Below, one piece after another: positions 1 through 64,000 of a stretch of DNA of 64,000 nt. Position numbers and translations under genes: made by a program. Every line of letters begins with the position of its first letter. Position 1 is the stretch's first letter. The notes below the pieces were generated by a model that was not told the DNA's origin, searched no databases, and worked only from the letters and a program-made list of their open reading frames with translations. This stretch comes from Luteimonas sp. (lineage in GTDB: Bacteria > Pseudomonadota > Gammaproteobacteria > Xanthomonadales > Xanthomonadaceae): positions 434,001-498,000 of the forward strand of contig JANPZU010000008.1 of the NCBI GenBank assembly GCA_024707405.1. Reading direction: 5' to 3'.

Positions 1-311
1 GCATCTACGGCGCAGGCATCGTCTCGTCGACGGGCGAAAGCATCCATTGTCTCGAAAGCGCCGCGCCCAACCGCATCGGCTTCGATGCCGAACGCATCAT
101 GCGCACGCGCTATCGCATCGATACCTACCAGAAGACCTACTTCGTGATCGACAGCTTCCAGCAACTGATGGATGCGACCGCGCCGGACTTCACGCCGATC
201 TATGCGCGACTGGCGACACAGGAGTCGATTCCCGCAGGCACCGTGCTCGACACCGACACGGTGTTCCAGCGCGGCACGGGCGAAGGCTGGGAAAGCGGCG
301 GCGACGTGTAG
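1..311 (+). CDS. phhA: Phenylalanine 4-monooxygenase, C-terminal part
   Basis: This is the 3' end of a gene that starts before the window, open from the first complete codon at position 3. It encodes the C-terminal part of the catalytic domain of a bacterial, non-haem-iron, pterin-dependent phenylalanine hydroxylase, which converts phenylalanine to tyrosine in the cytoplasm. The segments IYGAGIVSS, YRIDTYQKTYFVIDSF and FTPIYARL match what I know of this family. The metal-binding residues lie upstream and cannot be seen. An aromatic aminotransferase gene follows on the same strand after a palindromic repeat, which fits a phenylalanine/tyrosine catabolic neighbourhood. Confidence 0.88.
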   Translation, partial: IYGAGIVSSTGESIHCLESAAPNRIGFDAERIMRTRYRIDTYQKTYFVIDSFQQLMDATAPDFTPIYARLATQESIPAGTVLDTDTVFQRGTGEGWESGGDV

Positions 312-318
312 GACGGCC

Positions 319-383
319 GTAGAGCGGAGCTTGCTCCGCTTGGACGCCTTGCCGGCAATGCAGCGGAGCAAGCTCCGCTCTAC
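319..383. repeat. GTAG-headed REP palindrome
   Basis: Two perfectly complementary 22-base arms (319-340 and 362-383) are separated by 21 bases. Each arm starts or ends with GTAG/CTAC and itself contains the small palindrome AGCGGAGC-TTGCTCCGCT. The layout matches REP elements of Stenotrophomonas and relatives, which RAYT transposases mobilise. It lies between two coding regions, 7 bases after the phhA stop, and could also act as a bidirectional transcript end. No transposase gene was seen in the window. Confidence 0.8.
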
Positions 384-511
384 GGGCATGCGCGTCGGCA
401 TTGCCGTTGCGCTTGCAACCACGCGCGGACATGGGTCGCACTGGCGGTTAAAATCGCCGGGTTTGCCGCGCGCCGGCAACACCTCCCCTCCTGCTTCGGA
501 CGACTGCCGCC

Positions 512-1717
512 GTGCCTTCTTTCTTTGCCGATGTCGAACTGGTTCCTGGCGATCCCATCCTCGGGCTGACCGAGGCGTACAACGCCGACACCCGCGCCAC
601 CAAGGTCAACCTCGGCGTGGGCATCTATTACGACGAAGGCGGTCGCATCCCGGTATTGAAGGCCGTGCAGCAGGTCGAGCGGGCACTGGCCGAACAGAGC
701 AAACCGCGCGGTTACCTGCCGATCGACGGCATGCCTGACTACACCCGCGCCACGCGCGAGTTGCTGTTCGGCAAGGATTCCCCGCTGATCGCCGAAGGTC
801 GCGCCGCGACCACGCAGACCGTCGGTGGCAGTGGTGCGCTGCGCGTCGGCGCGGGCCTGCTGAAGAAGACGCTGCCGCTGGGCCGTATCGCGATCAGCAA
901 CCCGAGCTGGGAAAACCATCGCGCGGTGTTCGGCGCGGTCGGTTTCGAGGTGGTCGATTACACCTACTTCGACAACGCGACGCATTGCCTCGACTTCGAC
1001 GGCATGCTTGCCGACCTCGGCAAGCTCGAAGCCGGCACCGTGGTGCTGCTGCATGCCTGCTGCCACAACCCGACCGGCGCCGACCTGTCGCCGGAACAAT
1101 GGAAGCGGGTGATCGCGCTGCTGCACGAGCGCAACCTGTTCCCGTTCATCGACATGGCCTACCAGGGTTTCGACAAGGGCATTGACGAAGACGCGCTGGC
1201 AATCCGGTTGCTGGCCGAATCCGGCATCCGCAACTTCGTGGTCGCCAGTTCGTATTCCAAGTCGTTCTCGCTGTACGGCGAGCGCATCGGCGCGTTCACC
1301 GTGGTCAGCGACAACGCCGACGAAAGCAAGCGCGTGCAGTCGCAGATCAAGCGGCTGATCCGTGCCAACTACTCCAGCCCGGCCACGCATGGCGCGGCAC
1401 TGGTGGCCGGCGTGCTCAACAGCACCGAGCTGCGCGCGCAGTGGGAAGACGAGCTGGGACAGATGCGCACGCGCATCCACGCGCTGCGCGCCGGCCTGGT
1501 GGAAAAGCTGGCCGCGAAAGGCGCGCCGGAATTCGGCTTCATCCAGCAGCAGGCCGGCATGTTCTCGTACTCGGGATTGTCGAAGCCGCAGGTGGATCGC
1601 CTGCGCGACGAGTTCGGCATCTACGCCGTCGGCACCGGGCGCATCTGCGTGGCCGCGTTGAGCACGAAGAGCCTGGATTACGTGGCCGAAGCGGTCGCCA
1701 CTGTCGCCAAGGATTGA
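512..1717 (+). CDS. tyrB: Aromatic amino acid aminotransferase (class I, PLP)
   Basis: A 401-residue protein starting at GTG. It is a fold-type I PLP enzyme of the aspartate/aromatic aminotransferase family and transfers amino groups between tyrosine, phenylalanine or aspartate and 2-oxoglutarate. Visible family marks are KVNLGVGIYYDE near the N-terminus, CCHNPTGADLS in the middle, DMAYQGF, and the Schiff-base lysine in SYSKSFSLYGERIGAF. Length is normal (about 400). I prefer tyrB to aspC because the cysteine-rich HACCHNPTG segment and the adjacent phenylalanine hydroxylase point to aromatic amino acid metabolism, but the substrate is not proven by sequence. Confidence 0.85.
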   Translation: MPSFFADVELVPGDPILGLTEAYNADTRATKVNLGVGIYYDEGGRIPVLKAVQQVERALAEQSKPRGYLPIDGMPDYTRATRELLFGKDSPLIAEGRAATTQTVGGSGALRVGAGLLKKTLPLGRIAISNPSWENHRAVFGAVGFEVVDYTYFDNATHCLDFDGMLADLGKLEAGTVVLLHACCHNPTGADLSPEQWKRVIALLHERNLFPFIDMAYQGFDKGIDEDALAIRLLAESGIRNFVVASSYSKSFSLYGERIGAFTVVSDNADESKRVQSQIKRLIRANYSSPATHGAALVAGVLNSTELRAQWEDELGQMRTRIHALRAGLVEKLAAKGAPEFGFIQQQAGMFSYSGLSKPQVDRLRDEFGIYAVGTGRICVAALSTKSLDYVAEAVATVAKD

Positions 1718-1934
1718 GCGCGACGCGCGCAAGCGCGTTTCACGTGCATCCGGGCTTCACCGAATGCACGCCGGCTTCCGACCGCACCCGTGAGCCCTCC
1801 TCGTGGCACCCATGCAGGTGCTGCCGCTTGCCGCTGCAGCGCCGGGCCGATGATGGGGGAGCCGCGTTCGAAGCGACAGGGAACGACAACACCAACCTGC
1901 ACCGGCAACTGCCGGCTGGAGGCGAAATCGTGTC

Positions 1935-2375
1935 TCAGGCGTCGACGCGCGGCTGGTTGAGCACCAGCCAGTACAGCCCGATCTGCTTGACCACGGCGAC
2001 GAACTGGTCGAAGTCGACCGGCTTGCGGATGTAGCTGTTCACGCCAAGCGCGTAGCTGGCCTCGACATCGAACGGCTCGTCACTGGTGGTCAGCACCACG
2101 ACCGGCAGGTTGCGCGTCCCCGGATCGGATCGGATGCCCTGCAGCACTTCGCGACCGTCGAGCTTGGGCAGGTTGAGGTCGAGCAGCACGATGGCGGGCA
2201 AGTCGGCGCCCTGGCGGTCGGCATGGGCGCCGCGCGCGAACAGGTAGTCCAGCGCCTCGGCGCCGTCGCGCACCACGACCAGGCGACGGTCGATGCCCGC
2301 CTCCATGAAGGCGATGCGGGTCAGTTCGACATCGTCCGGATTGTCCTCGACCAACAGGATGTCCTGCGGGTTCAT
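1935..2375 (-). CDS. Single-domain response regulator (Rcp1/CheY-like)
   Basis: A 146-residue receiver domain with no output domain. The acidic pocket (LLVEDNPDDVE), the phospho-acceptor aspartate in VLLDLNLPKLDGREVL, the switch threonine in VVVLTTSDE and the conserved lysine in YIRKPVD are all present. The long LARGAHADRQGADLP insertion before the phospho-acceptor strand is typical of the Rcp1-type regulators that partner phytochrome-like or PAS kinases. Its start codon overlaps the stop of the upstream kinase gene (ATGA, 2372-2375), so the two are translationally coupled and probably a cognate pair. The output is probably protein-protein or phosphorelay rather than DNA binding. Confidence 0.88.
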   Translation of the reverse strand: MNPQDILLVEDNPDDVELTRIAFMEAGIDRRLVVVRDGAEALDYLFARGAHADRQGADLPAIVLLDLNLPKLDGREVLQGIRSDPGTRNLPVVVLTTSDEPFDVEASYALGVNSYIRKPVDFDQFVAVVKQIGLYWLVLNQPRVDA

Positions 2376-3430
2376 TCCTCTCTCCCAGCGGGAACAGCAG
2401 GCAATTCTACGAAAAACCGGCTGCCGGTACCCGGGGTCGATTCCGCGCGGATCCGACCGCCATGGCGGCGGGCCACCGCTTGCGCGATCGCCAGCCCCAG
2501 TCCCGGGCCGCCTCCGTCGTCCGGCCCGTGCAGGCGCTTGAACGGCAGGAACAGCCGTTCCGCGTAGCGCATGTCGAAACCGCTGCCATTGTCGATGATG
2601 CGCAGTTCGACCCGCCCGCCTTCGCGGCGGCCTTCGACGGCGATCCGCACGCGCTCGCTGCCGGAGGAAAACTTCCACGCGTTGTGCAGCAATTGCTCGA
2701 GCATCAGCTTGAGGTAGCGCTCGTCGCCGCGCGCCACCAGCGCCGGCTGCACGGAGACATCCGCACCGCGTTGCGGTTCGGCGTCCTGCAGTTCGGCCGC
2801 CACCCATGTCGCCAGCAGGCTCAGGTCGACCGGCTCCTGCGCATAGCGCGCGGTGCTGGCCCGCGTGAGTTGCACCAGGGCGCCGGTCAATTGCCCGGCA
2901 TGCATCGCGGCGGCGCGGATGCGATCGAGCTGTTCGCGGCCCTGCGCATCCAGCGGCTGCTTGTCCAACTGCGCGGCAAACCCCTCGATGCCGCGCAGCG
3001 ATGCACGCAGGTCATGAGAGATGCCGTAGGCGAGGTGTTCCTGCTGGTCGCGGATATCGTCGAGTTCGTCGCGCGCACGATCCGCATCGGTCGTGTCGCG
3101 AACGTGCAGCAACCATTCCGCCGGGCCGGCGTCTTGTCCCGGCAAGGCATCGAGGTCGCATCGCAAGCGCCTGCCGGCCAGCGACGCGACGCCTTCGACC
3201 ACCATGTCCTCGATGCGCCCGCCTTCGCGCAGGGCAGCATCGATGCGTGCGGCCGACGCGCCGAACAGGCGCCGGTGCGCGGGCTGCGCCACGAGTGATG
3301 CTTCCTGTTGGCCCAGCAGCGCGCACAGCGCCGGATTGACGGCCCGCCATTGCCCATCGGCCGCGACCACGGCCATCCCACTGCGGGCGGTCACCTGCAG
3401 GGCGTCGGGACGCGGCGATGGGTCGTGCAT
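2372..3430 (-). CDS. PAS-domain sensor histidine kinase
   Basis: A 352-residue kinase starting MHDPSPRPD; the frame stays open upstream but with implausible composition, so I take the ATG at 3430. A PAS domain (about residues 10-125) is followed by a HisKA dimerisation domain with the phospho-accepting histidine in YGISHDLRASLRGIEGFA, then a HATPase_c domain with LEQLLHNAWKFS (N box), DNGSGFD (G1) and GPGLGLAIA (G2). No transmembrane segment is evident, so it is probably cytoplasmic. The architecture resembles the C-terminal half of bacteriophytochrome-type kinases, here without the chromophore module. It is coupled to the receiver gene downstream. Confidence 0.86.
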   Translation of the reverse strand: MHDPSPRPDALQVTARSGMAVVAADGQWRAVNPALCALLGQQEASLVAQPAHRRLFGASAARIDAALREGGRIEDMVVEGVASLAGRRLRCDLDALPGQDAGPAEWLLHVRDTTDADRARDELDDIRDQQEHLAYGISHDLRASLRGIEGFAAQLDKQPLDAQGREQLDRIRAAAMHAGQLTGALVQLTRASTARYAQEPVDLSLLATWVAAELQDAEPQRGADVSVQPALVARGDERYLKLMLEQLLHNAWKFSSGSERVRIAVEGRREGGRVELRIIDNGSGFDMRYAERLFLPFKRLHGPDDGGGPGLGLAIAQAVARRHGGRIRAESTPGTGSRFFVELPAVPAGREE

Positions 3431-3524
3431 GCGACAGGGTTCCGGGAGCCACGGGTCTCGGCTCGGATGGTCGAAGTGTACGGAATCGCGATGTCGAGGC
3501 CCGGTGCAGGCGGCCTGCGCGGCC

Positions 3525-4640
3525 TCAGAACAAGCTGCCCTGTGGCGAGGGCGGCGTCGATGGCGCAGGCGGGCGGAAACGGCTGCAATCCAGCGGCGGC
3601 AGGCGGCCGAAACCGAGTCGTCGGCATGCCCGGGAGAAACGTGCGGCCAGCAGGTCGGCGAACGGCCCCTCGCCGCGCATCCGGCGACCGAAGGCACTGT
3701 CGTAATCCTTGCCACCGCGCATCTGCCGAACCAGGCTCATCACGTGCCCGGCGCGCTCGGGATAGTGCAGGGACAGCCATTCCCGCCAGACCTCCTTCAG
3801 CTCGTGCGGCAAGCGCAGCAACACGTGGCCCGCGGCACGTGCGCCAGCGGCGTGGGCGGCTTCGAGGATGGCCTCCAGTTCGTGGTCGTTGATCATCGGG
3901 ATCATCGGCGCCGCCATCACCCCGACCGGGATGCCCGCCTCGGCCAGCATGCGCATCGCCTTGAGCCGCGCGTGCGGCGCGGAGGCACGAGGTTCCATCC
4001 GCGCCGACAGGCGGTTGTCGAGCGTGGTGACCGAGAAGTACACCGTCACCAGTCGCTCTGCCGCCAACGGTGCAAGCAGGTCGATGTCGCGCGTGACCAG
4101 CGCGTTCTTGGTGATCAGGCTGAAGGGGTGCCGGCATTCGGCCATCACTTCGATCAGCGCGCGCGTGATCCGGTAGCGCCGCTCGATCGGCTGGTAGGCA
4201 TCGGTGTTGATGCCCAGCGCGATCGGCGCGCAGCGGTATTTCGGTCGTGCGAACTCGGCACGCAAGCGCTCGGCGGCATTGGTCTTGGCGAACAGCCGCG
4301 TTTCGAAATCCAGGCCCGGCGACAGGTTGAGGTAGGCGTGCGACGGGCGTGCGAAGCAATACACGCAGCCATGCTCGCAGCCGCGGTACGGGTTGACCGA
4401 CTGGCTGAAGCCGATGTCCGGCGAATCGTTGCGGCTGACGATGCTGCGCGCCCGCTCTTCGCGCACGCGGGTGTCGGGATGCGGCGAAGGATCCTCCTCG
4501 CCGCGCGCATGCAACGAGCCCCAGCCGTCGTCCTCGGCGTGTGCGCTCGTCACCTCGTAGCGGCCGACCACGTACGACGCCGCGCCGCGTCCCTTGATCG
4601 CGGCATCGGCGCGGCGATGCATGGTGTCGCGGTTGTCCAT
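3525..4640 (-). CDS. Radical SAM protein, PA0069 family
   Basis: A 371-residue protein starting MDNRDTMHRR; an in-frame start further upstream would run towards the next gene, so the ATG at 4640 is preferred. The cluster-binding motif CEHGCVYCFARPSH (CX3CX2C) is near residue 100, after a conserved SVNPYRGCEHGC segment. The family resembles spore photoproduct lyase-like Rv2578c/PA0069 proteins, whose substrate is unknown to me. It should bind a 4Fe-4S cluster and S-adenosylmethionine. The C-terminal tail (PPAPSTPPSPQG) is low complexity. It lies 74 bases downstream of a tiny gene pair on the same strand and could be co-transcribed with it. Confidence 0.85.
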   Translation of the reverse strand: MDNRDTMHRRADAAIKGRGAASYVVGRYEVTSAHAEDDGWGSLHARGEEDPSPHPDTRVREERARSIVSRNDSPDIGFSQSVNPYRGCEHGCVYCFARPSHAYLNLSPGLDFETRLFAKTNAAERLRAEFARPKYRCAPIALGINTDAYQPIERRYRITRALIEVMAECRHPFSLITKNALVTRDIDLLAPLAAERLVTVYFSVTTLDNRLSARMEPRASAPHARLKAMRMLAEAGIPVGVMAAPMIPMINDHELEAILEAAHAAGARAAGHVLLRLPHELKEVWREWLSLHYPERAGHVMSLVRQMRGGKDYDSAFGRRMRGEGPFADLLAARFSRACRRLGFGRLPPLDCSRFRPPAPSTPPSPQGSLF

Positions 4641-4714
4641 GGCGCGACGATACGCCCGCGCCGTCGCAGGCCCGGAGACGACGGCACCCTGCCAAGGCTG
4701 CCGCGTCGTCGGCG

Positions 4715-4924
4715 TCACTCCTGTTGCAGGCGGTCGCGGAATGCCTTGAATACCGCCGCCTCGACGGCCGCCCCGCAGATCCGTCCCAGTAGTCGGGCGG
4801 CGTGGGCATCATCGGCCTGCACCGTCATCACGATGTGCCCGACCTTGCCTTTGTAGATCCGGGTGACGACGCCAACGTCGGCCTCGGACTTCGATTCCTC
4901 ATTCCCCTCCATGTTGTCGGTCAT
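4715..4924 (-). CDS. Small protein B1 of a duplicated two-gene cassette
   Basis: A 69-residue protein starting MTDNMEGNEE that I do not recognise. After an acidic N-terminus it has a compact core, VVTRIYKGKVGHIVMTVQ, which looks like beta hairpins, then an amphipathic helix (AARLLGRICGAAVEAAVFKAFRDRL). The core aligns clearly with the protein at 63343-63570 (shared TRI, G, G-IV-TVQ, the R-L-R-C pattern, EA and RLQ). Its start lies 26 bases inside the end of the upstream small gene, so the two are translated together. No signal peptide or membrane segment is seen. It may form a complex with its neighbour. Confidence 0.72.
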   Translation of the reverse strand: MTDNMEGNEESKSEADVGVVTRIYKGKVGHIVMTVQADDAHAARLLGRICGAAVEAAVFKAFRDRLQQE

Positions 4925-5132
4925 CCTCCCGTCCCGTTGGCGCCGTTGTCGGCATCGTTTGCGACGGTGCGGCAGGAGCGATGGCGCCGTGCTGCGCACG
5001 CAGCCCGACCAGCAATTGCTGCAAGGCTTGTTCGCACAAGACGGCCAGGGCTTGTTCCTTCCAGGGTGACTCGTCGCTGATCCACAGGACCAGTTCGCCG
5101 GTCTGTGTCTTGATGCTTTTCTCGGTTGCCAC
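4899..5132 (-). CDS. Small protein A1 of a duplicated two-gene cassette
   Basis: A 77-residue protein starting at GTG (VATEKSIKTQ), chosen because AGGAGG lies 4 bases upstream. The core, IKTQTGELVLWISDESPWKE followed by QALAVLCEQALQQLL, suggests a small sheet then a helix. It aligns with the protein at 63146-63346: I-K/R-T, TG, D-S-WK, AL-V and QA occur at matching spacing. The tail is proline- and threonine-rich and probably disordered. It is followed by an overlapping partner gene. Family unknown; no catalytic motif is visible. The divergent neighbour is cardiolipin synthase across a 317-base gap. Confidence 0.72.
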   Translation of the reverse strand: MATEKSIKTQTGELVLWISDESPWKEQALAVLCEQALQQLLVGLRAQHGAIAPAAPSQTMPTTAPTGREDDRQHGGE

Positions 5133-5186
5133 ACGCCCTCCTTGGTCGTGACCCGTCCCGAACCCCCGGGTTGTCTGCCCCGCGCC

Positions 5187-5216
5187 CCAAAAAGTGACGT
5201 TTTTCGTCAGTTTTGG
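5187..5216. promoter_or_regulatory. Palindrome in the gap between small-gene pair and cls
   Basis: The 317-base gap 5133-5449 between the divergent small-gene pair and cls holds one clear structure: TGACG-TTTTT-CGTCA (5195-5209), embedded in CCAAAA...TTTTGG arms with a one- or two-base irregularity. It could be an operator for one or both divergent transcripts, or a hairpin in the small-gene leader. I see no convincing sigma-70 promoter and nothing else in the gap. Confidence 0.4.
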
Positions 5217-5449
5217 CTGTTGGTTTCTTTTCGTTCGTGCCTTCGGGCCGCCTGTCGCCACCGTCCCGGCTCGCGTTTCCGTTTCCTCGTCCGCGATGGC
5301 CCATGGGTTGCTCGGGTATCACGACGCGGTGGCCCGTGGACGTATGCAAAGGGCATGCCAGTGCCGAACCCTCGCCATGTTTGCCGCACTCCGTGCGAGC
5401 CCCTACCGTATGCCTGCGCGTTCGACCTTCGCTCTGTCCAGGCCTTTCC

Positions 5450-6889
5450 GTGATCGAGATCCTCGCCCGCTGGTGCGATGCCCTGTCCTCCGGCCCGTGG
5501 CTGGCGATCCTCGGGGCCGGATGGGTGCTCTACCTGGTCTTGCTGGGCGGGTGGATCCTGCTGCAGAAGCGCGAACCGGTCGCCACCCTGAGCTGGCTGC
5601 TGGGGCTAGCGGTGCTGCCCTACATCGGTTTCCTGGTCTACCACGTCTTCGGCCCGCAGAAGATCCACCGCCAACGCCTGCGCAGGTCGCGCACGCGGAC
5701 GTTGCTGCCGGACGTGCCGATGGATGCGGACGAGGAGGCGGCCGAGATCGCTCGCATGGTGCGCAGCGCGACGCGCATCCCGCCGTCCTCGGCGACGGAC
5801 GTGCGCCTGCTTGTGGATGGCGCGGCCAAATTCGCCGCACTGGTCGACGACATCCGTGCGGCCCGCCACCACGTCCACCTTGAGTACTACATCTGGCATC
5901 CCGATCGCAGTGGCACGGCGGTGCGCGATGCCCTGGTCGAGCGCGCCCGCGCGGGCGTCCGGGTGCGCCTGCTGCTGGATGCCGTGGGTGCCGCGGCCGC
6001 GCGCCGCTTCTTCGCCGAGCTGGTCGCCGCCGGCGGCGAACTGGCCTGGTTCCATCCACCGAAGTTCGGCCATGTCTGGGCGCGGCCATGGACCAACCTG
6101 CGCACCCATCGCAAGATCGTGGTGATCGACGGCAAGGTCGCCTTCACCGGCGGCATGAACGTCACCGACGACCAGAACGAAGCGCTGCGCGCGGATGCCT
6201 ACCGCGACCTGCACCTGCGACTCGAAGGCCCGATCGTGCATGCGCTGCAACTGGTGTTCGTCGAGGACTGGATCTATGCGACCGGGCAACGCGACCTGTT
6301 GTCCGACGTGGTGCAGCAGGCGCCAGCCGCCGATCCCAGGGCCACGATCCCCGCGCAGGTGCTGGTGTCGGGCCCGGATTCGTCGTGGGAGGCGATTCAC
6401 CGTGCGCATGTCAGCGCGATCCACGCCGCGAAGCACCGGGTGTGGATGACGACGCCCTATTTCGTGCCCGGCGAGGCCGCGATGATGGCGCTGACCTCCG
6501 CTGCGCTGGCGGGACTGGACGTGCGCCTGCTGGTGCCGCGGATGAGCGATTCGCGCCTGGTGACACTGGCGGCGCGTTCGTACTTCGGCCCGCTGCTGGT
6601 CGCAGGCGTGAAGATCCACGAGTACGGCCCGCGGATGCTGCACACCAAGTCCCTGCTGGTCGACGACGCCATGTGCATCATCGGCAGCGCCAACTTCGAC
6701 CATCGCAGCTTCCGGCTGAACTTCGAGGTGTCGGTGCTGTTCGACGATGCCGGGATCGCCTCGCAACTGCAGGCGTTGATCGAAGCCGACCTCATGCATG
6801 CGCCGCGTGTGCGCCAAGGGCGCCATCGTTCGCTGCTTGGCGCACGCCTGCCCGAAGCGTTGGCCCGCCTGCTCTCGCCGCTGCTCTGA
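5450..6889 (+). CDS. cls: Cardiolipin synthase (phospholipase D superfamily)
   Basis: A 479-residue protein from the GTG at 5450 (VIEILARWCD). Two N-terminal hydrophobic segments (about residues 15-35 and 45-65) anchor it in the inner membrane. Two HKD motifs follow: the first as HRKIVVIDGKVAFTGGMN, the second as HTKSLLVDDAMCIIGSANFDHRSF. The enzyme condenses two phosphatidylglycerol molecules, or phosphatidylglycerol with phosphatidylethanolamine, into cardiolipin. Length matches the family (about 480). The frame stays open upstream but with non-protein-like composition, which supports the internal start. The gene stands alone; the unlinked lipid-related context gives no further hint. Confidence 0.9.
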   Translation: MIEILARWCDALSSGPWLAILGAGWVLYLVLLGGWILLQKREPVATLSWLLGLAVLPYIGFLVYHVFGPQKIHRQRLRRSRTRTLLPDVPMDADEEAAEIARMVRSATRIPPSSATDVRLLVDGAAKFAALVDDIRAARHHVHLEYYIWHPDRSGTAVRDALVERARAGVRVRLLLDAVGAAAARRFFAELVAAGGELAWFHPPKFGHVWARPWTNLRTHRKIVVIDGKVAFTGGMNVTDDQNEALRADAYRDLHLRLEGPIVHALQLVFVEDWIYATGQRDLLSDVVQQAPAADPRATIPAQVLVSGPDSSWEAIHRAHVSAIHAAKHRVWMTTPYFVPGEAAMMALTSAALAGLDVRLLVPRMSDSRLVTLAARSYFGPLLVAGVKIHEYGPRMLHTKSLLVDDAMCIIGSANFDHRSFRLNFEVSVLFDDAGIASQLQALIEADLMHAPRVRQGRHRSLLGARLPEALARLLSPLL

Positions 6890-6991
6890 CCACGCGACCT
6901 GCGACCAACGGCGCAAGCGGGGAACCGAATGGCATGCCGCGCAGGATCGAACGGTTAGACTGGCGCCATCCTTCCGGGAGGGAGCCGCACC

Positions 6992-7252
6992 ATGTCCTGG
7001 CTGTTCCTGCTGCTTGCGCTCGGCGCGCTCGCGATCGGCTTCACCACCACGTCGGTCGCGCTGGCCGTGCTCTGCCTGCTCGCGGCGCTGGGCTTCCTGA
7101 TCGTCTGGGTCATGGGCTTGCTGGCGCAGCGCGTCGGCAGCCAGTCACGGGACGAGATCATGCTCATCGACCCGCAGGAATTGCGTCGCCTCCGCGAACA
7201 GGCCGAGGCCAGGCGCGCCGCCGGTTCCACGGGGGACACCCCGGAACCATGA
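6992..7252 (+). CDS. Small inner-membrane protein
   Basis: An 86-residue protein with a clear ribosome site (GGGAGGGAG) 7 bases before ATG. Two adjacent hydrophobic stretches (about residues 3-22 and 24-47) form a membrane hairpin. A soluble, charged C-terminal tail ([22 protein letters not shown]) is probably helical and cytoplasmic. No family is recognised. It is followed 19 bases later by pdxJ on the same strand and may be co-transcribed with it. Confidence 0.72.
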
Positions 7253-7271
7253 TCCATTCGCGGCACACCGG

Positions 7272-8039
7272 ATGACCCGGCTCAGCGTCAACCTCAACAA
7301 GATCGCGGTACTGCGCAACTCGCGCGGCGGACGCGAACCCGACGTGGTCGCAGCCGCGCGTGCCTGCCTGGATGCGGGTGCACATGGCATCACCGTGCAT
7401 CCGAGGCCCGACGCGCGCCACATCCGTCATGTCGACGTGCTGGCCCTTGCAGACGTCACGCGCGAACACGGCGTCGAATTCAACCTCGAAGGCAATCCGT
7501 TCGCGCCCCCGCGCGAGGGATATGCCGGTTTCCTCGCGCTCTGCGAACGGGTTCGGCCGGCGCAGGCGACGCTCGTGCCCGATGGCGATGCCCAGCTGAC
7601 CTCGGATCACGGCTTCGACTTCGTCCGCGATGCCGCGACCCTGCGACCGCTGGTCGCTTCGTTGCAGGCGCTGGGTTGCCGGGTCAGCCTGTTCGCCGAC
7701 GCGGGCGGCGACATGCGCGCCGCGGCCGCCACCGGTGCCGACCGGATCGAGATCTACACCGGCCCGTTTGCGGAAGGCTTCGCCCACGGCGACATGGACG
7801 CACTCTCCGCATGTACGGCGACGGCACGCAGCGCGCAAGCTGCTGGTTTGGGTGTCAATGCCGGGCACGACCTCAACCAGGCCAACCTGGGCGCCTTCCT
7901 GTCCGCGGTTCCCGGCGTGCAGGAAGTTTCGATTGGCCACGCACTGATCGGCGAAGCGCTGTACGACGGCCTCGCCACGACCGTGCGTCGCTACCTCGCC
8001 TTGTGTGGCATCGCATCGGCGGGTGGCAGCCCGAGATAG
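7272..8039 (+). CDS. pdxJ: Pyridoxine 5'-phosphate synthase
   Basis: A 255-residue TIM-barrel enzyme. It closes the pyridoxine ring from 1-deoxy-D-xylulose 5-phosphate and 3-amino-2-oxopropyl phosphate, the last ring-forming step of the DXP-dependent vitamin B6 pathway. Family signatures are [16 protein letters not shown] at the N-terminus, [54 protein letters not shown] and [14 protein letters not shown]. Length is normal. pdxJ close to the tonB-exbB-exbD genes is an arrangement I know from Xanthomonas. The last 49 bases overlap a convergent gene on the other strand. Confidence 0.95.
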
Positions 8040-8446
8040 TCCTCGAGCACGGCCACGAAGGTGTTGATGGTGTCCACCTTCTCGCGCAAGACGACGCGAT
8101 AGGGGCCCGTCAGCCCGATTTCATCCCAGCGTGCATCGAGTCGACCAAGCGCAGACACCCCTCCCGTCGAATTCCGCACACCGAATTCGATGGCAACGCC
8201 TCTTCCGCTGATCATTTCTACGGACAGGTAATGCGTGGCGCTGCCGTGGAAACTCCTGCCCACAAGGCCCCTGCCGCGTTGCGCGCTGCGCAATCGCTGC
8301 TGCACCAGGCGCGTGACCGTCATCCACGACCATGCCACTCGACCTGGTGCGGCGGCAGCCTTGCGGAAGCCATCGAGCAGTTCGTGCGTCAACAACGGAA
8401 TATCCGCCATCTCGTGTGCCATATCCTTGGCCCGTATTCCATCCAT
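7991..8446 (-). CDS. Hypothetical protein, convergent with pdxJ
   Basis: A 151-residue soluble protein of unknown family. I place the start at the ATG at 8446 because AAGG lies 7 bases before it; an ATG two codons upstream is also possible. Composition is protein-like, with conserved-looking stretches such as [30 protein letters not shown] and [13 protein letters not shown], and no signal peptide or membrane segment. Third-position GC is lower than in neighbours. Its 3' end overlaps pdxJ by 49 bases on the opposite strand, which is long for a real gene pair and lowers confidence. Confidence 0.55.
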
Positions 8447-8585
8447 GCGCATGCCTTCGCATGCGTGGCGACATTGTAGTGGTCATGCACGCCTGCACGG
8501 CGATCCTGCGGGCGAACCGCCGCCGCGTGTGGCGCGCCTCGTGACGCGACCTCCCCTGACCGATGGCCTGCGGCGTGGCTTGCCG

Positions 8586-8996
8586 CTATCGCCGAACGAA
8601 CCCGACCCTGGCCAGCTTGGCGTTCTTCGCCATGGCCGCGACGCGGGCGACGACCTGGTAGTCGCAATCGCCGCTGGCATCGATCTGCAGCATCGGCTGA
8701 TCGGCCACGTCGACCGCCGCTGTGGTCGACATCCGCTGGCGCAGCTGCTCCAGGCCGACGGCCTCCTCGTTCCAGTACGCCTGGCCCGCGGCATCGATCC
8801 GGAGATGGATCGGATCCGGCAACACCAGGGGGCGGTCGGGGATGGGCTGGGGCAGGTCGAAATCGATCGAATGCGACGGCATCGGAGCCGTCACCATGAA
8901 GATGATCAGCAGCACCAGCAGCACGTCGCACAAGGGGATGATGTTGATCTCGGCAATGCTGCCGTCATTCCGCGTACTACCGCTCGAAAACGCCAT
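8586..8996 (-). CDS. exbD: ExbD/TolR-family biopolymer transport protein (third paralogue)
   Basis: A 136-residue protein with one N-terminal membrane segment containing the proton-carrying aspartate ([22 protein letters not shown]) and a periplasmic C-terminal domain ending LARVGFVRR. It belongs to the ExbB-ExbD-TonB motor that couples proton flow to outer-membrane transport. It is the most divergent of the three ExbD copies here. A strong terminator (9058-9085) separates it from the two upstream copies, so its supply probably depends on read-through or a promoter of its own. Confidence 0.88.
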   Translation of the reverse strand: MAFSSGSTRNDGSIAEINIIPLCDVLLVLLIIFMVTAPMPSHSIDFDLPQPIPDRPLVLPDPIHLRIDAAGQAYWNEEAVGLEQLRQRMSTTAAVDVADQPMLQIDASGDCDYQVVARVAAMAKNAKLARVGFVRR

Positions 8997-9057
8997 GGCG
9001 CCCTCCCGCGCGACCGGTGTGGCTTCACACTACGCCTGCCCCTGCCGGCGCACAAGC

Positions 9058-9085
9058 AAAAAAACGCCGCCCGGATGGGCGGCGT
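9058..9085 (-). terminator. Intrinsic terminator after the second exbD
   Basis: Read on the minus strand, a 9-base GC-rich stem (ACGCCGCCC pairing with GGGCGGCGT, 4-base loop) is followed directly by seven T residues. It lies 63 bases after the stop of exbD at 9148 and 62 bases before the start of the third exbD, so it should end most transcripts of the tonB-exbB-exbD-exbD operon. Confidence 0.85.
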
Positions 9086-9147
9086 GAAAAGATCTCGATA
9101 CGGTAAGCGGTGCCGGCGCGCTGCAGGGGCGCCGGCCCTTGTCGCGG

Positions 9148-9564
<417 letters not shown>

Positions 9565-9582
9565 CTGAGTTCTCCCGTTCCG

Positions 9583-10011
<429 letters not shown>

Positions 10012-10040
10012 GTCGGATCTCCTCGATCAGTCCCGTGGGC

Positions 10041-10790
10041 TCAACGGCCCGCCGCTTCGCCGACGCGCGAGCCGGTGGCGAAGAAGTCGTGCAGGTCGTG
10101 CGCGAAGGTGTCGAGCTTGTTGTTCGTGCTGCGGTTCAGGCGCACGAAGAAGTTGTAGCCCAGCACCGCCGGGATCGCGACGCCGAGGCCGATCGCGGTC
10201 ATGATCAGCGCCTCGCCGACGGGGCCTGCGACCGCGCCGATGTCGGCCTGGCCGGTGGCACCGATGCGGATCAGGGCGTTGTAGATGCCCCACACCGTAC
10301 CCAACAGACCCACGAACGGTGCCGTGGCGCCCACGGTCGCGAGGATCGTCAGGCCGCTTTCGAGGCCGAGCGATTCACGGGTCACGGCCTGGCGCAGCGC
10401 GCGATCGACGAATTCGGAACGGTTGAGCGACTCGACCAGACGCGAACCTTCGTGCCGCTGGTGGTGCGCGGCGGCCTGGGCGGCATCGAGCGCGACCTTG
10501 GAGAAAGGCTCGCTCTTGGGCTGCTCTTCCATGAAGCGGATCGCATCCTGCGCGTTCGGGGTTTCCCAGAACGTCGCGATCACGCGATCGGAATTCTTCT
10601 TCAGCGAGATGTTCTTGATGAAGTTGTAGATGATCCAGTAGATCGACAGCACGGACATGATGATCAGCACGATGAACACGATCCAGTTCACCATGGTCAT
10701 GTGTTCGATCATGTTGGAGAAGCCCATCTGCGTCAGGGCCTCCGCGCTGTTGGCGGCTCCGACGGGGGCGTTGGCGGTTTCCTGCAGCAT
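10041..10790 (-). CDS. exbB: MotA/TolQ/ExbB proton channel protein
   Basis: A 249-residue inner-membrane protein. The first membrane helix (about residues 35-57, IVFIVLIIMSVLSIYWIIY) is followed by a cytoplasmic domain and two further helices (LTILATVGATAPFVGLLGTVWGIYNAL and ALIMTAIGLGVAIPAVLGYNFF), the typical ExbB topology. It forms the pentameric proton channel that works with ExbD to energise TonB. It lies between tonB and exbD1 in one operon (104-base gap to tonB). Confidence 0.93.
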   Translation of the reverse strand: MLQETANAPVGAANSAEALTQMGFSNMIEHMTMVNWIVFIVLIIMSVLSIYWIIYNFIKNISLKKNSDRVIATFWETPNAQDAIRFMEEQPKSEPFSKVALDAAQAAAHHQRHEGSRLVESLNRSEFVDRALRQAVTRESLGLESGLTILATVGATAPFVGLLGTVWGIYNALIRIGATGQADIGAVAGPVGEALIMTAIGLGVAIPAVLGYNFFVRLNRSTNNKLDTFAHDLHDFFATGSRVGEAAGR

Positions 10791-10893
10791 GACGCTTACC
10801 TTTTTGAATTAGTGGTATTGGATGGGTGGAACGTGGTGCGGGTGGAGCAAACTGTTCTTTCCGCAAGATAGATGCGTGGCATCGTGCCTGCGG

Positions 10894-11559
10894 TCAGAAA
10901 TTGAAGTCGACGGTCACGTTGGCGACGCCGCCCACCGCCTGGCCGTTGCGACGACCCGGGTTGACCGTCCAGCGACGCACACCCTGGAGGGCGGCGCGAT
11001 CGAGGTCGCGGTTGCGGCTTGAGCGGAAGATCTTGGCGTCGGTGATCCTGCCCTGCGCATCGTAGGTCACCTGCACGACCACCGTGCCGGTGATGCCGGC
11101 GCGAGCGGCGGCCGGCGGATACGCAATCGGGAACTGCGAACGCGTGGAGGCGTCGACGTCACCACCCGCGATGTCGGGCGACGAAGACGGCGGCGCTGGC
11201 GGCGACGGCGGCGGCGCCTGGAAGTCGGTCGGCCCCGGGTCGTCGAACACGACCGGCGGCTGTTCCGGCGGCGGCGGCGTGGGCGTGGGCTGCGGCGCTG
11301 CCAGCTGTCGGATCTGCTGCGGCGGCGGTGGCTCCGGCGGCGGCGGTGGCGGCGGCGGCGGCGGCGGCGGCGGCTCGATGATGACCACGCGGGTCGCGTC
11401 GTCCTCTTCCTGCGCCACCGTCGGCGGGGACACCGGCGCCATCAGCAGCAGCAAGGCTGCGGCATGCACGGCCACCACCATGGTGAAACCAGCGATGCGG
11501 GCCCAGTTCAGACCTTCGTCTTCGTCGTTCTTGGTGGTCCGCGGCGAGTATTGCGTCAT
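10894..11559 (-). CDS. tonB: Energy transducer TonB
   Basis: A 221-residue protein. One N-terminal membrane helix (about residues 20-42, ARIAGFTMVVAVHAAALLLLM) anchors it in the inner membrane. A very proline-rich spacer follows (runs of 13, 4 and 4 prolines), then a C-terminal TonB domain with YPPAAARAGITGTVVVQVTYDAQGRI and the ending VRRWTVNPGRRNG. It carries energy from ExbBD to outer-membrane TonB-dependent receptors. The proline run is encoded by a nearly pure trinucleotide tract. First gene of the tonB-exbB-exbD1-exbD2 operon; the TPR protein gene is 144 bases upstream on the same strand. Confidence 0.93.
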   Translation of the reverse strand: MTQYSPRTTKNDEDEGLNWARIAGFTMVVAVHAAALLLLMAPVSPPTVAQEEDDATRVVIIEPPPPPPPPPPPPPEPPPPQQIRQLAAPQPTPTPPPPEQPPVVFDDPGPTDFQAPPPSPPAPPSSSPDIAGGDVDASTRSQFPIAYPPAAARAGITGTVVVQVTYDAQGRITDAKIFRSSRNRDLDRAALQGVRRWTVNPGRRNGQAVGGVANVTVDFNF

Positions 11560-11703
11560 GCGATCAACTCAAGTCTGTCCAGGCGAGCGCCCGGCCCGGG
11601 CTGTAGTGGAAACCGCCGCTTGTCGGCGGCGGGAACCCTGAAGCTTATACCAATCCTGCCGGCGCGCACCATCCGCTTGTACACCCCGGCTCATTTCTCA
11701 CCT

Positions 11704-12891
11704 CTACAGCTTGAGGATGGTCTGCGCATCCTTGGGCGCCTTGATCCCCTTGTCGAGGGCTTGCTGCGCGGCCTGCTTCGCTTCCGGGATGCGGCCCTCC
11801 GCCCACAGCACCTTGGCCAGGTTCAGGAAGGCCTCTCCATCCGGCGCAAGCGGTGCCGCCTTGCGGTAGGCCTCGATCGCCTGTTCCTGCCGATCCGAGA
11901 AGTAATACGCCTGTCCCAGCAAGGAATAGGTTTCATGGTCTTCCTGCAGGGCGCCCTTGGCCAACCCCTCGTTGATCACCTCGATGGCCTTGTCTTCCTG
12001 GTTTTCACCGCCCAAGTAGATCAGCATCAGGTTGCGGTACTCGGCCGCTTCGGTCAGCTCGCCCGCTGCCCGCAGGCGCTCGTAAATCTCGACGGCCTTC
12101 TGCTCCTGGTCGTTCTGGATGTAGATGCCAGCGAGATTGAGTTGCGAGCGCTTGTCTTCGGGCGCCGCCGCCGCGATCTGTTCCGCCACCCGCATGGCTT
12201 CGGCGTTGTTGCCGCTTTCGAGATACGCCGCCATCAGCGTCTGCACCCACTCTGGCCGCGGCGTCTCCGCTGCCTCGATGGCGGCCTTCAGTGCCTGGGC
12301 GGCCTCTTCGTATCGTTCCATCTGGTAGAAGACCTGCCCCTTCAGGCCGAGCTGTTCGGGAGCCTGAGCGCTCGTTTCGGCCTGGAGGCGGTCGATCGTG
12401 GCGATGGACTCCTCGAACCTGTCTTCCTGCGCCTGCAACTGCGCGGCGATCCACATGCTCTCGAAATGATCATTGTTGGGCAACGCATCGAGCGTGATCG
12501 CGTGCGACAAGGCTTCTGCCGCTCCAACCGGATCGGTCGCGATCTTGGTTGCCCCGAGGAGCCGGTACGCCAATGCCTTGTCGTAATCGGTCGCGTTTTC
12601 GTTCGAGATCACGTCTTCGGCGAGCTTGGGCACCGCGTCGACATCGTCCTTGTTGTACGCCTCGATCAGACGCTGCACGCGCGAGGCCAAGCGTGAGGAG
12701 CCCTTGGCTGCCGGCTCTTGCCGCGTCGCATTCGGATACTTCACCTCGACCTGCCCGGTCGCCTGGCGACCTTGCCGATTGTTTTTACGCTCCTCCGCCG
12801 AGCGCTGTGCGTGGGCTGCCGTCGTCGCAAACGCAAGTACCAACACCACCAACGCCTTGGCGTAGGAAGTCCGAAGTATCGACCTGTTCAT
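11704..12891 (-). CDS. Secreted tetratricopeptide-repeat protein, TonB-associated
   Basis: A 395-residue protein starting MNRSILRTSYAKAL, with a signal peptide cleaved after AHA. The rest is almost all TPR-like helical repeats, for example YEEAAQALKAAIEAAETPRPEWVQ, QKAVEIYERLRAAGELTEAAEYRNL, EQAIEAYRKAAPLAPDGEAFLNLAKVLW and EAKQAAQQALDKG. It probably acts in the periplasm as a scaffold. It lies directly upstream of tonB on the same strand, so a role with the TonB machinery is a reasonable inference. The frame continues upstream with implausible, arginine-rich content, so the ATG at 12891 is chosen. Confidence 0.85.
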   Translation of the reverse strand: MNRSILRTSYAKALVVLVLAFATTAAHAQRSAEERKNNRQGRQATGQVEVKYPNATRQEPAAKGSSRLASRVQRLIEAYNKDDVDAVPKLAEDVISNENATDYDKALAYRLLGATKIATDPVGAAEALSHAITLDALPNNDHFESMWIAAQLQAQEDRFEESIATIDRLQAETSAQAPEQLGLKGQVFYQMERYEEAAQALKAAIEAAETPRPEWVQTLMAAYLESGNNAEAMRVAEQIAAAAPEDKRSQLNLAGIYIQNDQEQKAVEIYERLRAAGELTEAAEYRNLMLIYLGGENQEDKAIEVINEGLAKGALQEDHETYSLLGQAYYFSDRQEQAIEAYRKAAPLAPDGEAFLNLAKVLWAEGRIPEAKQAAQQALDKGIKAPKDAQTILKL

Positions 12892-13018
12892 TGCATCACC
12901 TCTTTGCACTCTGTTGTTTCCCGCCAGGAAAGTCCGTCCGCGCGGCACGCCTGCAGCGTAACCGAATGGACGCATGTCTTGCTCTTGTCGTCTTCTTGTC
13001 GTCCGAACGGCCTCGGGA

Positions 13019-13810
13019 TCAGCCGCAGCGCGGGCGACGCCCCGCTGCCTGCGCCTGCTGGTAGGTGGGAACGAGTTCCACCGCACGCGCCTGGAGCTCC
13101 CCGATGCGGCTCTGGGGGTCGGGGTGCGTGGACAGCCACTGCGGCGGACGGCCACCACCGGCGGCGATCATGTTCTGCCACAGCGCCACGGCGGCGCGTG
13201 GGTCGAAGCCTGCGCCGGCCATGAGCCGCTGGCCGACGACGTCGGCTTCGGTTTCCTGCGCGCGCGAACCGGGCAACAGGAATCCGGCCTGCGCGATCAT
13301 CCCTCCGCCCTGGGCCGCAAGCTGGCCATAGTCACCGGCCAGCGCGCCGAGGAACTGCACTGCGCCGGCGGCCCCCATCTGCCGCGTGATGCGCTCGTCA
13401 TGGTGGTTCTCGACCACATGGCCTATTTCATGCGCGATCACGGCCGCCAGCTGATCCTGCGACTTGGCCACGGTGAAGATGCCGGTATTGACGCCGACCT
13501 TACCGCCCGGCAACGCAAAGGCGTTCGGTTCGCTCTGCGAGAACACCGCGGTTTCCCAGGCGATCGCTCGCTGCTGCGCGGGCAGTTGCTGGACGATGGC
13601 ATCGACCACGCAGCGGACATAGGCGTTCTGCTTCGCATCCTGGCTGAGCGGGCCTTTCTGCTTGGCTTCGGTAAAGGCTTGCGCGCCCAACTGGTTGAGC
13701 TGTTCCTGCGAGACGGCGCCCACGTATTGCTTGCGCCCGGTGGAGGACGTGGTGGTGGCACACGCGACCAGCACGCCGACCATGGCGATGGCAAGAATTC
13801 CGTTCTTCAT
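13019..13810 (-). CDS. M48-family metalloprotease lipoprotein
   Basis: A 263-residue protein with a lipoprotein signal (AMVGVLVACATT, acylated cysteine near residue 17). The zinc motif HEIGHVVENH is central (near residue 127), with the third ligand glutamate probably in ETEADVVGQRLM. It resembles the LoiP/YcaL group of periplasmic M48 proteases, which are anchored to the outer membrane and help in envelope quality control. It stands between gyrB and the TPR gene on the same strand. Substrates cannot be told from sequence. Confidence 0.9.
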   Translation of the reverse strand: MKNGILAIAMVGVLVACATTTSSTGRKQYVGAVSQEQLNQLGAQAFTEAKQKGPLSQDAKQNAYVRCVVDAIVQQLPAQQRAIAWETAVFSQSEPNAFALPGGKVGVNTGIFTVAKSQDQLAAVIAHEIGHVVENHHDERITRQMGAAGAVQFLGALAGDYGQLAAQGGGMIAQAGFLLPGSRAQETEADVVGQRLMAGAGFDPRAAVALWQNMIAAGGGRPPQWLSTHPDPQSRIGELQARAVELVPTYQQAQAAGRRPRCG

Positions 13811-13948
13811 GGGGGCGCCCTCTGGTTGGGGGCGGAAGTGTGGCGGCGCCGGGCTTAATTTTTCGTCAAACCGCCCAAGCCCGTTCAGATGCGGGCATGA
13901 CGGAATGCGCGCCCAGGTACCGCGAACCCGGCCTGCGCCGCATTCGGT

Positions 13949-16391
<2,443 letters not shown>

Positions 16392-16473
16392 CTGCGTCGT
16401 CGTGGCATGGGCACCGGGGCGCACCAACCATGCGGTGGCCCGAGGCACCATAGATATAGAGTTTGAAGCGGGA

Positions 16474-16479
16474 ATTATA
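16474..16479 (-). promoter_or_regulatory. Extended -10 promoter of gyrB
   Basis: On the minus strand the sequence TGCTATAAT forms a perfect -10 hexamer with the TGn extension, 83 bases before the gyrB start. No good -35 box is found 17 bases upstream (CCGGGG), which fits an extended -10 type. It lies in the 122-base gap between recF and gyrB, so gyrB can be expressed apart from recF. Confidence 0.6.
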
Positions 16480-16513
16480 GCATCCGGGCGATGGCGCCCC
16501 GGGCGATCCCGGT

Positions 16514-17608
16514 TCAGCCCCGAGGGACGATCCGCCCTTGTTCCACGTGGAACACCACGCCCTGCTCCCCGACGCCTTGCTTGGTGCGGGGACGTTCCGT
16601 GCCGCTGATGAAAACCTGGGCGCCGCTCGCTTCGAGATAGGCCAGCACCCGCTGCTGGTGGCCTGGATCGAGCTCAGAGGCAAGGTCATCGAGCACGACG
16701 ACAGGCCAGCCACCGCCCACGTCTGCCGCCAATGCCTGTGCCTGTGCCATGAGGCAGGTCAGCGCCAGCAACTTGGCCTGCCCGCGCGAAAGGGTGTCCT
16801 GCCGGGCATCACTGGACAACTCGACCCCCCAATCCGCCCGATGCGGCCCGGCGGTGGTATGTCCCAGAACACGATCTCGCGTCCGCGCCAGCAGCAAGGC
16901 ATCCGCCAACGGCAGCTCCCCCTGTTTCCAGCCCGGGGAGTAACGGAGTTCAGGTCGCCCCAGTGTTGGCGCCAGGTCTTCGCACAAGGCGGGCATCTCT
17001 TCCTGCAGGCGTTCCAGGTAAGCCCGGCGATAACGGGTCAGGGGCTCCCCCGCATCCACCAACTCACGATCCCAACTGTCGAGCTGCGCGTCCGACCCGC
17101 CTGCCTTGAGCAAGGCGTTGCGTTGCTTGAGGGCGCGGGTGTAGCGACGCCAGACCGGGAAGAAATCTTGTTCCACGTGGAACAAGCCCCAATCCAGATA
17201 CCTTCGCCGCGGCTCTCCCCCGCCATCGATCAACGCGTGGCTACCCGGCTCGAAGCTCACGACGACCAGTGCCGCGCAGAGCTGGCTCAACTGGTCGACA
17301 CCTTCTCCATCCAGACGCCCCGTCCAGGTTTGACCCGCGTGGTGAAGGCCCGCCTTGCGAATACGGCCGGGCGTGCCTTCTTCCTGCCATTCGACGAAAA
17401 CCTCCAGCGCCTCCGTCCCGTGCCGGATCAAGCCGTCACGCACGCGTCCACGGAAGCTCCGCCCATAGGCCATCAGGTGCAGGGCCTCAAGGACGCTGGT
17501 CTTGCCGGCGCCGTTGTCGCCGATCAGCAGGTTGAGTCGCGGCCCGGGCTCCAGCCGCAGGGCTTCCAGGTTTCTCAGGTTTCGGGCTTCCAGCCTGAGA
17601 ACCTTCAT
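16514..17608 (-). CDS. recF: DNA replication and repair protein RecF
   Basis: A 364-residue SMC-like ATPase from the ATG at 17608 (AGGAAC lies 9 bases upstream; a GTG three codons earlier is possible). Walker A is [17 protein letters not shown], the signature [11 protein letters not shown], and Walker [18 protein letters not shown]. RecF loads RecA at gaps through RecOR. Gene order dnaA-dnaN-recF-gyrB is the classic one. Two parS palindromes lie within this coding sequence, each read as the peptide FHVEQ (in [10 protein letters not shown] and [10 protein letters not shown]). Confidence 0.95.
16539..16554. promoter_or_regulatory. parS site 1 (ParB binding)
   Basis: TGTTCCACGTGGAACA is a perfect 16-base palindrome matching the chromosomal parS consensus known from Pseudomonas and Bacillus relatives. 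It lies in the 3' end of recF, about 2.3 kb from the putative oriC. ParB would nucleate here to organise and segregate the origin. parA and parB are not in this window. Confidence 0.9.
17169..17184. promoter_or_regulatory. parS site 2 (ParB binding)
   Basis: A second exact copy of TGTTCCACGTGGAACA, 630 bases from the first and also within recF. Two identical 16-base palindromes in one gene, both in the same reading frame, make chance unlikely. Confidence 0.9.
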
Positions 17609-17631
17609 GGCCGGCACGTTCCTGCCACAGC

Positions 17632-17656
17632 AAAACGCCCGGATTGCTCCGGGCGT
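17632..17656 (-). terminator. Terminator between dnaN and recF
   Basis: On the minus strand ACGCCCGGA pairs with TCCGGGCGT across a 4-base loop, and TTTT follows. It starts 32 bases after the dnaN stop and ends 24 bases before the recF start, so dnaN and recF are probably partly uncoupled. Confidence 0.72.
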
Positions 17657-17687
17657 CTCGGGTTGCCGGAGGGCATGCCGGATCCGG

Positions 17688-18788
17688 TCACAGGCGCAGC
17701 GGCATCACCACGTGCCGGCATCGCTCGCTGCCGGCTTCACGCACCAGGGCGGACGAGTTGGCATCGCGCAACTGCAGCACCACGTGTTCGTCGCGCAGCG
17801 CGGTCAGGGCGTCAAGCAGGTAGTTGACGTTGAAGCCCACGGCGAGGGCGTCGACCTTGGTGTCGGCCTCGAGTTCTTCCTGGGCTTCTTCCTGCTCGGG
17901 ATTGTGGGCGTTGATCTTGAGCAGATCCGGCGACACCTCGATGCGGACGCCACGGTACTTCTCGTTGGACAGGATCGCCGCGCGCTGCAGGGATGCACGC
18001 AGCGCCTCGCGGTCGACCTTGACCTCGCGATCGGCACCGATCGGGATGACCGCTTCGTAATCGGGGAAACGGCCGTCGATGAGCTTGCTGGTGAAGGTGA
18101 CGTCGTCACGCTTGACCCGCAAATGGTTGCGGCCCATTTCCAGCACCAGTTCGCGGTCGCCGCCTTCCAGCAGGCGCTGCAGTTCCTGCACGCCCTTGCG
18201 CGGCACGATGATCTGGCGCTTGGTCTGCACCGTGGCGTCGAGCGCGGTTTCGCACAGGGCCAGGCGGTGGCCGTCGGTCGCGACGCAGCGCAGGCGACGA
18301 TCGGCCAGGTCGAACAGCAGGCCGTTGAGGTAGTAACGCACGTCCTGTTGCGCCATTGCGAACGCAGTGCGCTCGATCAGTTCCTTGAGTGCCGCTTCCG
18401 GCACGCTCACTCGTTCGGTCGCTTCCACTTCGTCGATCGACGGAAAGTCGTTGGCCGGCAGGCTGGCAAGGGTGAACCGGCTGCGACCGGCCTGCACCGT
18501 GATCTTGTCGCCGCTCTGCGAGACAGTGACCTTGCTGCCATCGGGCAGGGCACGGACGATGTCGAACAGTTTGCGGGCAGGAATGGTGGTCTCGCCGTCT
18601 TGGGCTTCGTCCACCGCGCTCCTGGAGACCATTTCGACTTCGAGGTCGGTGCCTGTCAGCGACAACTGCCCATCGTTGACCTGCGTCAGCAGGTTGGCCA
18701 GTACGGGCAGGGTCTGGCGACGTTCGACGACATTCACCACCTGAGCCAGTGGTTTCAGAAGGACTTCTCGTTGCAGGCTGAAGCGCAT
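17688..18788 (-). CDS. dnaN: DNA polymerase III sliding clamp (beta subunit)
   Basis: A 366-residue protein of normal length with the three-fold repeated clamp domain. N-terminal MRFSLQREVLLKPLAQVVNVVERRQTLPVLAN and C-terminal CRHVVMPLRL are characteristic; LTALRDEHVVLQLRD marks domain III. The dimer rings DNA and tethers polymerases, MutS, Hda and others. It is the second gene after dnaA, separated from it by the 329-base AT-rich gap interpreted as the origin. Confidence 0.97.
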   Translation of the reverse strand: MRFSLQREVLLKPLAQVVNVVERRQTLPVLANLLTQVNDGQLSLTGTDLEVEMVSRSAVDEAQDGETTIPARKLFDIVRALPDGSKVTVSQSGDKITVQAGRSRFTLASLPANDFPSIDEVEATERVSVPEAALKELIERTAFAMAQQDVRYYLNGLLFDLADRRLRCVATDGHRLALCETALDATVQTKRQIIVPRKGVQELQRLLEGGDRELVLEMGRNHLRVKRDDVTFTSKLIDGRFPDYEAVIPIGADREVKVDREALRASLQRAAILSNEKYRGVRIEVSPDLLKINAHNPEQEEAQEELEADTKVDALAVGFNVNYLLDALTALRDEHVVLQLRDANSSALVREAGSERCRHVVMPLRL

Positions 18789-19117
18789 GCGGAAGGGTTC
18801 CCTGTGGCCTGATGCTTTTAAAGACTGAAGTGATTTAAATCTAAAGGCGGTGGTGATGGGGGTTGGTCAAACCAGTGGAAAACACAAACAACCAATTGAT
18901 TTTAAAAGAAATTCTTGGAATCGAAAGGCTGCGGACAAGCGCTGGAATCGCGAATGGACAAGCTGTGGATGGTTTTGCCCCGAAACAGTTGTCCACAAGA
19001 TATCCGGATGCTGCCCCCATCAATCCCCAAACTCTCGTGGATAGACCGGAAGTGTACGCCGGTAGGCCGGCGAATCGAAGCGCCCGGCGGGGTTTGCGGC
19101 CAAGGGAAAGACGGACG
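18789..19117. other. Putative replication origin (oriC) in the dnaA-dnaN gap
   Basis: This 329-base non-coding gap is far richer in A+T than its surroundings. AT-rich runs lie at about 18817-18847 (TTTTAAAG, ATTTAAATCTAAAG) and 18889-18917 (CAATTGATTTTAAAAG). DnaA-box-like 9-mers are TTGTCCACA at 18989-18997 (one mismatch to TTATCCACA), TGTGGATGG at 18964-18972 and GTGGATAG near 19036 in the opposite sense. Position between dnaA and dnaN, nearby parS sites and diverging gene orientation on the two sides support an origin. The alternative is that it only regulates dnaN and that the origin lies upstream of dnaA. Confidence 0.7.
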
Positions 19118-20431
19118 TTATTCGCTGAGCTTGCGGATCAGCTTGTCCCAGTCTTCCCGCAGCTTGCCGTCGCTCTGCTGCAGCGTCCGGATCTGCCGGC
19201 AGGCGTGCAGCACCGTGGTGTGGTCGCGTCCGGCGAAGGCCTCGCCGATCTCCGGCAGGCTGTGCTCGGTGAGCTCCTTGGACAGTGCCATGGCCACCTG
19301 CCGCGGGCGGGCAAGTGAGCGCGTACGCTTCTTGCCGAGCAGATCCTTGATCTGCAGGCCGTAATAGTCGGCCACGGTCTTCTGGATGTTGGGGATGCTG
19401 ATCGCGGCCTGTTGCGCACGCAACAGGTCGCGCAGGGTTTCCTGGGCGAACTCGACCGTGATCGCCTGGCCGGTGAAGTTGGCGCGCGCGGCCAACGTGT
19501 TCAATGCGCCCTCGAGGTCGCGCACGTTGGAATGCATCTTCTTGGCCAGCAGGTAGGCCACATCGTCGGGCATCACCGTGCCGCGCTCGCGCGCCTTGGC
19601 CAGCACGATTTGCGCACGGGTCTCGAAATCCGGAGGATCGATCGGAACCGACAGTCCGGAAGAGAGGCGCGACTTCAGGCGCGGCTCCAGGCCTTCAACT
19701 TCCCGCGGGAAGCGGTCGCAGGTCATGATGATCTGCTGCTTGCCTTCGAACAGCGCGTTGAAGGTGTGGAAGAACTCTTCCTGCGTCCGATCCTTGCCGG
19801 CGAAGAACTGGATGTCGTCGATCAGCAACGCATCGACGCCCTGGAACTGGCGCTTGAAAGCATCCATGGCGCGTTCGTTGAGCGCCTTGATCATCGCGCT
19901 GAAGAACTGCTCCGAGCGCACGTACATCACCCGCATCGACGGGTTGTTGGCGCGCATGGCGTTGCCGGCGGCGAACATCAAGTGGGTCTTGCCCAGGCCG
20001 GTGCCGCCATAGAGCAGCAGCGGGTTGTGCGCGCGATCGCCAGGCTTCTGCGCAGCGTGCCAGGCCGCGGCGCGGCCCAGCTGGTTGCTGCGGCCCTCGA
20101 CGAAGTTGTCGAACGTGTAGTGGTTGTCCAGGTTGCCGGCGAATGCGACCGCCGGAGCCGAGGTCGTCGCCGTCTCCGGGTGGGCGGGCGCCTGCCGCGG
20201 GAGCGAACCGATTTCCAGCGCCACCTCGGCGATGCCGGCGTAGTGCGCCAGCAGCTCGCGGATGCGCGACAGGTACCGCGCCTGCACCTCGTCGCGGACG
20301 AAGGCATTGGGCGCGTAGAGCACCGTGCGATCGTCCAGGTTGCGGGCCTGCAGCGGGCGCAGCCACATGTGGACGTCATCCACCGGATACTCGGTTTCCA
20401 GGTGTTCGAGGCAGCGGGGCCAGGCGTCCAT
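19118..20431 (-). CDS. dnaA: Chromosomal replication initiator protein DnaA
   Basis: A 437-residue protein starting [16 protein letters not shown]; the open frame further upstream is cysteine- and proline-rich and unlikely to be translated. Domain I (about 1-75) is followed by a short linker, the AAA+ domain with Walker [17 protein letters not shown] and Walker [23 protein letters not shown], and the DNA-binding domain with the DnaA signature [20 protein letters not shown]. It opens oriC and controls its own and other genes. It reads leftwards, away from the divergent rpmH. Confidence 0.97.
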
Positions 20432-20570
20432 AGCGTTCTTGCAGGGGGAAAGACACCGCGCCGCGACAGGGGGAACCCCGGCGGCCTGCGGGCAAGTGGT
20501 GGAAGGGCACAGACTACCACCGGCATGCGCCGGCACGCAGCCATCGCCAAGGGGCTGGCAGGGGAAGCAG

Positions 20571-20600
20571 TTGACCTGGGGGCCATGAGGCCCGTAAAAT
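20571..20600 (+). promoter_or_regulatory. Sigma-70 promoter of rpmH
   Basis: TTGACC (20571-20576) and TAAAAT (20595-20600), 18 bases apart, form a good -35/-10 pair, 40 bases before the rpmH start. The rest of the 209-base dnaA-rpmH gap shows no clear DnaA-box cluster. Confidence 0.65.
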
Positions 20601-20640
20601 CGCCGGTTCTGTCAATCGCGCCACCCGAGATACCGCCGCC

Positions 20641-20781
20641 ATGGCCACCAAGCGCACATTCCAGCCCAGCAACCTCAAGCGCAAGCGCGACCACGGCTTC
20701 CGTGCGCGCATGAAGACGGCCGATGGCCGCAAGATCCTGGCTCGCCGCCGCGCCAAGGGCCGCAAAGTCCTTTCGGCCTGA
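20641..20781 (+). CDS. rpmH: 50S ribosomal protein L34
   Basis: A 46-residue, very basic protein beginning [16 protein letters not shown] and continuing [13 protein letters not shown], then [12 protein letters not shown]. This is the classic L34 sequence and length. It binds 23S rRNA in the large subunit. It is divergent from dnaA and is followed after 20 bases by rnpA, the universal order. Confidence 0.98.
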
Positions 20782-20801
20782 GTGCCGCCACCGGTTCCGA
20801 C

Positions 20802-21242
20802 GTGAGAACCGGCGCTGATCCCTCCGAACACCACGGCTTCCCGCGCCAGGCGCGGGTACGCGCGCGTGCGGAATTCGATGCCGTGTTCAAGGACGGCAAG
20901 CGCACTGCCTCGCCGATCCTGGCCTTGCACTGGCTGCGCGACGACCAGCCGCCTCGCCTCGGGCTTGCCGTCTCGCGCAAGGTCGATCCGCGCGCCGTCG
21001 TGCGCAATCGCATCAAACGCGCCCTGCGCGAACGCTTCCGCCACCTGCGACCAGTGATGTTGCCCGGTGCGTACGTCGTGGTCGCGCGCCACGTCGCCGC
21101 GACCACGCCCGCCCGTGCACTCGGCGATTCGCTAGCCGATGCCTTGCGCCGTGCCGGCGCGTTGCCGCATCCGCATCCGGACGGCACAATGCCGGCCGCT
21201 TCCTTCCCTGCATCGAGAACGCCGCACGCATGCGGCGAATGA
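20802..21242 (+). CDS. rnpA: Ribonuclease P protein component
   Basis: A 146-residue basic protein from a GTG start. The signature [28 protein letters not shown] contains the RNR motif that contacts the RNA subunit. With RnpB RNA it matures the 5' ends of tRNAs. The C-terminal tail ([19 protein letters not shown]) is longer than usual. The yidD gene often found next is absent: yidC begins 14 bases later. Confidence 0.93.
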
Positions 21243-21255
21243 GTTTGCCCGCCCG

Positions 21256-22973
21256 ATGAACCAGACCCGTACTTTCCTGATCCTCGCCTGGTTGATGGTG
21301 GCGACGTTGTTGTGGATGGAGTGGAGCAAGGAGAAAGCCGCGCCCCCCAAGCCGCGCAGGCCACGCAACAACCTGCAGCCACGGTCACGGGCGGCGCCGT
21401 CCCGGGCGCTCCCGCGACACCCCCGGCCGGCACGGTGCCTGCGGCGTCGGGCGTGCCGGCTGCCCCGTCCCTGGACGCGGCTCCTGCGGTCGCGACGCCC
21501 GCTGCTTCGCGCGGCGCGGTCTCGGTGGAGACCGACGTGCTGCGTCTGCTGGTCGATGGCGGCAGCGTGCTCAAGGCCGAACTGCTGCAATACCCGCAAA
21601 CCAAGGACGCGGACAGCGTGCCGGTGATGCTGTTCAACGACGCACCCGGCGCGTTCTATGCTGCGCAGAGTGGCTGGGCCAGCAGCACGTCGCCCGCACC
21701 CAACCACGTCGACGGTTTCGTGCCTGAAGCGGGAACGAACAGTGTCCGCCTCGCCGAAGGTGCCGCGGAACTCGTCCTGCCATTCGTATGGCACGGCTCG
21801 GATGGCGTCACCATCCGCCGCACCTATACCTTCAAGCGCGGGCAGTACGCCATCGCCGTGCGCGACGAGATCGTCAATGCCGGTGCCGACGTGTGGCAGG
21901 GCTACCCGTACCGCCAGTTGATGCGCGCACCGCCGAGTATCAAGCGCGGCATGACCAACCCGGAGTCGTTCAGCCTCACCGGTGCTACCTGGTTCGGCAA
22001 GGCCAACGGATACTCGCGCCGCTGGTTCACGGACTACGATGACGGCGCGATCCGCCAGACCGACAGCAGTGCGTGGATCGCGTTCGTGCAGCATCATTTC
22101 TTCAGCGCATGGTTGCCCGACGCGCAGGCGGAAGTGGATCTGACGCTGGACACCGACCGCAGCACGGGCGCGCCCCAGTACTTCATCCGCGAGATGGCCA
22201 AGGCGCCGGTAGTGGTGCAGCCGGGGCAGCAACTGGCCAACAGCGCACGGTTGTGGGTCGGCCCGAAACTGGTCGAGCAGATCGAGGCGCAGGACATCGC
22301 CGGACTCGACCGCGTGGTCGACTACAGCCGCTTCTCGATCATGGCGATGCTCGGCAACGCGCTGTTCTGGGTGTTGGCGAAACTGCATGGCCTGATCGGC
22401 AACTGGGGCTGGTCGATCATCGGCCTCGTGCTGCTGGTCAAGCTGCTCATGTATCCGCTGTCGGTCGCGCAGTACAAGTCGATGGCCAAGATGCGCAAGT
22501 TCCAGCCGCGCATCCAGCAGCTCAAGGAACGTTACGGCGACGACAAGCAGAAGTTCCAGGTCGCGATGATGGAGCTGTACAAGAAGGAGAAGATCAACCC
22601 GGTCGGCGGTTGTTTGCCGATCCTGCTGCAGATGCCGATTTTCTTCGCGCTGTACTGGGTGCTGCTGGAATCTGTGGAACTGCGGCACGCGCCGTGGATC
22701 CTGTGGATCCAGGATCTGACCGCGCGCGATCCGTGGTTCATCCTGCCGGTGATCAATGCCGCGGTGATGTGGGCCACGCAGAAACTCTCGCCGATGGTCG
22801 GCATGGATCCGATGCAGCAGCGCATCATGCAGATGATGCCGCTGGTGTTCGGCGTGATGATGGTGTTCTTCCCGGCCGGCCTGGTGCTGTACTGGGTGGT
22901 CAACGGCGGCCTGGGACTGCTGCAGCAGTGGTGGATGATCCGCCGCTACAGCGATGCGCCCGCGAAGGCCTGA
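21256..22973 (+). CDS. yidC: Membrane protein insertase YidC, with one apparent frameshift
   Basis: The N-terminus [23 protein letters not shown] reads in one frame up to the C run at 21343-21348; the rest ([16 protein letters not shown] to the stop at 22973) reads in another. Adding one C (6 to 7) joins them into about 572 residues, the usual length. Order: signal-anchor helix, alanine/proline-rich linker, large periplasmic beta domain (about residues 70-350), then the conserved five-helix insertase core ([40 protein letters not shown]). It inserts and folds inner-membrane proteins. The gene is essential, so a homopolymer sequencing error is likely. Confidence 0.93.
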
Positions 22974-22992
22974 TTGCCACGCACTGCATCGA

Positions 22993-23018
22993 CGAAGCCC
23001 GCCTCCCGGCGGGCTTCG
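22993..23018 (+). terminator. Hairpin terminator between yidC and mnmE
   Basis: A perfect 10-base stem (CGAAGCCCGC pairing with GCGGGCTTCG) with a 6-base loop starts 20 bases after the yidC stop and is followed by CGTTTCTG. The T tract is short, so termination may be partial. The mnmE start is 24 bases downstream. Confidence 0.6.
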
Positions 23019-23042
23019 CGTTTCTGCGACCATAGCCGCGTG

Positions 23043-24389
23043 ATGCCGAGCCACGACACCGACACCATCGTCGCCATCGCCACGCCAGCCGGCGCAGGCG
23101 GGGTCGGCATCGTGCGCGTGTCCGGCCCGATGGCGCCGACGATTGCTGCGCGGATGTGCGGCCGAGCGCTGTCGCCGCGTCGTGCGCACCACGTCCGGTT
23201 CCTCGATGCCGATCGCAACGCCATCGACGACGGCATTGCGTTGTCGTTCCCGGCGCCTGCCAGTTACACCGGCGACGATGTCGTGGAACTGCAGGCCCAC
23301 GGCAGCCCGGCGGTGCTGCACGCACTGGTGCAGCGTTGCTGCGCATTGGGCGCACGGCTGGCACGGCCCGGTGAATTCAGCGAGCGTGCCTTCGTCAACG
23401 GCAAGCTCGACCTGGCCCAGGCCGAAGCCGTCGCCGACTTGATTGCCGCCGCCGACCTGCGCGCCGCGCAAGCCGCACGACGCTCGCTGGATGGCGAGTT
23501 CTCGCGTCGGGTGGAAGCCATCGCGCACACCTTGCTGGCATTGCGCGTGCATGTGGAAGCGATGATCGACTTTGTTGATGAGCCCATCGAAACCCTGGGC
23601 GGCGATGAAGTCAAAACGCAACTGCGCCAGACCCTCGACGCGCTTGACCAACTGCTGGCCGATGCCGAACGCGGACGCAAACTGCGCGACGGACTGCATG
23701 TGGTCATCATCGGCCCGCCCAACGCCGGCAAAAGCTCGCTGCTCAACGCGCTGGCCGGCGCCGATCGCGCCATCGTCACCGACATTGCCGGCACCACCCG
23801 CGACCTGCTGCAGGAAACAGTGCGCGTGGGCGGCATCGAAATCACCTTGGTCGATACCGCCGGCCTGCGCGATGGTGGCGATGCCATCGAACGCGAAGGC
23901 ATGCGCCGCGCCCAGAGCGAACTGCAGCGCGCCGACCTGGCGCTGGTGGTCGTGGATGCACGCGACCCGGACGCCGGACGCAATGCCGTCCAAGACAGCC
24001 TGCCCGCCGCCATGCCGCGGCTGTGGCTGCACAACAAATGCGACCTGCTGCCAACGGGCAGCGCGCTTGCAGGGATCGAGCAAGACGCCCTGCTGCTGTC
24101 CGCACAAACCGGCCAAGGCCTGCCCGAACTGGGCGAACGCCTGCGCGCCACCCTCGGCGATACCGATGCCGGCGGCGGCACCTTCACCGCGCGCAAACGC
24201 CACGTCGATGCCCTGCAGCGCGCAAGTCAAGAACTGCATCAAGCCGATGCCGCCCTCGCCGCCCAAGCCCTCGACCTCGCCGCCGAAGCCCTGCGCGTCG
24301 GCCACGACGCCTTGGGCGAAGTGACCGGCCGCGTCCGCCCGGATGATTTACTCGGCCATATTTTTTCGACGTTCTGCATTGGCAAGTAG
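23043..24389 (+). CDS. mnmE: tRNA uridine-5-carboxymethylaminomethyl modification GTPase
   Basis: A 448-residue protein of normal length. The N-terminal tetrahydrofolate-binding domain ([43 protein letters not shown]) is followed by the helical domain with the inserted G domain: G1 [13 protein letters not shown]2 [10 protein letters not shown]3 DTAGLRDG, G4 NKCD. It ends with the catalytic FCIGK. With MnmG it modifies U34 of several tRNAs. I chose the ATG at 23043 because the upstream frame is not conserved-looking. It is the last gene of the rpmH-rnpA-yidC-mnmE block. Confidence 0.95.
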
Positions 24390-24505
24390 CGTGCAAGCTC
24401 ATGCGCTTGCAGGCCTGAAGGGCGGCGCGAAGGGAATGGCTTGCCCCAAGCGATGCCGGCCCCGATATGCTTGCAATCCGGCCGACTGACAGGGGGAAAG
24501 CTGCA

Positions 24506-26929
24506 GTGGCATTGAACGAAGAAGAAACCCGTTTCCACCTGATCGATCCGGTGTTGCGCAGCAAGGGCTACGACGACCCGCAGCGCATCAAGCTGGAAAC
24601 ACCCGCACCTGTCGAGCCCACCGGGCCGAAAGGCCGGCGCAGCAAGCGCAGCGGACGCACCGACTATCTGCTGTGCGTGCAGGTGGGCGACATGCCCAAG
24701 TGCCTGCCGGTGGCCGTGCTGGAAGCCAAGCGCGAAAGCGAAGACGCACTCAAGGGCATGGATCAGGCCAAAGCCTACGCCGATTGCAAACGCTTTGACG
24801 TGCACTACGTGTTTGCCACCAATGGCCACTTGTACGGCGAATTCGACAAGCCCAGTGGTCTCCAGACCGACCCGCATCCGCTGGCGGATTTCCCGGCGCA
24901 TGCCGATCTGTGCACCCGTTATGCCCACGACAAGGGCATCGACCTGACGGCCCCCGATGCGCAGGTGCTGTTCCAGGCCGACAGCCCGGCCTGGTCGCAA
25001 ACCCGCTATTACCAGGATGCCGCCATCCGCGCCGCCTTCGAGAAGATCATCCTCGAACGGCAAGCAGGCAACGCACCGCGCGTGCTGCTCACGCTTGCTA
25101 CCGGAGCGGGCAAGACCATCATTGCCACCAACCTGCTCTGGCGCATGGCGCAGGCCGGGCTGCTGCCAAAACCGGCGCTGTTCCTGTGTGACCGCGATGA
25201 ACTGCGCGAACAGGCCTACAGCAAGCTCAAAGCGGCCTTTGGCGGCAACGCCCGCATCGTGCAGACCGAGCGCGGCAAGAATGCCGCCGCCAATGCCCGC
25301 GTCCATATCGCCACCTACCAGACCTTGGGGATCGATGACGATGGCGATGGCAGCTTCCTCACCGACCACTACGGCGAAGATGCCTTCAGCGTCATCATCA
25401 TCGACGAATGCCACCGCAGCGCCTGGGGCAAGTGGTCGCAGGTGCTCACCCGCAACCCCGATGCCATCCACATCGGCCTGACCGCCACGCCACGCAAGCT
25501 CAAGCCGCCGAAGCAGCGAACGGCATCAAAGGATGTTGAAACGGCCATTGCTGCAGACGATGCCATTACCGCGCACAACGTGGCGTACTTCGGCGAGCCG
25601 GTGTACGAATACACCCTGGCGCAGGCACAGGAAGACGGTTATCTGGCCGCCTGCGAAATCATCAAGCGCAAGGCCGACATCGACGCCCGCGTGTTCACCC
25701 GCGAAGAAATCCTCAAGGCCGGTGTGCGCGACATCAAGACCGGCAAACCGCTCACCGAAGACGACCTGGCCAAGGCCGAATACACCGGCAAAGATTTCGA
25801 CGACGAACTGTTCATCGACCTGCGCACGCCAAAAATGTGCGAAGACCTGTTCAAGCTGCTGTGCGAGAACGGCGGGCCGGAGCAGAAGGTCATCATCTTC
25901 TGCACCCGCGACCTGCACGCCGACCGCGTGGCCATGCAGATGAACAATCTGTATGCCGCGTGGTGCAAGGCCAATGGCCGCGAGCGCAAGGACAGCTACG
26001 CCTTCAAATGCACCGCGGCGGCCGGTGCCGAGAAGATCGAAACCATGCGCGGCAGCGGCGAGCGCGACTTCATCGCCTGCACCGTGGACCTGCTGGAAGC
26101 CGGCGTGGACATCGAAAGACTGAACGCGGTGGTGTTCTTCCGCTACCTGCAATCGGCCATCAAGTTCTACCAGATGGTCGGGCGCGGCACCCGCATCCAC
26201 GAGGAAACGCAGAAGTACAAGTTCTGGCTGTACGACTACACCGGCGTCACCGACCTGTTCGGCACCGACTTCATCACCGTGCCGCCGCGCAGTGGTGGTG
26301 GCGGTGGAAAACCTGGTGGTGGCGAAGGCGGCGATGAAGGCGAAGGTGACGATGGCGCGCCGCCGGTTCCCGGCATTGGCGGGCAGCCCGTCATCATCAA
26401 CGCCCAAGGTCGCTTTATCCTGGCCAACCGCAACGGACAGGCCACGCCGATTCCGGTGGACGAATACCGCCGCGAAGTCATTGCCCGCGTGTTGAGCGAA
26501 GCGCACAACCTCGATGACTTCCGCGCCCTGTGGGTCGAGGCAAAAAAGCGCCGGCAATTGATCGATCACCTGCTGGGCGATCACTTCAGCCCGGACGTGA
26601 TCCGCGATGTGGACAAGATGAACGACTTCGACCTGTACGACTTCTTCGGCAAGCACGGCTACCACACCCGCGCCCTGCGCAGGCCGGAACGTGGCGCGGC
26701 CTATGTCAGCGCCCATGCGGCGTGGTTCGATGGCATGCAGGCCAAGACCGCCATCGTGCTCAAGGGACTGGGCACGCAGTTCGCGCAGGGCGGCACCGAT
26801 GCGCTGGAAGCCAACGCCCTGTGGGACGTGCCCGATATCCGGCAAGCGGGCGGCATCGAAGCGCTGCGTGCACTCGGCAGGCCCGCGGAGGTGATGCAGG
26901 ACGCGAAGATGAGGTTGTTTGGGGTATGA
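24506..26929 (+). CDS. hsdR: Type I restriction enzyme R subunit (EcoEI-like)
   Basis: An 807-residue protein from the GTG at 24506, which follows an AGGGGGAAAG ribosome site. The N-terminal nuclease domain has the PD-(D/E)xK pattern (GRTDYLL then VAVLEAKRESED). The SF2 translocase motor follows: Walker A LATGAGKTIIATNLLW, DECH box IIIDECHRSAWGKW, motif III GLTATP and motif VI MVGRGTRIHEET. After a glycine-rich stretch (SGGGGGKPGGGEGGDEGEGDDG) comes the EcoEI-type C-terminal domain that binds the methylase. It translocates and cuts unmodified DNA. It opens a four-gene operon and overlaps hsdS by 4 bases. Confidence 0.93.
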   Translation: MALNEEETRFHLIDPVLRSKGYDDPQRIKLETPAPVEPTGPKGRRSKRSGRTDYLLCVQVGDMPKCLPVAVLEAKRESEDALKGMDQAKAYADCKRFDVHYVFATNGHLYGEFDKPSGLQTDPHPLADFPAHADLCTRYAHDKGIDLTAPDAQVLFQADSPAWSQTRYYQDAAIRAAFEKIILERQAGNAPRVLLTLATGAGKTIIATNLLWRMAQAGLLPKPALFLCDRDELREQAYSKLKAAFGGNARIVQTERGKNAAANARVHIATYQTLGIDDDGDGSFLTDHYGEDAFSVIIIDECHRSAWGKWSQVLTRNPDAIHIGLTATPRKLKPPKQRTASKDVETAIAADDAITAHNVAYFGEPVYEYTLAQAQEDGYLAACEIIKRKADIDARVFTREEILKAGVRDIKTGKPLTEDDLAKAEYTGKDFDDELFIDLRTPKMCEDLFKLLCENGGPEQKVIIFCTRDLHADRVAMQMNNLYAAWCKANGRERKDSYAFKCTAAAGAEKIETMRGSGERDFIACTVDLLEAGVDIERLNAVVFFRYLQSAIKFYQMVGRGTRIHEETQKYKFWLYDYTGVTDLFGTDFITVPPRSGGGGGKPGGGEGGDEGEGDDGAPPVPGIGGQPVIINAQGRFILANRNGQATPIPVDEYRREVIARVLSEAHNLDDFRALWVEAKKRRQLIDHLLGDHFSPDVIRDVDKMNDFDLYDFFGKHGYHTRALRRPERGAAYVSAHAAWFDGMQAKTAIVLKGLGTQFAQGGTDALEANALWDVPDIRQAGGIEALRALGRPAEVMQDAKMRLFGV

Positions 26930-28107
26930 AGCTTGGTGATGTTGCCGATATTGTTGCTGGATTTGCATTCTCGGAGAGCTATCAAGGGCGAACCAATCTG
27001 CCAACACCATTTATCAAGGTCAGTGATTTCGCGGCGGCAAAGGAATCTTGGATTTCGAGCGCAGCAAATACGGTGGATGACAGTTTGCTGCGATTGATAA
27101 GGGCAAAGGTGTATCCCGCAGGCACAGTCATCTTCCCTAAAGTTGGTGGCGCATTGCTGACAAACAAACGTGCTCGTTTAGAGGTCGCGGCAACGTTTGA
27201 TAACAATGTTATGGGCTTGATTCCTCGTAGGGTCGATGGCGATTACTTGTTTTGGTTCATGCGCCAATTTGATATGGCGAAACTTGCCAACACACAGGCG
27301 ATACCATCGGTGCGCTCAAGTGATGTCGCACAAATCGAAATTCCAGTTCCTAACCTTCTCGAACAACGCAAAATCGCCGCACGCCTGAAAGCCCAACTGG
27401 CCGAAGTCGAAACCGCACGGCAGGCCGCGCAGGCGCAGGTCAAGGATGCGCAACGGCTGCGAACCAGAATCATGGATGCCTTGTTCGACAAGATCCATGA
27501 CTGGCAGCCCATTTCTGCCGTTGCAAAAGTGCAGTCCGGCTATGCCTTCAAAAGCGAGAACTTCACGACATCGGGCGTACGCTTGCTTCGGAACACCAAC
27601 ATCCTGCCCGGTAAAGTCTATTGGGATGAGGTTGTGTATCTGGACGAGGAAGAAGCTCGCAAGTATCCAAGCTATGTGCTTGCAGAGGGTGACATTCTCA
27701 TCAGCCTCGATCGTCCCTTGATATCAAGCGGAATCAAGGTGGCTCGAATCAGTAAAAGTGATTTGCCAGCATTGCTTCTTCAGCGTGTTGGACGGTTCCT
27801 CTTGAAGCCGGGAGCAGTTGATCCTGATTTCTTGCATGTGTTTTTGCAGTCATCACGGTTTGTGGCTGAAATATCAGGACACGATCAAAGTCTTGGCGTT
27901 CCCCATATATCACCGGGTCAAGTCGAGGCGATTGAATTGCCAGCGCTTCCAATAGAAAAACAACGGGAAGTTGCAACACACCTGAAAGCCCAACTCGCCG
28001 AAGCCGACGCCATCCACCGGGCCGCCACCGCGCAACTGGCCGAGATCGAATTCCTGCCGCAGCAGCTGCTGGCGCAAGCTTTTCCATCACAAGGAGACGT
28101 GAAATGA
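26926..28107 (+). CDS. hsdS: Type I restriction specificity subunit
   Basis: A 393-residue protein, start ATGA-coupled to hsdR. It has two target recognition domains (about residues 1-140 and 190-345), each followed by a conserved helical spacer (EQRKIAARLKAQLAEVETARQAA and EKQREVATHLKAQLAEADAIHRAA). These spacers are homologous to each other, the classic half-repeat layout. The recognition domains are clearly poorer in G+C than the spacers and the neighbouring genes. Each domain reads one half of a bipartite target, which cannot be predicted from the sequence here. Confidence 0.92.
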   Translation: MKLGDVADIVAGFAFSESYQGRTNLPTPFIKVSDFAAAKESWISSAANTVDDSLLRLIRAKVYPAGTVIFPKVGGALLTNKRARLEVAATFDNNVMGLIPRRVDGDYLFWFMRQFDMAKLANTQAIPSVRSSDVAQIEIPVPNLLEQRKIAARLKAQLAEVETARQAAQAQVKDAQRLRTRIMDALFDKIHDWQPISAVAKVQSGYAFKSENFTTSGVRLLRNTNILPGKVYWDEVVYLDEEEARKYPSYVLAEGDILISLDRPLISSGIKVARISKSDLPALLLQRVGRFLLKPGAVDPDFLHVFLQSSRFVAEISGHDQSLGVPHISPGQVEAIELPALPIEKQREVATHLKAQLAEADAIHRAATAQLAEIEFLPQQLLAQAFPSQGDVK

Positions 28108-28952
28108 CCGGAAAGCATCCCAAACCACATCAGGCCACCTTCGATGCCATACGCCGCATCGACGCAACCGGCAGCGAGTACTGGCTGGCACGCGAACTCG
28201 CGCCCTTGCTGGACTACGCGCAGTGGCGCAACTTCATGCAGGTGGTGGACAAAGCGAAACTGGCCTGCCAGCAGAGCGGAAATCAGGTGTCAGACCATTT
28301 TGCTGATATCAGCAAAATGGTCGAAATTGGCTCCGGTGCCCAGCGCGAAGTCGAGGACGTACAGCTCTCCCGCTACGCCTGTTACCTGATCGTGCAGAAC
28401 GGCGACCCCTCCAAGCCGGTGATTGCCAACGGCCAGACTTACTTTGCCCTGCAAACCCGTCGGCAGGAACTGGAAGACGACCGCAAGTTCGCCCAGCTGA
28501 ACGAAGATGACAAACGTCTTGCCATTCGCAACGAGCTGGCTGTGCATAACAAGCACCTCGCCGCAGCAGCGAAAGATGCCGGGGTGGACAGTCCGCTGGA
28601 TTACGCCATCTTCCAGGACCACGGTTACAAGGGGCTGTATGGCGGGCTAGGTGCCAAGGAGATCCACGCCCGCAAAGGCTTGAAGAAGAGCCAGAAAATC
28701 CTCGACCACATGGGCAGCACCGAATTGGCGGCCAACCTGTTCCGCGCCACGCAGACCGAAGAAAAGCTGCGACGGGACCAGCCGCGGGACAAGACGCAGG
28801 CCAACCGTACCCACCAGGCTGTCGGACAGAAGGTCCGCCAGACCATCCAGGAACTCGGCGGCACCATGCCGGAACACCTGCCCGCACCCGAAAGCAGCAT
28901 CCGGCAACTCGAGTCGGCCAAGAAGAAACAACTGAAAAAGAAAGAGACGTAA
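28104..28952 (+). CDS. dinD: DNA damage-inducible protein D
   Basis: A 282-residue protein matching E. coli DinD across its length: an N-terminal Bro-N/antirepressor-like half (YWLARELAPLLDYAQWRNFMQVVDKAKLAC, DVQLSRYACYLIVQNGDPSKPVIANGQTYFALQTRRQELE) and a C-terminal half (FQDHGYKGLYGGLGAKEIHARKGL, ILDHMGSTELAANLFRATQTEEKL). In E. coli it is SOS-induced and inhibits RecA-mediated strand exchange. Here it overlaps hsdS by four bases and hsdM by one, so it is co-expressed with the restriction system. The C-terminus is lysine-rich. Confidence 0.92.
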   Translation: MTGKHPKPHQATFDAIRRIDATGSEYWLARELAPLLDYAQWRNFMQVVDKAKLACQQSGNQVSDHFADISKMVEIGSGAQREVEDVQLSRYACYLIVQNGDPSKPVIANGQTYFALQTRRQELEDDRKFAQLNEDDKRLAIRNELAVHNKHLAAAAKDAGVDSPLDYAIFQDHGYKGLYGGLGAKEIHARKGLKKSQKILDHMGSTELAANLFRATQTEEKLRRDQPRDKTQANRTHQAVGQKVRQTIQELGGTMPEHLPAPESSIRQLESAKKKQLKKKET

Positions 28953-30882
28953 TGGCACGCCCCAAGAAGCCCCCTGCGGGAAAGGCTCCCAAGCCACCCA
29001 AGGCCATCGCCAGCACGCAATCGCTGTCGGCGTTCGTGAAAAGCATCTGCGATGTGATGCGGCGCTCCAATTGCGCCAGTGCCTTGCAGTACGTGCCGGA
29101 ACTGACGTGGATCCTGTTCCTGCGCATCCTCGACGCGCAGGAAGCGCGCGATGCCGAGCAGGCCGAGGCCCTGGGCGGCGAGTTTTCGCCCGCCTTGCGC
29201 AGCCCGTACCGCTGGCAGGACTGGGCCGCGCCGTGGTCGGACAAGCCCGGCCATCCAAAGACGTCCGATGGCAAGGTTCAGGGCTGGAAGCGGCAGGCGT
29301 TGTTCGCTGCCGGTGACGGCAAGCTGTTCGAGTTCATCAACAAGGAATTGCTGCCGCACCTGCACGCGCTGGACATGGATCCGCGCACCCACCTGCCCAA
29401 CCCGGCGGCCACGCCCAAGCAGCGCATCATCGGCCGCATCATGACGGCGGTGGAGCGTGTGCGCGTGGACGATGAAGCCAATCTGGGCGACATCCTCGAC
29501 CGGGTGCACGAGATCAACATCGATCACGTGGACGACACGCATTTCTTCACCCTGTCGCAGGTGTATGAAGACCTGCTGTTGAAGATGGGCGAAAAGAATT
29601 CCGATGGCGGCAGTTCTTCACGCCGCGCGAGGTGATCCGCGCGATGGTGCATACCGTCAATCCGTCACTGGGGCAGACGATCTATGACCCTTGCTGCGGC
29701 ACCGGTGGATTCCTGGCGGTGGCTTACGAGCACGTCGCCCGCGGGCTGGGCAATGCGGCCGCCAGCACGGATATCGAACGGCTCAAGCACCACACCTTCT
29801 TCGGGCGCGAGAAGGAGAACCTGGTGTTCCCGATCGCACTGGCCAATCTGGTGCTGCACGGCATCGACCAGCCCAACCTGTGGCATGGCAACACATTGAC
29901 CAAGCGTGCCACCTACGACGCCTTGTTCCGGGATGCGCCCGCGCAATTCGACGTGATCCTGACCAACCCGCCGTTCGGTGGCAAGGAGGGCAAGGACGCG
30001 CAAAAGAACTTCGCTTTCGAGACCAGCGCCACGCAGGTGTTGTTTGTGCAGGACATTCTTTCGGAGCTGGCACCGGGCGGCACCTGTGCCATCGTGCTGG
30101 ATGAAGGCTTGCTGTTCCGTACCAACGAAAGCGCCTTCGTCGAGACCAAGCGCAAGCTGCTGGACGAATGTGATCTGTGGGCGATTGTGAGTTTGCCGGG
30201 CGGCGTGTTTTCCACGGCCGGCGCCGGCGTGAAGACCAACCTGCTGTTCTTCACCAAGGGCAGGAAGACCGAACGCATCTGGTATTACGACCTGTCGGGC
30301 GTGAAGGTCGGCAAGAAGACGCCGCTGACGCTGGCGCACTTCGGTTTCGACAAGGACGGCGCCACGCTGGGCGACAACGCACTGCCGGCTGCGCTGGTGG
30401 CCGAATGGCAAGCCGACGAAGCCAATGCAGGCCAATCGTTTCCGAGCTATGCGCGCCTGTTGTCACAGCACGGCACGCCTGAAGCCGATAGCCGCTATTC
30501 GTGGACGATCGATTTCGCCGCGCTCCGTGCCGAAGCGCGCGGGAAAATGGAGCCGTTGCTTGAGCGGGCGACGGGAATCAGGGCGAAAGCGGTTGATCTG
30601 AAGGACGATTTGAAGCGGCTGAAGCGGGACAAGTCCGAAGCGCGGGAGATCGCGGCGCTGGAAGCCGACATCCGTGAGCAGGAAAAGGCTGCGCGCGACC
30701 TGGAAGCAGAGGCTGCGGATATCGATGCCGCGGCGTTCGACCTGAAGGCAGTCAATCCAAATGCGGCGACCGTGATTGACGACCGTACGCCCGCGCAGAT
30801 CGTCGCCAGCATCGAGGATCAGGGGCGCATCGTGGCCGAGGCATTGGGCCGTTTGAATGCGCTGTTGGCCGCTGCGGGGTAA
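28952..30882 (+). CDS. hsdM: Type I restriction DNA methylase subunit, with one apparent frameshift
   Basis: The N-terminal helical HsdM domain (STQSLSAFVKSICDVMRRSNCASALQYVPELTWILFLRIL) reads to about 29610 and the rest in the next frame. Restoring one G at about 29609-29611 gives the expected DGGQFFTPREVIRAMVHTV junction and a protein of about 643 residues. The methylase core follows: SAM-binding DPCCGTGGFL, catalytic ILTNPPFGGKEGKD (NPPF, N6-adenine type), and a long coiled-coil C-terminus (EAREIAALEADIREQEKAARDLEAEA). With HsdS it protects host DNA. A truncated M subunit with an active R subunit would be harmful, which favours sequencing error. Confidence 0.9.
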
Positions 30883-31265
30883 CAAACATGCCGGCAACGT
30901 CGAGACCCGGGATCAAGCGGCTGGACTTGAAGGAAGGGCGACGCTGAATCGACCGGCCCCGCGACGGCCGAAGCCATGCAGGATGTGTTGCGCAAACTGC
31001 AAAATCCCGAAGTGCTGCGAGCGTTGAATCGCCTTTGACGAAACCGTGATGAAAGGCACGCTTTCAGGACGCCTCCACAAGCGCCCCCGTCGGGGGAGGG
31101 AAAGAAAAACAAAGGTTTATCAATCCAGCAAATTGCGACGGAGTGACGTTTTCTGCATCGGCACATGCGCCGAAAACCGCGATAACCGGTCGCGGGAGTT
31201 GACAAACGGGCCGCGCTGTCGCGTCCTAGCGCGGCGCGCACCATGCGCAACAGGGGAGATTCCAG
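30883..31265. other. Intergenic region after hsdM
   Basis: These 383 bases hold no convincing gene. A short plus-strand frame ending at 31038 (EAMQDVLRKLQNPEVLRALNRL) looks like a helical C-terminal tail and may be the remnant of a lost gene. A GC-rich hairpin CCCCC-GTC-GGGGG lies at 31084-31096. TTGACA at 31199 could be the -35 box for the next gene, but no good -10 follows. The stretch 31100-31200 is richer in A+T. Confidence 0.5.
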
Positions 31266-32294
31266 ATGTCGAGCAAGACCAGAACGGCCGGGGGGCGGGC
31301 AGTGCTGCGGGCCGCGATCATGATTGCCTTTGCGATCCTCGTGGCGTCCTGCAAGCAGGAACAGCCTTCGCCAGGCACCCAGGCGGACGCGACGGGCACG
31401 CCGGCGACGGCCGAACCCGCCGAATCCGCGCAGGCGGTGTCCGATGCCGTCGCCGCGCTGTCGCCGGAGCAACTGCGCGAGGCCGCGTCCAAGGCCTACC
31501 AGGAAAGCCGGCTGTACGCACCGGGCGGCGACAACGCGATGGAGTACTACCTGGCGCTGCGCGACAAGCAGCCAGGCGATGCCGGCGTGTCGAGCGCATT
31601 GATCGACATGTTGCCGATGACGGTGATCGCCACCGAACAGAGCCGCGACCGCGAGGACTTCTCCGAAGCCAGGCGCCTGCTGGCCCTGATCGAGAAGGCG
31701 GACAAGTCGCATCCGGCGTTGGAGCGACTGCAGACCAGCATCGGCAATGCCGAAGCCAACGTTGCGCGCCGCGCGGAACAGCAGCAACTGACGGCCGAAC
31801 AGGAAGCGCAGCGTCGCCTGCAGCTTGAACGTGAGCGACTGGAACAACAGCGCGTCGCGCAGGAACAGGCGGCGCAGGCGCTGATCGCCCAGCAGGCCGC
31901 CGCAGCCACGGAAGCCGCACAGCAGGAAGCGGCACGCCAGGAAGCCGCACGCCAGGAAGCCGCACGGCAAGAGGCGGCACGGCAAGAGGCGGCGCGCCAG
32001 GAAGCCGCCCGCCAGGCCGCGGCGGCCCGTCCCGCGCCGGCCGCCAGCGAATTGCGCGCGATCAGCACGCCGCTGCCGCAGTACCCGGCCGAAGCTGCGC
32101 GCTCGGGTACCTCGGGCGAGGTGCAGGTCGAGTTCACGGTCGGTGTCGATGGCAGCGTCAGCAACGTGCGTGTCGTCCGCGCCACGCCGCCGCGCGTGTT
32201 CGATCGCGAAGCGGTGAATGCAGTGCGGCGCTGGCGGTTCGAGCCGGTCTCCGAGCCGGTCACCACGCGGCGCGTGATCGCGTTCAATCCCTGA
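31266..32294 (+). CDS. Lipoprotein with TonB C-terminal domain
   Basis: A 342-residue protein. The signal ends in a lipobox (AFAILVASCKQE, cysteine near residue 29). A helical region (about 60-165) with possible TPR-like helices leads into a long charged coiled coil with six QEAAR repeats (about 220-249). A TonB C-terminal domain closes the protein (PLPQYPAEAARSGTSGEVQVEFTVGVDGSVSNVRVVRATPPRVFDREAVNAVRRWRFEPV). It lacks the transmembrane anchor and proline spacer of classical TonB, so it is probably a periplasmic or outer-membrane-tethered envelope protein rather than an energy transducer. It precedes a strong bidirectional terminator. Confidence 0.82.
   Translation: MSSKTRTAGGRAVLRAAIMIAFAILVASCKQEQPSPGTQADATGTPATAEPAESAQAVSDAVAALSPEQLREAASKAYQESRLYAPGGDNAMEYYLALRDKQPGDAGVSSALIDMLPMTVIATEQSRDREDFSEARRLLALIEKADKSHPALERLQTSIGNAEANVARRAEQQQLTAEQEAQRRLQLERERLEQQRVAQEQAAQALIAQQAAAATEAAQQEAARQEAARQEAARQEAARQEAARQEAARQAAAARPAPAASELRAISTPLPQYPAEAARSGTSGEVQVEFTVGVDGSVSNVRVVRATPPRVFDREAVNAVRRWRFEPVSEPVTTRRVIAFNP
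31923..32012 (+). repeat. 15-base tandem repeat encoding QEAAR x6
   Basis: Six in-frame 15-base units (CAGGAAGCCGCACGC and close variants) encode QEAAR six times inside the coiled coil of the TonB-domain lipoprotein. Units differ at a few third positions. Copy-number change would lengthen or shorten the coil without a frameshift. Confidence 0.85.
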
Positions 32295-32318
32295 CCATCG
32301 GCAGGCATTGCGCGAAAG

Positions 32319-32345
32319 AAAAGGCCCGGCAATGCCGGGCCTTTT
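32319..32345. terminator. Bidirectional intrinsic terminator
   Basis: AAAAGGCCCGGC pairs with GCCGGGCCTTTT across a three-base loop, giving a 12-base stem with A and T tracts on both sides. It lies between convergent genes (stops at 32294 and 32368) and should stop transcripts from both directions. Confidence 0.9.
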
Positions 32346-32367
32346 CGTTTCCGCGTCGTGGCATCGG

Positions 32368-33533
32368 TCAGGCCGAGATCGCGAGCTTCTCGCGGTGATA
32401 GAGGCGCGATGCGAGCAGCCACAACACCAGGCCAAGGCCGAGGCCGGCACCGAAGTACACCGCCCATTCCTGCATCGCGATCGCCTCGCTGCGCACCAGC
32501 TTCAGGATCATCTGGTTCTGCGCCAGGAACGGTACCGCGAACTGCCACAGCTGGTTCTTGATCGGATTCACCATCAAGGCGATGGTCGGGATGATCGGCA
32601 GGAACATCAGCACGCTCATGTAGCCCTGCGCTTCCTTCATCGACTTCACCGTGGCCGAGATCAGTGTCAGCAGGGTGGTGCCGATGAGCACCATCGGCAG
32701 CAGCACGAGCAGCAGTTGCAGGATCACCGGTGTCGAGACATCGACCAGTCGCAGCGGCCCGGGCGCCATGGCGAAGGTGAACTTGAACGACAGCACGATC
32801 AGCAACAGGCTCAGCATGCCGAACAGGCAGGCCGCCAGGATCTTGCCGCTCATGATCGCCGCCCGTGACGCCGGCGTGGCCAGCAATGGTTCCAGCGATT
32901 GCCGCTCGCGCTCGCCTGCGGTGGAGTCCATCACCAGGTGTGCGCCGCCGAGGAAGCTGAAGAGGATCAGCATGTACGGCAGGAAGGCGAGCAGCATGCC
33001 GCGCCGCGATTCGGGCGTGGCGACGTCGCGCTGGGCAACCTGCACCGCGAATCCGGCTTCCGGGCTGACCCCGCGGTTGATCCCGCGCAGCACGCCGACG
33101 GTGCGGCTGTACTCCATCAACGCACCGCTGACGCGGCCGCGCGGAATCGCGGAATCCTGCCGCGAGCTGTCGTAGATCAGTTCGACCTTCGCTGGCTGGC
33201 TGTCGCGCCATTGCGTGGCGAACTCCGGATCGATGCGCAGGATCACGTCGGCATCCTGGTTGCGCACGACGGCATCGGGATCCTCGGGCGCCGGTTGCGC
33301 CTCGATGTTCCGGCCCTTGAGGAAGGCGACCAGGTTGGGTGCGTGTTCGGCGCCGATCACCGGCAGTTCCAGTGTCGATTCCAGCTGGGTGCGCGCCTTC
33401 TTCTCGGCCATCGAGCCCAGGCCGAGGATCAACGCGGGGATCACGATTGGCCCCATCAGCAAGCCGAGCATCATCGTGCGGCGGTCGCGGAACAGATCCA
33501 GCAGCTCCTTCTTGGCGACGGTCCAGATCGTCT

Positions 33534-33537
<4 letters not shown>
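32368..33537 (-). CDS. natB: ABC-2 type permease, NatB-like
   Basis: A 389-residue inner-membrane protein. One N-terminal helix (RRTMMLGLLMGPIVIPALILGLG) is followed by a large extracytoplasmic domain (about residues 50-185) and five C-terminal helices (for example LAFLPYMLILFSFLGGAHLVMD and VILQLLLVLLPMVLIGTTLLTLI). STAGERERQSLEPLLATPASR is a strong family mark of NatB/YhaP-type exporters. With the ATPase encoded immediately upstream (4-base overlap) it should export a substrate; Na+ is the substrate of the Bacillus namesake, but specificity here is unproven. Confidence 0.85.
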
Positions 33538-34292
<755 letters not shown>

Positions 34293-34476
34293 GCCAGCAC
34301 CTTTTCATGGTCTTGGTGTGGGCTGCGCCGGGCTTGTGGCCGCGCAGAACAAGGAAGAACGAGGGAACGCATGTCGATGCGTGACCGAGCGATGACGCCG
34401 TGCTGCGTGGTCACAGGCCCGGCCCGCAGGGTGGCCGCCAGGCCACGCAGCCTGCGCCAGGGCCGTGGGAAGGTGC

Positions 34477-36003
34477 TCATGGCTCCCAGCCGTAGTTGCC
34501 GGCGAACGGCGGTTGCGCGGACAGGCGTTCGAGGCACGTGGTGTCCAGCGCCTTCGCGTCCGTGCTTTCGATGAATTGCGCGAACAGCTTCGGCATGCAG
34601 CCGGCGCCGAGCACGCTGTGGCCCTGGCCCGGCAACACCAGGTGGCGTGCGTTGGACAGGTGTTCGACCACCTCGTCGCCGTAGCGCGGCGGCGTGACCG
34701 GATCGAACTCGCCACTGATCGCCAGCACCGGCACGTCGCCGGACAGCGGTGCGCGGAAGTCGTCGGCGCGCTTGCCCTTCGGCCAGACCTCGCATTGCGC
34801 GGTCATCATGTCGACCAGGGCATTGCCCATCACCGTGTCGTCGTCGGCAGGATCGTGCCTGAACTCGAACACGTCCTCGGCGCAGCCGACCGACAGGCCC
34901 ATGCCGAGGGCGATCGAATCGCCGAGGTTGCGCGAGAGCATGCGCGATTGTGCCAGCAGGCTTTCGTAGCGGCCCTGCGCGGCTTCGTGCAGCACCAGTG
35001 GCAGGGTCGACGCCATCGACGGCTGGTAGGCGTACATGCGCAGCAAGCCCGAGAGGTGGCCGAAGCGCGGCACTTCCTCGCGCCATTCGCCGCTGACCGG
35101 GTCGCGGTAGCGCACGGGTGCGATGCCGCCGGCCTGCAGGCGTTCGCGCACCAGCGTCAGTTGCTGGCGCGGGTCGCCGAGGTTGGCGGTGCAGGCGTCG
35201 TCCTCGCGGCAACGTTCGAACTGGATGTCGAGCGCGGTCTCGAGGTTGCGGGCGTGATCCTGTCCCAGCACCAGCGTGTTCGGCGCCACCGAGTCGAGCA
35301 CGATGGCCCGGGTGTGTTGGGGGAACGTCGCCGCGTACTGCTGCGCGACGCGGGTGCCGTAGGACACGCCGACAAGATTGATGCGTTCGGCGCCGAGCTT
35401 GCCGCGCACCAGGTCGAGGTCGCGGATGTGGTCGCCGGTGGTGTAGAAACGCAGGTCGGTGTCCTTCTCCAGCACGCCGCGGCAACGTTCGGCGAACCTG
35501 CGCATGGTCGCCGGCGTTTCCGCGTCGGGATCGGAGAACAGCTCGTCGTCCTCGTCGAGCTTGCAATGCAGCGGATGCGACTGGCCGGTACCGCGGGCAT
35601 CGACCAGCACGACATGGCGGTTGCGGCGCACGTCGCCGAAGGCCGCGTGCAGCATCGGGTAGCTTTCCAGCGCGGACTGGCCGGGGCCGCCGGCGATCAT
35701 GTAGACCGGGTCGGGTTCGGCCATGCCGTTGGCGGGCACCAGCGCGACCGCCAGTTCGATCTGCCGGCCCTCGGGTGCGGCATGGTCTTCCGGCACCGAC
35801 AGCGTTGCGCATTGTGCTTCCACCGACAGGTTGCCGCCGGCGCTCAATGCGCAGGGCTGGAAGGTGATCTCGCCATAGCGCAGGTTGCCCTGCGCATCGG
35901 CGCGCGGCCCACCGGGCTGTCCGGTGCCGCCGCCGCACGCGGCCAGCGCGGCCGCCAGCGCAAGCAACGGGATGTATCTGACTCTTGGCACTCTCGGGGT
36001 CAT
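34477..36003 (-). CDS. Secreted alpha/beta hydrolase with TAP-like C-terminal domain
   Basis: A 508-residue lipoprotein: signal YIPLLALAAALAACGGG with the acylated cysteine near residue 21. The nucleophile elbow GVSYGTRVAQQYAA, the acid in GEFDPVTPPRYG and the histidine in LPGQGHSVLG form the triad. The C-terminal TAP-like region and cysteines resemble tripeptidyl aminopeptidases and proline iminopeptidases. It probably acts on peptides or esters in the envelope. A GGAGGAGGG ribosome site precedes the ATG at 36003, which overlaps the stop of the small HTH gene (ATGA), so translation is coupled. Confidence 0.86.
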   Translation of the reverse strand: MTPRVPRVRYIPLLALAAALAACGGGTGQPGGPRADAQGNLRYGEITFQPCALSAGGNLSVEAQCATLSVPEDHAAPEGRQIELAVALVPANGMAEPDPVYMIAGGPGQSALESYPMLHAAFGDVRRNRHVVLVDARGTGQSHPLHCKLDEDDELFSDPDAETPATMRRFAERCRGVLEKDTDLRFYTTGDHIRDLDLVRGKLGAERINLVGVSYGTRVAQQYAATFPQHTRAIVLDSVAPNTLVLGQDHARNLETALDIQFERCREDDACTANLGDPRQQLTLVRERLQAGGIAPVRYRDPVSGEWREEVPRFGHLSGLLRMYAYQPSMASTLPLVLHEAAQGRYESLLAQSRMLSRNLGDSIALGMGLSVGCAEDVFEFRHDPADDDTVMGNALVDMMTAQCEVWPKGKRADDFRAPLSGDVPVLAISGEFDPVTPPRYGDEVVEHLSNARHLVLPGQGHSVLGAGCMPKLFAQFIESTDAKALDTTCLERLSAQPPFAGNYGWEP

Positions 36004-36200
36004 GCTCCCTCCTCCGGGAAGAAAATCGATTCGATGCTGGCGTCGAAGACGGCGGCGATCCGGAATGCCAGCGGCAGGCTCGGGTCGTACTTGCCGGTTT
36101 CGATCGCGTTGATCGTCTGCCGTGAAACATCCAGACGTTCGCCCAGCTGGGCTTGTGACCAACCTGAGGCTTCCCGCAGTTCGCGGACGCGGCTCTTCAT
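36000..36200 (-). CDS. Small XRE-family transcriptional regulator
   Basis: A 66-residue single-domain helix-turn-helix protein: VRELREASGWSQAQLGERLDVSRQTINAIETGKYDPSLPLAFRIAAVFDASIESIF. This is the short XRE type that often pairs with a small membrane protein. It is the third gene of an operon whose promoter region carries two perfect inverted repeats (36975-36994 and 37019-37038), so autoregulation is likely. It is coupled to the hydrolase gene by a 4-base overlap. Confidence 0.88.
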   Translation of the reverse strand: MKSRVRELREASGWSQAQLGERLDVSRQTINAIETGKYDPSLPLAFRIAAVFDASIESIFFPEEGA

Positions 36201-36208
36201 CCCCGCAC

Positions 36209-36790
36209 TCAACCGTAACGCCGCGACACGATGGCCTTGGCGATCCCGTAGCTGAAGCAGACGAACGGGAACAGCCAGACCATCGCGAAGTTGGCCGGGA
36301 TATCGATCACCTTGGCCGACTGCAGGAAGCCGGCGGCCATGTACAGCATCGACACGAACAGGGTGGCGATGCTCACCGCTTCCAGCTCGATGCGCCGCTG
36401 CATTTCGTCGGTGTCGCGGATGTAGCGCACCATCGCGCGCATCGCGAAACCGATCGGCAGGACCGGCGCCAGCGCGATCGCGGCGCGCAGCGCGGTCGCG
36501 TCCGCTCGCTTGAGCAACCACAGCGACGCGAACAGCACCAGCATGTACACGGTCATCGACACCATCAGTTCGCGCGTGTAGCGGCGGCGCAAGCGCGGGC
36601 TGGCGGCACTGTCCGCATCGTTCGAGCGGCCCCACCAGAACAGGGCCAGCAACAACATCATCAGCGCCGTGACCACCAGGATCGCGGTGACGGCGTGGGG
36701 CACGCCGGGGAACATGCGTGGCAGCAGCAGGCCCACGGCGGCCAGCAGCACGGCCGCCAGACCCATCAGGCTCGAGGAAGTGAGGCGCAT
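36209..36790 (-). CDS. Integral membrane protein of the HTH operon
   Basis: A 193-residue protein with about five hydrophobic segments, for example SLMGLAAVLLAAVGLLLP, AILVVTALMMLLLALFWW, VSMTVYMLVLFASLWLL and FAMVWLFPFVCFSYGIAKAIV. The segment RYIRDTDEMQRRIELEAVS between helices is a recognisable feature of small membrane proteins that accompany short XRE regulators. Function unknown; it may sense a membrane signal for the regulator. It lies 6 bases after the 55-residue gene and 8 bases before the HTH gene. Confidence 0.8.
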   Translation of the reverse strand: MRLTSSSLMGLAAVLLAAVGLLLPRMFPGVPHAVTAILVVTALMMLLLALFWWGRSNDADSAASPRLRRRYTRELMVSMTVYMLVLFASLWLLKRADATALRAAIALAPVLPIGFAMRAMVRYIRDTDEMQRRIELEAVSIATLFVSMLYMAAGFLQSAKVIDIPANFAMVWLFPFVCFSYGIAKAIVSRRYG

Positions 36791-36796
36791 CGCGGC

Positions 36797-36964
36797 TCAG
36801 CCCGGCTGGCGCGACTTAGCCAGGAACGCGATGCCCACCCCGAGGAACGGGACGGCGATGCCGAGGAACATCGGCTCACGCGCGATCAATGCCGCAACCA
36901 GGCAGCCGAGGCCGCAGCAGAGGAAGCCGATCGCGGCGGGAAGCATTTTGGGGTTCGAAGACAT
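36797..36964 (-). CDS. Small membrane protein, first gene of the HTH operon
   Basis: A 55-residue protein starting MSSNPKMLPA with two short hydrophobic segments (AAIGFLCCGLGCLVAALI and FLGIAVPFLGVGIAFLA). Three cysteines cluster in the first segment. No family is recognised. It is the first gene after the twin-operator promoter, 10 bases from the nearer operator, and is followed by the 193-residue membrane protein gene. Confidence 0.7.
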   Translation of the reverse strand: MSSNPKMLPAAIGFLCCGLGCLVAALIAREPMFLGIAVPFLGVGIAFLAKSRQPG

Positions 36965-36974
36965 GGCACACCTC

Positions 36975-36994
36975 GTGTCAAGGACGCTTGACAC
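36975..36994. promoter_or_regulatory. Operator 1 of the HTH operon
   Basis: GTGTCAAG-N4-CTTGACAC, a perfect 8-base inverted repeat with a 4-base spacer, starting 10 bases before the first start codon of the operon. It lies at or just after the predicted transcription start, so binding would block RNA polymerase. Confidence 0.8.
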
Positions 36995-37018
36995 ACAAGA
37001 TGCCCCAGTCGAACGGGC

Positions 37019-37038
37019 GTGTCAAGCATCCTTGACAC
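37019..37038. promoter_or_regulatory. Operator 2 and -35 region of the HTH operon
   Basis: A second GTGTCAAG-N4-CTTGACAC palindrome, identical in both arms, centred 44 bases from operator 1 (about four helical turns). Its right arm read on the minus strand contains TTGACA, a perfect -35 box, with a weak CATCTT -10 seventeen bases downstream. The operator therefore covers the promoter. Confidence 0.8.
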
Positions 37039-37054
37039 ATTCCGAGCAGAGTGA

Positions 37055-38242
37055 TCAGCCGGGTCGCCGCTGCCCGAGATCGTCCAGGTATTCGCGCAGC
37101 AACAGGGCGGTCACTGGATCCGGCGCGCGATCCAGCAGCGAACGGGCGGACGCGAGCGTGGCCGCGAGCGCCGCAGGGTCGCCGGCGAGGGCCGCGAGTT
37201 CGGCATCCAGCCACGCCCGCATGAGCGACAGGTCGGTGATGCCGCCTTCGCACAGGGGCCGCCAGGCCGCCAGCAGTTCCCGGTCGCGCAGGTGTCGGGC
37301 GACATGGCCTGCCAGCGTAATCGCCAGGTGCGGCCGGAAGGCTTCGGGCAGGGTATGGAAGCGCCGGGTGGCATGGCGGGCGGCCTCCGCGGCGGCGGTT
37401 GCGTCACCAAGATCCATCGCCCAGGACAGCCGCAGGATGTCGCCATTCACCGCGAGCATCGGCGAGGCGGAGCCGTCCACCGGTTGCGGCACCAGTTCCG
37501 CCGGCCAGTCGCGGGGACGCACGCCGGCCATGTTGAGCGCCAGCAACTGGTTCAATTGCCGCTGCAGCGCTGCGTCCGGGGTGCGCCGCGCCAGGTCGAG
37601 CAGGCCGCGGCCGTCCGAGCGCCAGCCCTGGCTGTGGAACGGCACCAGGTTCGCCACGCCCAGCAGCAGGGCGCTGGCGGCACTGCCCAGCAGGAAGGCC
37701 GCCAGCACCGGGGTGCCGTCGGCCAGCGGCAACAACGCGAAAGCAACGGCCGCCGTCAGCAGGTTCGCCAGCGGGCCGCCCAGCAGGTACAGGGACTGGT
37801 CGGTGCGCGACAGGCCGCGTTCGCCGACTGGCAGCAAGGCGGCAAAACCGCTGATGCCGGCGACGCCGGCGCTGCGACGGAAGCGCCAGCCCGATTCGCC
37901 GCGATCCCAGCGCAGCGATCCGATGCCGAACGCCACCGGGCGCATGCCGCGCGCGAGGCCGGCCAGCGCATGGCCGGCCTCGTGCAGCACGATGTGCGGC
38001 CAGGTCGCCAGCACGGCGAAGCCCAACGCCCACCACCACGCCACGTCCGGCAACAGGTGTTCGACGCGCAGGCCGAGCCGGGCCGCGCCCCCGCCGATGA
38101 TGGCGCCACCAATCGCGAACAGCGGCAACGTCAGCGCGAACTTCAGCCACGCCTTGCGCGTGGATGCCGGCACCGGGGGCGGCGCGGGCGGCGGGCCGAA
38201 TGCCGCCAGGTCGATGGCCGCGTCGGCGTGGCCGTCGGTCAT
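37055..38242 (-). CDS. M50-family-like membrane metalloprotease
   Basis: A 395-residue membrane protein from the ATG at 38242. The zinc motif HEAGHALAGLARG lies in a membrane segment (WPHIVLHEAGHALAGL), and a second conserved spot, LLGGPLANLLTAAVAFALLPL, resembles the site-2 protease second half. The C-terminal 180 residues are soluble and helical (RRFHTLPEAFRPHLAI, LAALAGDPAALAATLASARSLLD). The N-terminus is proline-rich. It may cleave membrane-bound regulators or simply be an M50-fold family member; no partner is evident. It overlaps fpr by 4 bases. Confidence 0.78.
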   Translation of the reverse strand: MTDGHADAAIDLAAFGPPPAPPPVPASTRKAWLKFALTLPLFAIGGAIIGGGAARLGLRVEHLLPDVAWWWALGFAVLATWPHIVLHEAGHALAGLARGMRPVAFGIGSLRWDRGESGWRFRRSAGVAGISGFAALLPVGERGLSRTDQSLYLLGGPLANLLTAAVAFALLPLADGTPVLAAFLLGSAASALLLGVANLVPFHSQGWRSDGRGLLDLARRTPDAALQRQLNQLLALNMAGVRPRDWPAELVPQPVDGSASPMLAVNGDILRLSWAMDLGDATAAAEAARHATRRFHTLPEAFRPHLAITLAGHVARHLRDRELLAAWRPLCEGGITDLSLMRAWLDAELAALAGDPAALAATLASARSLLDRAPDPVTALLLREYLDDLGQRRPG

Positions 38243-38991
38243 TTGCTGCTGACGTACTTTTCGCGACGGATCAGCGGGATCGGCAGGCCTGCGGCCTTCA
38301 GCTGCTCGAAACAGGCATCGACCATGTTCGGGTTGCCGCACAGGTAGGCGATGTCGGTGGCCGCGTCCGGCGAGAACTCGTCGAGGAACTGCTGCACGTA
38401 GCCGTGGCGCACGTCCGGATGCGGGTCGGCAGGCAGCTCGCGCGACAAGCAGGGCACGAAGCGGAACGACGGGTGCGCATCGGCGAAGGCGCGGAACTCG
38501 TCGCCGTACAGCAACTCGTCCGGGTTGCGGGCGCCGAACAGCAAAACCACTTCGATGCCGCGCTCGACGATCTGTTTTTCCAGCAGCGGCAGCATCGCGC
38601 GGTACGGCGTGACGCCGGTGCCGGTGGCGATCAGCAGGTAGCGCCGGTTGGCATCCTGCGGCATCAGGCAGAAGCGACCGAAGGGGCCGCTGGCCTGGAC
38701 GCTGCCCCCGATCTCCAGTCCCTCGAACAAGGCCGTCGCCGCGCCGCCGGGCACGTAGCTCACCGCGATCTCGACCGCTTCGCCCGCGCCGAGCGCGTGG
38801 TCGTGGATGGTCGCGAGCGAATACGAACGCTTGGTCGGCGTGCCGTCGGCGTAAGTGAAATGCACCTGGATGAACTGGCCGGGGATGTAATCCAGCGGCT
38901 GTCCGTCGCCCCGGATGAAGGAGAGGTGCGCGACCGAAGGCGCGAGCATGCGCTTGCCGGTGAGCCTGAGCGGAAACTGGACGATGGCCAA
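38239..38991 (-). CDS. fpr: Ferredoxin/flavodoxin-NADP+ reductase
   Basis: A 250-residue FAD enzyme. The FAD-binding motif RSYSLAT, the NADP-binding segment LIATGTGVTPYRAMLP, and YLCGNPNMVDACFEQLK near the C-terminus place it in the Fpr family. It passes electrons between NADPH and ferredoxin or flavodoxin, supporting Fe-S repair and reductive enzymes. It overlaps the membrane protease gene by 4 bases and is divergent from an ABC exporter operon; TATACT at 39038-39043 may be a -10 box for the latter. Confidence 0.9.
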   Translation of the reverse strand: MAIVQFPLRLTGKRMLAPSVAHLSFIRGDGQPLDYIPGQFIQVHFTYADGTPTKRSYSLATIHDHALGAGEAVEIAVSYVPGGAATALFEGLEIGGSVQASGPFGRFCLMPQDANRRYLLIATGTGVTPYRAMLPLLEKQIVERGIEVVLLFGARNPDELLYGDEFRAFADAHPSFRFVPCLSRELPADPHPDVRHGYVQQFLDEFSPDAATDIAYLCGNPNMVDACFEQLKAAGLPIPLIRREKYVSSK

Positions 38992-39079
38992 GACGGGAAT
39001 GGGATGGTCTGGCCCGGGAGTGGGCCGATGGGCCGCCTATACTAGCTTTTCGCCGCGATGACCGCGGCGGGACGACTGC

Positions 39080-40051
39080 ATGAATCCCCAGACAGACACC
39101 ATCGCGGGCGCACCCGCGCTTTCCATCCGAGACCTGCGCAAGACCTACGACAACGGCGTCGAGGCGCTCAAGGGCGTGTCGCTCGACGTCGCCCCGGGTG
39201 ACTTCTACGCCCTGCTCGGCCCCAACGGCGCGGGCAAGAGCACGCTGATCGGCATCGTGTCGTCGCTGGTCAACAAGAGCGCCGGTGGCGTGTCGGTGTT
39301 CGGCATCGACCTGCACGCGCAGCGCGACGCGGCGATGCGGCTGATCGGACTGGTGCCGCAGGAACTCAACTTCAACCTGTTCGAGAAGCCGCTCGACATC
39401 CTCGTCAACTACGCCGGCTTCTACGGCATCCCGCGCGCCGAGGCGCTGGTGCGTGCCGAGGAAGAACTCAAGCGCGCGCTGCTCTGGGACAAGGCGAAGG
39501 TGATGAGCCGCACGCTGTCGGGCGGCATGAAGCGGCGACTCATGATCGCCCGCGCGATGATGACTCGCCCGCGCCTTCTGATCCTCGACGAGCCCACCGC
39601 GGGCGTGGACATCGAGATCCGCCGCGGCATGTGGCAGGCGCTCAAGGAGATCAACGCCGCCGGCACCACCATCATCCTCACCACGCACTACCTCGAGGAA
39701 GCCGAGAGCCTGTGCCGCAACCTCGCGATCATCGACCGCGGCACCATCGTCGAACAGGGGCCGATGAAATCGCTGCTGGCCAAGCTCGACGTCGAAGGCT
39801 TCCTGTTCGACATCGACGGCACGCTGCCGCCGGCGTTGCCCGACATTCCCGGTGCCGACCTGCGCGCGACCGATGACCACACCATCGACCTCGACATGCC
39901 GCGCGCGATGGATCTCAACCGCGTCTTCGCCGCGTTCGACGAAGCCGGCATCCGCGTGCGCTCGATGCGCACCAAGAGCAACCGGCTCGAGGAACTGTTC
40001 GTGCGCATGATCGCGCAGGGCCAGGCCGCGCAGGCAGGAAAGACGGCATGA
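39080..40051 (+). CDS. ABC exporter ATPase, YadG-like
   Basis: A 323-residue ATPase: Walker A LLGPNGAGKSTLIGIV, signature LSGGMKRRLMIARAM, Walker B RLLILDEPTAGVDIEIRRG, switch LTTHYLEEAESLC. The last 80 residues form a C-terminal extension typical of DrrA/YadG exporters. It works with the permease encoded directly downstream (4-base overlap). E. coli YadGH is the nearest namesake; the substrate is unknown. Confidence 0.9.
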   Translation: MNPQTDTIAGAPALSIRDLRKTYDNGVEALKGVSLDVAPGDFYALLGPNGAGKSTLIGIVSSLVNKSAGGVSVFGIDLHAQRDAAMRLIGLVPQELNFNLFEKPLDILVNYAGFYGIPRAEALVRAEEELKRALLWDKAKVMSRTLSGGMKRRLMIARAMMTRPRLLILDEPTAGVDIEIRRGMWQALKEINAAGTTIILTTHYLEEAESLCRNLAIIDRGTIVEQGPMKSLLAKLDVEGFLFDIDGTLPPALPDIPGADLRATDDHTIDLDMPRAMDLNRVFAAFDEAGIRVRSMRTKSNRLEELFVRMIAQGQAAQAGKTA

Positions 40052-40857
40052 GCACGCAAATACGGAACGCAACAGCGCCGACAGGCGCTTCCCGCAACAA
40101 CTGGGTCGCGCTGCGCACCATCGCCCGTCGCGAAGTGGTGCGCATCCTGCGCATCTGGGGCCAGACCCTGGTGCCGCCCGCGATCACGATGACGCTGTAC
40201 TTCCTGATCTTCGGCGGGCTGATCGGCTCGCGCATCGGCGACATGGGCGGCTTCAGCTACATGGAGTTCATCGTTCCCGGGCTGGTGATGATGAGCGTGA
40301 TCCAGAACAGCTACGGCAACATCTCGTCGAGTTTCTTCGGCGCCAAGTTCGGTCGCCACGTCGAGGAACTGCTGGTCAGCCCGATGCCGGGCTGGGTGAT
40401 CCTGGGCGGCTACGTCGCCGGCGCGGTGTTGCGCGGGCTGATGGTCGGCGTGATCGTGCTGGTCATCGCGATGTGCTTCACCCGCGTGCAGATCCCGCAT
40501 CCGCTCATCACCTTCTTCACCGTGCTGCTGGGCGCGACCATCTTCTCGCTCGCCGGCTTCGTCAATGCGGTCTACGCCAAGAAGTTCGATGACGTGGCCA
40601 TCGTGCCGACCTTCATCCTCACCCCGCTCACGTACCTGGGCGGCGTGTTCTATTCGGTCAAGCTGCTGCCGCAGTGGGCCGAGACCGCCACGCATTTCAA
40701 TCCCGTGTTCTACATGGTCAACGCGTTCCGTTACGGCCTGCTCGGCACCAGCGACGTGCCGCCGTGGATCGCGTTCGCGCTGATGCTGTTCTTCGTGCTG
40801 GCGCTCGGCACGCTGGGATTGTGGTTGTTGAAGCGAGGCGTGGGGCTGCGCAGCTGA
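40048..40857 (+). CDS. ABC-2 type permease, YadH-like
   Basis: A 269-residue inner-membrane protein with six hydrophobic segments (for example LVPPAITMTLYFLIFGGLIG, AGAVLRGLMVGVIVLVIAM and WIAFALMLFFVLALGTLGLWLLKRG). The segments FGRHVEELLVSPMPGWVILGGYV and PTFILTPLTYLGGVFYSVKLLP are characteristic of the YadH/DrrB group. It partners the ATPase upstream. Its stop overlaps the start of panE (TGATG). Confidence 0.9.
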   Translation: MSTQIRNATAPTGASRNNWVALRTIARREVVRILRIWGQTLVPPAITMTLYFLIFGGLIGSRIGDMGGFSYMEFIVPGLVMMSVIQNSYGNISSSFFGAKFGRHVEELLVSPMPGWVILGGYVAGAVLRGLMVGVIVLVIAMCFTRVQIPHPLITFFTVLLGATIFSLAGFVNAVYAKKFDDVAIVPTFILTPLTYLGGVFYSVKLLPQWAETATHFNPVFYMVNAFRYGLLGTSDVPPWIAFALMLFFVLALGTLGLWLLKRGVGLRS

Positions 40858-41786
40858 TGCGGCTGCTGGTGCTCGGCGCCGGAGGCACCGGCGGTTACTT
40901 CGGCGGCCGGCTGGCGCAGGCGGGTGCGGACGTGACGTTCCTCGTGCGTCCGCCGCGTGCACGGCGCCTGCGTGAGGACGGGCTGCGCATCGTCAGCCCG
41001 CTCGGTGATGCACGCCTGTCGGTGGCAACGCTCGTGCAGGCCGACTTGGCGAGTCCGGCGGTGGAAGGCTTCGACCTCGTGTTGCTGGCCTGCAAGGCCT
41101 ATGACCTGGACACCGCGATGGATGCCGTCGCGCCCGCGGTCGTGGCCGGTGCACGGGTGGTGCCCTTGCTCAACGGATTGCGCCACTACGATGCGCTCGA
41201 CGGACGCTTCGGTTTCGACAGCGTGCTGGGCGGGCTGTGCTTCATCAGCGCCACGCTGGGCACCGAAGGGGAGATCCTGCACCTCGGCAAGCCGGCGTCG
41301 ATCACCTTCGGAGAGCGTGCCGGGCAGTCGACAGACGCGCGCTTGCAGTCGCTGGCACAGGCGTGCGTGCACGCCGGCATCGACCACCTGCACAGCGACG
41401 ACATCGCGCAGGCGCAATGGATCAAGTACAGCTTCCTCGCCACGCTTGCCGCCGGGACGTGCCTGATGCGTGCGAGCATCGGCACGATCGTCGCCAGCGA
41501 TGGCGGCGAAGCCTTCATGGCGGCACTGCACGACGAATGCCTCGCCGTGGCCGCTGCCGAGGGCCAGCCGATCCCCGGCAAGGCGCGAGACGCCGCGCGC
41601 GCCGGGCTTACCGCTGCGGGCTCGGACGTGAAGGCGTCGATGCTGCGCGACCTCGAAGGCGGCCATCGCGTCGAAGCGATGCATATCGTCGGCGACATGC
41701 TGTGTCGTGCCGAACGCCACGGACTGCCTGCGCCGAACTTGCGTGCAGCCTGGGTGCACCTGCAATGCTACGAGGCGATGCGCTGA
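40857..41786 (+). CDS. panE: 2-dehydropantoate 2-reductase (ketopantoate reductase family)
   Basis: A 309-residue NADPH-dependent enzyme. The N-terminal Rossmann motif is LLVLGAGGTGGYFGGRLAQAG; the catalytic lysine is in VLLACKAYDLD, and VVPLLNGLRH plus KYSFLATLAAGTCLMRASIG carry further family marks. It reduces ketopantoate to pantoate for coenzyme A. Relatives with unclear substrates share this fold, so panE is likely rather than certain. The gene is coupled to the ABC permease gene by a shared TGATG, which may reflect only compact packing. Confidence 0.82.
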   Translation: MRLLVLGAGGTGGYFGGRLAQAGADVTFLVRPPRARRLREDGLRIVSPLGDARLSVATLVQADLASPAVEGFDLVLLACKAYDLDTAMDAVAPAVVAGARVVPLLNGLRHYDALDGRFGFDSVLGGLCFISATLGTEGEILHLGKPASITFGERAGQSTDARLQSLAQACVHAGIDHLHSDDIAQAQWIKYSFLATLAAGTCLMRASIGTIVASDGGEAFMAALHDECLAVAAAEGQPIPGKARDAARAGLTAAGSDVKASMLRDLEGGHRVEAMHIVGDMLCRAERHGLPAPNLRAAWVHLQCYEAMR

Positions 41787-41844
41787 GGCATCCGCACGCT
41801 TAGCGTGGGCTACACTCGCGACTCCCTGTTGCGAGAGGATCGCC

Positions 41845-42526
41845 ATGCTGTTGAACAAGACCATGATCGCAGCGGCCGTTGCCGTTGCCTTGTTGTCCGG
41901 CTGCAAGCAGGAGTCGGCACCCACGGAGGAAGCCGCGGTCGAAACCTCCGAGCCATCGGCGACGGATGTACCGGTGACGGCAGAAGATGCGCTGTCGCAG
42001 CCGACGGACACGGTCGAAGCGGCACAAGAGGCATCGCCGCCCGCGCCGTTCGATCTTTCCACCGTGCCGGTCAGCGACACGCCGCTGGGCGATTGGCCTT
42101 ATCTCGCAGCCCCCGACGGGTATTCGTTCGACCGCGCGCGCAAGCTCGACCTGTCGCAGGTGCCGTTCTGGAACGGGCAAGCGCTGCAGCTGGTCGAGGG
42201 CAAGGTGTACGAAGCGCGCATCCGTGCCGACGGCGAGAAGACCTATTCACGCTTCGAGGTGCTCAAGCGCACCGAAGAGGCATTGGTCGCGCAGGGCGCG
42301 GTCAAGATCGCTTCGGGCAGGATCCCGCGCGAGGTGCTGGACGAACACCTGCCGGATGGTTTCCGCGTCGAATTCAACACCGGTGCCGGCGGCTACTACA
42401 GCGGGCAGGGACCTGAGCACCTACGTGCTGCGGCAGGCCGACCGCGTGGTGTGGTTCAAGGTGCATGCCGGCAACAACGACGGCAGCCTGTTGATTGCGG
42501 AAACGGACGCAACGCCCGTGGAATAA
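41845..42526 (+). CDS. Uncharacterised lipoprotein, with one apparent frameshift
   Basis: The protein starts MLLNKTMIAAAVAVALLSGCKQE with a lipobox. A disordered acidic/threonine stretch (about 25-75) is followed by a globular part (LGDWPYLAAPDGYSFDRARKLDLSQVPFWNG, VEGKVYEARIRADG). At GGG 42408-42410 the frame changes: removing one G gives YYSGQDLSTYVLRQADRVVWFKVHAGN to the stop at 42526, about 226 residues in total. The second frame's content is plainly protein-like, so the gene is probably intact in the cell. Function unknown; OmpA-associated lipoproteins with similar motifs exist, but I cannot assign it. Confidence 0.72.
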
Positions 42527-42529
42527 GGC

Positions 42530-43345
42530 TCAGCTGCCGACAGCAGGCAAACGGAAGAATGCCGCCGCCGTCGCCGTGCTCTCGGCGGCGGCGGTTTCGG
42601 TCGATTCGTTGCGATCGCGTGCCAGCTCTTCGACGATGTGCGGCAGGAACGAAGGCTCGTTGCGGCGATCCTTCGGCATCGGCCTGAGCGTGCGCGGCAG
42701 CAGGTAGGGTGCGTCGGTTTCCACCATCAGCCGGTTCGCCGGGATGTTCTTGACGATCTCGCGCAGGTGCGCGCCGCGGCGTTCGTCGCACAACCAGCCG
42801 GTGATGCCGATGTGCCAGTCCTGGTCGAGGTAGTCGAACAGTTCCTCGCGCGTGCCGGTGAAGCAATGCACCACCGCCGGGCCGAGTTGGCCGTCGAACT
42901 GCTTCATGATCGCCATGAAGTCGGCGTGCGCGTCACGCTGGTGCAGGAACAATGGTTTGCCCACGCCGTTGACAGCGAAGTCGACGCCGATCTGCAACTG
43001 CCGCTCGAACGCCTTGCGCTGTGCGGGTCGCGGCGAGAAGTCACGGAAATAATCCAGCCCGGTTTCGCCGACGGCGACGACTTCGGGATGCGCATGCAGC
43101 GCGCGCATCTCGGCATCACACTCTTCGGTGTATTCGACGGCGTGGTGCGGGTGCACGCCCGCGGTGGAGAACAGCACGCCCGGATGCGCCTGCGCGAGTG
43201 CGAGGGCTTTCGGTGAATGTTCACGACTGGCACCGGTGACGACCAGTTGCGACACGCCGGCATCACGCGCGCGCCGTAGCACCGCGTCGCGGTCGCGGTC
43301 GAAGCTGTCGTGGGTGAGGTTGGCGCCGATGTCGATCAGTTGCAT
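42530..43345 (-). CDS. tatD: TatD-family metal-dependent deoxyribonuclease
   Basis: A 271-residue TIM-barrel hydrolase. The N-terminus LIDIGANLTHDSF is of the TatD subtype (not the YcfH HCHLD type). STAGVHPHHAVEY, VAVGETGLDYFRDFSPRPAQRKAFERQL, PLFLHQRDAH, AVVHCFTGTREEL and RLMVETDAPYLLPR supply the metal ligands. It is a 3'-5' exonuclease linked to DNA repair and fragmentation. The C-terminal tail (ESTETAAAESTATAAAFF) is unusually alanine/threonine-rich. It is convergent with the lipoprotein gene and divergent from hrpB. Confidence 0.93.
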   Translation of the reverse strand: MQLIDIGANLTHDSFDRDRDAVLRRARDAGVSQLVVTGASREHSPKALALAQAHPGVLFSTAGVHPHHAVEYTEECDAEMRALHAHPEVVAVGETGLDYFRDFSPRPAQRKAFERQLQIGVDFAVNGVGKPLFLHQRDAHADFMAIMKQFDGQLGPAVVHCFTGTREELFDYLDQDWHIGITGWLCDERRGAHLREIVKNIPANRLMVETDAPYLLPRTLRPMPKDRRNEPSFLPHIVEELARDRNESTETAAAESTATAAAFFRLPAVGS

Positions 43346-43385
43346 GGCGTCATTCTACCGGTCGGCGCCGGTATCCTTGCCGCGC

Positions 43386-45884
43386 ATGACCGCCCCTGCA
43401 TTCCCGATCGCGCCACTGCTGCCGGAGATCTCGGCGTCGTTGGCCGTGCACCCGCGCCTGGTGCTGGAGGCGCCGCCGGGTGCTGGCAAGACCACGCAGG
43501 TGCCGCTGGCGTTGCTGGATGCGCCGTGGCTGCAGGGCGGCAGGGTCGTGATGCTGGAGCCGCGTCGCGTGGCCGCGCGCAGTGCCGCGATGTTCATGGC
43601 GCGGCAACTGGGCGAGGACGTCGGCAAGACGGTCGGCTATCGCATTCGCTTCGAGAACAAGGTGTCGCCGCGCACGCGCATCGAGGTGGTGACCGAGGGC
43701 ATCCTGACCCGGATGATCCAGGACGATCCGACGCTCGAAGGCATCGGTGCGTTGCTGTTCGACGAGTTCCACGAGCGCCATCTCGCCGGAGACCTCGGCC
43801 TGGCGCTGGCGCTCGACGTGCAGGCCGGGTTGCGCGATGACCTGCGCATCGTGGCGATGTCGGCCACGCTCGACGGCGAACGGCTGGCAACCTTCCTTGA
43901 TGCGCCGCGATTGTCGAGCGACGGCAGGAGTTTTCCGGTACGCATCGAACACTTCCCTTCGCGCCGAGACGAAGCACTTGAGCCGCAGGTGAGACGCGCG
44001 ACCGAACACGCGTTGGCACAGCATCCCGGTGACGTGCTGGTATTCCTGCCGGGTCGTCGCGAAATCGCGCGCGTCGCGCAAGCGCTTGAACAGGCGGTCG
44101 GTGATGCGGACGTGCTGGAACTGCACGGCGACCTGCCCGTCGAGCAGCAGTCGCGCGTGCTGCAACCGGCCACCGATGGCCGGCGCCGCGTGGTGCTGGC
44201 GACCAATGTCGCCGAGTCCAGCGTCACCCTGCCCGGTGTGCGAGTGGTGATCGACAGCGGCTTGGCGCGCGAGCCCCGTTTCGACCCCAACAGCGGCTTC
44301 TCGCGACTGGATGCGGTCGCGATCTCGCAGGCATCGGCCGACCAGCGCGCGGGCCGCGCGGGTCGTGTCGCCGATGGCTGGGCCTACCGGCTGTGGCCGC
44401 AGTCGCAGCGGCTGGAACCGCAGCGCCGGCCCGAGATCGCGCAGGTGGAGCTTGCGTCGCTGGTACTCGAACTCGCGGCTTGGGGAAGCGACGACTTGAG
44501 GTTCGTCGATGCGCCGCCGACCGGGGCGCGGGCAGCTGCGCGTGACCTGCTGCAACGGCTGGGCGCGCTCGACGCGCAACATGCCATCACTGCGACGGGC
44601 CGACGCATGCTGGCGTTGGGGACGCATCCGCGGCTGGCCGCGATGCTGCTGGCTGCGCGCGACGACCTGGAGCGCGCGCTGGCCTGCGACCTCGCCGCGT
44701 TGGTGGAGGCGCGCGATCCACTGCGCATGCGCAGCGATGGTTGGCGAGAACGATGGCTCGCCTTGATCGCCTATCGCGAGGGACGCGGCAATGCCGACGC
44801 GCACCGCAGCGCGCTGGCCACGATCGACGCGGCGGCGAAGCAATGGCGGCGCCGCATCGGCGTGAAGGCGCCACCGCCAGGCGACATGCCGGGACACGCA
44901 TTGGGCGACCTGCTGGCGCACGCCTTCCCCGACCGCATCGGCCGCGTGCATCCGCGCGATCCGCAACGCTATGCGTTGGCCAACGGCCGCATGGCGCGCA
45001 TCGCCGACGACAGCACGTTGCGTGGCGAGCCGTGGATCGTCGCCAGCGAGTTGCGCTTCGACACGAAGGATTCGCTGGTGCTGCGCGGCGCGCCGGTCGA
45101 CGAGGCGCGGCTGCGCGCCGATTTCGCGACGCACTTCGTCGACCGCGACGAAGTGCGCTGGGATGCCGGCAAGCGCGCGCTGGTGGCCGAGCGCGTACGC
45201 CGCTTCGACGGCATCGTGCTGGATGCGCGTCTTGCCGGGCGCGTCGATCCCGCGCTCGCGGCGCGTGCGCTTGCCGATGCGGTCGTCGAACTCGGTCTTG
45301 ATGCGTTGCCGTGGAGCGAGGGATTGCGGCAGTGGCGCGCCCGCGTGCAGTCCTTGCGCGCGTGGATGCCGGAGCTTGACCTGCCCGACCTGTCCGACGA
45401 GGCCCTGCTGGCCGCGCGCGAGGCGTGGTTGCTGCCCTTGCTGGATGGTGCGACGCGACTGGATGCAGTGTCGGCGGACGCGTTCGCCGAAGGTTTGCGC
45501 AGCCGGATCGACTGGTCGCTGCGCCAGCGCATCGAATCGCTTGCGCCTGTGCGCATCGTGGTGCCGTCCGGGATGGAGCGGCGGATCGACTACGCACTTG
45601 CGCACGACGGCACGCCCGAGGCGCCGGTGCTGGCGGTGAAGCTGCAGGAGCTGTTCGGCCAGGCCGAAACGCCGCGCATTGCAGACGGGCGTGTGCCGCT
45701 CACTCTGCACCTGTTGTCGCCAGCGGGGCGACCGCTGCAGGTCACGCAGGATCTGCGCGGGTTCTGGGAGCGCACCTACCCGGACGTGAAGAAGGAAATG
45801 AAGGGGCGGTATCCCAGGCATCCGTGGCCGGACGATCCGTGGAACGCGGTCGCGACGCATCGTGCCAAGCCGCGAGGCACCTGA
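43386..45884 (+). CDS. hrpB: ATP-dependent RNA helicase HrpB (DEAH family)
   Basis: An 832-residue protein of normal HrpB length. Walker A is EAPPGAGKTTQVPLALL, the DEAH-like box LFDEFHERHLAGDL, motif III MSATLDG, motif V NVAESSVTLPGVRVVID and motif VI QRAGRAGRV. The C-terminal HrpB domain ends with GFWERTYPDVKKEMKGRYPRHPWPDDPWNAVATHRAKPRG, the typical tail. Start chosen at ATG 43386, 40 bases from the divergent tatD start. A second, diverged copy of the last 57 bases lies 75 bases downstream. Confidence 0.94.
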   Translation: MTAPAFPIAPLLPEISASLAVHPRLVLEAPPGAGKTTQVPLALLDAPWLQGGRVVMLEPRRVAARSAAMFMARQLGEDVGKTVGYRIRFENKVSPRTRIEVVTEGILTRMIQDDPTLEGIGALLFDEFHERHLAGDLGLALALDVQAGLRDDLRIVAMSATLDGERLATFLDAPRLSSDGRSFPVRIEHFPSRRDEALEPQVRRATEHALAQHPGDVLVFLPGRREIARVAQALEQAVGDADVLELHGDLPVEQQSRVLQPATDGRRRVVLATNVAESSVTLPGVRVVIDSGLAREPRFDPNSGFSRLDAVAISQASADQRAGRAGRVADGWAYRLWPQSQRLEPQRRPEIAQVELASLVLELAAWGSDDLRFVDAPPTGARAAARDLLQRLGALDAQHAITATGRRMLALGTHPRLAAMLLAARDDLERALACDLAALVEARDPLRMRSDGWRERWLALIAYREGRGNADAHRSALATIDAAAKQWRRRIGVKAPPPGDMPGHALGDLLAHAFPDRIGRVHPRDPQRYALANGRMARIADDSTLRGEPWIVASELRFDTKDSLVLRGAPVDEARLRADFATHFVDRDEVRWDAGKRALVAERVRRFDGIVLDARLAGRVDPALAARALADAVVELGLDALPWSEGLRQWRARVQSLRAWMPELDLPDLSDEALLAAREAWLLPLLDGATRLDAVSADAFAEGLRSRIDWSLRQRIESLAPVRIVVPSGMERRIDYALAHDGTPEAPVLAVKLQELFGQAETPRIADGRVPLTLHLLSPAGRPLQVTQDLRGFWERTYPDVKKEMKGRYPRHPWPDDPWNAVATHRAKPRGT

Positions 45885-45959
45885 GCGCCGGGCGGATCGT
45901 TGCCGTCACCCGTGGCGACGGTGGGAAAGCATCACGACGACAGGATTCCGGCAGCGCGG

Positions 45960-46016
45960 CCGGATGACCCTTGGAACGCGGTCGCGACGCATCGCGCCAA
46001 GCCGCGCGGAAGCTGA
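45960..46016 (+). pseudogene. Remnant second copy of the hrpB 3' end
   Basis: These 57 bases match the last 57 bases of hrpB (45828-45884), including the stop, at 50 positions. Of the seven differences six are synonymous and one gives Thr to Ser (PDDPWNAVATHRAKPRGS then stop). Divergence at third positions implies that the copy came from a functional hrpB-like gene, not from a recent local duplication of this one. Nothing upstream of it resembles HrpB. Confidence 0.75.
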
Positions 46017-46113
46017 CTGGCGGGCAACGACGCCGGCTTCCGTTGTCACGAAGGCTGCACGCAGATCGTCGCAGACTGCATCATCGAACCACGCATTCCC
46101 CGAGGACTCCCCC

Positions 46114-46473
46114 ATGGGCAAATTCGATTCGTACAGCGGCAAGGTCATGGACTTCGTCGGCCAGGTCGGCGACAACCTGCGCACGGCATTGCCGGACAAT
46201 GCGGGCAAGTGGCTCCAGACCGGCGCCGCGCTCAGCGCGGCCAAGGTCGGCGGAAAGGCCGTCGGTGGCTTCATCCGCCGCAATCCGGCCGTGGCCGTCG
46301 TGGCGGCCGTGGGCGCCGGCGTGGCCTGGTACGCGGTGCACCGGCATCGCAAGAAGCAGCTGGAGGCCGGGGTGATCGAGGGCAAGTCCAAGCGCGTCGA
46401 AGCCCGTCGGGTCGAGGGCAAGCGCACGGCATCGCGCCCACGCCGCACCGTGCGTACCACCAACCCGGACTGA
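46114..46473 (+). CDS. Small protein with one membrane segment and basic tail
   Basis: A 119-residue protein starting MGKFDSYSGKVMDFVG. After an amphipathic N-terminal third (VGDNLRTALPDNAGKWLQTGAAL) comes one membrane helix (NPAVAVVAAVGAGVAWYAVH), then a highly basic tail ([40 protein letters not shown]). The pattern suggests an inner-membrane protein whose tail could contact nucleic acid or the ribosome. No family is recognised. It lies after hrpB and its remnant and is convergent with a kinase gene. Confidence 0.72.
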   Translation: MGKFDSYSGKVMDFVGQVGDNLRTALPDNAGKWLQTGAALSAAKVGGKAVGGFIRRNPAVAVVAAVGAGVAWYAVHRHRKKQLEAGVIEGKSKRVEARRVEGKRTASRPRRTVRTTNPD

Positions 46474-46494
46474 TCGTCCGGCTGCGAACCGGCG

Positions 46495-47601
46495 TCAGTC
46501 GCCGGCGTGCGGCAGCGCGAGCACGAAGCACGCGCCGCCGCCATCGCGATCCTCGTACCAGAGCTCGCCGCCAAGGGTGTTGATGATCTGGCGCGCAAGC
46601 GAGAGGCCGAGGCCGCTCGACACACCGTCGTCGCGGCTGTTGTCGACGCGGAAGAACGGCGTGAACAGCGCCGACCGTCGCGTCGCCGGGATCCCCGGCC
46701 CGCGATCCTGGAAGCGCAATTGCCAGAACCCCGGCCCGCCGCTGTCGACGGCGACCTCGACGTCGCTGCCCGGCGCGTACTTCAGCGCATTGCTGATCAT
46801 GTTCTCGCAGACCTGGCGCAACACCACCGGATCCATGCGCACGCTGGGCGGGGCCTGCAGCTCTGGGAGGCGCAGTTCCGCGCCGCGCGCTTCGAGCTGC
46901 AGCGCGTAACGGCCGTGCAGCCAGTCGAGTACCTCGCCCAGGCAGGCGACGGGATTGGCATCGCCGCTGGCGGAGGCGGCGTTGACGGAATCGGCCTGCG
47001 TCTCCAGGTAACGGCGGATGTAGCCGAAGGCATCGTCGGTGCTTTCCCGGATCATCCGCAGGTAGCGTTGCCGGCGTTCGTCGGACACGCCGCCGGCCAG
47101 CAGGATGTCGCTGGCGAAGTGGATGCTGGTCAGCGGGTTCTTGAGGTCGTGCGCCACCAGGTTGACCAATTCCTGGCGCTCGCGGGCCACGCGCTCGAGC
47201 CGGTCGCGCATGCGCTTGAGCCCCAGGTGCGCCTCGACGCGCGCCAGCAACTCCTCCGGCATGAACGGCTTGGTCACGTAGTCGACCGCGCCCGAGTCGA
47301 AGGCGCGCAGCAGCAGGTCGCGATCCTGCGCCACGGTGAGGAACACCACCGGCAACTGTGCCAGCGCCGGATCCTTGCGCAGTTCGGCCAGCAATTCAAA
47401 CCCGTCCATGCCCGGCATCAGCATGTCCAGCAGCACCAGGTCAGGGGCGCGGGCGCGCAGCGAGGCCAGGGCGTCGTTGCCGTTGGTGGCGGTCGCCACC
47501 TCGTACCCCTTCCGCGACAGCAGGGCGCTCACGACCTGCAGGTTGGCCTGCTGGTCGTCGACGACGAGGATCCTTCCGGACGGGCCGGTGCTCGGGGCCA
47601 T
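46495..47601 (-). CDS. Hybrid response regulator/histidine kinase
   Basis: A 368-residue protein starting MAPSTGPSGR (an ATG ten codons earlier is possible). Order: an N-terminal receiver domain (ILVVDDQQANLQVV, phospho-acceptor in LVLLDMLMPGMDGFELL, lysine in DYVTKPFMPEEL), then HisKA with the histidine in NLVAHDLKNPLTSIHFASD and HATPase_c (ENMISNALKYAPGS, DRGPGIPA, SSGLGLSLARQII). The receiver-first order is typical of kinases that are themselves controlled by phosphorylation. It is soluble, and no partner gene is adjacent. Confidence 0.9.
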   Translation of the reverse strand: MAPSTGPSGRILVVDDQQANLQVVSALLSRKGYEVATATNGNDALASLRARAPDLVLLDMLMPGMDGFELLAELRKDPALAQLPVVFLTVAQDRDLLLRAFDSGAVDYVTKPFMPEELLARVEAHLGLKRMRDRLERVARERQELVNLVAHDLKNPLTSIHFASDILLAGGVSDERRQRYLRMIRESTDDAFGYIRRYLETQADSVNAASASGDANPVACLGEVLDWLHGRYALQLEARGAELRLPELQAPPSVRMDPVVLRQVCENMISNALKYAPGSDVEVAVDSGGPGFWQLRFQDRGPGIPATRRSALFTPFFRVDNSRDDGVSSGLGLSLARQIINTLGGELWYEDRDGGGACFVLALPHAGD

Positions 47602-47745
47602 GCTGTTCCTGCGTAGTGGGATGGCCGCCACGCGGGCTGCGGGCGTAAAACGCGGGAGACGTTATCAGATCCGCCGGATGGAGCCAGCGGCAAGCTGAAT
47701 GGGTTCAGCCTAGCGGCCGACAGGCCCCGTGCAAGGAGACGTGCA

Positions 47746-48279
47746 TCACGTTTTCCGCCATTCGCCGGGTTGCAACCCGGCGAGGCGATGGTCGCCGATG
47801 GCGACGCGAACCAGCCGCAGCGTCGGCAATCCGACGGCGGCGGTCATGCGCCGGATCTGGCGGTTGCGGCCTTCGCGGATCGTGAGTTCAAGCCAGGCAT
47901 CCGGCACGGACTTGCGGAAACGCACCGGGGGATCGCGTGGCCACAGCGCGGGCGCATCGAGGCGGTGGACGTCGGCCGGTCGGGTCGGGCCATCGTTGAG
48001 CATCACCCCGGTGCGCAATGCGTCGAACTGTTGTCCCGATGGCGCGCCCTCCACCTGCACCCAGTAGGTCTTGGGCTGCTTGTGGCGCGGGTCGGTGATG
48101 CGGTGCGCGAGGTCGCCGTCGTCGGTCAGCAGCAACAGCCCTTCGCTGTCATGGTCGAGGCGGCCTGCCGGATAGACGCCCGATGGCAGATCGAACTCCG
48201 CCAATGTGCGCCGGGGCGGTGTGCTGCGGTCGGTGAACTGGCACAGCACGCCATGGGGTTTGTTGAAGGCGATGAGCAT
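47746..48279 (-). CDS. rluE: 23S rRNA pseudouridine synthase, RluE type
   Basis: A 177-residue RsuA-family enzyme from the ATG at 48279 (MLIAFNKPHGVLCQF). The catalytic aspartate is in YPAGRLDHDSEGLLLLTDDG. IREGRNRQIRRMTAAVGLPTLRLVRVAIG is the conserved C-terminal motif. It lacks the S4 domain, as RluE does, and would modify U2457 of 23S rRNA if the assignment holds. A repeat palindrome lies immediately upstream of the start. Confidence 0.9.
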   Translation of the reverse strand: MLIAFNKPHGVLCQFTDRSTPPRRTLAEFDLPSGVYPAGRLDHDSEGLLLLTDDGDLAHRITDPRHKQPKTYWVQVEGAPSGQQFDALRTGVMLNDGPTRPADVHRLDAPALWPRDPPVRFRKSVPDAWLELTIREGRNRQIRRMTAAVGLPTLRLVRVAIGDHRLAGLQPGEWRKT

Positions 48280-48297
48280 ATGCGTGGAACCGGTCTT

Positions 48298-48382
48298 GTC
48301 ATCCCGAGCGCAGCGAGGGATCTGCTTCATCCAGCGCAACGGATGCCAGCGTCGGCGGATTCCTCGCTGCGCTCGCAATGAC
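48298..48382. repeat. Inverted repeat of the TCATTGCGAGCGCAGCGAGG type
   Basis: The left arm (48298-48321, GTCATCCCGAGCGCAGCGAG followed by GGAT) and the right arm (48358-48382, ATTCCTCGCTGCGCTCGCAA followed by TGAC) are near-complementary and separated by about 36 bases. This dispersed palindrome family is widespread in proteobacterial and other genomes. It sits between rluE and a region without genes (48383-48589). It could fold in RNA or be a miniature mobile element. Confidence 0.7.
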
Positions 48383-48589
48383 AGGATTCCATTTTTCGGA
48401 GACTCCCGGGAATTGCTTCGGCATCGGACAGATCTTCACCGATACCGCAGTTCCATCACCCGCGCGCGGTGCCAGTCAGCACAAGCACTTTCGCCGCAGC
48501 TGTACTTGCGTCAGCCGCGGCGGCGGCGGGCGATGCGGTTTGTCGATGCGTCGCCCGCGCGCGCGGTGTGGATGCCTCACGCGTCGTGG

Positions 48590-49435
48590 TTATTCGCGGG
48601 CGGGCTTCACGAAGCGCAGCGTCATGCGGTCGCTTTCGCCGATGGCGCGATACTTCGCCACGTCTTCGGCGTCGTGGCTGTTGGTCGGTGGCAACGTCCA
48701 GACACCGTTCGGGTGATCCTTGGAGTCCAGCGGATTGGCATTGACCTCGCTCTTGCCGTCGAGCACGAAGCCGGCGGCTTCTGCCATCGCGATCACCTGC
48801 GCTTCGCCGACGTAACCGCTGCGGTCTTCCACGGGCACGTCGGCATTGGCGCGATGCTCGACCACGCCCAGCACGCCGCCCGGCTTGAGCACGTCGAAGA
48901 AGCCCTTGAACATGCCTTCGGCCTGGCCGCTGCCGCGCCAGTTGTGCACGTTGCGGAAGGTCACCACCAGGTCGGCGGAGTTCTCCGGGCCGAACACCGG
49001 TGCCGCCGGGTCGTAGGCGACGACGGTGGCGCGGTCGAACTGCGCCGGTGCGTCCGCGAACTTCTTCTCGATGTTGTCCTTCTGGCGTTGCTGGTAATCG
49101 CGGCCACGGCCTTCCGGCAACGCGGCCGGATCGATGATCGCGCCAACATAGGTGCCGCCGTCGCGCAGGTACGGCGCCAGAATCTCGGCATACCAGCCGC
49201 CGCCGGGCGTGATTTCCACCACCGTCTGGCCGGGTTGCAGGCCGAAGAAAGTCAGCGTTTCGGCGGGATGGCGGGACGCATCGCGCGCGGCGAATTCCGG
49301 CGTGCGCCATTCGCCCGCGATGGCGGCCTTCAATTCCGCGGTCGGCTCGGCGAGGTGCGCGGGCGGCGGCGGGCTGGTGGCGAACGCGAGTGGCGCCAGG
49401 GCAAGCAAGGCACAGGTGGTCAGTACGTGGCGCAT
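48590..49435 (-). CDS. Secreted SAM-dependent methyltransferase-like protein
   Basis: A 281-residue protein with a signal peptide (HVLTTCALLALAPLAFATS). The remainder is a Rossmann methyltransferase fold: TLTFFGLQPGQTVVEITPGGGWYAEILAPYL is motif I, SADLVVTFRNVHNW is motif IV and FFDVLKPGGVLGVVEHRA is motif V. Such predicted periplasmic methyltransferases form a known but uncharacterised group (COG4798). A SAM-dependent enzyme outside the cytoplasm would lack obvious substrate, so binding or another role is possible. Confidence 0.86.
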   Translation of the reverse strand: MRHVLTTCALLALAPLAFATSPPPPAHLAEPTAELKAAIAGEWRTPEFAARDASRHPAETLTFFGLQPGQTVVEITPGGGWYAEILAPYLRDGGTYVGAIIDPAALPEGRGRDYQQRQKDNIEKKFADAPAQFDRATVVAYDPAAPVFGPENSADLVVTFRNVHNWRGSGQAEGMFKGFFDVLKPGGVLGVVEHRANADVPVEDRSGYVGEAQVIAMAEAAGFVLDGKSEVNANPLDSKDHPNGVWTLPPTNSHDAEDVAKYRAIGESDRMTLRFVKPARE

Positions 49436-49486
49436 GGTCTTTCCCTCTTCAGTGCGTGGTGTGCGTGCAGCCTGCGGCAGGCACCG

Positions 49487-52376
<2,890 letters not shown>

Positions 52377-52418
52377 CTGGAGTTCCTTCCTGGATATCTG
52401 GAATGCGTTGAAATGGGA

Positions 52419-52790
52419 TCAGGCCGCGGCCGGGTCGTCGGGCGTACCGTCACCATCGATGTCGATGGCCGGCAGCTTGATCGTCTGGCCGGGGAAGATG
52501 CGGTCGGGGTTGTCGATGGTGTCGCGATTGGCCTCATGGATCTGGCGCCAGTACTTGGCCTTGCCATAGAAGCGTTGCGCGACCGCGGACAGCGTGTCGC
52601 CCTTCTCGATGGTGTAGGTGCGTTCGGACGGCACGGCATCGGGACTGCCTGCGACGGTGTCCGAGCCACCGACCACGTTGGAGAAGTCGGGTTTGCCGTC
52701 GAGCCTGCCGAGGCTGGCCCCGCCGCCTGCCGGCGCGGTGTCGGAACTGCTTTGCACGTTCGAAAAATCCGGTTTCTTGTCGTTGCTCAT
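52419..52790 (-). CDS. LysM-domain protein
   Basis: A 123-residue protein starting MSNDKKPDFSNV. A disordered first half, with the motif KPDFSNV occurring twice, leads to a LysM domain near the C-terminus (RTYTIEKGDTLSAVAQRFYGKAKYWRQIHEANRDTIDNPDRIFPGQTIKLP). The LysM sequence resembles that of YgaU/Kbp-type cytoplasmic proteins rather than secreted hydrolases, and there is no signal peptide. The repeated KPDFSNV is unusual. Confidence 0.87.
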   Translation of the reverse strand: MSNDKKPDFSNVQSSSDTAPAGGGASLGRLDGKPDFSNVVGGSDTVAGSPDAVPSERTYTIEKGDTLSAVAQRFYGKAKYWRQIHEANRDTIDNPDRIFPGQTIKLPAIDIDGDGTPDDPAAA

Positions 52791-52872
52791 GGTGGGGCTC
52801 CTGCCCGGTGGATGCAGCGCGCGAACAGTGACACGGGTCGCGTTAAAAAGGCATTGCGGCAGTCCGTCCAGC

Positions 52873-53685
52873 TCACTGTCGCAAATCGCGTCCTGCCGCC
52901 GGCGTCGCATGCCCGGGCGTGGCCCGCCACGGGTTGATGTCCAGCCCGCCGCGCCGGGTGTAGCGCGCCTCGACCGACAGCGATTCCGGACGGCACCGGG
53001 CCAGCAGGTCGACGAAGATCCGCTCGACGCACTGCTCGTGGAACTCGGCGTGGTCGCGGAACGACACCAGGTAGCGCAGCAGCCCTTCGCGGTCGATGCG
53101 CGGGCCGCGGTAGGCGATGCGCACGCCGGCCCAGTCGGGCTGTCCGGTGACCGGGCAATTCGATTTCAGCAACTCGCTGCGCAGCGTTTCGGTGACGACA
53201 TGCCCGGCTTCTGCGCGCAGCAGGCCTGCGTCGGGCGGGCCGTAATGGTCGATGTCAATGTCGAGTGCATCAATACCGTTTGCGTCGATGTCTTCGACAA
53301 ACGCGGGAAGGCCGAAGGCGACCGTGACCGAGCCGCCTGCCGCCTGCGACAGGTCGTCGGCGATGCGTGCACGCACCGTGTCGGCATCGTCGAAGCGCGT
53401 GGCATTGAAGGAGTTGAGGTAGAGCTTCAGCGACTTCGATTCGACCAGGTTAGGTGACGTCGCGGGCACCGTGATCGTCGCCGTGTCGACGACGGGTTTG
53501 CCGCGCGCATCCAGCCACGACAGTTCGTAGGCATGCCAGCGGTCGTGGCCGATGAAGGGCAGCGCGTCGCCGATGCCGATCTCGTGGCGTGCTGCGCCAC
53601 GCGGGATCGGGAACAGCAGGGACGCGTCGTAATGGCGCGGATAGGCGACCTCGCGGCCGAGCAGGGAATCTTCGGGGCGTGACAT
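52873..53685 (-). CDS. queF: NADPH-dependent 7-cyano-7-deazaguanine reductase
   Basis: A 270-residue protein of the long, two-domain QueF type. [12 protein letters not shown] is the substrate-loop signature; the catalytic cysteine is in [16 protein letters not shown], and [21 protein letters not shown] ends the tunnel fold. It reduces preQ0 to preQ1 for queuosine in tRNA. It lies 82 bases upstream of the LysM gene. Confidence 0.95.
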
Positions 53686-53799
53686 GCCGTCATTCTAGGC
53701 CTTGCCGCCGGATTCGCCCTTGGCGGCAGCCCGTGCCCGACGGAGCGGGCTGACGTATAAAGGCGACTTCGCATGACCACATGACCGAGGAGAGCGCCC

Positions 53800-54297
53800 G
53801 TGACCCCCAGCCTGCGCATGATCGTGTTGCCGTTGTTGCTTGCAGGCATGAGTGCCTGCGGCAACGGATCCGAGGATCCCGCCGCCGTGCCGACGCCGGA
53901 AGACGTCGCGGCTGCCGACCGGCAGAACGGTGCGCCGGCCGAGGTGGTGCCGGCAAACGCCGCCGGCGAAACGACGCTCGTCGTCGGCCAGGTGCTGGAG
54001 GTGTCGCTCGAAGGCAATCCGAGCACGGGTTACCTTTGGGAAATCGACGCTGGTGGCGCGCCGCAGCTGGCGCTCGCGCCATCGCCGGTCGACGCCACGC
54101 CTGCCACCGATGCGGGTAACGGCGACGCGTCGCCGATGGTGGGCAGCCCGGTCACGATTCAGAAGCGCTTCGAAGCGGTGCAACCGGGCACGACCACCGT
54201 GCGTCTGGTGTATCGGCGCCCGTGGGAGAAGGACGCCGAGCCGGAACAGGCGGTGGAATTCAAGGTCGTGGTGAGCGAAGCGGGCTCATCGCCTTGA
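53800..54297 (+). CDS. Chagasin-like (I42) cysteine protease inhibitor, lipoprotein
   Basis: A 165-residue protein from a GTG start preceded by GGAGAGCG. The signal ends in the lipobox LLLAGMSACGN. The I42 signature NPSTGYLWEI (canonical NPTTGY) and the late RRPWEKDAEPEQAVEFKVVV match chagasin-family inhibitors of papain-like proteases. It would protect the envelope or neutralise foreign or own secreted cysteine proteases. No such protease gene is in the window. A disordered alanine-rich stretch follows the lipid anchor. Confidence 0.85.
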   Translation: MTPSLRMIVLPLLLAGMSACGNGSEDPAAVPTPEDVAAADRQNGAPAEVVPANAAGETTLVVGQVLEVSLEGNPSTGYLWEIDAGGAPQLALAPSPVDATPATDAGNGDASPMVGSPVTIQKRFEAVQPGTTTVRLVYRRPWEKDAEPEQAVEFKVVVSEAGSSP

Positions 54298-54315
54298 TAC
54301 GGCCCGGGTGACGCG

Positions 54316-54696
54316 TCAGGTCACGACGCGCCATGGCGGACGCTTGCGGTTCTCGCCTGCGCTGAAAAGACAAATGACATTGCCGGAAGGATCGACGAGG
54401 CGCGCTTCGCGCCAGAGCCAGCGCTCATCGGTCGGGCGCTTGGTGAATTCGAATCCGGCGACGACCAGGCCGTCGACCCTTGCGTCCAGATCCGCGCATT
54501 CGAAGTACACGACCACGCCGCTGTTGCCGGTCGGGTGGTCGACCCGATGCAGCGAAAACGTCGCGTCGCCATCGGGACACTCGAAGCGCGCATAGCGGGG
54601 CGGGCTGTGGACGATGAGCGTGAAACCCATGCTGCGATAGAACGCAACGGAGCGGTCGAGATCCGTCGTGGGGAGAGTGACCTGGTTGAGGTTCAC
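54316..54696 (-). CDS. Glyoxalase/VOC-family protein
   Basis: A 126-residue protein with the vicinal oxygen chelate fold: LNQVTLPTTDLDRSVAFYRSMGFTLIVHS at the N-terminus and WLWREARLVDPSGNVICLFSAG at the C-terminus. The usual metal ligands (His/Glu) are only partly obvious, so activity is unclear. It is convergent with the chagasin-like gene (18-base gap) and is followed by no operon partner on its strand within 30 bases. Confidence 0.85.
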   Translation of the reverse strand: MNLNQVTLPTTDLDRSVAFYRSMGFTLIVHSPPRYARFECPDGDATFSLHRVDHPTGNSGVVVYFECADLDARVDGLVVAGFEFTKRPTDERWLWREARLVDPSGNVICLFSAGENRKRPPWRVVT

Positions 54697-54726
54697 GGTG
54701 GTTTTCCTCGCGTGCGGCGCCTGTCT

Positions 54727-56184
54727 CTAACCAAACAATTTCAGTTCAATGACGCGCCACAGTGAACGGGCGAAGGAAGTGTCTCTCGCCGAACGCCTCA
54801 TCGCTTCGAGTCCGGCCTCGTCGAGCCAGTAGCCATTGATCATCACGCCAGCGGGGGATCCGACGGCACCGATCTGCTCCAGAGGATCCCCGGCAAGCAA
54901 TACAAGGTTCGCGCGATAGCCCGGAACGATCGCGCCGCTCCGTTCGAACCCGAGGGCTTCCGCGCCCAGGCGCGTGGCCGCAGCCAGCGCATCATGGGGC
55001 GTCATTCCGGCTGCCACCAGAAGTTCCAGCTCATCTGCCAGCGAAGCGCCCGGGATGATGCCGAAACTCCCGCTGTCCGTTCCGGCGATCAGCGGCACCC
55101 CCGCTTCATGGAGCAGCCGCGTTGCAACGAGAAAGAACTCCGCATGCGGCGCTTCATAACCCGACGGATCGACCCCGCTCCAGTATTCCTCCGAGCCTCG
55201 CTCGAAGAATCGTGTCAGCGGATTGATGGTGTCCGAACCCGGCCGATCCAGATACGCCCCTTTCGTCTCGGCGATCAGCACCAAACGCTTGTGGGCAATC
55301 AGCGTCGGCGTCACGACGTCACCGGACACGGCGAGCCGCGCGGCGAGTCCGCGCATCTTGTCCTCGTCCAGGTCGTCCCGCAGGCCATGCCAGACAATCG
55401 TTTCGATGTGCTCCAGTGTCGCCAGGCCGCGGCCGAGCGATGCTTCCCATGCGAGGTCGAAGGGTTTCTTGCGGGGAATGCCGGGCGTGCGCACGCCTTC
55501 GGCGGAATGACCGGCAACACGCATGCCGAGCCGGCCTGCCTCATCGAGGATGGCTTCGAACGCCTCACGGGTCAGGTTCGAGTAAACCTTCAATGCCCGG
55601 TATCCGGCCTCGTGCTGCTTTCTTACCGCTGCACGCGCTTCCTCGCCGGTCGTCACCGTCTGCTGCAGGGCCGTCTCGTTGGGGCCGCTGCTGTTGAGCA
55701 TCGGGCCGGTGGTGATGAAATCCGGCCCGAGCAGCGAGCCCTGCCTGATCTCCGAGAGTCTCAGGTGGAAGGGATAGCCGGACATGTTGCGCACACCGGT
55801 CACGCCGTGGGCGAGATATCCGGCCAGCTCCGCCTCGTCGTTGAGGTGGATATGCGCATCGATGAGTCCCGGGATCAGCGTGTATCCACGACCATCCACG
55901 ACACGTACGCCCTGCGGCGCGCGCAACGCCCCCGCTGCACCAATCTCGACGATGCGGTCACCCACGACAAGCACTGCGCGTGCGCTTTCAGCCTCCGGAG
56001 CGCCGGGCGCCATCGAAACGAGACGGACGTTGTCGATCAACACGCCTGCCGGGCGAGATCGATCCGGTTCAAGTGCGTCCGGAAGATCTGCAACGACATG
56101 CCACAACCATGCGGCGGCGATGGCCAGGACGACAACGCCGCCAATGCCTATGCGCTTCAACTTCGTGACTTTCGTGGTCTGCAA
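54727..56184 (-). CDS. Membrane-anchored amidohydrolase
   Basis: A 485-residue protein with an N-terminal membrane helix (GIGGVVVLAIAAAWLWHVV). The amidohydrolase barrel has metal ligands in PGLIDAHIHLN, a probable carbamylated lysine in YRALKVYSNLT, and AGHSAEGV, TLEHIET and AGTDSGSFGI. It resembles imidazolonepropionase- or prolidase-like amidohydrolases that work in the periplasm. Substrate unknown. Third codon positions are slightly less GC-rich than in most neighbours. Confidence 0.86.
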   Translation of the reverse strand: MQTTKVTKLKRIGIGGVVVLAIAAAWLWHVVADLPDALEPDRSRPAGVLIDNVRLVSMAPGAPEAESARAVLVVGDRIVEIGAAGALRAPQGVRVVDGRGYTLIPGLIDAHIHLNDEAELAGYLAHGVTGVRNMSGYPFHLRLSEIRQGSLLGPDFITTGPMLNSSGPNETALQQTVTTGEEARAAVRKQHEAGYRALKVYSNLTREAFEAILDEAGRLGMRVAGHSAEGVRTPGIPRKKPFDLAWEASLGRGLATLEHIETIVWHGLRDDLDEDKMRGLAARLAVSGDVVTPTLIAHKRLVLIAETKGAYLDRPGSDTINPLTRFFERGSEEYWSGVDPSGYEAPHAEFFLVATRLLHEAGVPLIAGTDSGSFGIIPGASLADELELLVAAGMTPHDALAAATRLGAEALGFERSGAIVPGYRANLVLLAGDPLEQIGAVGSPAGVMINGYWLDEAGLEAMRRSARDTSFARSLWRVIELKLFG

Positions 56185-56304
56185 TTTCTACACCCGACGC
56201 CAGCATGACGCCGTGCCGCGAAGCGGCGTCGGCTTGAATGAATCTTCAGGACGCACGTAGAGAAGTCTGCATGCATCCGAACAAGACGCTTGTGTCCCCG
56301 ACAA

Positions 56305-57216
56305 TCAAAGCAGCTTTGCAGCTGCTTCCGACATTCCTTTGTAATTGTGCCCAACGTCGGGCACGACCTGCAGGCTCCAGTTGAACTCGCCGCCCTGTTT
56401 TTCGGCAGCGGCTCGCGAGGTTCGGAAGAAATTCGTCCCTCGCTCCAATCGATGGGCGCCCTGCTTCATGGCACGCTCGGTCTGGTCTAGCCGGCCTTGT
56501 TCGGCATTGTTGTCCAGCTCACCCAGCAGGACGACCAGTTGCCTGTCGAAAGAGTATCCAAGGTTGTGATTCACAGAGCCGAGACCATAGGGGTAAGGCA
56601 CGGTGTCATCCAGGAACGTGTAGGAGCCGGCATTGGCCGCAATGGCTTTCCTGATTCTGGACGCTGGCTTCAGCGCGATCATGCGCTGGACGAACTGGCC
56701 GCCAGCCGAGTGTCCGAAAATGTCATAGCCACCGAGTGACAAGCCGTTGACGGCATTCACGTGGTCGAAGATGTTCTCCACGACCGTGAAAGCCCACTCG
56801 CTTTCGGGATTCGGCCGACCGAAGTAACTCTTCAGATTTCCTTCCTGGTAGTCGTTCGTCACGAACCGAGAGAACCTGCTGTCGAACTCGGGTGCGACCA
56901 GCATCAGGCTCTTTTGTTCTGCTATCTCTGTCCATGCATCCAGATAGCTTTCCGCATTCCGGCCCATGCCATGCATGACAAACAGGACGGGGTCTTCCGG
57001 CGTCCATTGCTGTGGCTTGTAGGTCCAGACACGGATGGTTTTCCGAGCCGTATGCACATAGGCATCGATCACGAAGCTGTCTTTTCCATCAGGAAAAGGC
57101 TTTGCTTCTGTACGTTCGGGCCCCGTCGGCAGCACATACAAGTAGAGGTAGCCCAATGCCGTAACGGAAACGCTTGCCAGCACCAGCAGAACCAGCAACC
57201 ACTTGATGAATCGCAC
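56305..57216 (-). CDS. Membrane-anchored alpha/beta hydrolase
   Basis: A 303-residue protein starting at GTG 57216 (VRFIKWLLVL) after AGGGGA. One N-terminal membrane helix (LLVLLVLASVSVTALGYLYLYV) leads to a hydrolase domain: oxyanion stretch VLFVMHGMGRNAESYLDAW, nucleophile in DIFGHSAGGQFVQRM, histidine in VVPDVGHNYKGMS. It resembles poly(3-hydroxybutyrate)-depolymerase-like or PHB/lipase-like esterases. The base composition is visibly lower in G+C than the surroundings, a sign of recent acquisition. Substrate unknown. Confidence 0.82.
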   Translation of the reverse strand: MRFIKWLLVLLVLASVSVTALGYLYLYVLPTGPERTEAKPFPDGKDSFVIDAYVHTARKTIRVWTYKPQQWTPEDPVLFVMHGMGRNAESYLDAWTEIAEQKSLMLVAPEFDSRFSRFVTNDYQEGNLKSYFGRPNPESEWAFTVVENIFDHVNAVNGLSLGGYDIFGHSAGGQFVQRMIALKPASRIRKAIAANAGSYTFLDDTVPYPYGLGSVNHNLGYSFDRQLVVLLGELDNNAEQGRLDQTERAMKQGAHRLERGTNFFRTSRAAAEKQGGEFNWSLQVVPDVGHNYKGMSEAAAKLL

Positions 57217-57280
57217 CAAATTCCCCTGTTCCCGTCGAGAGCTCGACTTCAGCCGGCAATGATAGCGGCCTGGCCCTTGA

Positions 57281-58594
57281 TCAGCCTTCGCTGGTGGAAA
57301 GGTAATCCAGCGCCACCTGCAGCATTGCGCGGAAACCCACGTCCAGTGCTTCTTCGTCGAGGTAGAACTCCGGCGAGTGGTTGCTGGGTGCCTTGAGCGG
57401 GTCTGTGCCGCGCGGCGTTGCGCCGACGAAGAAGAACATCGCGGGCACTTCGCGTGCATAGAACGAGAAGTCCTCGGCGCCCATGGTCAGGCCGGGGTCG
57501 ATCACGTTGCCCTCGCCCACCACCTTCTGCAGGCTGGGCAGCATGCGCGCGGTCAGTGCGGGGTCGTTGGCGGTGACCGGGTTGCCGTCCTGGTCGGGCA
57601 CCTGCGCGATGGCGGTGGCGCCATGCGCGTGCGCGACGCTTTCGGCGACGTTCTTCAGGTCGGCGAACACCTGCTTGCGCATGTCCTCGTCGAAGGTACG
57701 GATGGTACCGACCAGTTCCACCGAGTCGGGGATGATGTTGTAGCGGATGCCGCCCTTGATCGCACCGAAGGTCACCACCACCGGCAGCTTGGAGATGTTC
57801 TGGCGACGCGACACGATGGTCTGCGCGGTGCCGACCACGTCCGCGGCGGCGACGATGGGGTCGATCCCGCCCCACGGACGCGAGCCGTGCGTCTGCCGAC
57901 CCTGCACCACGATGTTGAAACGGTCGGATGCGGCCATCAGTGGCCCGCCGCGCACGCCGATCTGGCCGGCGTTGATGGTCGAGAACACGTGCAGGCCGAA
58001 CACGGCGTCGGGCTTGAAATCGCGGAACAAGCCCTGCGCCAGCATTTCCTCGGCGCCGCCCTTCTCGCCATCCGGCGGGCCTTCCTCGGCGGGCTGGAAC
58101 ACGAACATTACTTCACCCGCCAGCTCGTCCTTCATCGCCACCAGCGCCTCGGCCACGCCCATCAGGATCGCCACGTGTGCGTCGTGGCCGCAGGCGTGCA
58201 TCACGCCGGTGGTCTCGCCGCGGAACGTCGTGGTGGCCTTCGATGCGAATGGCACGTCGGTGCGTTCGGTCACCGGCAGCGCATCCATGTCGGCGCGCAA
58301 TGCGATGCGCGGGCCGGGCTTGCCGCCACGCAGCACGGCGGTCACGCCGGTGGTGGCGATGCCGGTCTTCGGCTCCAGGCCGAGTGCGCGCAGGTGCTCG
58401 GCGATCAGCGCCGCGGTGCGTGTCTCGCGATTGCCGAGTTCGGGATGCTGGTGGATGTCGCGACGCCACTCCACCACCCTGCCCTGCAGGCGTTGCGCGG
58501 CGTCCGCGACTTCGGTGCGTTGTGCCTCCTGCGCATGCAAGGGTGCGAGGCAGCAGGCGATGGCGAGCGACAGCAGCAGGGCGGGACGCGACAT
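57281..58594 (-). CDS. Secreted M20-family amidohydrolase (first of tandem pair)
   Basis: A 437-residue protein with signal peptide ALLLSLAIACCLAPLHAQ. The M20D hydrolase fold has EWRRDIHQHPELG, ALRADMDALPV, HACGHDAHVAILMG, FQPAEEGPPDGEKGGA and MGAEDFSFYAREVPAMFFFVGA, which supply the two-metal site. It cleaves N-acyl or N-aminoacyl amides (hippurate- or IAA-amino-acid-hydrolase-like). It is 48 bases downstream of a closely related paralogue on the same strand. Confidence 0.9.
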   Translation of the reverse strand: MSRPALLLSLAIACCLAPLHAQEAQRTEVADAAQRLQGRVVEWRRDIHQHPELGNRETRTAALIAEHLRALGLEPKTGIATTGVTAVLRGGKPGPRIALRADMDALPVTERTDVPFASKATTTFRGETTGVMHACGHDAHVAILMGVAEALVAMKDELAGEVMFVFQPAEEGPPDGEKGGAEEMLAQGLFRDFKPDAVFGLHVFSTINAGQIGVRGGPLMAASDRFNIVVQGRQTHGSRPWGGIDPIVAAADVVGTAQTIVSRRQNISKLPVVVTFGAIKGGIRYNIIPDSVELVGTIRTFDEDMRKQVFADLKNVAESVAHAHGATAIAQVPDQDGNPVTANDPALTARMLPSLQKVVGEGNVIDPGLTMGAEDFSFYAREVPAMFFFVGATPRGTDPLKAPSNHSPEFYLDEEALDVGFRAMLQVALDYLSTSEG

Positions 58595-58642
58595 GACAGG
58601 CTCCGGCGGGATATCGACGGATGGTAGCGCGTCGCCGCAGGT

Positions 58643-59935
58643 TCAGTCGTTCGGTGCGCGCAGGAAATCCAGCGTCGCCTGCAGCAGTGCGCGCAGGCCC
58701 AGGTCGAGCGCGGACTCGTCCGGTGCGTAGAGCGGCGAATGGTTCATCGGCGCATCTTCCAGCGCCATGTCGCGCGGCGTGGTGCCCACGAAGAAATACA
58801 GCCCCGGCGCGACGTTGGCGAACTGCGAGAAGTCCTCGGCGATGGTGTAGCGCGGCACCTCGACCACGTTGCCCGCACCCGCGGCCTTCTCCAGCGACGG
58901 GCGCAGCCGCGCGGTGAGTGCGGGATCGTTGGCGGTGACCGGGGCGTTGTTGGCGACCTGCAGTTCGGCGCGCGCACCACTGGCGGCGGCGAAGTGTTCG
59001 GCCGTGTTGCGGAAGCGCTCGATCACGTCGCTGCGCACGTCCATGTCGAAGGTGCGCAGGGTGCCGACCATGGTCGCTTCGTCGGGAATGATGTTGAAGC
59101 GCGTGCCGGCCTGCAGCTGGCCGGCGGTCAGCACTACCGGGTGCGCGGTGATGTCGACCTGGCGCGCGATGATGGATTGCGCACCCAGCAGGATCTGCGC
59201 GGCGACGGTGATCGGATCCACGCCCGCCCATGGCTGCGAGCCGTGCGTCTGCTTGCCGGTGATCTTCAGCGTCCATTCGTCCGCGCTGGCCATGAACGGC
59301 CCGGCGCGCACGCCCAGCTGTCCGGCATGTAATCGCGACCAGACGTGCAGGCCGAGCACGGCATCGGGTTTGAAGTCGTCGAACACGCCTTCGTCGAGCA
59401 TGCGTTTCGCGCCGGCCACCTCCCCTGCGACCGGCGGGCCTTCCTCGGCAGGCTGGAACACGAACATCACTTCGCCAGGCAGTTCGTCGCGCATGGCGAC
59501 CAGCGCCTCGGCCACGCCCATCAGGATCGCCACGTGCATGTCGTGGCCGCAGGCGTGCATCACGCCGATCGGTTGCCCGCGGTATTCGCTCTTGACGGTA
59601 GAGGCGAACGGCAGGCCGGTGGCTTCGGTGACCGGCAAGGCATCCATGTCGGCGCGCAGCGCGATGCGCGGGCCAGGATTGCCGCCACGCAGGATCGCGG
59701 TGACGCCGGTAGTGGCGATGCCGGTGCGTGGTTCGAGTCCGAGCGAGCGCAAATGATCAGCCACGACCTGCGCGGTTCGGGTTTCGTGGTTGCCCAGTTC
59801 CGGGTGCTGGTGCAGGTCGCGGCGCCACTCGATCACCTTGGCCTGCAGCGATGGCGGAATGTCGAGATCCTGGGCCAAAGCGGACGCGTGCGGGAGAAAG
59901 AGGAAGCACGACATCACGAGTGCGCAACGAAGCAT
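58643..59935 (-). CDS. Secreted M20-family amidohydrolase (second of tandem pair)
   Basis: A 430-residue protein from the ATG at 59935, with signal CALVMSCFLFLPHASALAQ. Its sequence runs in parallel with the neighbour: EWRRDLHQHPELGNHETRTAQ, ALRADMDALPVTEATG, HACGHDMHVAILMGVAEALVAM and FQPAEEGPPVAGEVAG. The C-terminal metal motif is TIAEDFSQFANVAPGLYFFVG. The two genes are a tandem duplication that has diverged in the substrate-pocket region. Confidence 0.9.
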   Translation of the reverse strand: MLRCALVMSCFLFLPHASALAQDLDIPPSLQAKVIEWRRDLHQHPELGNHETRTAQVVADHLRSLGLEPRTGIATTGVTAILRGGNPGPRIALRADMDALPVTEATGLPFASTVKSEYRGQPIGVMHACGHDMHVAILMGVAEALVAMRDELPGEVMFVFQPAEEGPPVAGEVAGAKRMLDEGVFDDFKPDAVLGLHVWSRLHAGQLGVRAGPFMASADEWTLKITGKQTHGSQPWAGVDPITVAAQILLGAQSIIARQVDITAHPVVLTAGQLQAGTRFNIIPDEATMVGTLRTFDMDVRSDVIERFRNTAEHFAAASGARAELQVANNAPVTANDPALTARLRPSLEKAAGAGNVVEVPRYTIAEDFSQFANVAPGLYFFVGTTPRDMALEDAPMNHSPLYAPDESALDLGLRALLQATLDFLRAPND

Positions 59936-59984
59936 GGCGGGGTTCCGGAAGTGATGAGGCGATGTTAGCGCAGCGACCGCCGCG

Positions 59985-62852
59985 TCATTCCACCGCCGGC
60001 TCGAAGCGGCCTTCGCGCGCGACGTCCGCGATCCGGCCGTTGGTGACGCGTACGGCCATGTGTTCCGGGCCGAATGCCGCGAGGAAATGATCCCGGGCCT
60101 CGACCAGGCGGGTGCCTGCCAGCGCGGGGTCGTTGCGGTCTTGCGCGACCGCGGCACGCAAGGTGTGCACCAGCCCCAGGGTGAACTTGTTGTTGGTCGA
60201 GTCCTGGTGGTCGCGCAGCGGCGGGATCAGTCCTTCCAGGATTGCGTCGGCCTCGGCCAGGTCGCCTTCGCGCAGATGCAGCTGCGCCTGCATGTATTCG
60301 TTGTAGAAACGAGCGTTGTAATTGGCCGGGAACCGGGCCAGCACCTCGCGGTTGTCGGCAAGCAGGCGATGGGCGCGCTTGGCGTCGCCGGGTTCGCCGC
60401 GGTGCGACAAGGCATTGGCGAGGGTGATGGCGAACAACGGGATCAGCGGCACGTGGCCGCTGTCGCGCAGTATCGATTCATAGACTTCGATCACTTCATC
60501 GAGGTTGCGCTTGCGTTCGGCGGACGACGTATCGAGCGCAAGCAGGGTTCGCCGGCCGTACTGTGCGCGGATGCGTTGCACTGCATCGTGGTTGCTCGGG
60601 TAGCGGGCGCTGTAGATGGCATCCGCGCGACGCAGGTACGAGAGGCTCTCTTCGCGCAAGCCGTCGCGGCCTGATGCAAGCAGTGCCTGGATCCGCAGCA
60701 CGTTGGCATGTTCGGGGTGATCGTCGCCGTAGCGTTCGAGGATGACCTGCTCCCCGTTGCGCAACGACGTCTCGCATTGATCGAACCAGGCGCGACCGCA
60801 CTGCAGGTTGGCCAGCAGGATCCAGGTGCGGGCGGTCAGCGGATGCGTGTCCCCGAGCACCTTGCGGTAGTCGTCGAGCAAGCGCTCGGCAATGGCATAG
60901 CCCTCCTCGTTGCGTTCCTGTTGCAGCAGGTTGTTGATCGTCATCCGACGGGCTTCGTTGGCGACCAGGGGCGAGGCCGGGGCGGCGAGTTCGATGGCGC
61001 GCTGCAAGTCGGCGCCGGCTTCAGAGAACAGGAACATCCGGCTGTTCCAGCCGCCACGCAGGATCAGCAGTTCGGCTTCCACGGCCGGGTCGCCGGCCTG
61101 CCGGGCGATGGTGAGTGCGTGGTCGAGCATTTCGCGCGCGGGCCGCTGTTCGGCCAGGTTCCAGTGGCTGCGTGCAGCTTCGGTCATCAACTGCAGGCGG
61201 ACATGGGCGGTGGCTGCCGGCGCTTGCCCGGACAGGGCTTCGCGAGCGACGCGCAGCGCGTCGTCATGCCGGCCTTGCAGGTTGAGCAGGGAGGCCCGGG
61301 TGGCCTGGTTGGCCGTCGTGGAGGCGGCATCGCTGCCGTGCAGCCCCGAGGCTTCCTCGGCCAGGGCGAGCGCGCGGTCGTAATCGCCGATCACCGCGTG
61401 GTTGCGGGCGAGCATCGACAGGCCCTGCGCGAGGATCCGTGGCTGGTCGCGCAGCGACAGCGAGCGCATGCGTTGTTCGGCGTGTTCGAGCAGCGATTGC
61501 GACGACAGCGCGGTTTCACCCAGGCCGGTCAGCGTCGCAGTACCGAGGGTTTCCTCGAAGATTCGCGACAGTGCCGCGCTGGAGCGGGCCTCCTCGGCCG
61601 CGCGTTGCATGTGCCACAGCGCAAATCCGCCCCCCGCGACGAGCGCGAACGCAGCGACGGCGGACAGGCCGACGGCCATTCGGTGCCTGCGCACGAAGCG
61701 GGACAGCCGGTACCCGGCACCGCCATTCCGTGCAGCGACCGGGCGCGAATGCAGCCAGCGCTCGAGATCGTCGCGCAGTGCCGCGACCGACGGATAGCGT
61801 GCGTCGGGGTCGGCGGCAACGCAGCGCGAGGCGATGGCGTCGAGGTCGCCCGCGAGCCGTCGGGAGAGCGATGGTGCATCCTGCAGTCCGCGATGGCGTG
61901 CGGCATCGTCGTCGACACGCGATGCCAGTTGCGACATCGATGCAACGGGGCGGGCATCGGCATCGCATGCCAGCAGCAGGCGCGAGGTGGCGGGCAGCGA
62001 ACCGCAAAGCAGGCGGTACATCACCATGCCCAGCGACCAGACGTCCATCGTGGTCGATGGCGGCGCCCCCGAAACCGCTTCGGGCGCCGTGTATCCCTCG
62101 GAGATGGCGATGCGCGGCATGTGTTCGCCTGCCGACAACGATGCGGCCAGGCCGAAGTCCAGCAACTGCAGTTGACCGTCTTCGGCGATGAGCAGGTTGG
62201 ATGGCTTGATGTCCTGGTGCAACACCATGCGCCCGTGTGCATACGCAAGCGCATCGCAGGCGCGGATCAGCAGCGTGACCCGTGCGCCCAACGGCAGTTC
62301 CCGCTGGTCGCACCATTCGTCGATCGGCGCGCCCTGTATGTAACGCATCGCGAACCAAGGCGCGCCATCTTCGTCGACGCCGCCATCGAACAGGGTTGCG
62401 ATGTTGGGATGATCCAGTCCCGCCAGGATCTCGCGTTCGCGACGGAAGCCTTCCAGTACGCGTTCCGACGCCAGTTCGAGGCGGATGCATTTCAAAGCGA
62501 CGCGTTGCCGGTACTGGCCATCGTCGCGCCAGGCTTCGTAGACCGTGCCCATGCCGCCCGCGCCGATCATGCGCTCGATGCGCCACGGGCCTTTGCGCGT
62601 GCCGATCCGCGGATCCGGATGGTCGTCGTCGCCGGCATGTCGGGCAAGCAGGGCTTCTGGCGGCGAGTCCAGCACGTGCTGCAGGCCGGCGACGCCATGC
62701 AGTGCATCGTCGGAAGCGAGCAGCGAGGCGAGCGCGTCGTGGACACCGGGATCCTCCCGGCGCAGGTCGGCCAAGGCGCGGCGGCGCTGCCCCGGCGACA
62801 TGCCGATGTAGGTGTCGAACAACGCAAGGGCGCGGGAAGCCTGCGAGCTCAT
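59985..62852 (-). CDS. Membrane Ser/Thr protein kinase with TPR-like sensor domain
   Basis: A 955-residue protein starting MSSQASRALALFD. The N-terminal 85 residues are helical. The kinase domain (about 90-390) has the glycine loop IGAGGMGTVYEA (97-102), VALK lysine 121, a catalytic loop reading HQDIKPSNLL (212-214 HQD, where HRD is usual), DFG (232-234) and APEAV. A membrane helix follows at about 410-432 (VGLSAVAAFALVAGGGFALW), then 500 residues of TPR-like helices outside the membrane (NLQGRHDDALRVAREAL, AEADAILEGLIPPLRDHQ). The layout fits ECF-sigma-linked kinases, and an ECF gene lies upstream. Confidence 0.9.
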   Translation of the reverse strand: MSSQASRALALFDTYIGMSPGQRRRALADLRREDPGVHDALASLLASDDALHGVAGLQHVLDSPPEALLARHAGDDDHPDPRIGTRKGPWRIERMIGAGGMGTVYEAWRDDGQYRQRVALKCIRLELASERVLEGFRREREILAGLDHPNIATLFDGGVDEDGAPWFAMRYIQGAPIDEWCDQRELPLGARVTLLIRACDALAYAHGRMVLHQDIKPSNLLIAEDGQLQLLDFGLAASLSAGEHMPRIAISEGYTAPEAVSGAPPSTTMDVWSLGMVMYRLLCGSLPATSRLLLACDADARPVASMSQLASRVDDDAARHRGLQDAPSLSRRLAGDLDAIASRCVAADPDARYPSVAALRDDLERWLHSRPVAARNGGAGYRLSRFVRRHRMAVGLSAVAAFALVAGGGFALWHMQRAAEEARSSAALSRIFEETLGTATLTGLGETALSSQSLLEHAEQRMRSLSLRDQPRILAQGLSMLARNHAVIGDYDRALALAEEASGLHGSDAASTTANQATRASLLNLQGRHDDALRVAREALSGQAPAATAHVRLQLMTEAARSHWNLAEQRPAREMLDHALTIARQAGDPAVEAELLILRGGWNSRMFLFSEAGADLQRAIELAAPASPLVANEARRMTINNLLQQERNEEGYAIAERLLDDYRKVLGDTHPLTARTWILLANLQCGRAWFDQCETSLRNGEQVILERYGDDHPEHANVLRIQALLASGRDGLREESLSYLRRADAIYSARYPSNHDAVQRIRAQYGRRTLLALDTSSAERKRNLDEVIEVYESILRDSGHVPLIPLFAITLANALSHRGEPGDAKRAHRLLADNREVLARFPANYNARFYNEYMQAQLHLREGDLAEADAILEGLIPPLRDHQDSTNNKFTLGLVHTLRAAVAQDRNDPALAGTRLVEARDHFLAAFGPEHMAVRVTNGRIADVAREGRFEPAVE

Positions 62853-63145
62853 GGCATCACAACGCGCAAGTGCAGGGTCGGGCGAGGGGAGGATGTCCTG
62901 ATTGCGTGTTCCATCGCGAGCATACCGGGGGTGTCGTCGTCGGCCAGGCAGATGGCATCCAGCGCATCCGCATCTCGATGCATCTCCGACCAGCTCCATG
63001 CCGCATCGCCGCCGCATCGAATGTGACGGCGGGCACGGTTTTGGGTCGACATCTTGAACCAGATCAGGACAAGGGAACAAATCTGGGAACGATCATTCAA
63101 TGGCGGGGCCGCGGCGAACGCCATGCGAACGAGGCCGTGGGCGCC

Positions 63146-63346
63146 ATGAACGGCGGACAGGACACCGGCGCCGGACATGTGGCGGTGCTGACCACGATCC
63201 GGACCAGCACCGGGCAGGTCACGTTGATCGTCAACGACGATTCGCACTGGAAGGCCAACGCGCTGTCGGTGATGTTGACCCAGGCGATCGGCGCCCTGGC
63301 GGGCATGCAGCCGCCGGGCGAGGCGGGGGCCTCGCCGCGGGCATGA
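63146..63346 (+). CDS. Small protein A2 of a duplicated two-gene cassette
   Basis: A 66-residue protein starting MNGGQDTGAG (GAGG lies 11 bases upstream). The core, IRTSTGQVTLIVNDDSHWKANALSVMLTQAIGAL, aligns with the protein at 4899-5132: I-T-TG, D-S-WK, AL-V and QA are shared at equal spacing. The frame is open further upstream, but without a good start. Its stop overlaps the start of the partner gene (ATGA). The 293 bases upstream (62853-63145), between this gene and the divergent kinase start, hold no other gene I can see. Family unknown. Confidence 0.72.
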   Translation: MNGGQDTGAGHVAVLTTIRTSTGQVTLIVNDDSHWKANALSVMLTQAIGALAGMQPPGEAGASPRA

Positions 63347-63570
63347 CGGTCGCTTCGGGAAAGGTGCCGGGGAGGCCCGTGGCCGAGCCGGCGGGCGATG
63401 GCATCGGCGACCCGGTGGCGACCCGGATCCTGCACGGGGATTGCGGTCGGATCGTGCTGACGGTGCAGGGCGCGTCCCCGGAACAGACGCGGATGCTGGC
63501 GCGCGTATGCACGGCAGGGTTGGAGGCCACCCTCCTGCGCGTCTACGGAGGCCGGTTGCAGCGGTTCTGA
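63343..63570 (+). CDS. Small protein B2 of a duplicated two-gene cassette
   Basis: A 75-residue protein starting MTVASGKVPG. After a flexible N-terminus the core is VATRILHGDCGRIVLTVQGASPEQTRMLARVCTAGLEATLLRVYGGRLQ. It aligns with the protein at 4715-4924 (TRI, G-IV-TVQ, R-L-R-C, E-A, RLQ). ATGA coupling with the upstream gene matches the overlap seen in the first cassette. It ends 8 bases before the convergent sigma-factor gene. No known motif, signal peptide or membrane segment. Confidence 0.73.
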   Translation: MTVASGKVPGRPVAEPAGDGIGDPVATRILHGDCGRIVLTVQGASPEQTRMLARVCTAGLEATLLRVYGGRLQRF

Positions 63571-63578
63571 GGCAGGCC

Positions 63579-64000
63579 TCAGTCGCCCGGCAGCAGCGAT
63601 TGCTCGGCATCGCCGAGTTGCGAATGCAGGAACGCCCTCGCCTTGCGCCAGTCGCGGCGGATGGTGCGTTCGGTGACACCGAGGATCTCGGCGACTTCCG
63701 GCTCGGTCAGTCCGCCGAAATAGCGCAGCTCCACCACGTCGGCGAGCCGGCTGTCGAGCCGGGCCAGGGCATTGAGTGCCTGGTCCAGGGACAGCAGTTG
63801 GTCGAGCGTGGAGGCCTGGCCGGGCTCCGGAGCCTCGTCGAGGGACAGCATCTCGGCGCCCTCCCCCCGCTTTTCCGTGAGCATCCGGCGGGTTTCATCC
63901 AGCAGGACGAAGCGCATTGCCCGTGCCATCAGCGTGATCAGGTGGGAGCGATCGTTGACCGCCATCGGGCTGCCGGCCAGACGCAGCCAGGTTTCGCTGA
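63579..64000 (-). CDS. ECF-type sigma factor, C-terminal part
   Basis: The gene runs off the window; about 140 C-terminal residues are present (the frame is open to the edge: SETWLRLAGSPMAVNDRSHLITLMARAMRFVLLDETRR). This is the pattern of the ECF subfamily that pairs with Ser/Thr kinases. Region 4 is intact with a helix-turn-helix: LDSRLADVVELRYFGGLTEPEVAEILGVTERTIRRDWRKARAFL. It probably directs transcription of envelope or secretion genes and may be controlled by the large kinase encoded downstream on the same strand. The small gene pair lies between them on the opposite strand. Confidence 0.88.
   Translation of the reverse strand, partial: SETWLRLAGSPMAVNDRSHLITLMARAMRFVLLDETRRMLTEKRGEGAEMLSLDEAPEPGQASTLDQLLSLDQALNALARLDSRLADVVELRYFGGLTEPEVAEILGVTERTIRRDWRKARAFLHSQLGDAEQSLLPGD

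Follow-up and report, generated by a model that had tools for sequence, protein, structure and literature searches.

Two divergent copies of a rare cassette of paired small genes in a Luteimonas genome

The cassettes of the window

The window, by which we mean the whole stretch of 64,000 nucleotides analysed (434001–498000 of its contig), belongs to a genome of 3.22 Mb in 8 contigs and carries two pairs of small overlapping genes, A1–B1 (copy 1) and A2–B2 (copy 2; Table 1). A preliminary description of this DNA had proposed that the pairs are two versions of one cassette, and the coordinates, strands and sizes that it gave for all four reading frames were recovered unchanged. The 4 bp overlap of A2 and B2 was confirmed. 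The 26-base overlap reported for A1 and B1 holds if B1 starts at 4924; if translation begins at the next ATG (4912), as used by the relatives P0004 and P0005, the overlap is 14 bp. The GTG start of A1 is preceded by AAGGAGGGCGT. The ribosome site of A2 is weak, and compared with its relatives P0006, P0007 and P0008 the protein lacks four helix residues, the cysteine of the family included, through a loss that is in frame.

Table 1. Cassette genes and neighbouring features in the window
Feature	Position	Strand	Remarks
A1, first gene of copy 1	4899..5132	-	77 aa, GTG start, P0001
B1, second gene of copy 1	4715..4924	-	69 aa, or 65 aa from ATG 4912
A2, first gene of copy 2	63146..63346	+	66 aa
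B2, second gene of copy 2	63343..63570	+	75 aa, 4 bp overlap with A2
Radical-SAM neighbour of copy 1	3525..4640	-	PF04055
Cardiolipin-synthase-type (PLDc_2) neighbour of copy 1	5450..6889	+	PLD-type
Extra DNA holding A1–B1	4690..5449		about 0.75 kb; ends approximate, by eye
Terminator-like palindrome upstream of A1	5195..5209		scored on both strands
Ser/Thr kinase with TPR, neighbour of copy 2	59985..62852	-	Pkinase, TPR_12
ECF sigma factor, neighbour of copy 2	63579..64000	-	PF07638; continues past the window end

First gene matches first gene and second matches second, as proposed earlier: the local BLOSUM62 scores were 82 for A1–A2 and 104 for B1–B2, and in neither case did any of 2000 shuffles score as high. 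When the whole genome was searched at E up to 10, A1 found itself and A2 (E 5e-5) alone, and B1 found itself, B2 (E 2e-7) and three further matches at E 0.46–0.81, which we dismiss as chance; no third copy was thus found in the 3.22 Mb searched with these two proteins. We conclude that one two-gene cassette is present twice, as the divergent copies A1–B1 and A2–B2. We regard the anatomy of the cassette as well supported, and the function discussed below as weakly supported.

The spacer that holds copy 1 is normally short, and the cassette is extra DNA there. The cardiolipin synthase noted earlier beside it proved to be of the PLD type (PLDc_2), and a radical-SAM gene lies on the other side; the homologous parts of these two genes are 897 bp apart in the window and 93–628 bp apart in 26 of 51 other genomes of the genus. 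They are separated by kilobases on one contig in 16 more, and in the remaining 9 they lie on different contigs or one part alone was found. By eye, the short conserved spacer is still present in the window beside the radical-SAM gene. The GC content of the inserted DNA (0.639) is ordinary for the window, and we therefore rejected a foreign composition; an RNA gene at this site was likewise rejected, since Rfam gave no match at 4500–5600. The search for terminator-like palindromes found 2 against 1.2 expected, which is not significant.

Elsewhere in the window, gyrB, recF, dnaN and dnaA follow one another at 13949–20536 (by eye), which places the window at the replication-origin region; gyrB is split into two overlapping frames, perhaps by a sequencing error. 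A set of genes resembling a type I restriction-modification system (helicase/R, S and M, by eye) occupies 24467–30882 and has a DinD/antirepressor-like gene inside it, and two tandem M20-type amidohydrolase genes at 57281–60157 look like a duplication (by eye).

Relatives and distribution of the cassette

A search of 5.8 billion proteins, which depends on shared five-letter words so that more relatives may exist, returned P0002 and P0006–P0008 as relatives of A, besides A1 itself, and P0003–P0005 as relatives of B. The A protein P0002 and the B protein P0004 come with the same longest-contig size (2067 bp), as do P0006 (A) and P0003 (B; 5353 bp), and the two genes of each pair are therefore probably adjacent.

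A survey of the pair across genomes, suggested in the preliminary description, showed that the cassette is rare. Among 52 genomes of the genus, two gave a match to the A profile: the window genome and that of another species, G120. Across 395 genomes of the family the B profile gave three clear matches (E ≤ 1.5e-35), all in the same 2 genomes, and weak matches (E 3e-4 to 0.1) in 65 others; at most 14–19 first-look candidates were scored per genome in the profile searches at family, order and class level, and these may therefore miss matches. Of the 28 stored loci with weak B-profile matches (L017–L044), all but L022 and L033 were read. Among these 26, one alone, L018, appeared by eye to be a gene of its own, and the rest were dismissed as chance. 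Two other candidates were set aside as chance: L008 (E 0.008) sits, by eye, in a thioredoxin/TlpA-like reading frame, and L009, from Acidobacteriaceae, is antisense to a long one.

The G120 cassette consists of A (79 aa) and B (76 aa), whose genes share 4 bp and are flanked by the end of an adhesin reading frame and by a gene for a BamE–OmpA lipoprotein. The adhesin frame spans about 3000 residues, the last 666 of which hold YadA anchor, stalk and head domains. The preliminary description had staked its proposal on homologues being adjacent in other genomes; they are so in G120, and the cassette therefore survives that challenge. It is a real two-gene unit of fixed order, with the same arrangement in both window copies and in G120, and we conclude that it is a rare accessory gene pair.

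Probable relationship of A, B and a single-gene form

The gene at L018, which we call S, is a 66-codon reading frame with an AAGGAGG ribosome site in G326, of genus g7, lying between LysR-type and aqpZ-type genes (named by eye). S scored 54–62 against three A proteins and 51–61 against three B proteins, and none of 1000 shuffles did as well in any comparison. A profile of the common core of A, B and S, run against 398 genomes of the order, made an independent match in G199, also of g7 (E 2e-11). This is the same S gene at the same place, again with AAGGAGG, and the two orthologues differ with pS 0.49 and pN 0.17, a ratio of 0.34. A single-protein search with S in 149 genomes had returned S alone, and the profile's finding of G199 in another sample means that absence from sampled searches is not proof. 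Beyond G199 there were 10 weak profile rows at order level and 2 at class level, which were left unread.

Comparison of the families with hhalign gave E 3e-5 and a probability of 73% for A with B, and E 2.8e-8 and 95% for A with S. We then aligned a hand-trimmed, gap-free core of 43 residues from 10 sequences, A2 being left out. The mean A–B score in this core was 27.4, reached by none of 20000 column permutations and compared with −17.4 for the best of 42 shifts; the A–S and B–S scores were likewise unmatched in 20000 permutations. A glycine in the hairpin is common to all 10 sequences, and a cysteine in the helix to 9, with serine in its place in G199. AlphaFold predicted a beta-hairpin followed by a long helix for both A1 (strands 3–8 and 13–18, helix 23–48; pLDDT 77.4, pTM 0.51) and B1 (strands 17–24 and 30–37, helix 40–68; pLDDT 76.0, pTM 0.55), with elements in identical order; the models are moderate because the alignments hold 7 sequences each.

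Direct comparison of single A and B proteins was more variable. Among 1000 shuffles, the observed score was reached by 0 for A3–B3 (the G120 pair), 1 for B1–A3 and 3 for A1–B2, and by 30 for A1–B1, 96 for A1–B3, 136 for B2–A3 and 242 for A2–B2. The weakness of the direct A1–B1 and A2–B2 similarity, together with an hhalign probability no higher than 73%, would suit the view that A and B are unrelated and resemble each other just as short beta-beta-alpha units. We find this improbable, since S is about equally similar to both and the core aligns without gaps around the shared glycine and the mostly shared cysteine. Neighbouring genes for proteins of one predicted fold, as expected of adjacent paralogues, were found here, though single pairs vary (0–242 per 1000 shuffles). 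That A and B are paralogues of each other, which is new here, we consider well supported; the beta-beta-alpha fold of both is predicted.

In the closest comparisons these sequences are constrained at the protein level, as in the S orthologues and in B1 against the G120 B (pN/pS 0.39). Values among distant A or B copies (0.62–0.77) say little, because synonymous sites are nearly saturated. This constraint bears on whether the reading frames are orphans without function, or copy 2 a decaying one, as might be supposed of frames so small and so nearly unknown elsewhere, and of A2 with its weak ribosome site and its in-frame loss of four helix residues. Both frames and overlaps are kept in all three cassettes, and the hairpin–helix models are moderately confident, so that, with the constraint, we believe absence of function to be very improbable.

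Family searches and possible mobility

The preliminary description knew no family for either protein, and significant matches were likewise lacking in Pfam, NCBIfam, PHROGs, PADLOC and PDB sequences. None of the four window proteins reached a family cut-off in Pfam or NCBIfam. For 12 aligned members of the family, Pfam at E up to 10 gave just DUF7401 (0.038) and TPGS1_C (0.086), PHROGs nothing significant (best E 0.10), and PADLOC a match to PglW in one member (E 6e-4), which we take as chance. A profile search of PDB sequences at E up to 10 found three unrelated chains, the best being EutN at E 0.065, and Foldseek against the PDB nothing significant (best E 0.88 and 1.8). Even if the signalling role discussed below fails, the cassette would represent an unannotated family, with no entry in the profile libraries searched.

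Two small overlapping genes of this kind might be a selfish or addiction module that travels from site to site, whether as a toxin–antitoxin pair or as a maintenance or immunity cassette of another sort. The rarity and patchiness of the pair (2 of 52 genomes of the genus), its occurrence in three unrelated places and the extra DNA at site 1 are all consistent with such a module. We nevertheless judge it unlikely. Toxin and antitoxin are usually unlike each other, but A and B seem to be paralogues that share one predicted fold; S, a gene without a partner, has kept its place in two species; the GC content is ordinary; and PADLOC, Pfam and NCBIfam (the last for the four window proteins) gave neither a significant family nor, in particular, any known toxin or antitoxin. 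No relatives of P0008 or B1 were found in phages and plasmids, nor of S in plasmids, and the A and B profiles found none in viral contigs; viral rows (best E 0.12) were not significant. A phage, plasmid or viral origin was rejected on these searches.

Neighbourhoods of the cassettes and of S

Copy 2 lies, as described earlier, between a Ser/Thr kinase (Pkinase and TPR domains) and an ECF-type sigma factor (PF07638). S is about 6 kb from a kinase/ECF pair in both G326 and G199, and in G120 the distance from A–B is about 13 kb to the kinase and about 21 kb to the ECF gene. At three of the four places occupied by the family, a kinase and a sigma factor are thus 0–21 kb away. A search of 97 kb around both cassettes found just one such kinase and one such sigma factor, the two adjoining copy 2, so that copy 1 is free of them for 18 kb to one side and 54 kb to the other. 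Five ECF sigma sites were counted in the window genome by DNA similarity. A radius of 1 kb around these sites covers 0.3% of the genome, a radius of 6 kb 1.9% and a radius of 21 kb 6.5%. On these figures copy 2 alone is striking by itself, and we regard the link, which was noticed after seeing the data, as no more than suggestive. No A–B pair was found beside the sigma-factor loci examined in G070, G144 and G120.

The position of the G120 pair, between the adhesin stop codon and the BamE–OmpA lipoprotein gene, raises the possibility that A and B assist trimeric autotransporter adhesins as accessory factors, comparable to SadB or TpgA but acting in the cytoplasm; co-transcribed adhesin helpers are described in PMC8151025. 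We viewed 15 adhesin loci of the genus, where many more anchors are listed, one locus being G120's own. The 14 others, with about 1.5 kb of flank each, held no A- or B-like frame among the downstream picks; some picks start inside the adhesin gene, and of those just the ends were used. At least five of the 14 (L050–L053 and L055) have, by eye, the same kind of lipoprotein directly after the adhesin. Adjacency to a trimeric autotransporter adhesin is thus seen for one of the three cassettes; neither window copy adjoins one, all five YadA anchors of that genome being elsewhere. No export signal is visible by eye in A or B, and Pfam searches gave no OmpA, BamE or SadB domain. Such a helper function is, in our view, unlikely. 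The absence of A–B from the sigma loci and from the 14 adhesin loci also indicates that the pair is dispensable at loci of both kinds.

ECF/kinase loci and trimeric adhesins may themselves be linked in the genus. In G000, G097, G120, G133, G136, G139, G143, G157 and G164 together, 11 ECF-sigma-like sites are no more than 10 kb from a YadA anchor, a count into which nine of the 52 genus genomes entered because the pair was visible in them. The surroundings of S and the kinase/ECF pair in G326 (L118, 5042–19001) include an OmpA-family protein and, by eye, a Ras-like small GTPase and a very large surface-type frame that runs off the stretch; those of S in G199 (L117) look alike.

A possible role for the pair

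We propose that a single small S-like gene, encoding a beta-hairpin and one long helix, was tandemly duplicated to give A and B, and that the overlap of the two genes, through probable translational coupling, would cause the sister proteins to be made together. A complex of the two had been suggested in the preliminary description; in our reading it would most likely be an obligate cytoplasmic heterodimer, like that of another paralogous pair of beta-beta-alpha proteins, and this heterodimer might serve as a small adaptor or modulator on surface-protein loci controlled by ECF sigma factors and Hanks kinases. The last step is weakly inferred. Our reason for tentatively favouring it is that a kinase and a sigma factor are near three of the four places and that an adhesin cluster holds one copy; we give the reading as a whole a probability of roughly 0.38. 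A bolder version, which we hold to be unlikely, would make the pair a movable heterodimeric switch, a new family of small beta-beta-alpha regulators in the Hanks-kinase/ECF-sigma circuits and adhesin operons of Lysobacteraceae, adding a third, protein–protein layer to the control of sigma factors by phosphorylation.

An action of the pair on kinase/ECF-sigma loci, if real, would add a third member to a signalling pathway described, in the part of the literature available to us, as a kinase and a sigma factor. The family, which is one gene in one genus and a pair in another, and whose pair is present twice, in diverged form, in a single genome, also offers a small example of one short gene perhaps becoming a pair.

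Comparison with known systems

RebB, associated with a killing trait, comprises small proteins in repeated clusters in the same bacterial family, and A and B are likewise small and repeated. We rejected this identity: a search of the genome with PF11747 gave no match, though control genomes were silent too, and RebB was absent among the Pfam matches of the 12 members.

The helpers of trimeric autotransporter adhesins, SadB and TpgA, invite comparison since the G120 pair lies in an adhesin gene cluster. They differ in acting in the envelope, according to PMC8151025, whereas A and B have no visible export signal and no OmpA or BamE domain.

The sigma factor and kinase beside copy 2 resemble the ECF43/Hanks-kinase systems EcfK/PknS, the model described in Xanthomonas, and EcfP/PknT, although the ECF43 label is putative here. 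In these systems the sigma factor is phosphorylated directly by the kinase, and a third small protein goes unmentioned in the part of PMC13147305 available. A and B differ from both partners in matching no sigma, anti-sigma or kinase family.

Among the closest known systems we also count the small subunits of KEOPS, Pcc1–Pcc2 and Pcc1–Gon7. Searches of Pfam with the 12 members, and of PDB sequences, at E up to 10 gave no sequence match of the Pcc1/Gon7 type.
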